Both the position numbers and the translations under genes were made by a program. Under the pieces are notes generated by a model that was given only the letters and a program-made list of their open reading frames with translations, was not told the origin of the DNA and searched no databases. Below, piece by piece: positions 1 through 42,238 of a stretch of 42,238 bases of DNA. The stretch comes from Natronorubrum thiooxidans (GTDB lineage: Archaea; Halobacteriota; Halobacteria; Halobacteriales; Natrialbaceae), in contig NZ_FTNR01000019.1 of the NCBI RefSeq assembly GCF_900156475.1, positions 1 to 42,238 of the forward strand, read 5' to 3'. Positions within the stretch are counted from its first letter, which is position 1. Every line of letters begins with the position of its first letter.

Positions 1-1
1 C

Positions 2-82
2 GACGCGAAGAAGATCCACAAACAACGGCCGGTTCTCCAGGAACAACTCGCTACCGCCATCAAACCGGCAGCTGAGGCCTAA
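2..82 (+). CDS. 3' end of an unidentified gene (partial)
   Basis: An open frame enters from the left edge and ends at TAA at 80-82, giving 26 residues that end IKPAAEA. The stretch is rich in Lys, Gln and Ala and looks like an ordinary C-terminal helix. It overlaps the tail of the minus-strand chimeric frame by about 20 bases. Too little is present to name a family, and it could be chance because 27 codons without a stop is weak evidence. Confidence 0.3.
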   Translation, partial: DAKKIHKQRPVLQEQLATAIKPAAEA

Positions 83-461
83 CTAAAGACCAATGGCCGG
101 TCGACTCTCTGATCTTGCAGGCTTCCGGTCGCACGCCGAAGCCGTTGACTCGAACCGCCCCGGCGGTCGGGGACAACAGCGTCGCGAATACCTTGGTCGT
201 CGTCGTTTTTCCTGGCCCGTTCGGCGCGACCTCGAGTTCGGTTTCGAGGTCGCTAAATCGGAGTGGTCCCTCGGCGAATGCGAACGCACTCAGAACCGCC
301 ATCGTGTTGGTCTTCCCGCGGAGGTCGAGCAGTTCTGCAACCGTGTGACTGATGCCTCCCCGTTCCTCGGCGTCGACTGATTCACGAAGCGCAATCGCTT
401 CCTCACGGGACAACTCCACGCTCAAATCAGGGACGTCCGGCGCATCGCCCGGTTCAGTCAT
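60..461 (-). pseudogene. HxlR-type regulator truncated and fused in frame to an ABC-transporter ATPase fragment
   Basis: From ATG at 461 the first ~80 residues look like a haloarchaeal HxlR/DUF24 winged-helix regulator: a GISHTVAELLDLRGKTNTMAVL helix followed by FAEGPLRFSDLETELEVAPN. Where the recognition helix should continue, the frame switches at Pro-Asn to GPGKTTTTKVFATLLSPTAG, which is a Walker A motif plus following strand of an ABC ATPase. It then degenerates and stops at 60. Both parents are recognisable, but neither is complete: the regulator lacks its recognition helix and wing, and the ATPase lacks nearly everything after the P-loop. Both proteins can contain a PN-G junction, so short shared sequence could have mediated the recombination. 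The gene faces the oxidoreductase operon, the usual place for its regulator, so the operon has probably lost its native control. Confidence 0.7.
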
Positions 462-486
462 AGTATTGAATAGCTTTACTTGTAGA

Positions 487-555
487 TATGTATTTTTGGT
501 TTTAAGGCGTCTTAGAGCCCAATACTTCGAGACTTCGAAGTTGCAAGTATATACT
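487..555. promoter_or_regulatory. Divergent promoter with palindromic operator candidate
   Basis: Between the divergent starts at 461 and 577 lies a perfect 10-bp palindrome, ACTTCGAAGT (532-541), preceded by a related half ACTTCGA (524-530). An AGTATATACT palindrome at 546-555 sits about 25 bases before ATG 577, the right place for a TATA box of a leaderless transcript. On the minus strand an AAAATACATAT-like stretch near 487-497 could serve the regulator. Assigning the palindrome to the HxlR-type protein is inference. Confidence 0.45.
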
Positions 556-576
556 CTTCGAGATGCTATTTCGCGT

Positions 577-1233
577 ATGCAAATCGCAGTATTCGGTGCG
601 ACCGGCCGAACCGGCCACCCACTCGTCGAACAGGCAATCGAACGCGAACACGAGGTGATTGCCTTCGTCCGGGATGCGACCGGCCTCTCATCAACACTAC
701 GGAATGACGACCGGGTCAGTGTAATCAAAGGTGACGCCTACACCGGAGAGGGGGTCGAACGCGCTATCGCTGGCGACGGCGACCCCGTCGATGCCGTCGT
801 CAGCGTTCTCGCGCAGACCTCAGAGGGGCCAGACGACCTGCTGACAGAAGCGGGCCGACACATGCTCGCGGCGATGAATAAACACGGTGTCGAACGGTTT
901 GTGACGCTAGTCGGTGCGGGCGTCCGCGAGGCGGGAGAATCGGTAAATCTCGGGGGGCGGATGATGGGTGTACTGTTGAAACTGTTAGCACGATCAGTCC
1001 TCGAAGACGCCCGCAATCAGGTCGAACTACTCGGAGCCAGCGATACTCGCTGGACGGTCGTCCGCGGACCACGTCTCACCGAAGACGCCCATACGGGCGA
1101 GTTCCGCCACGGGACGGACCTCTCGCTTGGAATGCAAGACACCGCTGCGCGGGCGAACGTGGCCGAGTTCATCATCGACTGTCTCGAAGACGACCTGTAC
1201 GTACACGAAATGCCGAAGGTCGCAGACGCATGA
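577..1233 (+). CDS. NAD(P)-binding oxidoreductase, NmrA/atypical SDR type
   Basis: 218 residues. The N-terminus has the Rossmann dinucleotide signature G7-A-T-G-R-T-G13 right after the first beta strand, typical of the NAD(P)H-binding (PF13460-like) branch of atypical short-chain dehydrogenases. These proteins reduce quinones or flavins or act as redox sensors; the substrate cannot be inferred. ATG 577 is chosen because the Rossmann strand starts immediately and a TATA-like box is correctly spaced; an upstream in-frame extension would run through the promoter. The stop overlaps the next gene's ATG (ATGA), so it is the first gene of a three-gene operon facing the broken HxlR-type regulator. 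HxlR proteins commonly control such reductases, which fits an electrophile or quinone response. Confidence 0.85.
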   Translation: MQIAVFGATGRTGHPLVEQAIEREHEVIAFVRDATGLSSTLRNDDRVSVIKGDAYTGEGVERAIAGDGDPVDAVVSVLAQTSEGPDDLLTEAGRHMLAAMNKHGVERFVTLVGAGVREAGESVNLGGRMMGVLLKLLARSVLEDARNQVELLGASDTRWTVVRGPRLTEDAHTGEFRHGTDLSLGMQDTAARANVAEFIIDCLEDDLYVHEMPKVADA

Positions 1234-1451
1234 TAAACTCCAAATACACGACCCCTAGATCGCATTCCATACCGGTACGAAGCGGGCTCGCAGTCGTGTT
1301 CGCCGTCCTCGCAAACGTAGTACTCGTGCTTGGCGTGGACGCTCTCGACATTGTCCCCGCCGTCAGCGCGTTGACCGTTCCGCCCATTGCCTTCCTATCG
1401 GCGCTCGGTGCAGGTGGAGCAGTTATCGTCTACTGGAGGGCCGAACAGTGA
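1230..1451 (+). CDS. Small membrane protein, DUF6069-like and possibly truncated
   Basis: 73 residues with two hydrophobic segments (about 19-37 and 45-68) and a polar N-terminus. The pattern PVRSGLAVVFAVLANVVLVL followed by SALTVPPIAFLSALG resembles the first half of haloarchaeal DUF6069 proteins, which as I recall are about 130 residues with four membrane segments. This copy would then be only the first hairpin, ending abruptly in VYWRAEQ. It overlaps its neighbours on both sides (ATGA upstream, GTGA downstream), so it is translationally coupled inside the operon. Family assignment is from memory of the pattern and is uncertain. Confidence 0.6.
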   Translation: MINSKYTTPRSHSIPVRSGLAVVFAVLANVVLVLGVDALDIVPAVSALTVPPIAFLSALGAGGAVIVYWRAEQ

Positions 1452-2827
1452 CGGAGTCGGTATTCGTCACCGGGGCAACCGGAACTGTCGGTCGGTACGT
1501 TGTCGCCGGTCTTTCGGACCGCGATGTCGCCATCAAGATCGGGGTTCGTGACCCCGGAACCGTCTCGAACAAGCTTGCGGACGCCGGAACAGTAGTCGAG
1601 TTCGACTTCACGAAGCCCGAGACCTGGGGACGTGCACTGACAGACGTCGATGGCGTCTTCCTCGTTCGACCTCCGGTTGTAAGCGAATCGGACGTCAAGT
1701 CGTTTGTCGACGCCATGGACCGCGTCGGTGTCAGCCACGTCGTCTACCTCTCAGTGCTCGGTGCAGAGAAGAACGTACTCGTTCCACACCATCGGATCGA
1801 AAAGCGAATTATGGCGACAAAAATGGATTACACGCTGCTGAGGGCGTCGTTTTTCATGCAGAACCTTCTCGAAGTCCATCGTCGAGATATCGTTGAATAC
1901 GGCGAGATCTTCGTGCCGGCCGGAAACGGGAAGACCAGTTTCGTGGACGCACGGGATCTCGGTGAGGTCGCAGCAATTGTGCTGACCGAGCCGGGTCACG
2001 CGAACCGGGCCTACGACCTCACGGGGGCCAAAGCGCTGGACTATCGAGAGGTCGCCACGATCTTCAGCGACGTCCTGAATCGACCGATCACATATCCACA
2101 ACCATCCCTGGTGACGTTCGCAACGCGCATGCGACGCCGAGAGAAGCCACTCGGGTTCATCGCACTCATGAGCGGCATCTATACGACTGCACGTCTCGGA
2201 TTAACCGCCCGCGTCACCGAAGACAGCCAGCTGCTCCTCGGTCGCCCTCCACGAACGATGCAAACATTCGTCGAAGACTACGCAGACGAATTTCGAAGCG
2301 ACCCCCAACCGAACGGGACGACGACGACCGCTACCGATAGTCAATACGTCGAAGTTCGTGAACCCCCGGTCCCCGAGGTCGCGTACAACGTAATCAACCC
2401 GGTGATGTCGCTTCTGTTGCGGTCACCGCTGCACTCGCTCGTGAGTGATTCGGTGATGTTGCTGACGTTCACTGGGTCCAAAACTGGCAAGGAATACACC
2501 ACTCCGGTCGGATATTGGATTAAAGACGACCACCTGATCGTCACCACCCAAAGTCCGTGGTGGCGAAATCTAAAGGGTGGCCAGCCGGTGTCGCTGCACA
2601 TTCAGGGACAGCACAGAGACGGGCTCGCCACACCTCATCCGGCCCCTGAAACGGTCGCCCAGTACATGAAGGAGTTCATCAACCGTTATGGGACAAATGC
2701 TGCTCGTCGACTGGGCATCCGAGTTCACGGTGACAGAGAGCCGACGTTCGAAGAACTAGAAGCTGCCGTTGAGGGGACAGTCGTCATCGCGATTGAATTA
2801 ATTGATGACAAAACGACAGTACAGTAA
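1448..2827 (+). CDS. NmrA-like reductase fused to a deazaflavin (F420)-dependent nitroreductase-like domain
   Basis: 459 residues starting at GTG (GTGA overlap with the upstream stop). Residues 1-280 are an NmrA/SDR-type NAD(P)-binding domain with T8-G-A-T-G-T-V-G15. A Thr-rich linker (about 285-305) leads to a C-terminal domain (about 308-450) containing FTGSKTGKEYTTPVGY (341-356) and SPWWRNLKGG (369-378), the hallmark of the DUF385/Ddn split-barrel deazaflavin-dependent reductases. Haloarchaea make F420, so a protein joining an NAD(P) site to an F420 site could move hydride between the two cofactors or couple two reductions, though this is inference. It is the last gene of the operon. The DNA around 2290-2340 (ACGACGACGACC) encodes the linker and shows no frameshift, so the fusion looks real. 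Confidence 0.85.
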   Translation: MTESVFVTGATGTVGRYVVAGLSDRDVAIKIGVRDPGTVSNKLADAGTVVEFDFTKPETWGRALTDVDGVFLVRPPVVSESDVKSFVDAMDRVGVSHVVYLSVLGAEKNVLVPHHRIEKRIMATKMDYTLLRASFFMQNLLEVHRRDIVEYGEIFVPAGNGKTSFVDARDLGEVAAIVLTEPGHANRAYDLTGAKALDYREVATIFSDVLNRPITYPQPSLVTFATRMRRREKPLGFIALMSGIYTTARLGLTARVTEDSQLLLGRPPRTMQTFVEDYADEFRSDPQPNGTTTTATDSQYVEVREPPVPEVAYNVINPVMSLLLRSPLHSLVSDSVMLLTFTGSKTGKEYTTPVGYWIKDDHLIVTTQSPWWRNLKGGQPVSLHIQGQHRDGLATPHPAPETVAQYMKEFINRYGTNAARRLGIRVHGDREPTFEELEAAVEGTVVIAIELIDDKTTVQ

Positions 2828-2848
2828 GTACGCCTTTTAGGGAGCTTA

Positions 2849-3145
2849 TCAAGACTGCGTGAGTTCTATACTCTTGATGGTTTTTCCGTGGGCGTCCAGG
2901 CGTGCCTCGATCGGTGTCTGGGGTTCCTCGAGAGCCTCGAGGACGGTCTCGAGATGCGCAATGCGCTCGTCTTTTCGGGTGAGGTCGGACTCGAGGGTCC
3001 TGACGTGCTCACGGAGCGCCTCAAGTTCGTCGGCGAGTGTTTGATTCGGGATCGGAATAGCTGATGACTGCTCGCCGTCCGGCAGAAGAGTCAGCAGCAG
3101 TCGCCGGCACCACAGACGCTCCCGTACTCCAGACCGATCTCTTCG
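2849..3145 (-). other. Coiled-coil reading frame without a normal start codon
   Basis: An open frame of 98 codons ends at TGA 2849-2851. Its last ~62 residues, from LADELEALREHVRTLE to KSIELTQS, have a clear heptad pattern rich in Leu, Glu and Arg, as in a real coiled coil. No ATG, GTG or TTG occurs in frame between the upstream TAG (3146-3148) and the heptads. The frame overlaps the end of the CC-tailed YlbF-like gene in the -1 phase (…GACTGCTGCTGACTC…). It could be reached by a -1 slip at the CTGCTG run, start at a CTG, or be the decayed remains of a longer gene. I do not recognise the family. Confidence 0.35.
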
Positions 3146-3279
3146 CTAATTGCGTCGTTGTACTCCAGGAGTATCGTCTCGAGTTCGGATGAGACCGTGT
3201 CGGATCGACTGTCAGCCAGTTCCTCACCGAATGCTTCGGCAGCGGCCAGTACCGCTTCGTCGGTCGCGCTCAACAGCAT
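3091..3279 (-). CDS. Short YlbF-like protein ending in Cys-Cys
   Basis: 62 residues. The second half (SSELETILLEYNDAISEEIG, then VCGAGDCC at the C-terminus) parallels the C-terminal half of the gene just upstream, which has ETNDVISEQLGREF and then GGGCC. It is therefore probably a short paralogue of the YlbF/YmcA helical family, lacking the first helices. The terminal Cys-Cys plus a third Cys six residues earlier look suited to binding a soft metal or metalloid. ATG 3279 lies inside the end of the upstream gene (10-base overlap), so the two are co-translated. Position behind arsD-arsA suggests a metalloid-handling role; this is inference. Confidence 0.65.
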   Translation of the reverse strand: MLLSATDEAVLAAAEAFGEELADSRSDTVSSELETILLEYNDAISEEIGLEYGSVCGAGDCC

Positions 3280-3638
3280 CCACCTCCGGTTTGCTGGGCG
3301 AACTCTCGACCGAGCTGCTCGCTGATTACGTCGTTGGTCTCCTCAAGGAGGTCGACGAGTGCTTCCTGTGCGTCCTGGTGTCGCTGAATCGTCTCGTTGT
3401 CCGACAGCTCCGATTTGAGCTCGCGCAACTCGCTCAACAGCGACTGGTCGAATCCGTCGCGTTGCATCCGTCGCTGTTTCTCCCGGTACTCCTGAAGGAG
3501 TGCCATCGCCTCCGAATCGTTTTCGAGGGCTCGGTTGGCTTCCGTAAACTCCTGATAGGTCTCGGAGGTCGTGAGCGTCTCGAGGAACGTCTGAAACGCC
3601 GCCTCAGTTGTCGGTCCGTCCGCACGAGTGTCGCTCAC
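3270..3638 (-). CDS. YlbF/YmcA-family protein with a GGGCC tail in the ars operon
   Basis: 122 residues from a GTG start that overlaps the arsA stop (GTGA), which decides the start. The all-helical body (AAFQTFLETLTTSETYQEFTEA…, MALLQEYREKQRRMQ…, DAQEALVDLLEETNDVISEQL) matches the Com_YlbF pattern. In Bacillus, YlbF and YmcA work with YaaT as a complex reported to carry iron-sulfur clusters and to affect RNA processing and development; what haloarchaeal members do is not known to me. This copy ends in GGGCC, echoed by the next gene (GDCC). Tight coupling to the ATPase and metallochaperone argues for a metal-binding accessory role. Family call moderately strong, function open. Confidence 0.8.
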   Translation of the reverse strand: MSDTRADGPTTEAAFQTFLETLTTSETYQEFTEANRALENDSEAMALLQEYREKQRRMQRDGFDQSLLSELRELKSELSDNETIQRHQDAQEALVDLLEETNDVISEQLGREFAQQTGGGCC

Positions 3639-5560
3639 GAGACCGTCACCTCCGGCTCCCGTTCGGGGATATCCGAGAGGCCCGCGATCTCGTCCCCGAA
3701 GGCGCTCAGTTCCTCGAGACCGACCGGCTCGTCCTGACGCAACGGCGCGCACATCAACGGCGTCTCGAAGCGGTCTTTGATCTCACCGAGGTATTTTTCC
3801 TGCTGTGCCCGTCGGTTCGCGAAGAAGGCGTTGTTGCCGTACTCCGTGGGCAGCAGGTAGTTTGCCACGACGAACGCGGTCTCGATACCGACCTGATCGT
3901 TGAGATCCTCGGCTGCCCGGTACGCTTCCATCATCGGAGTGTACTCCGGATACATGACGAAGGCAAACGAGCTTTTTTCCGGGTTTTGCATCGTCTCGAT
4001 GACCTCGTCGTACTTGTCGCCCTTCGCGGGAGCGGCTCCTTTGGTCAGCGAGCCGAGGTCCATAAAGCCCTTCCAGTCGGAGGGCAGTTCCAGCAGGCGG
4101 AGCGTGTGCCCGGTCGGTGCGGTGTCGAAGACCACCACGTCGTAGCCGTCCGCCTGGAAGTAGCTGACGAACTTCTCGAGGGCTGCCATCTCCTCGGCAC
4201 AGGGCGATTCCAGTTCCTCCTCGACGTTGGCGATAGCAGCTTCGACGTCGATTTCGGTGTCTTCCTTGTCCTCGTACATCTCGGTGACGTGATCGAGGAC
4301 CTGCGTGCGGTACTCGTCGAGGGCTTTCTCCTGGTCGATCCGGGCTGCGTCGAGGTTCGCCTGCCCCACCGACGTCGGCTCGTGGCCGACCGGCTCACCG
4401 AAGATGTCCTCGAGGTGGGCCGCCGGGTCCGTGGTCACAACGAGCGTCTCGTAGCCTGCCTCTGCGAGTTTTGTCGCCGAGGCCGCGGCGATGGTGCTCT
4501 TTCCGACGCCGCCTTTCCCGGTAAAGAACAGATACCGAGTCTCCGCACCCGGCGTCACTCGGTCGGCGATCGACGCTGGATCCGCCAGCGCATCGGTATC
4601 GACCGACTGATCGGTCTCGACGTCGGTCGCCGAGCCGACGTCGACGGTGGGCTCCTCGCCATCGTAGATGACGCCAGCGACGTCCGACAGGAGATCGAGG
4701 CCGGCGATTTCGCCGGGCTGGAGGGGATAGGTCGCCATCGCGTCGGCGTCGAACTCGGCTTTCGCCCGCTCGATGGCCGCCCGTTCGTCCTCGCGTTTCC
4801 CCTTGAAAAAGGGGTCCTCACAGACCGATTCAGGAAGGTAGCCGTTAATAACGAGTAGCTGTGACTCGATACCGAGTTCACCGAGGTCGGCTCCACTGCG
4901 CTCGATCTCGTCGAGTGAGGAGTCCTCGGGCTTGCCGACGAACGCGAACGAGGTGCGTTCATCGTCTTGGAGCGTGTCGATGGCCCGCTCGTACTGGATC
5001 TTCTTGTCCTCCATCGAGGCGGCAGGGCCGATACACGTCGAGCCACCCTTCTCGAGTTCGGCGTTCCAGTCGGAGGGCAGCTCCATCAGTCGAATGGTGT
5101 GGCCGGTCGGCGCGGTGTCGAAGACCACCACGTCGTAGTCGGGGCTATCCATGAAGTCGACGAAGTTGTCGAAGGCCGCAATCTCCTCGACGCAGGGGCT
5201 ATTGAGTTGCTCTTCGACAGTTTCGATCTGTTCGTCGTCGAGCAGTTGGCGCATCGGCTCGATCGTCTCCTGTCGGTACTCCTCGGCTGCCGTATCCGGG
5301 TCGATCTCGATGGCAGAGAGGTTCTCAATACCCTCGATTGCGGTCACTTCGTGGCCGATCCCCTGGCCGAAAATATCCGAGAGGTTCGGTGCGGGATCGG
5401 TCGTCACGAGCAGCGTCTCGTAGTCGTTGTCGGCGAGCCACGTCGCAGTCGCGCAGCTGACGGTGCTCTTTCCGACGCCGCCTTTCCCGCTGAAGAAGAC
5501 GAACTCGGTGTCTTCGTTGCTCGGTTCGACGATTTCTCGAGGCGTAGTGTCCATACTCAT
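3635..5560 (-). CDS. arsA: Arsenical pump-driving ATPase ArsA (tandem A1-A2)
   Basis: 641 residues with two homologous halves, as in bacterial ArsA. Each has a deviant Walker A GKGGVGKST (25-33 and 348-356) and a DTAPTGHT signature (148-155 and 479-486). Cysteines equivalent to the three metalloid ligands of E. coli ArsA are present: C123 (SPCVEEIAAF), C176 (STCIGPAAS) and C454 (SPCAEEMAAL). This separates it from single-domain Get3/TRC40 relatives. The enzyme hydrolyses ATP on binding As(III)/Sb(III) and energises a membrane pump (ArsB); no arsB or acr3 lies in this window. arsD ends three bases upstream and the YlbF-like gene overlaps downstream, so all belong to one operon. The start may be M1 or M3 of MSMDTT. 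Confidence 0.96.
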   Translation of the reverse strand: MSMDTTPREIVEPSNEDTEFVFFSGKGGVGKSTVSCATATWLADNDYETLLVTTDPAPNLSDIFGQGIGHEVTAIEGIENLSAIEIDPDTAAEEYRQETIEPMRQLLDDEQIETVEEQLNSPCVEEIAAFDNFVDFMDSPDYDVVVFDTAPTGHTIRLMELPSDWNAELEKGGSTCIGPAASMEDKKIQYERAIDTLQDDERTSFAFVGKPEDSSLDEIERSGADLGELGIESQLLVINGYLPESVCEDPFFKGKREDERAAIERAKAEFDADAMATYPLQPGEIAGLDLLSDVAGVIYDGEEPTVDVGSATDVETDQSVDTDALADPASIADRVTPGAETRYLFFTGKGGVGKSTIAAASATKLAEAGYETLVVTTDPAAHLEDIFGEPVGHEPTSVGQANLDAARIDQEKALDEYRTQVLDHVTEMYEDKEDTEIDVEAAIANVEEELESPCAEEMAALEKFVSYFQADGYDVVVFDTAPTGHTLRLLELPSDWKGFMDLGSLTKGAAPAKGDKYDEVIETMQNPEKSSFAFVMYPEYTPMMEAYRAAEDLNDQVGIETAFVVANYLLPTEYGNNAFFANRRAQQEKYLGEIKDRFETPLMCAPLRQDEPVGLEELSAFGDEIAGLSDIPEREPEVTVS

Positions 5561-5563
5561 CGA

Positions 5564-5893
5564 TTATGCCTCCTGTGGCGCGTTCTGTTTCTCGCGAATC
5601 TCGGCCGCAAGCTCGTCGTAGGAGAGATACGCCGATTTGGCGATTATCTCGTCGTCAAGAACCATAATCGGGAGAATCGATGGGCCGTGTTCGTCGACCA
5701 GATCGGCGATCCGCTGGGTCTCGAGAAACTGATCGATGTCGTGTTGCATGTTCGCTCTCGAGACCTCGATATCGAATTCGGCTTCGAGTTGGTCAAGTGC
5801 AGCGCTGACCTCGACGAGTTCATCATCAGGGTCAGGGCCGCAGACGCCCGTTGAGCAGCACATCGCTTCTTCGTACAGTGTAAGTTTCGTCAT
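5564..5893 (-). CDS. arsD: Arsenic metallochaperone ArsD
   Basis: 109 residues with a thioredoxin-like fold pattern. Cysteines C12, C13 and C18 in EEAMCCSTGVCG are exactly the As(III)-binding set of E. coli ArsD; the additional C-terminal Cys pairs of the plasmid protein are absent. ArsD binds trivalent arsenic or antimony and hands it to ArsA, raising its affinity at low metalloid levels. It is the first gene of the minus-strand ars operon, with arsA starting three bases after its stop. The order arsR-arsD-arsA resembles the Halobacterium plasmid ars cluster, but the arsR here is a remnant. Confidence 0.95.
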   Translation of the reverse strand: MTKLTLYEEAMCCSTGVCGPDPDDELVEVSAALDQLEAEFDIEVSRANMQHDIDQFLETQRIADLVDEHGPSILPIMVLDDEIIAKSAYLSYDELAAEIREKQNAPQEA

Positions 5894-5969
5894 TTGTGAG
5901 TTCCTCGGGTACCGTTCCGACCGCCTGTAGAGTCGTGGTCACAAACCACCACCCCTAATTCAGTTACGG

Positions 5970-6056
5970 TTCAATTGAAATGCTGTTCAGACGTACACAT
6001 AAACACTTCGGTTCACCACATACACGAGTCCTCTAGTCATTCTCGGCTCAATTGAG
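5970..6056. promoter_or_regulatory. Two CAATTG palindromes between arsD and the arsR remnant
   Basis: TTCAATTGAA (5970-5979) and CTCAATTGAG (6047-6056) are perfect 10-bp palindromes sharing the core YTCAATTGAR, in the gap between the divergent arsD and arsR-remnant starts. They are placed where an ArsR-type repressor or an activator could control arsD. No strong TATA box is obvious for arsD; the closest is a TGAATTAG-like stretch near 5956-5963 on the minus strand. Operator function is inference. Confidence 0.35.
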
Positions 6057-6125
6057 TATGTAGCTGTCGCTCCTGGAAACAGTGTTCCGCAATAGGTAGT
6101 TGAGAGAGTAATCAAGTACCTGCTG

Positions 6126-6242
6126 ATGGCACACGCGACTGAACGATTACAGCGGTACCTCGACGACGAACTCGAAGAGTTCTGCGTCTGCGAACTGAGA
6201 CTGGCGTATCGACACGGACGCGCCAACTATAGTAGCCACTGA
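6126..6242 (+). pseudogene. arsR: arsR remnant: N-terminus joined to the CVC metal-binding motif, HTH lost
   Basis: A 38-codon frame reads MAHATERLQRYLDDEL, like the N-terminus of haloarchaeal ArsR proteins, then directly EEFCVCEL. The latter is the ELCVCDL-type metal-binding motif of ArsR/SmtB repressors, which normally lies after the second helix and before the DNA-recognition helices. After CEL the sequence is unrelated (RLAYRHGRANYSSH) and stops inside a short inverted-repeat element. Both the segment between N-terminus and CVC motif and the whole HTH appear deleted. Its position divergent from arsD is where arsR belongs. If no other arsR acts in trans, the ars operon may be derepressed. 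The ArsR assignment rests on short motifs, so it is likely rather than certain. Confidence 0.6.
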
Positions 6243-6313
6243 AAGTCAATGGACACCTGATCGCACGACAGCTGTATGATCAGTGCGTAAATCGTTTCAA
6301 TTGGTTACTATAG
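6227..6313. mobile_element. MITE-like palindromic element, copy 1 (87 bp)
   Basis: The element begins CTATAGTAGCC and ends GGTTACTATAG, an imperfect terminal inverted repeat. An internal hairpin pairs CTGATC with GATCAG. A second member lies in opposite orientation at 12591-12757. The two share TAGCCACTGAAAGTCAATG, CTGATCGCACGAC, GATCAGTG and AATCGTTTCA in the same order. No coding capacity. It abuts the arsR remnant and supplies that frame's stop codon, so its insertion or later rearrangement may have helped disrupt the gene. Confidence 0.65.
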
Positions 6314-6378
6314 CCCAGCACCGCCAAGGAGGAGCAGGCTGGCGGTAACGACCGCAGGGAAACCCATAAGCGAGATCG

Positions 6379-6615
6379 CTACCCACAATCGACGCGTAGT
6401 ACATATGACACCGATTTGGGAGTGTCCGGTTGAAGCGACTGGGTTGGCGAAACTGGTGGTGCTTCTGTGACGTCGCAGTCACGCATGACAAGGTCGACGA
6501 TTCGATCGGTGACTGCTTGCTCACAGTCCGTATCGTGTTCGGCCACGAACGCGCAAGATGTACAACGGACGAGTCCGATAAATAACGTATCTAATGAGTT
6601 CTCAAAGCGGCCCAA
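6379..6615 (-). CDS. Hypothetical Cys/His-containing small protein, possibly a fragment
   Basis: 78 codons. The central part, LVRCTSCAFVAEHDTDCEQAVTDRIVDLVMRDCD, has a CxxC followed by His and Cys with an acidic helix, as in small haloarchaeal zinc-binding proteins. The C-terminal third (SPTQSLQPDTPKSVSY…) looks disordered or out of family. The only in-frame start is ATG 6615, which overlaps the first codons of the divergent DUF418 gene (6594), an unusual arrangement. It may be the remainder of a longer gene or a chance frame. No family recognised. Between this frame and 6314 a minus-strand stretch could encode one membrane helix (…LWVAISLMGFPAVVTASL…), also without a good start. Confidence 0.35.
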   Translation of the reverse strand: MGRFENSLDTLFIGLVRCTSCAFVAEHDTDCEQAVTDRIVDLVMRDCDVTEAPPVSPTQSLQPDTPKSVSYVLRVDCG

Positions 6616-7808
6616 CGTCGCCGTCGGAACGGATCGTCGGTCTCGATGCGCTCCGGGGATTCGCGTTGTTGGGCATTCTCGTAGTCAACATTTGGGTGTT
6701 TGCGATGCCCGAGTTGACCCTCTCGAATCCGACAGTGTACGGTGCGTTTACCGGGGAGAACTACTGGGCCTGGTTCGTCGGCCACGTGTTCGCCCAACAG
6801 AAGTTTCTCACGCTGTTTACGATCCTGTTCGGTGCCGGTGTCGTCCTGTTCACGCGCAACGTCGAGGACAAAGGGCTGTCGGTGCTGCAACTGTATTTCC
6901 GACGCTCCGGGTGGCTCGTCCTGTTTGGCCTCGCACACGCCTATCTGCTGTGGTACGGTGATATTCTCGTCACGTATGGTCTCTGTGCGTTTGGTGTCGT
7001 CTTTCTTCGCGATCACGAGGCGCGGACGTTGTTGCTTTTCGGGCTCAGTCTGGTGGCCGTTCCGTCGCTCCTCGAGGTCGTGTCGGGGTTGACGATGGAT
7101 CCGGCCGTGATCGCATCCACGTGGCAACCACCCGAGCCGATGCTGCAGACCGAAGTCGAAACGTACCGCAGCGGATGGGTTGACCAGATGAACCACCGCG
7201 TCTCGGCCTCGTTCCAACGCCAGACGACCGGCTTTCTCGGCTACGCTGTCTGGCGCGTCGGCGGGACTATGCTCATCGGCATGGCACTGTTCAAGTGGGG
7301 CGTGCTGACGAACGATCGGTCACCGCAGTTCTACCGTCGACTGATCGGCATCGGATCGGTCAGTGGGCTCGCCGTTATTCTCACCGGTGTCTGGTACATT
7401 CAGGCGAACGACTGGGGGACGAGCGCAGCGCTGTTCTGGCGGCAGTTCAACTACTGGGGGAGTTTCCCGCTCGCTGGGGCGTACATCGGCGTCGTGATGG
7501 CATACTGTCGGTGGCGGCCCGGGGGCATCGTGACCCGGGCGCTGGCTGCCGTGGGCCGGACTGCCTTTAGCAACTACATCTTGCAGACGGTCCTCGCCAC
7601 GTCCATCTTCTACGGCCACGGGCTCGGCCTGTTCGGGCACCTCACTCGAGTCGAACTGTTCGGGGTCGTCGTGGCTATCTGGGCGGTCCAGATCGTGCTG
7701 TCGCTACTCTGGTTGCGATGGTTCCGATTCGGTCCGCTCGAGTGGCTCTGGCGCGTGCTCACGTACGAGACGCGCCAGCCGATCCGGGCGAGCAAAACGG
7801 AGCGTTAG
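6594..7808 (+). CDS. DUF418-family multi-pass membrane protein
   Basis: 404 residues. The N-terminal SERIVGLDALRGFALLGILVVNI is the typical opening of DUF418/YeiB proteins, and the rest alternates hydrophobic helices with short loops up to a basic tail. Around ten membrane segments are visible. The C-terminal DUF418 domain includes GRTAFSNYILQT and YGHGLGLFG. Biochemical function of the family is not established; relatives are thought to be acyltransferase-like or transport-related membrane proteins. The start is followed directly by the conserved helix, and an ATAAATA stretch lies just upstream at 6579-6585. No operon partner: downstream is a stress-protein pseudogene on the other strand. 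Confidence 0.88.
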   Translation: MSSQSGPTSPSERIVGLDALRGFALLGILVVNIWVFAMPELTLSNPTVYGAFTGENYWAWFVGHVFAQQKFLTLFTILFGAGVVLFTRNVEDKGLSVLQLYFRRSGWLVLFGLAHAYLLWYGDILVTYGLCAFGVVFLRDHEARTLLLFGLSLVAVPSLLEVVSGLTMDPAVIASTWQPPEPMLQTEVETYRSGWVDQMNHRVSASFQRQTTGFLGYAVWRVGGTMLIGMALFKWGVLTNDRSPQFYRRLIGIGSVSGLAVILTGVWYIQANDWGTSAALFWRQFNYWGSFPLAGAYIGVVMAYCRWRPGGIVTRALAAVGRTAFSNYILQTVLATSIFYGHGLGLFGHLTRVELFGVVVAIWAVQIVLSLLWLRWFRFGPLEWLWRVLTYETRQPIRASKTER

Positions 7809-7839
7809 GGCGGGTCGAGTGGTGCCCCGGCGAGCATCG

Positions 7840-8316
7840 TCACTCGAGGTGAACATTCAACACCGGGACCGGTGCAGTCCGGACGATTCGCTCGGTAAGG
7901 CCGGCCGGTAACCCCGTCCGACTCACGACGAGATCGGCATCCGTCGTGGCGACGTGCGACTGTAGTTCCGAGACGACAGTCCCGGAGACGACCGTCGTGA
8001 CGATCTCGTCGACCCCTGCGCTCGCTGCACGGGCTGCTGCGTCGTCGACTCTCTCGTGGGCTGTCGCTTCTCACTGATCGACGACGTCGCGTGACCAGAC
8101 GCTGGTTCCGAACATCGACGCAGTAACGACGGCCAGCAGATGAACGGTAGCCCCGTCGCGGGCCGGGAGGTCGGCCCCCCGTGTACCCTGCTCGAGTCCA
8201 TCTCCGCGCTGGTCGACGAACACGATGCAGTCGCTGTCGCCCACGAGGCTGCGATCAACTCGGCGCTGAACATCGGTGTCAGCGTCACCGCCGACGCACG
8301 GGTCGTGGTGCATCAT
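7840..8316 (-). pseudogene. UspA-type universal stress protein with in-frame stop and lost core
   Basis: Read on the minus strand, DGATVHLLAVVTASMFGTSVWSRDVVDQ and, in the same phase after a TGA at 8071-8073, EATAHERVDDAAARAASAGVDEIVTTVVSGTVV plus ATTDADLVV form a recognisable Usp domain. The C-terminal ATP-binding loop (normally GTHGRSG…) is degraded to SRTGLPAGLTERIV. The N-terminal strand (CIVFVDQRGDG…) is poorly conserved. One premature stop plus loss of the Walker-like loop mark this as a dead copy. The first ~40 codons overlap a better-looking frame on the opposite strand, so the true 5' boundary is unclear. Confidence 0.65.
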
Positions 8317-8439
8317 TCTCAACTCTCGACTGACAAACCGGTGTTCGACAGTGCCGAGGTGACGGCACAAACGGCACGAAAACTCGGTGCAAATTCGGCC
8401 CGTCTCGCAAAGGGAATCCCACTCAAGCCGATCGGCTGA
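8140..8439 (+). other. Unidentified coding-like frame, probably a gene fragment
   Basis: 99 codons ending in TARKLGANSARLAKGIPLKPIG. From about residue 25 onward codon third positions are GC-rich, and the helix-strand pattern (HDAVAVAHEAAINSALNIGVSV, then ADARVVVHHSQL) looks like real protein. The first ~25 residues read antisense to the stress-protein pseudogene and are probably not original. I do not recognise the family. Likely the 3' part of a gene truncated when this region was rearranged. Confidence 0.3.
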
Positions 8440-8504
8440 CACGGCGCTCGGAATTGAGCTATGCGATCGAGCAACGTTGAGCCACCAATGTACTCTTAGT
8501 AACG

Positions 8505-8774
8505 TTGAAGCGATCGGAAAATAATCCCCACACGAGAGGTGAAATCGATATCGTGACGGCCGACGAACAGATAATCGAAACAAAACGTGGAGATTCCAGC
8601 GGCATCTCCGTTGAAGATACTCGATATCAAGAGCTGGAAAATCAGATGGCCAATTACGGGCAGTACACCTCAGTTGAGAGAGAACCGATCAAGATGGTGT
8701 TTCGGTCCGAGCCTGGCAGTGACGTGAAAACATTACTCCATAGTGGGGACATAGAGTGGAGGACGGATGAATGA
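8505..8774 (+). CDS. PD-(D/E)xK-like nuclease tip, probable C-terminal remnant of a polymorphic toxin
   Basis: 89 residues from TTG 8505 (in-frame codons are open from 8481). GEIDIVTADEQIIETKRG gives the D-x(n)-E-x-K core of the PD-(D/E)xK nuclease fold, followed by a helix (YQELENQMANYGQY) and a strand (PIKMVFRSE). The frame is too short for a complete enzyme and lacks any secretion or repeat region. It ends with an ATGA overlap onto the next gene, the typical layout of a toxin C-terminal domain followed by its immunity gene. Base composition is more AT-rich than neighbouring genes, consistent with transfer. Alternative: fragment of a restriction or Holliday-junction-type nuclease. Confidence 0.55.
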   Translation: MKRSENNPHTRGEIDIVTADEQIIETKRGDSSGISVEDTRYQELENQMANYGQYTSVEREPIKMVFRSEPGSDVKTLLHSGDIEWRTDE

Positions 8775-9463
8775 GCGAATGGCTGTCAATCAGTTGCACT
8801 CTGGAAAAATCGCTGGATTCACTGGAGATTGAGACGCTTTTCCGGTACTGCTTCGAGGATCTGGAATGCTCGAGGACACCTCCCACTAGCGACGATACCG
8901 ATCAGTTCCGATACACGACTGCAAAAACCGAAGAACTCGTCACTGGAGCACCTCTTGAAACGGCAATCTCCGACCTCGCCAGTGCTGAAAGCGGAGCAAT
9001 CTGGCTGTGGTACGATGACCTCGTCGCCGGCATTCACGTAAACGCCGCTGCTCGAGATCATCCGACACTGCCGTTCGTCTCGTTGACAATCGGCGAGTGG
9101 TACCTCCGGCCCTGGAACAACGACCGGCCGGAGTTGATCCACGAGTTCGTCCGCGAACTCTACGACTTCCTCGCTCCGATCTACGTCCACGGCGACACGT
9201 ACCTCGATAGCTCGACGGTAACCCGTGAGGGTATCCTCGAAAGTCAACTGGAGGACCTGTTCTGGGTGAACGGATTCGGGCTCGAGATGGCCGAACAGAT
9301 CGGCCGAGAGCGGCTGCTGCATGCACCGGCGTGGCGAATCGACGACTGTGACGACGGCGGCGTCCTTCTCTGGGAATCTCCGCTGCCACTTTCTCCAGAG
9401 AAACAGGACACCGATGCTCGCCTTCGCGCATATTTCGGCGTGAACGTCGATACCGCTGATTGA
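8771..9463 (+). CDS. Uncharacterised protein, candidate immunity protein for the upstream nuclease
   Basis: 230 residues, acidic, no signal peptide or membrane helix. It alternates strands and helices with many aromatics: IWLWYDDLVAGIHVN, PFVSLTIGEWYLRPWNN, HEFVRELYDFLAPIYVHGDTYLD, LFWVNGFGLEMAEQIGRERLL. This style is common in immunity proteins of polymorphic toxin and contact-dependent systems, and the ATG overlaps the nuclease stop. I cannot assign a named Imm family. It is intact, unlike its surroundings, consistent with selection to keep immunity after the toxin body was lost. Function is inference from context. Confidence 0.6.
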   Translation: MSEWLSISCTLEKSLDSLEIETLFRYCFEDLECSRTPPTSDDTDQFRYTTAKTEELVTGAPLETAISDLASAESGAIWLWYDDLVAGIHVNAAARDHPTLPFVSLTIGEWYLRPWNNDRPELIHEFVRELYDFLAPIYVHGDTYLDSSTVTREGILESQLEDLFWVNGFGLEMAEQIGRERLLHAPAWRIDDCDDGGVLLWESPLPLSPEKQDTDARLRAYFGVNVDTAD

Positions 9464-9702
9464 ATCCTCGGCTACGTCTGCCTTTTTCCACCCGTTGTAA
9501 GTCACTGACTGTCCTATTGAAGGAGACGCATGACCGCGAATCAGCGATCGATCGTACTCAGCGAATCGGCGAGAAAGCCAGTGATCGAACGCCCGAACTC
9601 GAACTTCCGGAGGTAACCCGTGATCCAGACACTGGAGAGTCCGTCCTCGTCGCGCCGATCGATACCTCAGACTCATCAGTGGAACGTACCTATCGAACAT
9701 GA
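9460..9702 (+). other. Possible decayed frame downstream of the immunity-like gene
   Basis: 80 codons from a TTG that overlaps the preceding stop. The last ~55 residues (ESAIDRTQRIGEKASDRTPELELPEVTRDPDTGESVLVAPID) have acidic haloarchaeal character, while the first 20 are basic and unlike their neighbours. It may be another displaced gene fragment. No family recognised, and a chance frame is possible. Confidence 0.2.
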
Positions 9703-9814
9703 TGGCACTGGTGAATCACTAGCCGGTAGCGACTGACCGGAGGAGGCCACAGTTGCTTAGTAACACTGGTCGTGATAGATTATGGCACTCACATAGAACG
9801 AATATTTCGGGGTG

Positions 9815-10357
9815 CTACTCGCCGATTTCTGATCCCGTCGCCGCTTCAGCGATCTCAGCAAGTGTGTTGGCAACTGCGTCTATTTCATCATCCAACCCGT
9901 CGACATCGTGTCGACTGGCCAAAAAGCGCGGATCGTTGTACGTCACGAAGACGTCACCATCGTCTTCCCAGACGAGCATCTTTTGTGGCAGGTCGATACC
10001 GATCGATCGACTGGCCTGCATGAGCGGCGTTCCGGCCTCCGGATTGCCGAAAACCAACAGCGTTGTCGGTGGGAGTGACTGATCGACTGACGCCGCATTT
10101 TCTGCGTGGTCGATCGTCGTTACGAGTGTGAGCGCCCGCTGCTCGATCGCTCGCTCGATGCGCGAGACCGTACTCGAAAATCTCGCGTTGCTCTCGAGTG
10201 TCTGGAGACCGTCGTCCTCTGAATCAGCCTCGTCGCCGGCAGCCCCGGTTTGCCCTCCCGCCGCTGCGGTCGCCGGGATCGTTGCGCCAGCCCCGATGCC
10301 GACGCCGAGTAGCTGTACGAACCGCCGTCTGGCTGTTTCGCCGTGTTCATCCGACAT
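9815..10357 (-). CDS. Exported DUF302 protein with twin-arginine-like signal
   Basis: 180 residues from ATG 10357. The N-terminus TARRRFVQLLGVGIGAGATIPATAAAGG has a run of arginines followed by a moderately hydrophobic segment and Ala-rich cleavage region, as in haloarchaeal Tat substrates. The DUF302 core follows: STVSRIERAIEQRALTLVTTIDH, TLLVFGNPEAGTPLM, IGIDLPQKMLVWEDDGDVFVTYNDP, LASRH. DUF302 domains occur in bacteria and archaea, often beside thiol or metal proteins; the biochemical role is unknown. Longer in-frame ATGs upstream would disrupt the signal, so 10357 is preferred. It is transcribed in the same direction as the Ser/Asp-rich gene upstream and is separated from it by a U-tract terminator. 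Confidence 0.85.
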   Translation of the reverse strand: MSDEHGETARRRFVQLLGVGIGAGATIPATAAAGGQTGAAGDEADSEDDGLQTLESNARFSSTVSRIERAIEQRALTLVTTIDHAENAASVDQSLPPTTLLVFGNPEAGTPLMQASRSIGIDLPQKMLVWEDDGDVFVTYNDPRFLASRHDVDGLDDEIDAVANTLAEIAEAATGSEIGE

Positions 10358-10537
10358 AGGCACGGGGGAGGATTCAGACCGTTGTAGAATTATCGCCCGT
10401 TCCACAATCCAACGAGAGCTTTCGGATCGAAACAGGATATTGACGACCTGCCGCTCGGATGCCAACTGTGTGGCGATGGTCACTTGTGGCCGAACGGTTC
10501 GACGCCGAGTGCAACCGCTGTGGGTATTCGACAGTGC

Positions 10538-10569
10538 AATAAAAAAGATCGGTCGGGCAACCTGTGTCG
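10538..10569 (-). terminator. U-tract terminator after the first Ser/Asp-rich gene
   Basis: Immediately after the stop the minus strand reads a GC-rich stretch and then GATCTTTTTTATTG, a run of six T residues at 10541-10546. T-runs of this kind are the usual archaeal intrinsic termination signal. The upstream pairing is weak. Confidence 0.5.
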
Positions 10570-12447
10570 TTAGCCGATCACGACGGACATCAGGGTGTCG
10601 ACTGCTGCGCCGATGTTCGAGGTCGCGCTGTCGCGTTCGATGTTGGCGGAGCTGTTGTCGATGTTCGAGTCAGAGCTGGAGCCGCCGTGGCCACAGTTGG
10701 AGTCATAGGACTCTTCGAAGCTACTGTCGTCGACTGAACTCTCGAAGCTGGCGCGCTCGGAGTCAGTGTCGGAGTCGCTGCGGGTGCTGTCCCGTTGGTC
10801 GACGTCATGGTCACTGTCGCTCTGATCGAGGCTGCTGTCGGACTCGCTGTCGTCGGCACTCTCGGAGCGGTCAGACTGGCTGGTGTCGGAGGCGCTGTCC
10901 TGCTCGCTGCTGGACTCGCTTTCGACGTCAGTGATGTCGGTCGTATCCGTACCAGTGTCACTCTCACTGTCAGTGTCGAGTGCGGAGTCGCTGCTCTCGC
11001 TGCGATCGTTCTCGCTCTCGTCGCGTTCGTCAGTGGTCGTGCTCTGGTCGTTCTCGCTGTAGCTGCGGTCACTCGAGACGTCGCTCTCGTCGTTTGCGCT
11101 GCTACTGCGTTCGGTGTCGTTGTCCGTACTGTCTCGGCTACTATCTTGTTGGTCACTCTGTGAGTCACTGCTCTCGCTTTGACTCTGGTCGCTGTCGGAA
11201 TCGCTGGTGGTCAGATCGTTGTCGGCGCTACTCGTGTCGCGGTCGCTCTCATCGAGGGAGCTCTCTGCGCCCTGACGGTCGCTCGTACTCGAGTCGAAGT
11301 CGGATTCGTCGAATGCGCTCGTGTCGCCCTCGCTGTCGGAACTTGAGCGGTCACTCTGACTGCGGTCGCTTTCGCTTGCGTCACTGTCGCTCTCGTCGAA
11401 TGCGCTCTCGCTTGCGCTACGGTCGCTTTCGCTCGCGTCACTGTCGCTCTGGACGCTCTCGTCGGCGTCGAAATCGGAGTCGCTGTCAGTCAGATCGAAG
11501 CTATCGCGATCTTGGGCACCACGGTCAACCGAGTCACTCTCGTCGTGTTCGGATGCACTGGCGCTCTCGGAACTGTCGCTTTCGTCGGCGTCGCTTTCAT
11601 CGGCGTCGCTTTCGTCGAGATCGCGCTCGTGGTCGCTCACGTCGCGTTCACTCGCATCGCGGTCCGATTCGTCGAAGGTGCTCTCGTCGAGGTCGCTTCG
11701 GCTGTCGCTCTCGTCGAGGGAACTCGAGTTGGACTCGCTCACGTCGACGTCAGTGTCGTCGTGGTCGATGTCGCTCGCACTCGAGTCGCGCTCGCTTGTG
11801 TCGGAGACGCTGTCGCTCTCCTCGGAGTCGCTCGAACTGTCGCTCGCACTCGAGTCAGCGTCGTCGGAGGCACTGTCGCTCGCGCTCGAGTCGGTCTCGC
11901 TGAGCGTGCTGTCCTGGTCGGACTCGCTGTCCTCGCGCTCGCTGACGTCACGGTCGAGGTCGCTTTCGTCCTCGTCGATTTCGACGTCCGTGTCGTCGAC
12001 CACGCTTTCGCTAACGTTGCGGTCGCTCTCGTCAATATCGCTGACGTCGCGCTCGCTGCTCGAGTCGCGCTGTTCGTTGCGGTCGTTCTCTTCGAACGAA
12101 CTCCCGTCGCGATCTGTGTCAAAGTCGCTCGAACTGTCGCTTGCGCTCTGGTCGAGGTCAGTTTCGTCTGCGTCACTCGAACTGTCGCTTGCGCTATCGC
12201 TCGCGCTCAGATCAGAGTCGCTCGAACTTTCTCGGAGATCGCTACTGGATCGATCCCGGTCGCTACTACTGTCACTCTCGCTTTCGTCCTCCTCGTCGAA
12301 CGAGGCGGTACTGTCGTCGGTGTGTTCGCCTTCATCACATCGATCGTTCACTTGCGTGTTGACGCCGGTCTGGGCTGCTGCCAGCCCGCCCGCTCCGGAC
12401 AACATCAAAAGGCCGATCATTGTGAGAATTGCTAGTTTCTGTAACAT
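10570..12447 (-). CDS. Secreted Ser/Asp-rich repeat protein 1, two cysteines
   Basis: 625 residues. A Sec-type signal (MLQKLAILTMIGLLMLSGAG, then LAAAQ) precedes about 540 residues composed almost only of Ser, Asp, Glu and Arg in loose units such as DESDADESD and ESDRSxSES, a sequence expected to be disordered and very negatively charged. Only two cysteines exist: C37 in DRCDEGE and C585 in SNCGHGG. The C-terminus ends in a short hydrophobic stretch, NIGAAVDTLMSVVIG. It aligns colinearly with the genes at 14141 and 16310, sharing RNEQRDSSSERDVSDIDESD and TLSETDSSASDSASD, so conservation goes beyond composition. Secretion to the cell surface as an acidic polymer or ion-binding coat is inference; bacterial Sdr stalks are a compositional analogue, not a homologue. 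ATG 12447 is chosen because the signal starts there. Confidence 0.82.
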   Translation of the reverse strand: MLQKLAILTMIGLLMLSGAGGLAAAQTGVNTQVNDRCDEGEHTDDSTASFDEEDESESDSSSDRDRSSSDLRESSSDSDLSASDSASDSSSDADETDLDQSASDSSSDFDTDRDGSSFEENDRNEQRDSSSERDVSDIDESDRNVSESVVDDTDVEIDEDESDLDRDVSEREDSESDQDSTLSETDSSASDSASDDADSSASDSSSDSEESDSVSDTSERDSSASDIDHDDTDVDVSESNSSSLDESDSRSDLDESTFDESDRDASERDVSDHERDLDESDADESDADESDSSESASASEHDESDSVDRGAQDRDSFDLTDSDSDFDADESVQSDSDASESDRSASESAFDESDSDASESDRSQSDRSSSDSEGDTSAFDESDFDSSTSDRQGAESSLDESDRDTSSADNDLTTSDSDSDQSQSESSDSQSDQQDSSRDSTDNDTERSSSANDESDVSSDRSYSENDQSTTTDERDESENDRSESSDSALDTDSESDTGTDTTDITDVESESSSEQDSASDTSQSDRSESADDSESDSSLDQSDSDHDVDQRDSTRSDSDTDSERASFESSVDDSSFEESYDSNCGHGGSSSDSNIDNSSANIERDSATSNIGAAVDTLMSVVIG

Positions 12448-12471
12448 TCGTTTCTCTAACCCTATACCGAA

Positions 12472-12553
12472 GGTCACTGCTCTCTCCGCCAGAGGGGATT
12501 AAAAACCGGAGACGAAGCCCTGGGGAGATACGGGTTGGATGGTGTCTCCTCGG
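12472..12553 (-). promoter_or_regulatory. Conserved promoter region of Ser/Asp-rich gene 1
   Basis: Upstream of ATG 12447, the block GGTCACTGC…CTCTCCG…(A)5…CGAAGCCC…GGAGATACGGGTT matches the block upstream of Ser/Asp-rich gene 2 at the same distance from the start. On the coding strand this reads CTTCGTC…GGTTTTTAATCCCC, where TTTTTAAT (12509-12516) is a plausible TATA box. A 5' leader of roughly 35 bases is implied. Confidence 0.5.
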
Positions 12554-12590
12554 GGATGATTGACCGACCAACGGCCTCCCTTCGAAGCTG

Positions 12591-12757
12591 CTATAGTAAC
12601 AACCGAGACGGACAGCTGTAGTCAATTACCGCCGATCACCAGAGACGGTCGGTGATCGGCGGTAAATCGTTACAGCAGACCGTATGAAACGATTGACACA
12701 CTGATCGCATAGTCGTCGTGCGATCAGATGTGCATTGACTTTCAGTGGCTACTATAG
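12591..12757. mobile_element. MITE-like palindromic element, copy 2 (167 bp)
   Basis: The element begins CTATAGTAAC and ends GGCTACTATAG. It is reversed relative to copy 1 at 6227-6313. Its right ~70 bases match copy 1's left part (CATTGACTTTCAGTGGCTA; GTCGTGCGATCAG). In addition it carries a perfect 14-bp stem, TACCGCCGATCACC (12627-12640) with its complement at 12651-12664 around a 10-base loop. No coding capacity. It lies in the gap between Ser/Asp-rich gene 1 and the DsbA-like gene. Confidence 0.68.
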
Positions 12758-12843
12758 TATGACTGTAGAACAGAACGTCGGCACCACTGAAATCGGAAAC
12801 ATGGAGCCGGGACCGCGAAACCGATCGAATCAATGAGAGCGAG

Positions 12844-13647
12844 TTACGACTCGAGCGCGGCTTCGATGGCGTCGGCGACCGCGTCGTCCTCGAGCGGATT
12901 GTCCACGATTTCGCCGTCGACGACGACCGTCGGCGTTCCGACGGCCCCCTCGCCGTCGCCGTGCTCCCAGTCCGCGGCGAGTGTCGGATAGTACGTGTCA
13001 TTCTCGAGTGCGGCCATCACGACGTCCGGATCGACGTCGAACTGCTCGGCGGTCGCGGCGAGCCCCTCGTCACTCCAGTCGTCGCTTTCCATAACCGCGT
13101 TTTTGTACTCGAAGAAGCGACCGTTCGGCTCCGCCTCGGTTCGCGTCTCGTCTTGAACTGCACGTGCGGCGTTCGCCATCGCAACCGACTCCTCGGTGGC
13201 CTTCACGGGAAAGTCGTAGTGGCGGTACTCGATCGCATCGGTGGTGATATACTCTTCCTCGAGAACCGGGAACACGTCTTCCTGGAACTGGTAGCAGAAC
13301 GGACAGCCAAGGTCTTCGTACACATCGACCGTCACGGTCCCCTCTCCGAGGGCCGGGACGGTAAGTTGACGGTCCTCGTCGACGTCCTCGAGCTCTGCCG
13401 GCAGGGTGGCCGAAGTGTTGGCCGGCCCACCAGCACCGAAGAGAATCCACAGGTAGCCGAGCGCGAACAACACGAGTATCACACTGACGCCTGCGTAGAG
13501 GGCCACGTTCCGCTTTTTCGGTGGTCCGGCGACCTGTTTGGCTCGTCGTCTATCGATCGCCGTCAGTTCGTCCGAATGGACCCGCTCGAGGTGGCCCTCG
13601 TACGCCTCATCAGGAACAGTCTCTCCACAGTAGGTACAGCGTGTCAT
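12844..13647 (-). CDS. Membrane-anchored DsbA-like thiol oxidoreductase with N-terminal zinc finger
   Basis: 267 residues. C4-x2-C7 and H19/H24 (CTYCGE…GHLERVH) form a C2H2-type finger on the cytoplasmic side. A membrane helix spans about 48-70. The outside part is a DsbA/thioredoxin-fold domain with active site C115-P-F-C118 and cis-proline loop VGTPTVVVDGE. This layout would place the thiol chemistry at the cell surface, acting on exported cysteines. Its neighbours on the same strand are exported proteins with exactly two cysteines, which makes them plausible substrates (inference). The same finger plus anchor recurs at 18403-19035 with a different outer domain. Upstream the minus strand carries TTCGACCACCCTTGATAC, also found before the 18403 gene in near-identical form. 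Confidence 0.9.
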   Translation of the reverse strand: MTRCTYCGETVPDEAYEGHLERVHSDELTAIDRRRAKQVAGPPKKRNVALYAGVSVILVLFALGYLWILFGAGGPANTSATLPAELEDVDEDRQLTVPALGEGTVTVDVYEDLGCPFCYQFQEDVFPVLEEEYITTDAIEYRHYDFPVKATEESVAMANAARAVQDETRTEAEPNGRFFEYKNAVMESDDWSDEGLAATAEQFDVDPDVVMAALENDTYYPTLAADWEHGDGEGAVGTPTVVVDGEIVDNPLEDDAVADAIEAALES

Positions 13648-13718
13648 CGGTGGATATACCGAACAGTCGGCCGGGGCGTATCAAGGGTGGTCGAAGAAAC
13701 GGAGCAGGTATGAGCAGA

Positions 13719-13892
13719 TCAGGCGGATTCGTTTCGATCGGGGTCAGCGCGATCACGGCGTCTTTTCAACTCTCTGGCGATCACGTGTGCGTATCCCGGG
13801 ACGATACAGCCCGTTTTGCAGAACTGTTCCCAGGCTATCTGCTCGTCGTCAGGAGAGGGATTCGTGGATCGCGGCTGGTCGTTTCGGTTCAT
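13719..13892 (-). CDS. Small hypothetical protein with a CxxxC pair
   Basis: 57 codons from ATG 13892 to TGA 13719. The sequence runs from MNRNDQPRSTNPSPDDEQIA through WEQFCKTGCIVPGYAHVI to a basic helix ARELKRRRDRADPDR. Cysteines at 25 and 29. It is short and basic for a haloarchaeon. It lies 72 bases upstream of the DsbA-like gene on the same strand. No family recognised; it could be a small regulator or a chance frame. Confidence 0.4.
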   Translation of the reverse strand: MNRNDQPRSTNPSPDDEQIAWEQFCKTGCIVPGYAHVIARELKRRRDRADPDRNESA

Positions 13893-14098
13893 GAGTGGGC
13901 TGTCGATGCGGCTTCGACCGCTCGACTGAAGGCCGTACCACCGACTGGACCGCGTCGAATACTAAACACCGGTCGAAGCACCGGAGTCCGTCGAGAACAA
14001 AGACCCCTATTCGACGACACAGCCACCGCAGACCAAGTGTGTTGAGTCAGGGCTTTGAGACGGTCGGTTTCGAACGCAGTCGCTCTCAGCGCGTTGCC

Positions 14099-14120
14099 CA
14101 TTAATAAAAACCGGGTGTGG
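14099..14120 (-). terminator. U-tract terminator after Ser/Asp-rich gene 2
   Basis: About 20 bases past the stop, the minus strand reads CACCCGGTTTTTATTAATGG, with five T residues (14106-14110) followed by an AT-rich stretch. Upstream of 13892 back to this point (about 13893-14098) I see no gene. Confidence 0.5.
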
Positions 14121-14140
14121 TGTGATCGCGTCTCGCGTTC

Positions 14141-16003
14141 CTAGCCAACGATGGCGGACACGAGGCTGCCAACAGCTGCGCCGATGTTCGAGGTCGCGCT
14201 GTCGCGTTCGATGCCGTCGGAGCCGCTGTCGGTGTTCGAGTTCGAGCCACCGTGGCCGCAGTTGGAGTCGTAGGACTCCTCGAAGCTACTCTCGTCGCCC
14301 GAACTCTCGAAGCTGGAGCGCTCGGAGTCGGTGTCGGAGTCGCTACGGGTGCTGTCCCGCTGGTCGACGTCGTGGTCGCTGTCGCTCTGTTCGAAGCTGC
14401 TGTCGGACGCGCTGTCGGCAGCACTCTCGGAGCGGTCGGACTCGCTGACGTCAGCTGCGCTGTCCTGCTCGCTGCTGGACTCGCTTTCGACGTCAGTGAT
14501 GTCGGTCGTGTCCGTACCAGTGTCACTCTCGCTTTCGGTGTCGAGTACGGACTCGCTGGCCGCGCTGCGGTCGCTTTCGTCGATGTCGCTTTCGTCGGTG
14601 TTGGTGCTCTGGTCGTCCTCGCTGTAGCTGCGGTCGCTCGAGACGTCGTTCTCGTCGAACTCGCTGCTACTGCGTTCGTTATCGTTGTCGGTCGTGTCTA
14701 AGCTGGTGTCTTGTTGATTACTCTGGGCTTCGCTGCTGTCGCTCGTGCTCTCGTCGCTGTTGGACGTGCGTTCGGTCCGGTCGCTGTCGGCGGTACTCGC
14801 GTCGTGGTCGCTCTCGTCGAGGGAGCTCTCGGAACCCTGACGGTCGCTCTGGCTCGCGTCGAAGCTACTCTCGTCGCTCTCGCTGCGGTCGCTGTCAACG
14901 TCGGAACTAGAGCGATCGCTCTGGGAGGCGTCGGTCTCGAGTTCCTCACGGTCGCTCTCGTCAAAGGCGCTCTCGCTGACACTGCGGTCGCTCTCGCTCG
15001 CATCGAAGCTATTCTCGTCGCTCTCGCTCGCGTCGAAGTCAGAGCCACTGTCGGTGCGGTCGAAGCTGTCGCGGTCGTTCGCGCCACGGTCGATTTCGTC
15101 ACTCTCGTCGATCGAGGAGTCACTAGAACTCTCGGAGCTCTCGCTTTCGTCGCTTGCGCTTTCGTCGCTGTCGCTTTCATCGAGGTCGCGGTCGCTGTCG
15201 CTGACGTCACGTGCGCTCTCGGAGCGTTCGCTTTCGTCGAGATCACTCTCGTCGAGGTCGCTTCGGCTGTCGCTCTCGTCTCTGGTGCTCGAGTCGGACT
15301 CGCTCACGTCGATATCGGAATCATCGTGATCGACGACGTCCTCGCTGCGGTCGCTTGCACTCTCGTCGGAGGCGCTGTCGCTCTCCGCGAGGTCGCTCTC
15401 GCTCTCGCTTGCACTCGAGTCAGCGTTGTCGGAGGCACTGTCGCTCGCACTCGAGTCGGTCTCGCTGAGCGTGCTGTCGCGGTCGGCCTCGCTGTCCTCG
15501 CGCTCGCTGACGTTGCGGTCGAGATCGCTCTCGTCCTCCTCGATTTCGACGTCCGTGTCGTCGATTTCGGTCTCGCTAACGTTGCGGTCGCTCTCGTCGA
15601 TATCGCTGACGTCGCGCTCGCTGCTCGAGTCGCGCTGTTCATTGCGGTCGTTCACTTCCAGGGAACTCCCGTCGCGGTCGGCCTCGGCGTCGCTCGCGCT
15701 GTCGCGCTCGCTAACGTCGCGGTCGCTCTCGTCGACGTCGGTCGTGCTGTCACTCGCACTGTCGCTTGCACTCACGTCCGAATCGCTGGAACTCTCGCGA
15801 AGATCGCTGTTGGATCGCTCCCGGTCGGTACTACTGTCGCTTTCGTGCTCTTCGTCTTCGTCGAGCGACGACGTACTGTCGTCGACGGTTTCGCCTTCGT
15901 CACACCGATCGGTCACCTGTGCTCCTGCGACACCGCTGGCACCAGCGGCACCGGCGAGCAGTAGCAGTCCGATCATTGTGAGAACTGTTAGTTTCTGTCT
16001 CAT
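14141..16003 (-). CDS. Secreted Ser/Asp-rich repeat protein 2, two cysteines
   Basis: 620 residues from ATG 16003. The signal MRQKLTVLTMIGLLLLAGAA matches that of protein 1. The mature part starts VTDRCDEGETVDDSTSSLDE and continues as a highly charged Ser/Asp/Glu/Arg region with no other complex sequence. The only cysteines are C34 and C582 (SNCGHGG). The end, ERDSATSNIGAAVGSLVSAIVG, also mirrors protein 1. Block identity with protein 1 is high at both ends and in the RNEQRDSSSERDVSDIDESDR block, and drifts in the low-complexity middle, as expected after tandem duplication. It has its own promoter and terminator. A shorter start inside the signal is unlikely; upstream in-frame codons to 16105 would run through the conserved promoter block. 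Confidence 0.82.
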   Translation of the reverse strand: MRQKLTVLTMIGLLLLAGAAGASGVAGAQVTDRCDEGETVDDSTSSLDEDEEHESDSSTDRERSNSDLRESSSDSDVSASDSASDSTTDVDESDRDVSERDSASDAEADRDGSSLEVNDRNEQRDSSSERDVSDIDESDRNVSETEIDDTDVEIEEDESDLDRNVSEREDSEADRDSTLSETDSSASDSASDNADSSASESESDLAESDSASDESASDRSEDVVDHDDSDIDVSESDSSTRDESDSRSDLDESDLDESERSESARDVSDSDRDLDESDSDESASDESESSESSSDSSIDESDEIDRGANDRDSFDRTDSGSDFDASESDENSFDASESDRSVSESAFDESDREELETDASQSDRSSSDVDSDRSESDESSFDASQSDRQGSESSLDESDHDASTADSDRTERTSNSDESTSDSSEAQSNQQDTSLDTTDNDNERSSSEFDENDVSSDRSYSEDDQSTNTDESDIDESDRSAASESVLDTESESDTGTDTTDITDVESESSSEQDSAADVSESDRSESAADSASDSSFEQSDSDHDVDQRDSTRSDSDTDSERSSFESSGDESSFEESYDSNCGHGGSNSNTDSGSDGIERDSATSNIGAAVGSLVSAIVG

Positions 16004-16026
16004 TCTTTGCTCGAACCTACGTGGTA

Positions 16027-16110
16027 GGTCACTGCACTCTCCGGGGGACGAGGTCAAAAAGCGACGACGAAACCCCGGGAAGATACGGGGTAGATAGGGT
16101 CTCACTGCGC
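16027..16110 (-). promoter_or_regulatory. Conserved promoter region of Ser/Asp-rich gene 2
   Basis: GGTCACTGC starts 24 bases from ATG 16003, followed by CTCTCCG, GTCAAAAAGCGACGACGAA and GGGAAGATACGGGGT, matching the block before gene 1. A looser version (CAAAAGGTGGCGACGAAGG, GGGAAGGAT) lies upstream of gene 3 near 18270-18295. On the coding strand the shared core is TTCGTCGTCGCTTTTTGACC. Shared control of the three genes is inference. Confidence 0.5.
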
Positions 16111-16261
16111 GGATCGGGCCACGTACGGGCCGTCGTCCGTGTGCAAACGGGACGGGCTTGCCTCTCGAGTGAGACTATCAGACAGGATGACCAACGCGCT
16201 CGCAGGCAGATCGCGGGCACACTGGCACCAACTGACAGTCGTCTGCTGATCAACACGCCGA

Positions 16262-16290
16262 TCAAAAAACCGCGTTCGCGGGCCGAACGG
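16262..16290 (-). terminator. Hairpin plus U-tract terminator after Ser/Asp-rich gene 3
   Basis: The minus strand has a short perfect stem CCGCG-TT-CGCGG (16270-16281) followed directly by TTTTTTGATC (six T residues, 16264-16269). This is the clearest terminator of the three genes. The rest of 16111-16261 holds nothing I can identify. Confidence 0.6.
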
Positions 16291-16309
16291 CGTTCGTTCG
16301 GTGTTCGTC

Positions 16310-18187
16310 TCACTCGAGTTTGCTGACGTCGACGTCGAAGCTGCCGTCGTCGTTTTCGATGAGGATGCCTTTTTCCTCGAGTTCGGCAGGACTATCTCCG
16401 GTGACGATCAGGCGTTCGGAGATCGTTTCACAGTCCGAATCGGTCGTCTGCTCGCGTTCAGTCTGGTCGCGTTCGTTCTGCACGCGCTCGCTCTCGGAGT
16501 CGGTCTCGGAGTCGCTGCGATCGCTGTCTCGAGTCTCGAGGTCGCGTTCGCTCTCACTGAGGTCACGCTGGCTTTCGCGTTCGCTCTCGTCGGCGCGCTC
16601 GCTGCGGTCGCGTTCGCTCTCGTCACGGCTGCTGTCGCGGTCGCTGATCCGTTCACGTTCGGTGTCGGTGTCTTCGCGCGTGTCCGTGCCGGTATCGCTC
16701 TCGCTCACAGCATCGCGTTCGGAGTCCGTCTGCTCGCTGCGGTCGCGTTCGCTCTCGTCGCGTTCGTCGGAGTACGTACTGCCGTCGCGCTCGCTTGCGG
16801 TTCGGTCGCTGTCGCTCCCACGGTCGGTTCGATCGCTCTCCGTGCGCTCGGTGTCGTTGTCAGTGGTATCGAGCGTTCTGTCGCGCTGGTCGCTTGCGGA
16901 TTCGCTGGCCCCGCGGTCGAACTCGTTGGCGTCGAAGTCGCTGCGGGAACTGTCACGTTCCGTAGCGCTCGCGTCCCGTTCGCTCTCCTCGAGACCCTGT
17001 TCGCTTCCCTGTCGTGTCTCCTCGTGATCGTCGAGAACCGACTCGAACGTCTCACTGAGGAACGCCTCACTGGTGAATTCGTTGCGGTCGCGATCGGATC
17101 GATCCGCCTCGCTCTCGTCGCGTTCGTGCTCTGCGCTGTCCGATTCGCTCGCCTCGCTGTCGGCCTCACTCGTCTGCTCGCTCGAGTCGGACTCGTCGCT
17201 TGCAGCTTGGCTGTCGGCGTCAGTTCGTTCGTGTGCGTCTCCGTCGTTGCCACCGGACTGGTCTGCGTCGGTCCGATCCGACTCACTCTCGCTGTCGGAG
17301 CGCTCAGTCTCGTTGCTCGCGCTCGTGTCACGTTCGCCCTCGCGCTCGTCACTGTCGCTCGCGCTGGCGTCGCGTTCGCTCACGTCGGAGCTGTGCTCTT
17401 CGCTGTCGCGGTCGTCGGCGTCGCGCTCGCTGTCGGACGTTTCGACGTCGCTGCGGTCACGATCGCTCGTGTCACGCACCGCATCGTCGTAGTCGACACC
17501 GAACTGGCTACGATCGCGTTCGCTCTCATCGGCAGTGCTGGCGCTCTCGTCGACGTCGCTCGCGCGTTCGCTCGTGCCGCTTTCGTGTTCGTCCGCCGCA
17601 CTGTCGCTCGCACTCGAGTCGGTCTCGCTGTGCGTGCTGTCGGCGTTCGACTCGTCGACATCGCTTTGTGTAGTTTCGTTCTCGCTCTCACGTTCACTCT
17701 CATCGCTCTCGACGTCCGTATCGTCGATTTCGGTCTCGCTGACCGTGCGATCGCTCTCGTCGACGTCGGTGACGTCACGTTCGCTACTTTCGTCGCGCTG
17801 TTCGTCGCGATCGTTCACTTCGGACTCGCTGCCGTCACGATCGTACTCGCTGTCGTGACTGCTGTCGCGTTCACTCGTATCGCGGTCGCTCTCGTCGAGT
17901 GCACTCGAGCTGTCGCGTTCGGTGTCGCGTTCGCTGACATCGCGGTCGCGTTCGTTCTCCCGGTGATCGGCGTTCGATCGATCCCGATCACTCTCACTTT
18001 CACTCTCGCTTTCTTCGAGTTCACTCGTCACGTCGAGGTTTTCGTCGAGATGTTCCGTCACGTCACACCGTTCATCGTCCAGCGAGTAGACGACGGTCTG
18101 GTCGTTGGTGACACCGCCGTTTGCGGCGGCAACACCCCCGAGGACCAGAATCACGGCTAACGCAACGACACCAAGTCTTTTTGTCAT
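16310..18187 (-). CDS. Secreted Ser/Asp/Glu/Arg-rich repeat protein 3, two cysteines
   Basis: 625 residues from ATG 18187 (M6 of a longer frame beginning at 18202; M6 starts the signal MTKRLGVVALAVILVLGGVA). The body resembles proteins 1 and 2 but is richer in Glu-Arg-Asp units (SERDTERDSS, ESERDRSE). Colinear blocks remain: DRDEQRDESSERDVTDVDESD, SETEIDDTDVE, HSETDSSASDSA and SDTGTD. Only two cysteines, C41 (DERCDVTE) and C586 (SDCETISE), at the same relative ends. The C-terminus differs: ERLIVTGDSPAELEEKGILIENDDGSFDVDVSKLE looks like a small folded module rather than a hydrophobic tail. This is the oldest or most diverged member of the family. Surface location is inferred from the signal. 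Confidence 0.82.
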   Translation of the reverse strand: MTKRLGVVALAVILVLGGVAAANGGVTNDQTVVYSLDDERCDVTEHLDENLDVTSELEESESESESDRDRSNADHRENERDRDVSERDTERDSSSALDESDRDTSERDSSHDSEYDRDGSESEVNDRDEQRDESSERDVTDVDESDRTVSETEIDDTDVESDESERESENETTQSDVDESNADSTHSETDSSASDSAADEHESGTSERASDVDESASTADESERDRSQFGVDYDDAVRDTSDRDRSDVETSDSERDADDRDSEEHSSDVSERDASASDSDEREGERDTSASNETERSDSESESDRTDADQSGGNDGDAHERTDADSQAASDESDSSEQTSEADSEASESDSAEHERDESEADRSDRDRNEFTSEAFLSETFESVLDDHEETRQGSEQGLEESERDASATERDSSRSDFDANEFDRGASESASDQRDRTLDTTDNDTERTESDRTDRGSDSDRTASERDGSTYSDERDESERDRSEQTDSERDAVSESDTGTDTREDTDTERERISDRDSSRDESERDRSERADESERESQRDLSESERDLETRDSDRSDSETDSESERVQNERDQTEREQTTDSDCETISERLIVTGDSPAELEEKGILIENDDGSFDVDVSKLE

Positions 18188-18402
18188 GTTTTCATCGATC
18201 ATCTAGTATATCCGAATGGATCGGCTCGGACAGAGCGCTAGATCATCGGATCTTCGACGGTTCCGTTCAAAAGGTGGCGACGAAGGGTCGGGAAGGATCG
18301 CGGTCAACACGGGCCGTTCGGAGTCACGAAGCCGACAGCGACCGCACTCGAGATCTGCCGATCGTCCTCGCTCACGCAGTCGATCCGTCGTCACCACGTC
18401 AC

Positions 18403-19035
18403 TTACTCACCCGAGGTGGCGACGACTTCAACGTGATCTCCATCGCCATTGGCCGCGTCGTCGACCGATTCGACGCCCTCGAGTACGTACGTCTGTGGGT
18501 CGACGTCCTCGCCGTCGACAGTGACCGAGACGGTGTCGCCGTCGGCCTCGTCGAACGTCTGGCCGTCGACGGTGAACTGCTCTGCAGTGAGATCCATGCC
18601 GAGCGTCTCGAGTGCGTACTCGAGAGTCACATCCGAACAGTGAGCGTGCCAGATGGCGGCATCGTCGTGGCCGTGGAAGTGGAAACAGTCGTCACGTTCG
18701 ATGTGCTCCGGGTCGTCGAACGCGACGACGGTATCGTCGTACTGGACGGTTATCGTCCCGTGTTCGTGGATCGGAGCCGATGGATCGGGCTCTACGACGG
18801 CGGACGTGTCAATCGAGCCGCCGCTAAAGAATATCGCAGCGTATCCGACCACGAAGACGGCGAGCAAGAGCCCAGCGCCCACGTACACCGCTCGCTCCCG
18901 ATGAGACGATTCGTCAGCCGTCGCTCCGACACGCCGCCGATCGAGAGGCGTCAACTCCTCGGCGTGTGCTCGCTCGAGGTGAGCATCGTACGCGTCGTCC
19001 GAAACGGGTTCGCCACAGTAGGGACACGTCGTCAT
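18403..19035 (-). CDS. Membrane-anchored His/Cys-rich protein with N-terminal zinc finger
   Basis: 210 residues. The first 70 mirror the DsbA-like protein at 12844: finger C4-x2-C7…H19…H24, a basic linker, and a membrane helix (49-70). The outer domain is different. IHEHGTITV (H90, H92) and DDCFHFHGHDDAAIWHAHC (C117, H119, H121, H123, H130, H132, C133) give a dense His/Cys cluster able to bind copper or zinc. A beta-rich segment follows (FTVDGQTFDEADGDTVSVTVDGEDV). It is not a thioredoxin. A role delivering or sensing metal at the surface beside the acidic two-cysteine proteins is inference. The upstream TTCGACCACGCTTCATAC motif matches that of the DsbA-like gene. Confidence 0.85.
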   Translation of the reverse strand: MTTCPYCGEPVSDDAYDAHLERAHAEELTPLDRRRVGATADESSHRERAVYVGAGLLLAVFVVGYAAIFFSGGSIDTSAVVEPDPSAPIHEHGTITVQYDDTVVAFDDPEHIERDDCFHFHGHDDAAIWHAHCSDVTLEYALETLGMDLTAEQFTVDGQTFDEADGDTVSVTVDGEDVDPQTYVLEGVESVDDAANGDGDHVEVVATSGE

Positions 19036-19349
19036 CTTGGGCGAGGTACACCTCGACGAGGTATGAAGCGTGGTCGAAAAACAGCGGACATTCGACGACA
19101 GTCACCGTGATCCGATCAGCGACGGGTTTTTCGGGCGTTCGAGGCCGCCACTCTATTCTCGAGGTCGGGAGGAAGTAATCCTCGAGACGAGACCACGTAC
19201 TACAGCACGTCGGCTCCTGGCTCGATCGGGAGCTACTCGTCCGTGTCCACTCCTCGAGGGGAAGCCCGAAACATTCGCTACGACAACAGTCCGTCTCAAA
19301 GAGGTTCCACGACCTCGCTCAACGAAGTGTGTCGATGGCGAGGCGTTTA
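19036..19349. other. Gene-free stretch with one shared promoter motif
   Basis: 314 bases. The part next to 19035 carries, on the minus strand, GTTTTTCGACCACGCTTCATACC, a near copy of the sequence upstream of the DsbA-like gene. The remainder shows no coding-like frame on either strand. Confidence 0.5.
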
Positions 19350-19994
19350 TCATTCGTCGTCTCCCTCACCGTCACTTTCGCCCTCGCTCTCGTCGCTGTC
19401 GCTTTCACCCTCGCTCTCGTCGCCGTCGCTTTCGCCCTCGCTCTCGTCGCCGTCGCTTTCACCCTCGCTCTCGTCGCCGTCGCTTTCACCCTCGCTCTCG
19501 TCGCTGTCGCCTTCACCGTCAGTATTTTCCTCTGTGGTATCGTCTTCGTCGTCCGGTTCGGTCGATTCGAACGTCCCTGCGATACGAGACAGCAACTCGG
19601 GCCACTCGAGGTCCTCCTCGAGGTATGCGTCGACCCACTCGGTTTCGATCGTAAAGTAATCGAGAACGTCGTCGTTGTTCGGATCGTACGCAGTCGCGTT
19701 GAGAAACGCCATTTCCAGTCCGCCTTCGATAGCGGTCGTGTAGCCGTCCGTTACTAACTCGAGCTCGGTGGCGACGTTGTCGTCCGTCGTGCCAGTCGCA
19801 TTGTACCCCAGTTCGAGTCCATTATCAACAGGCTCGAGTTCGATCTGTTCGAACCCACGGTCCTCGAGCGTGACCTGGAACGCTTCGATAAGATCGGATT
19901 CCTCGACTGCTGGTGTGTCTCTCCCAGAGCCGAGACTTGTACAGCCTGCAACCGCCACGCTTGCAACCGCCGTCAGTAGTGTTCGACGTCTCAT
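19350..19994 (-). CDS. Lipoprotein with C-terminal DESEGESDG tandem repeats
   Basis: 214 residues from ATG 19994; MRRRTLLTAVASVAVAGC has a twin-arginine-like start and a lipobox (VAGC), so the mature protein would be lipid-anchored at the residue after VAG. A globular acidic domain follows, LIEAFQVTLEDRGFEQIELEPV… through DDVLDYFTIETEWVDAYLEEDLEWPELLSRIAGTF, and then an Asp/Glu/Ser tail of five or more nine-residue units. The globular family is not recognised. Like its three downstream neighbours, it exposes a Ser/acidic repeat at the surface, but without cysteines apart from the lipidated one. An ATG seven codons earlier (20015) is possible. Confidence 0.82.
   Translation of the reverse strand: MRRRTLLTAVASVAVAGCTSLGSGRDTPAVEESDLIEAFQVTLEDRGFEQIELEPVDNGLELGYNATGTTDDNVATELELVTDGYTTAIEGGLEMAFLNATAYDPNNDDVLDYFTIETEWVDAYLEEDLEWPELLSRIAGTFESTEPDDEDDTTEENTDGEGDSDESEGESDGDESEGESDGDESEGESDGDESEGESDSDESEGESDGEGDDE
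19381..19515 (-). repeat. Five tandem 27-bp coding repeats
   Basis: Units start at 19381, 19408, 19435, 19462 and 19489. They differ only at single bases (GCTGTC/GCCGTC; TTTCA/TTTCG/CTTCA) and each encodes nine residues of the DESEGESDG type. Array length should vary between strains by slippage or recombination. The regular spacing is protein repeat, not CRISPR: there are no spacers. Confidence 0.9.
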
Positions 19995-20323
19995 ACTCAC
20001 CGGTGAGCGCGGCATCGTTGTCAACACGCACCAAATAATAGCCACGGATGGGGACGATACGGGGCGAATGGGGAGTCGAAAAGTCAGTCGACCCACGAAC
20101 GCGTCGTCCGACACGTCTGCGCCGTTTGTCACCGGAACAGTTGCGGGACAGTCGCCTCGAGAGGAGTTCACCTTGTCGTGCTGCAGTGCGTCTCTCGCCC
20201 AATCGAACGTGATTTTCTCGATACGCACCGTTCTTTCGACTGGGATTTTTGAGCGCCATGCTCATTCTACTGAACCACTGATGCGAGACACGAAATTAAA
20301 AATCGATCTCATCGGAACATAAT
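19995..20323. other. Intergenic region with promoter before the small RHH-like gene
   Basis: 329 bases between the lipoprotein and the next plus-strand gene. GAAATTAAAAATCG near 20291-20304 is a likely TATA box about 27 bases before ATG 20324. No other feature seen. Confidence 0.5.
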
Positions 20324-20503
20324 ATGACGACACATGTCAAATTGCACGGAACAAAAAGCGATCGGTTCGAGGAGATTAAACACGAACTGAACATACAGAT
20401 GGGATATGAATTGGCAAATCCCGAAGTTCTCGGTCTGCTCATGGCCCAGTACGACCTCAACCAGGAGACTGCCGACCGTGAGCGAAACGAATCTGACCGG
20501 TAG
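20324..20503 (+). CDS. Small haloarchaeal RHH-like hypothetical protein
   Basis: 59 codons from ATG 20324 to TAG 20503. TTHVKLHGTKSDRFEEIKHEL starts with a strand and goes into a helix; NIQMGYELANPEVLGLLMAQYDL completes a pattern familiar from small haloarchaeal ribbon-helix-helix-like proteins, which may be DNA-binding. Its TATA box sits at the spacing expected for a leaderless mRNA. A short inverted-repeat element follows directly downstream. Confidence 0.65.
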   Translation: MTTHVKLHGTKSDRFEEIKHELNIQMGYELANPEVLGLLMAQYDLNQETADRERNESDR

Positions 20504-20512
20504 CCGCTTTTG

Positions 20513-20621
20513 ATACTGTCGGACAGAACTATTCGAAGATCGATCGCTCTACTGCGGCCGTCCCGAGAGTGACGGCTGCGAATTCGCGATCGACTTCTCA
20601 CTGACTTCTGTCTGACAGTAT
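20513..20621. mobile_element. MITE-like element with 16-bp inverted repeats (109 bp)
   Basis: ATACTGTCGGACAGAA (20513-20528) is repeated in inverted orientation as TTCTGTCTGACAGTAT (20606-20621), 15 of 16 bases matching. The interior contains GATCGATCGCTC and GCGATCGAC but no frame. No clear target duplication is visible. It sits between the small gene and the convergent end of the protease gene. Confidence 0.65.
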
Positions 20622-20714
20622 GAGCGGATGATCGCACAGACAACCCGCCTCAAAACGCACCCTCTCGGCAGCGTCGATCCGGTGTCGCGAGCAAGCCCGA
20701 CCGTTCCGGGGAGC

Positions 20715-23225
20715 TCATTCAAATGTCGTCCGCGTCATTTCTTCGGTCGTTTGTTCGAAGTAGTCAGTGACACGAATCGTAATTTCGTACTCGTCTCCCT
20801 CGGCTCCGTTCCGGTCTCGAAGCGACTCCTCACCCGTTGTTTCGTCACCACGGGCCATCGAACTCGCAGCGTCGATAACAGCACTCTCATCTGGCCTGCG
20901 CAACTCGAGTTCGACGCCGTCTAGTTCCCCGCCATCGTCCGAAACTGCCCACTCGACGCGGATTTCGGGAGTCCCGAGGAAATCGTCGGGCGTAGTATCG
21001 AACCTGTCGATGGTTGGCGGCGGCGAGCGCTCATCGAGGGTTGCACGCGCTGTCTCTTCCGTCGTTTCTCCTTCCGTATCGGTCACGATGAGCGTTACAT
21101 CGTAGTCTTCGCCAGCACCCTCGAGTCGGTCGCTGTTTCGAACAGTGAGAACGCCGTTTTCCTCGCCAGCATCGACTTCGGCGGTTACCTCGTGTAACAC
21201 CTCGTCCTCATCAGCGTAGCGAAGACGAGCGGTGACCAGTTCGATCGCCCCGTCGTCGACGGAGGCAGCCCACCGAACCCGACACCGCACGAACTGTCCG
21301 GTGCTGTCGTCCGTGAGCTCGAGGCGATCGATCTCCGGGAGTCCCGGTTCCGGATCGGTGACGAACGAAACGGGATCACCAGTTTCGGTCGCTTCGTCGG
21401 TCTCACAGAGTGCTTCGACCTCGTACTCGGTTTCGGGAGCGAGGCCGGACAGCTCCGCGTCGAACTCGCCGACCGCGTCCAGCGTCTGTGGCTCCGTTTC
21501 CTTCGAATCCGCCACACTCGACGATCGGTCGGCCGTGGCGTTCGCGTCAGCGTCAGCGGACGCCGACCGAACCAGAAACGACACGTCGGCGGTCTCGGCG
21601 TCACCCAGTCCTGCCAGCACGCCGTTGAGCTGTACCGTCCGATGGTCGTGAACCTCGACATCGCTCGTTTCGACGGCGAGCGAGTCAAGACCAGTCGCGA
21701 ACGACACGACGGTTCCAGCGATAGGGCCCTCGTCGGCGGGGTCGACGACTGCGCGGACATCGTACTCGGTGTCTGGATCGAGTGCATCGATCTGGTGCTG
21801 GAATTCACCGCTCGAGGTGAGCGTCTCTGATTCGGTCTCGGTCCAGTCGTCACCGCCGGCTTCGCGCCATCGAAAGCGGGCATCAACAGCGTCGGCATCC
21901 CCAAGATCGCGGAGCGTTCCGCGGAACGTGGCCGTGCTGGCACGAACGCCCGTGGGAGTCTCGGTGGTGACGAGTTCGATCTCCTCGAGGGCCGTGACCG
22001 CGTTGAGCAGCCCGTATCCCTGTTCAGACTCGTCCAGCCCGAGATCATCGGCGCTCTTGCGGAGCAGGCCACGAACGCCGCCGGGGTCGTCGTAGTTGTC
22101 CGTGTCCTCCGCGTTCGGCATTCCCTGTCCCATCAGTTGAGCGGCAACACCAGCGACGTGCGGTGTCGACATCGACGTGCCGTCGAGATACGTATATTCG
22201 TCACCCGGGCTCGTAGAGAGGATTGCCTCACCGGGGGCAACGAGTTCGAGTTCGTCGCCGGTAACGGACCAACTCGGAACCTCGTCCCGATCGTTGGTCG
22301 CGCCGACGGCGATACATTGCTCGTACTTGGCTGGATAATCAATCTGACCCACTGGCCCAGTGTTTCCCGCCGCAGCGACAACAAGGGAACCGTTCTGATA
22401 CGCATACTCGAGTGCGTCCTCGAGAACCTGCGCTGGCTCGCTACCGCCGAGGCTCAAACTGATGACGTCGACGTCATTGTCGGTACACCATTCGATTCCG
22501 GCAGCAATGTCCGAATCGTAACCGGAGCCATCACCGGCAAGTATTTTGACCGAACAGAGGTCCGTCGCTGGCGAGACGCCGATCACGCCGATATCGTTGT
22601 CGAGTGCGGCTACCGTCCCTGCACAATGGGTGCCGTGACCGCTGTCGTCGTCCCACTCGTTCTCACACGTCGAATCGTTGCAGTCGGCGAACGCGATACC
22701 GTCTGCTACCTCGAGCGTCTCGTGTTCCGGGTCGATACCGGAGTCGAGAATCGCGACACGTCCCCGGTTGTCCGTGTCTCCCTGTTCGCGAAACTCGGTC
22801 GCGCCGATGCGTTCGATACCCCACGGTAACTGCTGTTCGTCGGGCTGAACATCGGTGGCCTCGAGTGAGGTTCGTTCCAGCGTCGGTGATCGACGGACGT
22901 GGTCCGGTTCGACGTACCGAACGTCTGCTCGGTCAGCTAGTTCTCGACGGGCAGCGTCCGAAAACGTCCCGACCATGGCCCCACCATTGGCGACACTCAG
23001 CGTTCGATAAACGGTCGTCGCTTCACGTGAAACATTCGCCGAAACGGTTCCTGGTTCCATCCCGACGACATACCGATCCACGTCGTCTTCGTCCCCCATA
23101 TCCGTGCCTGCGGCCGAACCGACGCCAAGTAACCCGACAAAGGCTGTGCCGATTCTGGCCAAGATGCCCCGCCGCGATCGGTGTCGACCGGTAATCAGTG
23201 CAGCGACCAGTACGGACTGGAGCAT
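20715..23225 (-). CDS. Secreted subtilisin-family (S8) serine protease with C-terminal beta-sandwich repeats
   Basis: 836 residues from ATG 23225. The N-terminus HRSRRGILARIGTAFVGLLG resembles a twin-arginine signal. A propeptide with an inhibitor-like segment (DRYVVGMEPG…ADRADVRYVEPDHV) is followed by the catalytic domain: D161 (VAILDSGID), H197 (SGHGTHCAGT), N288 (AAGN) and S351 (GTSMSTPHVAG). The last ~400 residues contain fibronectin-III-like repeats (DPDTEYDVRAVV, APETEYEVEALC, TPEIRVEWAVSDDGG). It is expected to be exported folded and to degrade extracellular protein, like haloarchaeal halolysins, with an unusually long repeat tail. The frame stays open 98 codons further upstream (to 23519), but a strong TATA box lies inside that stretch and no in-frame ATG, GTG or TTG lies between it and 23225. 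Confidence 0.9.
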   Translation of the reverse strand: MLQSVLVAALITGRHRSRRGILARIGTAFVGLLGVGSAAGTDMGDEDDVDRYVVGMEPGTVSANVSREATTVYRTLSVANGGAMVGTFSDAARRELADRADVRYVEPDHVRRSPTLERTSLEATDVQPDEQQLPWGIERIGATEFREQGDTDNRGRVAILDSGIDPEHETLEVADGIAFADCNDSTCENEWDDDSGHGTHCAGTVAALDNDIGVIGVSPATDLCSVKILAGDGSGYDSDIAAGIEWCTDNDVDVISLSLGGSEPAQVLEDALEYAYQNGSLVVAAAGNTGPVGQIDYPAKYEQCIAVGATNDRDEVPSWSVTGDELELVAPGEAILSTSPGDEYTYLDGTSMSTPHVAGVAAQLMGQGMPNAEDTDNYDDPGGVRGLLRKSADDLGLDESEQGYGLLNAVTALEEIELVTTETPTGVRASTATFRGTLRDLGDADAVDARFRWREAGGDDWTETESETLTSSGEFQHQIDALDPDTEYDVRAVVDPADEGPIAGTVVSFATGLDSLAVETSDVEVHDHRTVQLNGVLAGLGDAETADVSFLVRSASADADANATADRSSSVADSKETEPQTLDAVGEFDAELSGLAPETEYEVEALCETDEATETGDPVSFVTDPEPGLPEIDRLELTDDSTGQFVRCRVRWAASVDDGAIELVTARLRYADEDEVLHEVTAEVDAGEENGVLTVRNSDRLEGAGEDYDVTLIVTDTEGETTEETARATLDERSPPPTIDRFDTTPDDFLGTPEIRVEWAVSDDGGELDGVELELRRPDESAVIDAASSMARGDETTGEESLRDRNGAEGDEYEITIRVTDYFEQTTEEMTRTTFE

Positions 23226-23324
23226 GGGTCCGAGACCGATACGGATTCGACCGGCCGTTTCACAGGCAAAAACACGATTCCGGATAGCGTCCCAAACACG
23301 GACCGGCGTCTGAGACCGTGTTTT

Positions 23325-23334
23325 CTTATAAAAA
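23325..23334 (-). promoter_or_regulatory. TATA box of the protease gene
   Basis: The minus strand reads TTTTTATAAG, close to the haloarchaeal consensus, about 100 bases before ATG 23225. It implies transcription starting near 23300 with a leader of roughly 75 bases. The rest of 23226-23674 has no other gene I can support. Confidence 0.55.
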
Positions 23335-23674
23335 CAAGAGGCTGTTAGCCGGTCAATCGTGGTTGCGAAGAGCCCTGTCGGTTCTCCCGCCGCCGCGTCG
23401 CGACTATCGTCGTTTGTAGTCGTATCGGGAAGGGTCTTCTCCGTTCGGGGTGTTTCGTCTCCGTTCGAGTGGGAGGTTCGCCATTCGGTCATATCGTTCT
23501 TCACTCCGGGGTCATTCACCCGCTATCTAAATCCCAATGGCTGTATCTGTAGCATCCGTCGGATCTCGAGACCGATACTAATAGCTATTTATATTGGGTA
23601 CGGATAGCGAACCTCGAGAACGGAGTACACGTGTCGAAAAGAAATGAAATCCGGTTCGGCGTGTGTTCCGTACG

Positions 23675-24154
23675 CTACTGTCCCATTCGAACGAGGATCA
23701 GCGGATAGGCGGCACCGAGGAGGACCCCGTACACGGCATGACCAACGAGACTCATCACGTTGAAATCGGGGACAGGTGGTGCCATCCCAGTCATCCAACC
23801 GATCCACAGCGGCATGACGATCGACGCTGCAACGACCCACACAACCACGCCATACACCAGACCGATCCCCGCACCGGATAACACGCGACCAGCGTACGGC
23901 CGAAGCTGTCCAGTGGTGACGAGTGCGGCGTAAACCAGTCCGAAGACTAGGCTATGGATGAGATGGGCAATCCAGCCGACAACGGTGTTTCCTCCGAAGC
24001 CATAGAGTGCGCCGACCATCCCCATCATATCCGGCATCATTATCGCTGCCAGCACACCGAAGACGATTCCAGCGGCGACGCCGGCGAGTCCCGCGCTAAT
24101 CCAGTTGGTCTGTGTCGTTCCGATCCTGACTTGGGCCTCAGTTTCGACTGCCAT
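23675..24154 (-). CDS. Four-helix membrane protein, paralogue of the gene at 27409
   Basis: 159 residues from ATG 24154. Four hydrophobic segments: AGLAGVAAGIVFGVLAAIMM, VGWIAHLIHSLVFGLVYAAL, GAGIGLVYGVVVWVVAASIV and SLVGHAVYGVLLGAAYPLIL. Histidines in the second helix and near the last are shared with the paralogue (GWxxHxxH; SLVGH). The family is common in haloarchaea and has no proven function; the conserved intramembrane histidines hint at metal or haem binding, which is speculative. A 39-codon in-frame extension upstream lacks haloarchaeal character. Confidence 0.75.
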   Translation of the reverse strand: MAVETEAQVRIGTTQTNWISAGLAGVAAGIVFGVLAAIMMPDMMGMVGALYGFGGNTVVGWIAHLIHSLVFGLVYAALVTTGQLRPYAGRVLSGAGIGLVYGVVVWVVAASIVMPLWIGWMTGMAPPVPDFNVMSLVGHAVYGVLLGAAYPLILVRMGQ

Positions 24155-24267
24155 ATCTTGATAGAGGTTGTCTAGCATAAAAAGCGTACACGCTAGTGTT
24201 CTTCCACCTGTAGTCTCACGATGATAGATGAAAGCTGCGCACGTGTCAGCGAGAAGCGCGTGAGCGA

Positions 24268-24471
24268 TCAAAACGAGTAGAAAAGAAAGAGCACGGCAAC
24301 GACTACCGCGACACCGCTACAAATAAAAGCGAAGTGTCTGAGATCGCGACGGTACTCGGATCGGAACCGGACCGGACGCTGGGGCAGGTTGTTCTGTGCG
24401 AAGTCTTGTGCAGAGAGATTGTCGGACCGGGTTACCGTGGAGTTCTCATTGGAGGATTGCCGATCGTTCAT
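24268..24471 (-). CDS. Small C-terminally anchored membrane protein
   Basis: 67 residues from ATG 24471. A polar Asn/Ser/Gln-rich N-terminus (MNDRQSSNENSTVTRSDN) leads to a basic stretch RFRSEYRRDLRHF and one C-terminal membrane helix AFICSGVAVVVAVLFLFYSF. The positive-inside rule suggests the N-terminus is cytoplasmic. Function unknown; it may be cotranscribed with the four-helix protein downstream. Confidence 0.5.
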   Translation of the reverse strand: MNDRQSSNENSTVTRSDNLSAQDFAQNNLPQRPVRFRSEYRRDLRHFAFICSGVAVVVAVLFLFYSF

Positions 24472-25028
24472 CGGTATCTCACGTCTCGTCGTCTCTCGAT
24501 GGAAAACAGTTTGGAGTGGCGTTTCATCGATGGCTACAGTTTTACTGTTATTGGGGTATTCCAATTAAACACGTCGATTCTCGACGAGGTCTGAACGCTA
24601 TCGCTAGTAGCGTTCACTCAGTCGGATATCTACCATGTTTTTGTGAAAGTGGACAAAAATAAACAGTCGACTTGACTATCAGTATCTATGATTAATATAC
24701 GAACGGTAGTAGTCGGTCAGAAGGCACCACAACACGCTATCACGGCAGTCAGTCACATTCAATCTCAACGGCTATTCGATAGTGATGCACGACCACCAAA
24801 CATTCATACGTTTGTAAAACTCGGCTGGTGTCACACGACAAGAAAGACACGGCCAAAGACAACTGCCGCAGTACTGGCTCGAGCCAGTCGAACGAAGTCG
24901 ACACACTCGGTAGACCCGCCACAACCGAGGCTGTAGCCCTCGAAAGTGCGTATCTATGCTGTGAACGCAGCTGACGGGTTCGTGAGGATATCGGAAAGCG
25001 TTACACCACTGGTCGTCTGACTTTGGAT
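24472..25028. other. AT-richer gene-free stretch upstream of the Rrf2 regulator
   Basis: 557 bases without a frame of haloarchaeal character. It contains a perfect 7-bp hairpin, AACGCTA-TCGCTAG-TAGCGTT (24594-24614), and several AT runs (24650-24705) that could hold promoters. Candidate frames here encode basic, Cys/Trp-rich peptides and look non-coding. Confidence 0.5.
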
Positions 25029-25493
25029 ATGAATGGGAGTAGTCGGCTCGTCGTCGCGACACACGTGCTGACAGTGCTTGCTGTCGTCAGCGATCAACGC
25101 CTCTCGTCGGAGAAACTCGCCTGGAGTCTCAATACGAATCCCGTCGTTGTCCGTCGTCTACTCGGTCATTTACGAGACGCTGACCTCGTAATATCCAAGC
25201 GTGGACCGAACGGCGGGTTCGCGCTGGCTCGAAGTCCCGACGACGTGTCACTGTACGACATCTACGAGGCACTCGAGGTGGATTCTCTCTTTACGTTCCA
25301 TCCGAACGAACCGAACGAAGCGTGTCCCGTCGGCGACAACATTCAAGCGATTCTCACAGAGACGCTGAAGCCGGCAGAGAAAGCCCTGACAGACGAACTC
25401 AAAACGATCACGATCGACGATCTCAGCCAGCAGATTCTCGAGCGATCAGCGACACCGATCGAAAGCGTCGAAAGTGCCGATCTCGGCGACTGA
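25029..25493 (+). CDS. Rrf2-family transcriptional regulator
   Basis: 154 residues. The N-terminal winged helix (SSRLVVATHVLTVLAVV, LSSEKLAWSLNTNPVVVRRLLGHLRDADLV, SKRGPNGGFALARSPDDVSLYDIYEAL) is the standard Rrf2 pattern. Instead of the three-cysteine iron-sulfur cluster of IscR/NsrR it has a single Cys (NEACPVG), so it probably does not bind a cluster; a thiol switch is possible. The next gene in the same direction, a hydrolase, has an inverted repeat in its promoter that may be this regulator's target. ATG 25029 is preferred over a TTG two codons earlier. Confidence 0.88.
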   Translation: MNGSSRLVVATHVLTVLAVVSDQRLSSEKLAWSLNTNPVVVRRLLGHLRDADLVISKRGPNGGFALARSPDDVSLYDIYEALEVDSLFTFHPNEPNEACPVGDNIQAILTETLKPAEKALTDELKTITIDDLSQQILERSATPIESVESADLGD

Positions 25494-25583
25494 AACTGGT
25501 GTCTCGACTGGCGTTGTTCTTTTCGCTCCGTTATCAAGAGGGCGATGGTGCTCTCGGCGAGCGAGTGATTTGATACTACCTAA

Positions 25584-25604
25584 TTGTAACATCCATAGTT
25601 ACAA
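25584..25604. promoter_or_regulatory. Inverted repeat in the hydrolase promoter
   Basis: TTGTAAC (25584-25590) and GTTACAA (25598-25604) form a perfect 7-7-7 inverted repeat, centred 37 bases upstream of ATG 25631. This overlaps the region where TATA/BRE elements would lie, so a bound repressor would block initiation. The adjacent Rrf2-family gene is the obvious candidate regulator (inference). Confidence 0.5.
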
Positions 25605-25630
25605 ATAGTGGGGCGACGAGTGCTCAATCG

Positions 25631-26482
25631 ATGACGAACGAACCGACCCTACAGGAGTGGACAGACGCACACGAAGAGACGACGGTGTCGCTCGACAACC
25701 ACGAGTTGACGGTATCGTACTACGATGAAGGCGAGACAGACACAGCGGAAACCCCGCTCGTGTTCCTCCACGGGATTCCGACGTGGTCGTATCTCTGGCG
25801 GGGTGTCGCACCGGCCTTCGAAGCCGATCGGCGAGTGATCGCCCCGGACTTCGTCGGCTACGGGAACTCCGCGATGCACGACGGGTTTGATCGATCCATC
25901 CGGGCCCAAGAGCGGGTACTCGAGGAGCTGGTCACCCAACTCGAGGTCGATCAGATCGATCTCGTCGCTCACGATATCGGTGGTGGTGTCGCGCTCCGCT
26001 ATGCGGCGCACAACCCGGATGCCGTCGAAACGCTCGTGCTTTCGAACTCGATCGCGTACGACTCGTGGCCGATACAGTTCATCGTCGATCTCGGGCTTCC
26101 CGGAACGATCAACGACATGTCCGTCGAGGACGTCGATGAACAGCTCACCCAGATGTTCCAGTCGACACTCATCGATCCGGACGACGAGTTCGTAGAAGCG
26201 ATGGTCTCTCGCTTTCGCAGCGACGAGGGTCGGATCTCCCTCAGTCGAAACGCGATCGCAACGAATACGAGCCACACGACCGAACTCGACTACAGTGCTA
26301 TCACGGCGGAGACATCCTTCATTTGGGGTGAAAACGACGGGTTCCAGCCAATCGAGTTCGCAGAGCAGTTGAACGACGATCTCGAGAACACCGCTGGTAT
26401 CACCCGACTCGACGCGAATCACTGGGTCCCGGAGGATCGGTCGACGGCGTTCGTCGAGGCCCTCTCTAATGTCCTCGAGTGA
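25631..26482 (+). CDS. Alpha/beta hydrolase with aspartate nucleophile (haloalkane dehalogenase/epoxide hydrolase-like)
   Basis: 283 residues. The oxyanion-hole motif HGIPTWSYLW (47-56) and nucleophile elbow LVAHDIGGG with D115 mark the Asp-nucleophile branch. The catalytic acid is likely the Asp in WGENDGFQP and the base is the His in DANHWVPED. Haloalkane dehalogenases usually have HDWG with a halide-binding Trp; here it is HDIG, so dehalogenase activity is not assured, and epoxide or ester hydrolysis is equally possible. Strong promoter-proximal inverted repeat upstream; probably controlled by the Rrf2 regulator. Monocistronic. Confidence 0.88.
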   Translation: MTNEPTLQEWTDAHEETTVSLDNHELTVSYYDEGETDTAETPLVFLHGIPTWSYLWRGVAPAFEADRRVIAPDFVGYGNSAMHDGFDRSIRAQERVLEELVTQLEVDQIDLVAHDIGGGVALRYAAHNPDAVETLVLSNSIAYDSWPIQFIVDLGLPGTINDMSVEDVDEQLTQMFQSTLIDPDDEFVEAMVSRFRSDEGRISLSRNAIATNTSHTTELDYSAITAETSFIWGENDGFQPIEFAEQLNDDLENTAGITRLDANHWVPEDRSTAFVEALSNVLE

Positions 26483-26630
26483 TGCCTGCGTTCACGACGG
26501 GACTCGAATCGCGACTCCGGAACTGACGGACAGGAGTCCACATCGTTTCGCGTGAGCAGGTGAGGGTCAGGTAACTAACCAACGGTCTGGTTCGCTTACT
26601 CTTAAACCGATCTCACACGTTTATTAGGGT

Positions 26631-26969
26631 ATGTCCGAACGGACAGATTCAGCCGAACCCAGTACATCGATCGTCGAACTCGAGGACGACTCCGAACTCG
26701 ACGATATTCTCGAACTCGAAGCCACCGTCCTCGTCGATTTCTACGCGGACTGGTGTGGCCCGTGTCAACTAATGGAAGGAACAGTCGAGGCAGTTGCAGA
26801 GACTGTCGATGCACCTGTCGTCAAAGTGGACGTTGACGCGTTTCCACACGTCGCTGCCCGCTTCGACGTCAGTTCGATTCCGACCGTCATCGGCTTCGAT
26901 CAGGGAGCGCCCACCGACCGTCTCATCGGAATGCAAGAGGAGAAAGCAGTACGACAACTCATCGCCTGA
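26631..26969 (+). CDS. Thioredoxin
   Basis: 112 residues with active site W41-C-G-P-C45, the VDFYADWCGPC strand-helix, and the cis-proline loop SSIPTVIGF. An acidic N-terminal extension of about 20 residues precedes the fold. TTTATTAGGGT lies directly before ATG 26631, and ACTCTTAAACC (26598-26608) about 27 bases upstream is a likely TATA box. It reduces protein disulfides and could serve the peroxiredoxin, CoA-linked and other thiol proteins encoded within the next 8 kb. Confidence 0.93.
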   Translation: MSERTDSAEPSTSIVELEDDSELDDILELEATVLVDFYADWCGPCQLMEGTVEAVAETVDAPVVKVDVDAFPHVAARFDVSSIPTVIGFDQGAPTDRLIGMQEEKAVRQLIA

Positions 26970-27038
26970 GCGTAACCGACCGATCCCGTCGATTCGAATG
27001 AGTCGAGACTGCCTGATCCGTTAGCAGTCTCGAGAGCA

Positions 27039-27260
27039 CTACTGGGGCATCTCAGACGGAGGGGCCGTCTTCTCGAGGCTGATAGCGAACTCGTGGCCGA
27101 ACGGTGGCGCGTACGGAATCCCGAGTGGTTCAATCATCTGGAGCAACGAGAGGCCGTACGTCTCGATAGCGACGTGGTCGACGTCGCGCATCTCTTCGGC
27201 AGTAACCGCAGTCACGCCGAGATCGGTCGTCGTTCGAAACGCGTCGGGATCCATATCCAC
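27039..27260 (-). pseudogene. N-terminal fragment of NAD(P)H-hydrate epimerase
   Basis: Residues 1-42, DPDAFRTTTDLGVTAVTAEE then MRDVDHVAIETYGLSLLQMIE, match the start of YjeF/NnrE proteins (ITAxEMRxVDxxAIExxGLxxLxMME). The epimerase normally continues with an AGR helix and ~170 more residues of Rossmann fold; here it runs into an unrelated tail (PLGIPYAPPFGHEFAISLEK) and stops. A truncated, probably nonfunctional copy; a functional nnrE is expected elsewhere. Confidence 0.6.
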
Positions 27261-27408
27261 CGTACGGTGCCACGAGAGAACACCGTTTAGCTGGGCGCTA
27301 TCGCCGTCGACACGAGCCGACGTTACCCCGGAGTTATCGCATTACTTCTCGCTTAGCTTACAGTTATGCCAGTCAAACGCATACGAAGTTACAGAAGGCA
27401 ACGAACCC

Positions 27409-27906
27409 ATGGCTACTGAAACACAGACAACGGTTTCGATTGGTAACGTAACGACCACAGACTGGGCAGCAGGTGCGGTCGGCGGCTTCGTCGGCAGCAT
27501 TCTGTTCGGCCTCATCATGCAGTACGTGATTCCGGCTCCAATGCTCGAGATGGCGATTCCCGCGATGTACGGCATCGAAGGGCCGGCGCTGATGGCCGGT
27601 TGGGCGATCCACCAGTTCCACGGCGTCGTCCTCGGGCTAACGTACGTCGCGCTCGTCCAGTTTGGACCGCTTCGCGAACCGGCGAAACGTGTCGCTCCGG
27701 CGATCGGCCTCGGAATCGGCTACGGCGTCCTGACGACCGCCGCTCTTGCCGTCCTCGTGATGCCCGTCTGGCTTTCGGTGCTTGGCTTCCCCGGTGCGCC
27801 ACCGTTCCCGAACGTCGCGATTCCGGGCACGCTCGTGAGTCTGGTCGGTCACATCGTCTTCGCCGTGCCGGTCGCTCTGGCGTACGCGCTGGTCGCTCAC
27901 GAGTAA
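27409..27906 (+). CDS. Four-helix membrane protein, paralogue of the gene at 23675
   Basis: 165 residues. Shares with the 23675 gene the pattern GWxIHxxHxxVxGLxYxALV, the LRxxAxRV loop, GxGxGYGV, VMPxW and SLVGHxVxxV in the same order, so the two are clear paralogues 3.3 kb apart in opposite orientation. Histidines H68 and H72 in helix two and a His in SLVGH are retained. ATG 27409 starts MATETQTTVSIG; the CATAC sequence upstream offers no strong TATA. Function unknown. Confidence 0.78.
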   Translation: MATETQTTVSIGNVTTTDWAAGAVGGFVGSILFGLIMQYVIPAPMLEMAIPAMYGIEGPALMAGWAIHQFHGVVLGLTYVALVQFGPLREPAKRVAPAIGLGIGYGVLTTAALAVLVMPVWLSVLGFPGAPPFPNVAIPGTLVSLVGHIVFAVPVALAYALVAHE

Positions 27907-28053
27907 TCCAGCACACTTTTTGCGGTCGTCACAGCAGCCCTCGAGCGATGGCTCGATCGTCTCCTCGAGAGTTCCCTCTCTGAACGCGAGTGTGTAAGGC
28001 AAACACACGACCGAAGACAGGCTATACGTAATCCTAGCATAGGGACGCTCGAG

Positions 28054-28695
28054 ATGGCGACAGATCCAGCCTGCGGCATGGAAGTCGACCCACTGACGTC
28101 CAGCATCACGGCCGAGTACGATGGACAGCTGTACCACTTCTGTTCGGACGGCTGCAAAGAACAGTTCAAGAACGATCCACAGCGGTTTGTCGAGGCCGCG
28201 CTTCCTGCACTCGACAAACAGGACGGAGTCACGACCTCGAGACTGGCATCCGAGTCGACGAGCGGAACGTTCGAACTCCACACCCACCACGATGACCGCG
28301 TCGACGTCGGGGACGAAGTCACACTGACGAAAACGATCACGGAAGCGGACGTAGAGCGGTTCGCTGCGCTGACGAGCGATACGAACGCGTTGCATCTCAA
28401 CGAACGTTTTGCCAGTCGCACCCGGTTCGGGAGTCGGATCGTCCACGGCACACTCGTTTCGGGCCTGATCAGTGCTGCACTCGCCTCCTTGCCCGGCATC
28501 ACGATTTACCTCTCACAGTCGCTCGAGTTCCACGGCCCGGTTTTCATCGGGGAGACGGTCACAGCACGGTGTCGAATCGACGACCAACTCGACGAAGACA
28601 AATATCGGCTCACAACTCGAGTCGAAAACGACGCCGGAACGTCAGTTCTCGACGGGACCGCGACCGTCCTCATCGACGAGTTGCCGCTGGAATGA
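28054..28695 (+). CDS. YHS/TRASH metal-binding domain fused to a MaoC-like hot-dog dehydratase
   Basis: 213 residues. The first ~50 form a YHS domain with C7 (DPACGMEV), C30 and C34 (YHFCSDGC), ligands of the type seen in heavy-metal ATPase and TRASH proteins. A linker (50-85) leads to a MaoC-like hot-dog domain with FAALTSDTNALHLNERFA (catalytic D109 and H114, as in R-specific enoyl-CoA hydratases) and SRIVHGTLVSGLIS. MaoC enzymes hydrate enoyl-CoA thioesters and are not known to need metal. The joining of a soft-metal sensor or carrier to this fold is unusual; it might sense metal through thioester chemistry or simply be a two-function protein. ATG 28054 starts at the YHS domain. Confidence 0.85.
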   Translation: MATDPACGMEVDPLTSSITAEYDGQLYHFCSDGCKEQFKNDPQRFVEAALPALDKQDGVTTSRLASESTSGTFELHTHHDDRVDVGDEVTLTKTITEADVERFAALTSDTNALHLNERFASRTRFGSRIVHGTLVSGLISAALASLPGITIYLSQSLEFHGPVFIGETVTARCRIDDQLDEDKYRLTTRVENDAGTSVLDGTATVLIDELPLE

Positions 28696-29058
28696 GACGA
28701 CCTGACTGTCGGGAGATCCGAACGCGGTTACGGCTGGGTAAGCCGCTAACTGCTCCGTTAGATTTCCATTTATGTTCCCGTAGTCCGACGGTACAGTTGG
28801 AGGCACCCGTTGCAAGCGCGCCACGTAGCGTCTCACCCACCACCACACGCTTCAGCCTCGATTCATTCGAAAGCTACCCACCTGCCAACTCCTGTCCTCC
28901 GCCGCGATGGTGGGACAGACTGCCGTCGCGAGCCGGAGACGAATCCAAAGGGCGACACAGCGTCGTAAGCGCACACCACCACGGTGTCTCCGTTTCAATT
29001 GCAGCATCTGCTATCACAGGTGTTCGCAGAGCCAACATCACCCAAAACATCCACTTCC
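28696..29058. other. Gene-free stretch between the YHS-MaoC and peroxiredoxin-like genes
   Basis: 363 bases. Frames that cross it encode Ser/Pro/Arg-rich peptides without haloarchaeal codon bias. No repeat or RNA feature recognised. The peroxiredoxin-like start at 29059 is therefore probably internal to the longer open frame beginning at 28984. Confidence 0.4.
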
Positions 29059-29562
29059 ATGACTGAACTCACCGATTTTGAACTCCCGAACGCCGCGACC
29101 GGCCCAGATCCGTTTCGACTGCGCGACTACGCTTCCGACTCCGACCGGGACGCGATCGTGCTGTTGTTCCAACGGGACTACCACTGCCCGAAATGTCGAG
29201 ATCAGGTCCAGACGATCGCCTCGAGATACGACGATTTCCGCGCCCACCGTACGGACGTCGTCTCGATCCTTCCCGAACCGATCGAACAGGCCGAACGCTG
29301 GAACGACCAGTACGACCTCCCGTTTCCGCTGCTCGCCGACGAGTCAAAGGCGACGAGCGACCAGTACGACCAGCCGACACGGTTCGGTGCCATCGGCTCG
29401 CTCCACGACATGGTCGGACGGATGCCGGAAGCTGTCCTCATCGACGCGTCGGGCCAGGAACCGACGCTCGAGTACGTCCATCGCGGGACGATGCCAGCCG
29501 ACCGCCCGTCCGTCGACGATCTCTTAGAGCGCGTCGACGACCTCGCCGCCGCTCGAGTATGA
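29059..29562 (+). CDS. Peroxiredoxin/AhpC-TSA-like redoxin with CxxC
   Basis: 167 residues from ATG 29059. The thioredoxin-fold signature is DAIVLLFQRDYHCPKCRDQVQTI with C43-P-K-C46, followed by PFPLLADESKATSDQYDQP and the strand PEAVLIDASG. The CxxC at the position of the peroxidatic cysteine is typical of redoxin-domain proteins and of a haloarchaeal peroxiredoxin-like branch. Role: reduction of peroxides or disulfides in the cytoplasm, with thioredoxin at 26631 a possible partner. Monocistronic, followed by a small HTH gene. Confidence 0.82.
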   Translation: MTELTDFELPNAATGPDPFRLRDYASDSDRDAIVLLFQRDYHCPKCRDQVQTIASRYDDFRAHRTDVVSILPEPIEQAERWNDQYDLPFPLLADESKATSDQYDQPTRFGAIGSLHDMVGRMPEAVLIDASGQEPTLEYVHRGTMPADRPSVDDLLERVDDLAAARV

Positions 29563-29635
29563 TCGGGTCGGTCGTGTACGGTCGATACATCGGGGCTGAA
29601 AACGTATATGACGAGACGACGATGAAACGCATATC

Positions 29636-29899
29636 ATGACTCCCGTTCCGGACCAACTCTACGATCTCCCCCCGAGTGGCAAACTCGTATTGAAAGTGCT
29701 TTCCGTCGACGGCGCGATGACACAAAGTCAACTCGCAGCCGAAACACGGCTGAGCAAACGGACCGTTCGGTACGCACTCGATGCGCTCCGTGATGCCGGC
29801 GTCCTTCACGAACGCGTCTACTTCCGCGACGCGAGAAAATCGCTTTACTCGGTGTCCGACCCGTTGCTGACTGACGAGTCGGCGGCCGCGGACGACTGA
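29636..29899 (+). CDS. Small winged-helix DNA-binding protein
   Basis: 87 residues: PPSGKLVLKVLSVDGAMTQSQLAAETRLSKRTVRYALDALRDAGVLHERVYFRDARKSLY is a complete MarR-like winged helix with recognition helix SKRTVRYALDAL and a basic wing. The C-terminus is short and acidic. A likely TATA (ACGTATATGACG, about 30 bases upstream) suggests a leaderless mRNA. Target unknown; possibly the adjacent redoxin or an unlinked locus. Confidence 0.82.
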   Translation: MTPVPDQLYDLPPSGKLVLKVLSVDGAMTQSQLAAETRLSKRTVRYALDALRDAGVLHERVYFRDARKSLYSVSDPLLTDESAAADD

Positions 29900-30104
29900 G
29901 AGGGGTTCTCGTAGCTGTTCAGCGGTTCACGGCACGGAAATCGAGCCACGGAACCTGCACACAGCTGGGCAGCGATACCCAACTGGCGACGAGAACCTCC
30001 CATCACTTTCCACGACGTAACCGCCTAACGAGGGCGTTCGCGAGCGCTTATACGTTACTCCGTGTTACCTAGTAGTGTACAGTAAGCAACCGAGGAGAGT
30101 CACC

Positions 30105-30281
30105 ATGTCCACAGACACAACGCACCCCACCCAGCAACCAACGATCGGCGTCGACGCCGCCTCACTCGAGCAGTACTCGGCTGTCCGGACTGAAACTGAT
30201 GAGTTGATCGTCTACGACGAACGCAACGAGGACGCCTGGGTTCAGTCGGACGACTGGATCGATGCGCTCACGATGGCGTAA
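30105..30281 (+). CDS. Small acidic haloarchaeal protein (DUF7331-like)
   Basis: 58 residues from ATG 30105, preceded by the purine-rich GAGGAGAG ribosome-binding-like site. The core YSAVRTETDELIVYDERNEDAWVQSD resembles a short haloarchaeal family labelled DUF7331 as I recall; treat the number as tentative. Upstream are TATACGTTAC and GTGTTACC elements, repeats of the GTTAC type seen near the HxlR gene. Function unknown. Confidence 0.62.
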   Translation: MSTDTTHPTQQPTIGVDAASLEQYSAVRTETDELIVYDERNEDAWVQSDDWIDALTMA

Positions 30282-30311
30282 TCAACCGTTTTTTCCAACT
30301 CGAGTGCCAGC

Positions 30312-31748
30312 TTATCCGTGATGGTGATCGCCATCGTCACCACGAGTGAACCCTCCGGAAAACGCACGCTGGACGACTTCGGGCAGTGCCGGATGGATGT
30401 GCACAGCGTCGCGAATGTCCTGTACCGTCCCCGACCCGGCTTTCATCGCGACGACGACTTCCTGCACGAGCGACGACGCTTCCGGGCCGATGATGTGACA
30501 GCCGAGAATTTCGCCCTCCAGATCGATGAGCACCTTCACGAACCCCTCGGCGTGCATCGCGTCGCCTCGAGCGGTGTTTTCGTAGCGATAGGTATTCGTC
30601 GCGTACTCGCGACCCGCAGCGCGGAGGTCCTGCTCGAGTGCGCCAACCCCCGCAACTTCGGGTGAGGCGAAGACAGCGAACGGCATCGCGCTGTAGTCGA
30701 CTGGCTGTAGATCGTCGCCAAAGATGTTCTGTGCGGCCGCTCGCGCTTCGTGGTTGGCGCTGTGTTTGAGTAGATATTCCCCGGCAATGTCGCCGAGTGC
30801 CCACACGTCGTCGGCAGTGGTCTGCAGGTACTCGTCGGTCTCGATGAAGCCACGGGCATCCGTCTTGACGCCCGTTGCCTCGAGGTTCAGCGTATCGGTG
30901 TTCGGAACCCGTCCTGCTGCGATGAGCAGCTCGTCTCCAGACACCGTCACGGGATCTTTGTCCTCAAGAATGCCGCTATCAGGGCCGTACTCGTACGGTC
31001 GCGCCTCGACGGTCACCGTACCGTCGGTTTCGGAGACCGCCGTTGCAGCGTGCCCCGTGTGCACAGTAAACCGGTCCGCGTATCGGTCGGTAAACGCCGT
31101 TGCAACCGCTTCGTCGGCCTCTGGAAGAAGGTTCGGGCGGCGGCCGATGATCGTCACATCGGTCCCGAACGTCCCGAAGAAGTGGCCGAGTTCGGCCGCG
31201 ATATAGCCACCACCGACGATGACGAGGTGGTCAGGTTGTGACTCCAGTTGGAGGGCCTCGGTGCTCGTCAGGTAGTCCGTCTCCTCGAGACCATCGATAT
31301 CCGGAACCGACGGCCGGGTTCCGGCGGCGATCAGGACGGTGTCCGCTCGGAGGCGCGTGCCGTCGTCCTCGCCGCCGGAGATTTCGACGGTCCGCTCGTC
31401 GACGAACCGTCCTTCTCCCTCGAACAGTTCGTGGGCGGACGACGACTGCAGTCCGCGGCGGATCGACTCCGCATCGGCTTCGACCTCCTCGGTGACTTCG
31501 CGGACGATCTCGGCAAAGGCGATATCGTCGACGGTCGCGTCGATATGAAACTCGTCGGCACGCTCGATCGTTTCCAGAACGTCCGCGTGATACAACAGCA
31601 GCTTCGAGGGGATGCAGCCACGGTTGAGACACGTGCCACCGAGTGGCCCCTTTTCGACTACGGCAACGGACTGTCCGTGATTCGCCGCGACGTTTGCGAC
31701 GTCGAGCCCGGAGCCCGACCCGATAACTAACAAGTCGAATTCGTCCAT
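30312..31748 (-). CDS. FAD/NAD-dependent disulfide reductase (dihydrolipoamide dehydrogenase/mycothione-reductase-like)
   Basis: 478 residues from ATG 31748. FAD-binding LLVIGSGSGLDVANVAA and the redox centre GGTC40-L-N-R-G-C45-IPSK identify the pyridine nucleotide-disulfide oxidoreductase class I. An NAD-binding LVIVGGGYIAAELGHFF and the C-terminal HIHPALPEVVQRAF (active-site His-x-x-x-x-x-Glu) complete it. The GSGSG…VVEKGPLGGTCLNRGCIPSKLL style is closer to mycothione reductase and the haloarchaeal bis-gamma-glutamylcystine reductase than to classical Lpd, and no 2-oxoacid dehydrogenase genes are adjacent. The HDDGDHHHG-type His-rich end is notable. Substrate is therefore likely a low-molecular-weight disulfide (inference). 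Confidence 0.85.
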   Translation of the reverse strand: MDEFDLLVIGSGSGLDVANVAANHGQSVAVVEKGPLGGTCLNRGCIPSKLLLYHADVLETIERADEFHIDATVDDIAFAEIVREVTEEVEADAESIRRGLQSSSAHELFEGEGRFVDERTVEISGGEDDGTRLRADTVLIAAGTRPSVPDIDGLEETDYLTSTEALQLESQPDHLVIVGGGYIAAELGHFFGTFGTDVTIIGRRPNLLPEADEAVATAFTDRYADRFTVHTGHAATAVSETDGTVTVEARPYEYGPDSGILEDKDPVTVSGDELLIAAGRVPNTDTLNLEATGVKTDARGFIETDEYLQTTADDVWALGDIAGEYLLKHSANHEARAAAQNIFGDDLQPVDYSAMPFAVFASPEVAGVGALEQDLRAAGREYATNTYRYENTARGDAMHAEGFVKVLIDLEGEILGCHIIGPEASSLVQEVVVAMKAGSGTVQDIRDAVHIHPALPEVVQRAFSGGFTRGDDGDHHHG

Positions 31749-31862
31749 GTACACGATATCAGACGCGCATCACTAATGAAACACCGAGTTACGAGGGGGT
31801 AAGCCGGTTCGAGGTTGCGCCTCCGTGCTCGCTCTCGGTCTGCTGACGCGAGTGCTCGGAGA

Positions 31863-32279
31863 TCAGGCGGACGCGATCAGTCGCTGGTGCTCGGGTTTCA
31901 TACACCGATCCTGGACGACACGCAGGCCGGCTGCTTCCGCTCGAGCGACCGCCTCGTCGTCGTGAATGCCGAGTTGGAGCCAAATAACGTCGACGTCGTC
32001 CCGCTCGAGAACCTCGTCGACGATTCCTGCCACTTCGGGGCTCGGCCGAAACACGTCGACGATGTCGATCTCCTCCTCGATATCTGAGAGCGAATCGTAG
32101 GCGGGCCGTCCCAGGAGTTCGTCTGCGTTGGGATTGACTGGAATGACCTCATAGCCCTGTTCCTGGAGGTACGTTGGAATCCCGTGGGCAGCTTTCCTGG
32201 GTGTCGACGAGCAGCCGACGACAGCGACCGTTTTCTTTTCGAGTACGGTTCTGACTTCGGCATCTGTTTCGATGGGCAT
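31863..32279 (-). CDS. CoA-binding domain protein (YccU-like)
   Basis: 138 residues from ATG 32279. The Rossmann-like CoA_binding pattern is evident: VLEKKTVAVVGCSSTPRKAAHGIPTYLQEQGYEVIPVNPN, then PEVAGIVDEVLERDDVDVIWLQLGIHDDEAVARAEAAGLRVVQDRCMKPEH. Small single-domain members bind CoA but have no defined enzymatic role; they may store or shield CoA disulfides, which would fit the redox neighbourhood. Upstream codons in frame to 32414 are non-haloarchaeal, so 32279 is the start. Confidence 0.9.
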   Translation of the reverse strand: MPIETDAEVRTVLEKKTVAVVGCSSTPRKAAHGIPTYLQEQGYEVIPVNPNADELLGRPAYDSLSDIEEEIDIVDVFRPSPEVAGIVDEVLERDDVDVIWLQLGIHDDEAVARAEAAGLRVVQDRCMKPEHQRLIASA

Positions 32280-32453
32280 ACCATCTGTAGAATAGCAACT
32301 GTCAAAAGACCACCGTCGTCTCCAGCCACAGTTGCCATCGCTGGCGTCGTCTTCGAATGACTGGACAGCGACGACATAGATCTTGGTCTGGCAACGCAAC
32401 TGCACACTGGCCACAGCACAGACTTGGACAGTGAGTTACTCGAGGGCGGTGGC

Positions 32454-33485
32454 TCAGTCGCCTCCAGCCGACGAGTGAGTGTTCGCTTGCGACCGCAACG
32501 CAGCAGAAATTGCGGGAGCGTCCTGCGGGTCGACTGCACCTTCGGCCTCGAGGTCCGCGAGAGATTTCGGGAACTCGCGGAGACTTTTATGAAGTTCGAT
32601 ACCAGCCTTCGCCCCATGCCCCATCGCGACGGGAATCTGGTTGTGGCCGGGGGTCAGGTCGCCGACAGCGAACAGGCCATCGACAGACGTGCGGCCGTGG
32701 TCGCCGACGACGACTGTGCCGTCGTCCGTGAGTTCTGCGCCGAGCGACGTCGCCAGGTCGTCGTTGTACTCGGAGCCGTACATCGCAAAGCCACCCGTGT
32801 ACTCGCGGACGGTTCCATCGTCGAATTCCAGCGCCTCGAGCCACCCGTCTTCGCCGTTTTGGACGCCAGAGACATCCTCGTGAACGACGTCGACGGGATG
32901 ATTCGAGAGCAAGACGTCCGTTTCAGCACTCCAGTCGGGCTCCGTACCCCGCACCAGGAGGTCGACGTCGTCAGTGACGTTGAGCATGAGCATGGCGACG
33001 GTGGCGGCACTGTCGTCGTGACCCATCACGTACACCGGTTCGTCGACGAACAGGTACGCATCACAGTGGAGACAGTAGTGTAATCCGCGTCCGGTCCGAG
33101 GCAGTGGCGGCTCAGGGCGACCGTCGGAGAACCCAGTTGCGAGCACGACACGGTCGGCAGTCGCCGAGCCGTCGGTCGTCTCGAGTTCGAACACGCCGTC
33201 ACGTCGGTCGACACTGGTCACGAACTCCGTACGGTAGGCTGCGCCGTAGGACTGGATCTGTTCGACGGCCGTCTCGAGGAACTCGTTTCCAGACACCGAT
33301 TCGGGAACGCCGATCACGTTGTGTGTCTCCTGTATCATCGCGGCGCGACCGCCACCGCGGTCGAAGACAGCAGTTTCGTGACCGAGTCGTGCTGTGTATA
33401 GCGCTGTCGTCAGGCCTGCTGGCCCACCGCCGACGACGGCGACCTCGTAGTGGGTGGTATCTGGGGAAGCAGTGGATGTCGTCAT
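32454..33485 (-). CDS. Thioredoxin-reductase-like NAD(P)/FAD oxidoreductase
   Basis: 343 residues. FAD site VAVVGGGPAGLTTALYTARLG, then ETHNVIGVPESVSGNEFLE, the redox pair C138-L-H-C141 in HYCLHCDAY, and the second FAD motif TSVDGLFAVGDLT. The NADPH-binding domain keeps VMGHDDSAATVAM in place of the classic GGGDSA. The C-terminal ~45 residues form an extra acidic helix. Haloarchaea have several TrxR paralogues, some without thioredoxin as partner. Divergent from the HxlR regulator at 33683, which probably controls it. Confidence 0.88.
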   Translation of the reverse strand: MTTSTASPDTTHYEVAVVGGGPAGLTTALYTARLGHETAVFDRGGGRAAMIQETHNVIGVPESVSGNEFLETAVEQIQSYGAAYRTEFVTSVDRRDGVFELETTDGSATADRVVLATGFSDGRPEPPLPRTGRGLHYCLHCDAYLFVDEPVYVMGHDDSAATVAMLMLNVTDDVDLLVRGTEPDWSAETDVLLSNHPVDVVHEDVSGVQNGEDGWLEALEFDDGTVREYTGGFAMYGSEYNDDLATSLGAELTDDGTVVVGDHGRTSVDGLFAVGDLTPGHNQIPVAMGHGAKAGIELHKSLREFPKSLADLEAEGAVDPQDAPAISAALRSQANTHSSAGGD

Positions 33486-33491
33486 TCTATG

Positions 33492-33652
33492 GTTACCTAT
33501 AGTAACTCAATTACGACCGGTAGGTTATAATGCTCAGCCAACCGTCTCGTCACCCGGTTACTGGGTCGTAACGACGTTCGAACGTCGGTGAACACGCGAG
33601 TACTGGAGCGAGATTTCAAGTCACTAAACGTAACTAGAGTACAATACGTAAC
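33492..33652. promoter_or_regulatory. Cluster of GTTAC/GTAAC operators in the TrxR-like/hxlR intergenic region
   Basis: GTTAC-N5-GTAAC (33492-33506) overlaps the 5' end of the TrxR-like gene, and GTTAC-N6-GTAAC (33557-33572) lies mid-region. Beside the second is a perfect 16-bp palindrome CGACGTTCGAACGTCG (33572-33587). Two direct ACGTAAC copies (33628-33634, 33646-33652) precede the hxlR TATA box ACTATATATCC. The repeated half-site in both promoters suggests one dimeric regulator, most simply the HxlR protein controlling its own gene and the reductase. Confidence 0.5.
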
Positions 33653-33682
33653 TATATATCCATTCAGTACGAGTACGAATGC

Positions 33683-34057
33683 ATGAGCGAGCCGACACAG
33701 AAACTGGAAATCTGGTGTGCAGGCGAAGATTGGTGTCCGGTCACGGCTACCGCGACGCTGATCGGGAAAAAGTGGCACACTGTCGTACTCCACCGATTGC
33801 TTGACAACGGACCACTCGGATTCAATGCACTCAAAGAAGAAGTCGGTGGGATCTCGAGTAAGGTCCTCTCGGACGTGCTCGATGACCTCGAACAGAAACA
33901 GCTGATCAACAGGGAGATCGTCAACGAGAAACCGGTCCGCGTCGAGTATTCGTTGACCGAACTCGGCGAATCGCTCGAGTCGGTGATCTTAGAGATGGCT
34001 GACTGGGGGCAAGAACACCTCATGCCCGCAGCGACCAAAGATAGCTCGATCGTGTAA
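33683..34057 (+). CDS. HxlR-family redox-responsive regulator
   Basis: 124 residues, complete: WCPVTATATLIGKKWHTVVLHRLLDNGPLGFNALKEEVGGISSKVLSDVLDDLEQKQLI is the DUF24 winged helix with recognition helix ISSKVLSDVLDDL, and VRVEYSLTELGESLESVI the C-terminal dimer part. C18 in WCPV is the conserved N-terminal Cys used as a thiol switch by HypR/YodB-type members; C12 adds a second thiol. TATA at about -30 of ATG 33683 suggests a leaderless mRNA. Divergent from the TrxR-like gene; target sites listed above. Compare the broken relative at 60-461. Confidence 0.9.
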   Translation: MSEPTQKLEIWCAGEDWCPVTATATLIGKKWHTVVLHRLLDNGPLGFNALKEEVGGISSKVLSDVLDDLEQKQLINREIVNEKPVRVEYSLTELGESLESVILEMADWGQEHLMPAATKDSSIV

Positions 34058-34140
34058 CCAGATGGGGTGAGGAACTCGTAACCCCATTACTCGTCCGTTC
34101 GCGTGAGCTTTTATCAATCCCGACTGTACTGGGACGTGTA

Positions 34141-34497
34141 ATGACGAACGCAGCAATCGTAATCCTTGCAGGAACTGAGTCGCACGCCGACGTGGGCCGT
34201 CTCGTAAACGGACTCGAGGCAGCAAAGGAATTCGCACAAACGGATGGCGACGACGTCGAACTCATCTTCGATGGGGCGGGAACGCAGTGGATTCCAGAAC
34301 TGGAAGACGAAGAAAGCGACTATCACGAGCTGTATCAAGCCGTTCAGGAAGACGTAGCTGCCTGTGACTTCTGTGCGGGTGCGTTCGGCGTCGAAGACGC
34401 GATCAGCGAGACAGATGTCGTAACGCTTGCTGATCACGATGGCCATCCGAGCGTGCGATCGCTCGTCGACGACGACTACGAAGTCATCACGTTTTAA
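34141..34497 (+). CDS. DsrE/DsrF-like sulfur-relay protein
   Basis: 118 residues. NAAIVILAGTESHADVGRLVNGLEAAKEF is the DsrE-type Rossmann-like start, followed by VELIFDGAGTQWIPEL and the CxxC C75-D-F-C78 (ACDFCAGAFGV) near where the family's persulfide cysteine resides. DsrE-like proteins carry sulfane sulfur or act as small thiol shuttles. Start: ATG 34141 follows AGCTTTTATCAATCCC, a probable TATA. Probably cotranscribed from its own promoter; neighbours are redox genes. Confidence 0.85.
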   Translation: MTNAAIVILAGTESHADVGRLVNGLEAAKEFAQTDGDDVELIFDGAGTQWIPELEDEESDYHELYQAVQEDVAACDFCAGAFGVEDAISETDVVTLADHDGHPSVRSLVDDDYEVITF

Positions 34498-34699
34498 GCC
34501 ACAATCGGTCCGTTCCAACCAGGTGAGACTACCGATCAGTCGTCCTCGCATGGAGCCTGAGTCGGTCCTGTACTGTCCGTCTCCCGGGACCGGTTTCGGA
34601 GTCAGCCCACGATCCCCTCCAAATGTCGATCGGACGGGTAGATGCATGGCTCGCCGCTGTACGTGGGTTTTTCAGCGAGCAGCATAGGGTACCACCCAT

Positions 34700-36931
34700 A
34701 TGGCCACACGCGATGACGAGCAGCCAATCGGCGTGCTCGTCGTCACCGCCGACCGGGCTGCTGGCGACCGACTCGTGGATGGGCTCGAAGCGTCAGGAAT
34801 CGATCGCGGAGTCACCGTCCGCTCGGCGCGGAACGCACTCGAGTGCCTCCGTGAGGAGGACTGGATCGACTGTATCGTCAGCGACCATTCGCTCCCTGAT
34901 ATCGACGGCGTCGCCCTGCTCCAGACGATCCGAGCACGGGCACCAAAGCTCCCGTTTGTACTGTTTACCGGCGAGGGTAACGAATCGGTCGCAAGCGACG
35001 CCATCGCTGCGGGCGTGACCGACTACCTGATCAAGGACCCTGACATCGACCAGAGCGAATCGCTTTCGAGGGTCATCATCGACGCCGTCGCGTACTACCG
35101 ACGCCACGCCGAGATTGTCGATTCAGATATCCAAGTCCGGGCTGTCCTCGATGCGGCCCCGGACGCACTGCTCGTCGTCCGGAACGGGACCGTCGCGTAC
35201 GCAAACCCTCGTGTCAGAGCGTTGCTCGATGGGATCGATTTCGGAGCGCTACCAGACGACCAGCCCCGTGGCGACTCCGGGATCCGACCGCCGACTGGAA
35301 CGCCACTCGAAGAAGTCCTCTCGGTCGCCGACGATCTGACGGCGACGACTCTGGCAGCGGTCCAGCGAGGAGAGCCGTCCCTCGACAGCTACGAGACCGA
35401 CCTCCGACTCGAGAACGGGACGCGTTTGCCCGTCGAGGTGACCGCAGCTCGTACCGAGTGGGGTGGCGAGCCGTCGGCGGTGGTCATCCTCCGAGACGTC
35501 TCCGAACGGCGGACCCGACAGGAGGACCTGGCGTTGAAGACTCGTGCGATGGACTCGGCACCGATCGGGATCGCGATCGCCGAATCAACCACTGACGTGG
35601 GAGACAACCCGATGGTGTACGTCAACGACGCGTTCACCGCGATCACCGGCTACGACCGCGAGGAGGCGCTTGGTCGTGACTGCCGGTTCCTCCAGGGACC
35701 GGAGACAGACGAGGAGACCGTCGCCGCGATCGGTCGGGCCATCGGCGAGAACGAGACGCTCACCACGGAGATCCTCAACTACCGGAAAGACGGAACACCC
35801 TTCTGGAACCGCCTGACGGTGGCCCCGATCGACGCTGACGGACGTGATGCGCCCCACTACGTCGGCTTTCAGGAAGATATTACCTACGAGCACGAGCGCC
35901 AACAGGAACTGCGTCGATTCCGTCGTGCTGTCGAGTCGGCTGGACAGGCGATTTTCGTCACCGATCTCGACGGAACGATCACCCAGATCAATCCCGCGTT
36001 CGAGGAGATCACTGGTTACAGCAGGGAGGAGGCCATCGGTAGCACGCCGAAACTCCTCCAGTCGGGCCAACACGACGACGACTACTACAACGACCTCTGG
36101 GAGACGATCCTCTCGGGTGGCATCTGGGACCACGAGGTCGTCGACGAGCTCTACTACGCCCACCAGACGATCGCACCGCTGCTCGACGAGGACGGCGAGG
36201 TCGGAGAATTCGTCGCCATCCAGAGTGACATCACCGCACGCAAAGAACGCGAACAGCAACTCCAGATGCTTGATCGGGTGCTCCGGCACAACCTCCGGAC
36301 CGAACTCAACGTCGTCGAGGGGCACGCGGACGCGATTCTGAATGTTGGGGACGAGGACGTCCACCAGCATGCGACCGTTATCACCGAGAGCACTGACGCA
36401 CTCCTCGAAACGGCCGAGCGGGGCCGCCGGATCACACAGCTCCTTTCGGAACCGCCGCAACGGCGCTCGGGTGATATCGTACTGATCGTCCAACGTGTCA
36501 TCGCTGGTGCTCGAACGGCGCATCCCGACGCAACTATTGAGGCCGACCTCCCCGACGAGGCGATGGCTCTCATGGTCGAGCAGATCGACGAGGCCATTAC
36601 GGAGCTGGTCGAGAACGCGATCGTTCACAACGACGCCGACGAACCGACGGTGACCGTTCGTGTTCGCGCACCCTGCGACGAGGACTCCATCCGGATCGAC
36701 GTTATCGACACCGGACCGGGAATCGCAGCGATGGAACGCGACGTCCTCAAGGAGGTCCAAGAAGAGGGGACACTCATCCACGGTAGCGGCCTAGGGCTGT
36801 GGCATGTCTACTGGCTCGTCCGCCGCTCGAACGGCCGCCTCGAGTTCGAGGACCGCAATCCCCGCGGGACCGTCGTGAGATTACCCTCAATCGCGCCGAG
36901 GTGCTTGGAGAGGGCAAATGAGTGCTACTAA
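34700..36931 (+). CDS. Receiver-PAS-LOV-PAS sensor histidine kinase
   Basis: 743 residues. Receiver domain 10-125 with phosphoacceptor D62 (IVSDHSLPDIDG). PAS about 145-270. A second PAS (280-395) is LOV-like: GRDCRFLQG has photoactive-type C328, plus NYRKDGTPFWN (360-370) and VGFQEDIT with Q391, the standard set of FMN-contacting positions in blue-light LOV domains. A third PAS (405-515) is followed by the H-box LDRVLRHNLRTELNVVEGHA with H530, and the ATPase motifs ENAIVHND, DTGPGIA and GSGLGLW. Receiver-first haloarchaeal kinases of this plan are common, but a complete LOV motif is not. It could phosphorylate a separate response regulator in response to light or redox; no output regulator is adjacent. 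Its stop overlaps the convergent CBS gene by 4 bases. Confidence 0.9.
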   Translation: MATRDDEQPIGVLVVTADRAAGDRLVDGLEASGIDRGVTVRSARNALECLREEDWIDCIVSDHSLPDIDGVALLQTIRARAPKLPFVLFTGEGNESVASDAIAAGVTDYLIKDPDIDQSESLSRVIIDAVAYYRRHAEIVDSDIQVRAVLDAAPDALLVVRNGTVAYANPRVRALLDGIDFGALPDDQPRGDSGIRPPTGTPLEEVLSVADDLTATTLAAVQRGEPSLDSYETDLRLENGTRLPVEVTAARTEWGGEPSAVVILRDVSERRTRQEDLALKTRAMDSAPIGIAIAESTTDVGDNPMVYVNDAFTAITGYDREEALGRDCRFLQGPETDEETVAAIGRAIGENETLTTEILNYRKDGTPFWNRLTVAPIDADGRDAPHYVGFQEDITYEHERQQELRRFRRAVESAGQAIFVTDLDGTITQINPAFEEITGYSREEAIGSTPKLLQSGQHDDDYYNDLWETILSGGIWDHEVVDELYYAHQTIAPLLDEDGEVGEFVAIQSDITARKEREQQLQMLDRVLRHNLRTELNVVEGHADAILNVGDEDVHQHATVITESTDALLETAERGRRITQLLSEPPQRRSGDIVLIVQRVIAGARTAHPDATIEADLPDEAMALMVEQIDEAITELVENAIVHNDADEPTVTVRVRAPCDEDSIRIDVIDTGPGIAAMERDVLKEVQEEGTLIHGSGLGLWHVYWLVRRSNGRLEFEDRNPRGTVVRLPSIAPRCLERANECY

Positions 36932-37353
36932 CCGCTAGACTCGTCTCGAGCCCAGAGAATGTTCTTCCGAAGTCGGGGCAGATAGTGAGCCAAATTAGTC
37001 GTCGTCAAAATCCCAATGAGTTCACTATCATCGACGACTGGGAGGTGTCGAATCGAATGTTCTTTCATCAGTGAGGCCGCTGTATGGATCGATTTGTCGC
37101 CCGCAACCGTGATGACCGGTGTCGACATGAACGATCCCACAGAGACGGATGAGATATCCGCATCAACGGCGACTTGATGCATGATATCTGATTTGGTGAC
37201 AATGCCCTGGATGTCGTTCGTCTCTGGGGCAGTCACGATCACCGATCCAATATCGTCCTCTGCGAACACCCTCGCGGCAGTACTGGCCGTCGTCTCCTCG
37301 GAGATGGTTCGGACGTCTCGTGTCATCACGCTGGATATAGTTTGATCAATCAT
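36928..37353 (-). CDS. Tandem CBS-domain protein
   Basis: 141 residues holding two CBS motifs: VMTRDVRTISEETTASTAARVFAEDDIGSVIVT…GIVTKSDI and FMSTPVITVAGDKSIHTAASLMKEHSIRHLPVVDDSELIGILTTTNLAHYL. CBS pairs bind adenosine nucleotides (AMP, ATP, SAM) and regulate partners; stand-alone haloarchaeal copies are abundant and their partners mostly unknown. Convergent with the kinase gene (4-base overlap of ends). Confidence 0.92.
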   Translation of the reverse strand: MIDQTISSVMTRDVRTISEETTASTAARVFAEDDIGSVIVTAPETNDIQGIVTKSDIMHQVAVDADISSVSVGSFMSTPVITVAGDKSIHTAASLMKEHSIRHLPVVDDSELIGILTTTNLAHYLPRLRKNILWARDESSG

Positions 37354-37385
37354 GATAGAGGTACAGCGCAGAGACGGTTAACCCC

Positions 37386-37700
37386 TTGGCCGGCATCGAT
37401 TTGATCGGTAAATCAGTCGAATGCGATGTGAACGACAGGTATTGGCTCAACCCGACCGACGAACTCCACGAGCGATTAGCGTGGACTGTCGATACCTGCC
37501 GACAGGTCTACAACCACTTTCTTCACTGGCTCAACCGGGTAGACGGCACGTCGACCCCGTGTTGGATCACCACACCTCAATCCAATCGAACCAGTCTGGC
37601 AAGCCTCAAAAGAGACGCATCACCGATCGACTCGGCGTCGCCAAATCATAAATTGATCAATTCCTTAGAAATTATTCGTAAACGGTATTTTGATCAGTAA
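37386..37700 (+). pseudogene. TnpB (IS200/IS605-type OrfB) N-terminal fragment
   Basis: ECDVNDRYWLNPTDELHERLAWTVDTCRQVYNHFLHWLNRVDGTS is the start of a haloarchaeal TnpB-type protein. After DGTS the sequence no longer follows the family in any one frame and stops at 37698-37700. The catalytic RuvC-like part and zinc finger are missing. No TnpA or element ends recognised. Confidence 0.72.
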
Positions 37701-37725
37701 GCAGTTTTCGAAGGCCCGTGGAGAC

Positions 37726-38249
37726 TCAATCGGTTCCTGCAAAGTACGTTTGTCGAGGAATCCTCGAGAGGCAGTCAGACGAGGTCTGACAACGTCGTGG
37801 GAACAGGAAGCCCCATCTGCTTACTCGCGTTTGGAAATGTTTTGCGTGTTCGGCAGTGACAGACGCTTCGAACCGAAAAAATCGATCTCTGTCTTCGGTG
37901 ATTGCGCCCAGCAGACACATCCACTTGCGTTGACCAGAAAGTTCGACAGCCGGCCGCGTGCCGCGCGGAAACCACGAACGGTTATTGATTGTTTTCTGAG
38001 GGGTTTTGTTTCCTTCCAGATCAGAGATTATCAGCGACAGCGTACTCAAGCGACTCGTCAGTATCGAGTCGATTGAGCCAACTAGAGATCGGTCGTCGCT
38101 GCACATCTTACTACTCGGCGATTTCAGTCTGTGTCACACCGTTTTTGTACGCGATAGCTGCTAAGAGCCGTTATGTCGGCTTCTTTTCCGTTCACGTGGT
38201 CGAGGGCATCTTGTAGCTCCTCGACAGAAATCTCGTCGAGACGATTCAC
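37726..38249 (-). pseudogene. Frameshifted and internally deleted IS630-family transposase
   Basis: Pieces in order on the minus strand: NRLDEISVEELQDALDHVNGKEA (start near 38249), AAIAYKNGVTQTEIAE in another phase, DVQRRPISSWLNRLDTDESLEYAVADNL in a third, and WFPRGTRPAVELSGQRKWMCLLGAITEDRDRFFRFEASVTAEHAKHF in a fourth segment. All match successive parts of a haloarchaeal IS630 transposase. A middle section of the gene and the C-terminal DDE part are missing. At least two frameshifts and one deletion; inactive. Confidence 0.78.
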
Positions 38250-38561
38250 TAACTGTAGCTACATGACTTGAAAAAATGTGGCTCTGTTGAAATCCTATTC
38301 TTCAGATATATTTTCGTCTGAAACAGTCGGTCAATGAGAGCTGCGAACTGACCACCAGTCTACCTACCAAACAGCGATTATTTTATTAGCGGCGTGCAAG
38401 ATACAGAGCGCGTATCTCACATGGACGAGTTCTGGAATGTGTGGTGCGAGAGCGCATGTTATGTCGTCAGAGGCTTAATACTGATTCACTAAATTAGACA
38501 GAGCCAGAAGTAATACACTCGATTCGGTTATTTCAAAAACTTGTATGTTGAAGACACTGTC

Positions 38562-38861
38562 ATGATTGCCGAATCGCCGACCGCAACGGGTGCGTTATTC
38601 GTGTTTGCATTGGCGGCACTTGTGGTCGTGACCTACCGATACCGTCGCCATTCCCGGGAGTACGACGATCAGGACGTACCCTCTGACGCTACTGACGTAA
38701 CGGGCGTATTTGCTCTAACCGCGCTGGCGTTGCTGTGGTTTCTCGATGCACTTGATATGACGACCTCACCAATAGCCGCAATACTACTGATGGCGTCCGG
38801 TGTTGGTGTGCTTACCACTATCGCTCTTAGCGTTGCCAGGATTCAGACTCAACACGACTGA
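38562..38861 (+). CDS. Small membrane protein carried inside the insertion sequence
   Basis: 99 residues from ATG 38562. Three hydrophobic segments (about 8-24, 49-65 and 69-90) and a charged loop RYRRHSREYDDQDVPSD. No family recognised. It sits between the left end of the element and the transposase stop, in opposite orientation. It may be cargo, an accessory of the element, or a host gene enclosed between two copies of the same inverted repeat. An in-frame TTG seven codons earlier is possible. Confidence 0.6.
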   Translation: MIAESPTATGALFVFALAALVVVTYRYRRHSREYDDQDVPSDATDVTGVFALTALALLWFLDALDMTTSPIAAILLMASGVGVLTTIALSVARIQTQHD

Positions 38862-38981
38862 GCAGTATGGAAACGAACGCTGAGCGGTTGCTGAATCTAT
38901 CCTCTCTATTCAGCAGCTGTTTTTGACACATTTCGGATAGTCGATAGCTGCTTCGGTAGTTGCTTGCCCTGTATTGACCGT

Positions 38982-39803
38982 TCAGAGTGATCGGTCTACA
39001 TTATGAATGAGACAGGCAATGGTGAGTTCACGGAACTGTTTCCACCAGCGTCGTGAGCGGACGAATGCACCGTACTTTCGCTTGAGCGTGGAATTGACAG
39101 TCTCGGATTGACTCCGCTGGCCGTAGAGATCAGCGTCTATGCGTACGTTCCATGCCTTGTGGAGCAATGTGAACTCACGATGCTTGATCAGTGGGCGAAC
39201 CTCGTGTTGACGGGCAAGCCGTCTGATCTTCTGGTCGTCGTAGCCTTTGTCACCGAGCAGGATGTCAATGGTATTGGGGTTGCGTTTGATCAACGACGGC
39301 GCAATCCGGCTATCGTGTTTTCGTGTCGTCGTCACGTGTAGATCGAGGATTGCGTTTACCTTCGTATCGACCAGCAGTGTCACTTTGATCTGCTGAATCG
39401 TGAGTTCAGCTCGTTTCGTGTAGTGTTTCGAGGCGTGAGTTCGGTCGAATCCCGAAGCATCGATTCCCGCAACACCGTTGGTCGGGAGCAGTGACACAGA
39501 GAGATTGAGAAGCACTCGCCAGACCGCCATATCGAGTCTGTCGAACGCTTTGCACAGCGTTGACGGCGCAGGGAGTTCGGTGAGGTTGATTGCATTCCGA
39601 ATGCAGGGCATTTCGATGAGTTCGTCGAGGAGGGTTCGATAGGTCGTGTTCTTCCGAACTTTGAGACAGAGCAGAACAACGTGCTGATGAAGCGTGTACC
39701 GTTGTTTCGAGTACTTTGAGGAATAGCGTGAGACTGCTCGCTGGGCAAGGTGAAATGCTTGCTCGACAAACCGAAGTAACCGCGACTTTGGGAGGGGCTG
39801 CAT
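38982..39803 (-). CDS. IS5-family transposase (ISH1-like)
   Basis: 273 residues, complete. DDE triad: D115 (VAGIDASGFD), D185 (LLGDKGYDD) and E234 (SQSETVNSTLKRKYGAF), with the R/K spacing of the IS5 C-terminus. The basic N-terminal part (FVEQAFHLAQRAVSRYSSKYSKQ) is a probable DNA-binding region. The start lies 38 bases inside the right inverted repeat. No frameshift or stop, so the element could be active. Confidence 0.92.
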   Translation of the reverse strand: MQPLPKSRLLRFVEQAFHLAQRAVSRYSSKYSKQRYTLHQHVVLLCLKVRKNTTYRTLLDELIEMPCIRNAINLTELPAPSTLCKAFDRLDMAVWRVLLNLSVSLLPTNGVAGIDASGFDRTHASKHYTKRAELTIQQIKVTLLVDTKVNAILDLHVTTTRKHDSRIAPSLIKRNPNTIDILLGDKGYDDQKIRRLARQHEVRPLIKHREFTLLHKAWNVRIDADLYGQRSQSETVNSTLKRKYGAFVRSRRWWKQFRELTIACLIHNVDRSL

Positions 39804-39863
39804 CCGCTCACACTATTGGCTGAATCTGTAACTCTCCAATGATTTCAACAGAGCCAAAAATGT

Positions 39864-40198
39864 CTAACGATTGCTATAGTAAGCATTTATTTCTCATCAG
39901 AGCCGGTGCTCTCCAAACAGGAGAGCGAAATACAGTTTTGGATCGTTTTAGCGAACGAAAAAGTGAGCCGTAGTAATTGTTGTCCAGAATATGTAGAAAA
40001 AGAAAATATTCTTCGGCAGTATCGAAACGCTCATTCCAGCAACGAACTAATTAGTTACTAGCACAGTGTCTAATGACTTCAAATCGGTGAATACGAACTG
40101 TTCGCTTCAGACTCCGATGAGGAGAATACGCCCAGTCTCCGTTTACTGGCGGCAAATCATATCGAATCGGGACCGAAATACCGGAGGACTGGTGCCGT
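39864..40198. other. AT-rich gene-free stretch upstream of the sulfatase-like gene
   Basis: 335 bases. Contains CTATAGTAAGC (39875-39885), which recalls the end of the 87/167-bp elements but has no partner end, and an 8-bp inverted repeat at GGTGCTCTCC…GGAGAGCG (39904-39927). No gene seen. Probably includes the promoter of the next gene. Confidence 0.4.
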
Positions 40199-41647
40199 AT
40201 GGCCACTGATGAAGCTGTTTCAAACGTCGTCCTCATCACGGTCGATTCACTCCGAGCGGACGCAATCAGCCCCTACGATGGCGACCAGCACACTCCCGTA
40301 TTAAATTCGTTCGCAGACCGAGGGACCGTCTTCGAACGGGCCTTTGCAACCGGAAACTGGACGCCGTTTTCGTTCCCGTCGATGTTGTCATCACGTCCGG
40401 TGTTCGCCGACGGCGAGGGGATCGGCATCACGGAGTCACCGACGCTCGCTGGCACACTGTCGAAAGCGGACATCTCGACTGGTGGGTTCAACGCTGCAAA
40501 CGGGTTTCTGACCTCCCACTGGGGATACGACGATGGGTTCGACGAGTTCGAGTCTTTCGTTGCAAACGTCGGCTCCAGCGTATACAGTCGATATCTCGCA
40601 ACACACCCGACCGTCGAGGCGTGGCTTCAACTGGCCGCATCACCGATCCGTCGTGCCGGCTCGTGGCTTCGACGAGAAACCGACGATCGGCCATTTCTGG
40701 ATACGTCACGAATGTTTGATGTCGAGCACGCTGCGAGTTCGTTCATCGCGGAGACGGACGCGCCGTTTTTCCTCTGGGTCCACTACATGGACGTTCACAC
40801 GCCCTATGTCCCCGCACCCCGGTATATCCGTGAGGTGTCGAACGACCTGCTCGGAACCCACAGAATGTTGCTCGCACATACACGGACGGGGCTCGGCTGG
40901 GACGTCAGCGATCGAACGCTTACGGACCTTCGAACGCTCTATCAGGCGGCGGTTCGGCAGGTCGATGCCAGCATCGGTCGGCTCCTCGAGGCGCTCTCGG
41001 AAGCCGGACGTGACGACGAAACCGCCGTCATCGTGGCAGGCGATCACGGCGAGGAATTTCAGGAACACGGACACCTCGCACACTATCCGAAGCTGTACGA
41101 CGAACTGATTCAGGTTCCGCTTCTCGTCGACATACCCGGGTCCGAGCAACGACGAGTGGAGCGACAGGTTGGGCTGGATGCGATTCCACCGACGGTAACG
41201 GAGTTGCTCGACGTTCAGCCACCGGATGCATGGACGGGATCGTCGCTCGTGTCGAGCGTTCGCGGCGACGAACCACCGGTCGACGAGCCGGTCGTCTCGG
41301 TCACTGTTCGAGACGAGAACGTAACGTCACAACCGATTCCGCGGTCGCTTGCGGACGGTGATCTTCTCATCAGTGTCCGGGATCAAGAGTGGACCTACAT
41401 CGAGAACATAGAGACGAACGAACACGAACTGTATTATCGTCCTGCCGATCCGCATCAGCAAACAAACCTCGCGACTGATCCGACCCCCGAGCAACGGGAG
41501 CGAATCGAAGCGTTCACATCGATTACTGCAGACCATGCGAGCGTGCTACGGGAGACAGAGACGACAGCGGCGGCTGACGATAGCGACGATGATGACGCTA
41601 TCGACGACGACCTCGAAGCTCGATTGACAGCACTCGGATACCGATAG
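40199..41647 (+). CDS. Sulfatase-fold (alkaline phosphatase superfamily) enzyme without formylglycine Cys
   Basis: 482 residues. The fold is shown by NVVLITVDSLRADAISPY (metal ligand D16), FATGNWTPFSFPSMLSS at the nucleophile position, PFFLWVHYMDVHTPYVPAP, and AGDHGEEFQEHGH. Classical sulfatases have C/S-x-P-S-R at the nucleophile; here the aligned residues are WTPFS (T55), so formylglycine cannot form, as in phosphoethanolamine- or phosphoglycerol-transferase-like members that use Thr. The reaction may thus be phosphodiester/phosphate transfer or sulfate ester hydrolysis by Thr/Ser; substrate unknown. The next gene starts directly after the stop. No signal peptide or membrane helix is evident, so it is probably cytoplasmic. 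Confidence 0.85.
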   Translation: MATDEAVSNVVLITVDSLRADAISPYDGDQHTPVLNSFADRGTVFERAFATGNWTPFSFPSMLSSRPVFADGEGIGITESPTLAGTLSKADISTGGFNAANGFLTSHWGYDDGFDEFESFVANVGSSVYSRYLATHPTVEAWLQLAASPIRRAGSWLRRETDDRPFLDTSRMFDVEHAASSFIAETDAPFFLWVHYMDVHTPYVPAPRYIREVSNDLLGTHRMLLAHTRTGLGWDVSDRTLTDLRTLYQAAVRQVDASIGRLLEALSEAGRDDETAVIVAGDHGEEFQEHGHLAHYPKLYDELIQVPLLVDIPGSEQRRVERQVGLDAIPPTVTELLDVQPPDAWTGSSLVSSVRGDEPPVDEPVVSVTVRDENVTSQPIPRSLADGDLLISVRDQEWTYIENIETNEHELYYRPADPHQQTNLATDPTPEQRERIEAFTSITADHASVLRETETTAAADDSDDDDAIDDDLEARLTALGYR

Positions 41648-42070
41648 ATGATCCGATCGTTCCTTCGCAATCTGTACAGCGGGCCGATCGCGCCACAGTT
41701 GCGGCGGTTCGTCGTTGTTGGAATCGTTACCGCCGGGGTACAGATGGTATTGCTCTGGGCGTTCGTCGACAGGGCAAAGCTACACTACCTACTTGGGGCA
41801 TTGATTGCCATCGAGATCACCATCATCCTCTCCTATGTCCTCAACAACGCGTGGACCTTCCGGAAATCGCAAAATACCGGTCGCGTCGAATATTTTATCG
41901 GATTACTCAAAACGAACGTCGTCCGCGGGACGGCAATACCGATCCAGCTCGGCATCCTCTTTCTGTTCGTGGAGTGGCTGTGGACACCGTATCTCTTAGC
42001 CAACGCGATTGCGATCGGTCTCAGCGGGCTCTACCGGTACGTACTCGAGGCACGATGGACGTGGGGATGA
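41648..42070 (+). CDS. GtrA-like membrane protein
   Basis: 140 residues with four membrane helices: QLRRFVVVGIVTAGVQMVLLWAF, LLGALIAIEITIILSYVLNNAWTF, NVVRGTAIPIQLGILFLFVEWLW and LLANAIAIGLSGLYRYVLEARWTW. LRRFVVVG at the start and the LNNAWTFR turn are typical GtrA signatures. GtrA proteins are thought to translocate or present lipid-linked sugars. ATG follows the sulfatase stop without a gap (TAGATG), so both are one operon; a joint role in surface polysaccharide or lipid modification is plausible (inference). The remaining 168 bases to the window end show nothing. Confidence 0.9.
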   Translation: MIRSFLRNLYSGPIAPQLRRFVVVGIVTAGVQMVLLWAFVDRAKLHYLLGALIAIEITIILSYVLNNAWTFRKSQNTGRVEYFIGLLKTNVVRGTAIPIQLGILFLFVEWLWTPYLLANAIAIGLSGLYRYVLEARWTWG

Positions 42071-42238
42071 ATCGCCTCGAGGTCGAGCCTCGAGGACGCT
42101 CCTCGACCGCTGATACATAGTGCGAGCGCATACCCGCGTCTTCACAGTAGTTGCCGATTCAGATTGTAGAGAGTCGATGGAAACGTGATGAGTCACTGAA
42201 ATCCGCCTCACGTTGTTTGTTCAAGCGGTAATTTGAGC

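Follow-up and report, generated by a model that had tools for sequence, protein, structure and literature searches.

Mirror-complementary halves of two-cysteine Ser/Asp-rich exported proteins of haloarchaea suggest a long zipped hairpin

We analysed a stretch of 42,238 nucleotides from Natronorubrum thiooxidans (the window), in which three genes encode Ser/Asp-rich proteins predicted to be exported, here called SD proteins A, B and C. They are accompanied by genes for a DUF302 protein, a DsbA-like protein, a His-rich membrane protein, a Ser/acidic lipoprotein and an S8 subtilase (Table 1). A sequence-only reading of the same DNA had described three exported Ser/Asp/Glu-rich proteins with two cysteines each, and we confirmed this description, including the gene positions. 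The identities it had given to the DUF302 and DsbA-like proteins were likewise borne out by Pfam (E 4e-23, and Thioredoxin_4 with E 3e-23). No further SD genes were found in the N. thiooxidans genome.

Table 1. Positions of the SD genes, their landmarks and neighbouring genes in the window
Feature	Position	Strand	Remarks
DUF302 protein	9815..10483	-	Pfam E 4e-23; found locally, outside the conserved set
SD protein A (AB type), 625 aa	10570..12447	-	mirror z -9.1 at the Cys-Cys register
A, Cys585	10693-10695	-	
A, putative midpoint turn	~11515-11517	-	
A, Cys37	12337-12339	-	
Finger-TM-DsbA-like protein	12844..13647	-	between A and B; Thioredoxin_4 E 3e-23; found locally, outside the conserved set
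SD protein B (AB type), 620 aa	14141..16003	-	mirror z -8.1 at the Cys-Cys register; proposed layout: signal sequence, Cys34, arm 1, turn, arm 2, Cys582, tail with short hydrophobic helix
B, Cys582	14258-14260	-	
B, putative turn, ~aa 308	15080-15082	-	
B, Cys34	15902-15904	-	
SD protein C (C type), 630 aa	16310..18202	-	mirror z -7.8
C, Cys591	16430-16432	-	
C, putative midpoint turn	~17249-17251	-	
C, Cys46	18065-18067	-	
His-rich partner (c1)	18403..19035	-	adjoins SD genes at all 15 C-type loci; cytoplasmic C2H2 finger, TM helix aa 43-69, extracytoplasmic beta-grasp aa 84-210; motif CFHFH..WHAHC
Partner, Cys133	18637-18639	-	
Partner, Cys117	18685-18687	-	
Ser/acidic lipoprotein	19350..20228	-	relatives at 2/19 other SD loci
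S8 subtilase	20715..23519	-	Pfam; frequent SD-locus neighbour

Each mature SD protein of the window contains exactly two cysteines, with 547 residues between them in A and B and 544 in C. Cysteine numbering follows the likely start codons; Cys46 and Cys591 of C become C41 and C586 if a later start is used. A and B share 73% identity and C is 45% identical. Serine makes up about 29-31% of A and B and 20% of C, while Lys, Pro and Trp are nearly absent from all three. The ratio K/(K+R) was 0.9% in the SD proteins versus 13.6% in the neighbouring genes, and the net charge per core ranged from -135 to -190. The ends of C are conserved as YSLDDERC and CETISERLIV. Since dN/dS was about 0.2-0.4 against nearer homologues and conserved Ser columns persisted across both Ser codon families, the SD reading frames are real genes. 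A, B and C had no match in Pfam or NCBIfam, a PDB sequence search returned no relative, and calcium loops (DxDxDG) and RTX motifs were essentially absent. Viral contigs were also searched and contained no SD relatives, by which a viral origin was ruled out. Our literature search on haloarchaeal Ser/Asp-rich exported proteins found no description of the family.

We searched 125 genomes of the same family as N. thiooxidans together with a class-wide sample of 391 genomes. SD proteins were present in 17 genomes of six genera among the 125, and decayed remnants were seen in one further genome of the family (G017); the class-wide sample contained no SD proteins outside that family. The resulting dataset comprised 36 complete proteins on 20 loci and showed two recurring types, AB (A and B of the window) and C. 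Besides N. thiooxidans, the named hosts are N. bangense, N. halalkaliphilum, N. texcoconense, Natronolimnohabitans innermongolicus, Natrialba chahannaoensis, Natrialba hulunbeirensis, Natrialba SSL1, Natronococcus amylolyticus, Natronococcus pandeyae, another Natronococcus, a Halostagnicola strain and two MAGs. The named hosts are mostly haloalkaliphiles, and most of the named species outside Natrialba and N. bangense are soda-lake alkaliphiles. Natrialba species and N. bangense are called haloalkaliphiles in references listed by PMC6423904. Several genomes of the same genera had no SD genes, and SD is therefore an accessory trait, missing from some close relatives. In N. bangense the SD locus lies on an 828 kb plasmid, where every SD gene is annotated as a hypothetical protein.

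The two-cysteine layout described by the sequence-only reading was retained among the homologues: apart from the signal region, each of the 36 SD proteins carries two cysteines and no more, a pattern far from chance. The spacing between them was exactly 547 residues in 20 of the 21 AB proteins, at ungapped identities of 42-94%, and the tail beyond the second cysteine varied from 26 to 77 residues while the core stayed at 547. C-type spacing was 540-550, with one protein at 503, and most of the C-type length changes fell at core positions 270-290, that is, at the midpoint. Unmatched deletions in some arms, of 47 aa (locus L041), 12 aa (L035) and 7 aa (L052), count against a hairpin.

Cores were indexed from 0 at Cys1 to 548 at Cys2, and each position i was compared with position 548-i. 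The acidic profiles of the two halves were strongly anticorrelated (z -11.5, with a spread of 1.45 over all mirror centres), and acid was matched with Ser (+7.9) and with Arg (+4.6), both solely at the register that sets Cys1 opposite Cys2. When each of about 800 registers was tried for every protein separately, with cores of 505 to 552 residues, the best register was exactly Cys1-Cys2 in 36/36, with z from -5.9 to -10.6. The end cysteines had been proposed to belong together, and this register agrees with that proposal; the residue-by-residue mirror matching of the halves goes beyond what had been observed in the sequence-only reading. Null sequences made from protein B by shuffling or by first and second order Markov models (60 each) never fell below -4.5, as compared to -8.1 for B itself. 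Among 500 acidic reading frames in all of the DNA analysed, only SD proteins or their pieces went beyond z -3.8. Matching was similar at odd and even positions (r -0.68 and -0.72) and ran from the Cys-adjacent region to the midpoint. At the sequence level the halves thus pair in a single register, as expected of a two-stranded antiparallel beta ribbon, in which each residue faces a partner on the opposite strand. No strong long-lag self-similarity was detected in the SD proteins, by which parallel or internal repeats were ruled out.

The matching follows a simple pair code. Mirror pairs of two acidic residues were depleted in AB proteins (D:D 0.05x, D:E 0.12x and E:E 0.15x of expectation), while D:S (2.2x) and E:R (3.4x) were enriched, and pair frequencies in C types showed the same trend. 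Ser stands opposite 69% of Asp and Glu opposite 60% of Arg, and the net charge per rung is -1 in 65%, 0 in 31% and -2 in 2% of cases. At the AB midpoint the sequence is DERDEVDRG-E-NDRDSF, where Gly and Asn occupy the turn position. In C types the matching extends beyond the Cys pair (R:E, E:T, D:I/V, D:S, L:E, T:R, Y:L, V:I/L, V:V, T:T), and these outer pairs resemble a beta hairpin at its base.

Covariation was analysed in 16 non-redundant AB proteins. At offset 0, mirrored columns showed negative covariation of their acid states (z -5.1 relative to the remaining offsets). Two-sided changes kept one acid per rung in 783/880 (89%), versus 26-75% at the other offsets tested, these being counts over sequence pairs and not independent events. 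The commonest double change was between D:S and E:R, in both orientations. Conservation was also mirrored, with a smoothed entropy correlation of r 0.49 at offset 0 against a mean of 0.05 (sd 0.17) over offsets.

In the middle 360 residues the acid/Ser pattern recurs every 2.33-2.44 residues. For the AB consensus this signal exceeded Markov nulls of orders up to 4; the periodicity was clear in AB types and weaker in single C types. A pure pentad repeat was considered and rejected: a lag-5 signal is present, but the lag pattern fits a period of 2.3-2.4 residues better. If a two-stranded antiparallel ribbon twists by t degrees at each residue, residues return to a given spatial side with a period of 360/(180-t), and a period of 2.33-2.41 corresponds to a twist of 25-31 degrees per residue, which is usual among isolated ribbons. 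The periodicity would fit a twisted beta ribbon. AlphaFold2 run on a 31-sequence alignment returned a pLDDT of 37 and no strands, and gives the hairpin no support; it may be blind here owing to the shallow and biased alignment.

The conserved partner of the SD proteins is the His-rich zinc-finger-TM protein, whose gene is no more than about 0.8 kb away from an SD gene at 15/15 loci with a C-type gene; it also occurs close to the lone AB gene at L035. Its family, built of a C2H2 finger, a TM helix and an outer beta-grasp domain, is widespread in haloarchaea, with a match in 90 of 292 genomes. The outer motif CFHFH(8-9)WHxHC was found in all 16 SD-linked copies, whereas the 33 unlinked finger-bearing homologues, including second copies in the same organisms, had Cys at neither motif position. 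As the SD-linked copies form one clade (support 100/100), the Cys pair was gained once and retained afterwards, and since it arose once on one branch its link to the SD proteins counts as one event. The predicted structure of the outer domain (pLDDT 91) matched 3u7z, the transcobalamin beta domain, ThiS and SAMP1 with Z of 4-7, all below 8. The match to 3u7z had a VIA-align Z of 7.3 (rmsd 3.1, 89 aligned residues), transcobalamins were at Z 6-7, and a plasmid homologue of the partner is annotated MoaD/ThiS. The model points to a MoaD/ThiS-like beta-grasp fold. The two cysteines bracket a short hairpin in the model (strands 118-120 and 129-134), so they may bond with each other.

The other genes around the SD proteins were less constant. 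DUF302 had been included in the gene set by the sequence-only reading, and was present at 0/19 other loci; the Ser/acidic lipoprotein, also included there, recurred at 2/19. A subtilase was located within 8 kb of SD genes at 8/20 loci, the window included, and a DUF4352 lipoprotein was encoded near 14/20 loci. BAT-type regulators were near SD genes at 18/20 loci, BAT genes being common in haloarchaea. The C2H2-finger-TM anchor claimed to be common to the DsbA-like and His-rich proteins was confirmed at 39% identity.

The sequences themselves show the antiparallel register, the pair code, the covariation, Gly/Asn at the midpoint, the fixed length and two cysteines in every protein. The residue-by-residue match of the halves suggests that the chain doubles back into a very long, zipped hairpin of two strands, whose base brings the cysteines together. 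The SD protein would be an exported polyanion, in which two arms of about 273 residues between the cysteines zip rung by rung. Nearly every rung would carry at most one acidic residue, opposite either Ser/Thr, chiefly as Asp:Ser, or Arg, chiefly as Glu:Arg. The chain would reverse precisely at its midpoint, which in AB has the sequence DRG-x-NDR. The Cys pair would form the rung at the open end, most likely as an intramolecular disulfide that locks the hairpin, and the ladder is probably a twisted beta ribbon. As the signal sequence and the C-terminal hydrophobic tail both adjoin the Cys pair, the open end would be placed at the membrane; with the tip outward, this would give a rigid, uniform hair that could reach about 90 nm in length (274 x 0.33 nm). 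The partner, with its membrane anchor and His/Cys beta-grasp domain, may act on or near the SD Cys pair, by redox exchange, as a tether or in metal delivery. An antiparallel zipped architecture appears highly likely to us, and its closure within a single chain by a disulfide is a probable reading. We also lean towards the full description as a new architecture, with a single-chain hairpin of about 274 rungs, a covarying Asp:Ser/Glu:Arg code, one basal disulfide and a rigid polyanionic surface hair of at most about 90 nm. We know of no precedent for such a protein architecture, nor of isolated two-stranded ribbons of such length.

The same mirror register and covariation would also arise in an antiparallel homodimer or ladder, where Cys1 of one copy bonds Cys2 of the next and the rungs are intermolecular. 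Three paralogues of near-equal length per locus would suit such an assembly, but the Gly/Asn at the exact midpoint and the C-type indels concentrated there are turn-like, and a partner chain is unnecessary; we find this arrangement unlikely. The sequence-only reading had left a loop, an intermolecular chain and attachment to a surface partner side by side, and the Cys1-Cys2 register favours the loop. An AB-C heterodimer is a less favoured origin of the matching, which was weaker between AB and C of one genome (r -0.51) than within one protein (-0.56). A disordered Ser/Asp polyelectrolyte, similar to the Sdr stalk or dentin phosphoprotein and keeping its length and pattern for other reasons, would agree with the composition, the lack of a Pfam domain and the AlphaFold pLDDT. 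It is nevertheless very improbable, leaving without reason the residue-exact register in 36/36, the D:S/E:R code, the compensatory changes and a core fixed next to a variable AB tail. We also considered whether an inverted repeat of the DNA or mRNA is seen through its translation, as the reverse complement of a GAC run, taken in another frame, could yield Ser (TCG) or Arg (CGT) codons. Nucleotide complementarity was only about 32-36%, occurred at registers other than Cys-Cys too and was for the most part kept after synonymous codon shuffling, and Asp is encoded by GAC but Ser mostly by AGC. Base complementarity at the mirror register was not beyond what the protein imposes, and this candidate was rejected as having practically no chance of being correct.

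The sequence-only reading had the DsbA-like gene as a partner, and in the window this gene does lie between A and B; the claim fails on co-occurrence, as the DsbA domain was found at 0/19 other SD loci and an order-wide search found the finger-TM-DsbA fusion in the N. thiooxidans genome only. That this gene set oxidises the end cysteines is very improbable, and general DsbA homologues encoded elsewhere in many SD genomes could do so. Of the thiol- or metal-type partners envisaged earlier, the His-rich protein stands, with its Cys pair solely in SD-linked copies, and the DsbA-like protein does not. With respect to function, a charged exported coat of SD proteins is plausible. On haloalkaliphile cells in alkaline brine, the hairs might serve to retain cations at the surface, be it protons, Na+ or divalent ions that are scarce, which we propose tentatively and by analogy. 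A role in adhesion or as a biofilm stalk, as for SasG/Aap, is a comparably tentative option: long rigid surface rods of bacteria serve adhesion (PMC4458895, PMC8201768) and subtilase and BAT-type regulator genes are neighbours, but the predicted tip is without an adhesin-like head domain and SD length is fixed, whereas Periscope stalks are variable (PMC8201768).

If the zipped hairpin is correct, a 'hypothetical' low-complexity protein that is disordered according to AlphaFold would be an ordered giant hairpin, and its structure could be read from the sequence by mirror complementarity, much like RNA stems. This would provide a simple test for hidden zipped proteins in other families and a natural pairing code for the design of long protein ribbons. 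It would further point to a specific means by which archaea of soda lakes could form a charged surface at high pH.

Sdr/Clf stalks and dentin phosphoprotein are, like the SD proteins, Ser/Asp-rich exported polyanions, and are repetitive, disordered and variable in length; to our knowledge they have neither mirror pairing nor a terminal Cys pair. Short tandem SD repeats and length variation of the Sdr/Clf type were not found in the SD proteins, which have a fixed 547 core, a pair code and no strong long-lag repeat. The fold predicted for the outer domain of the partner is shared with the MoaD/ThiS-SAMP-transcobalamin-beta (DUF4430-like) group, to which the partner adds the finger, the TM helix, the His clusters and, in SD-linked copies only, the Cys pair. 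Proton holding at high pH has been proposed for the H+-capacitor segment of alkaliphile cytochrome c and for the acidic wall polymers of alkaliphilic bacilli (PMC12457358). These are also acidic, hydroxyl-rich surface material, a functional analogy only and not evidence, and their sequence and architecture are unrelated to the SD proteins. The ultralong CDR-H3 of bovine antibodies forms a solvent-exposed antiparallel beta-ribbon stalk (PMC8602281), and shares with the proposed hairpin the use of such a ribbon as a stalk; it has little over 50 residues, whereas the SD ribbon would have about 547, be polyanionic and carry no knob. The G5-E rods of SasG/Aap and other Periscope proteins extend from the cell surface as beta-rich rods (PMC4458895, PMC8201768), a likeness that in the SD case depends on the predicted ribbon. 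Tandem folded domains of the kinds typical of this group (G5/E, SHIRT, Rib) were not recognised in the SD proteins, for which no Pfam/NCBIfam match, PDB relative or long internal repeats were found. SasG, Aap and the Periscope proteins are built of tandem folded domains in variable copy number, whereas an SD protein is archaeal and consists of one unrepeated chain of fixed length, with complementary halves and two end cysteines.

In the core of the type AB SD proteins, the exported Ser/Asp/Glu-rich family, conservation was found to be raised in two zones, at positions ~80-100 (NDRDEQRD..) and ~448-468 (SESDTGTD..) of the 0-548 numbering from Cys1 to Cys2. These zones lie opposite one another in the hairpin model, in which the two arms between the cysteines are proposed to zip antiparallel, and are perhaps a kink or a binding site. 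Three SD proteins carry deletions restricted to one arm and are natural tests for the model, under which L041, L035 and L052 should each have a bulge or a shifted inner register. The long open frame on the strand opposite SD protein C is most likely a by-product of biased codons rather than a gene.

Features in the window and at loci fetched from other genomes
Feature	Location	Strand	Remark
SD protein	L041 8292-10052		47-residue deletion, one arm only
SD protein	L035 6616-8466		12-residue deletion, one arm only
SD protein	L052 7611-9491		7-residue deletion, one arm only
Diol/glycerol dehydratase medium-subunit-like ORF	window 8140-8439	+	isolated; Pfam E 3e-18
DUF302 protein	window 9815-10483		also matches C-terminal part of NCBIfam CrcB model
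C2H2-finger-TM module fused to DsbA-like domain	window 12844-13647		one protein
Antisense open frame at SD protein C	window 16301-18160	+	619 codons
Dihydrolipoyl-dehydrogenase-like, HTH and DsrE-like genes	window 30312-36931		
SD gene remnants	L080, L138 (G017:C1:545345-545952)		stop codons, most of core gone

In 125 genomes of the same family and a sample spanning the order, the finger-TM-DsbA fusion was confined to the window's genome, and the DsbA homologues of other genomes had no finger. The His-rich beta-grasp protein has second copies without cysteines in the same organisms (L096, L098, L100, L105). Its family is widespread in haloarchaea, and in some members the outer domains are in tandem. 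The DUF302 protein's match to CrcB (fluoride channel) falls under the model's cut-off. No partner for the dehydratase-like ORF was seen among the ORFs examined.

The remnants, with their stop codons and largely missing core, show the SD locus of another genus in decay or on the way to loss. The genes at the far end of the table's window entries also adjoin the SD locus of N. bangense (L087), and conservation may therefore extend over a larger block.
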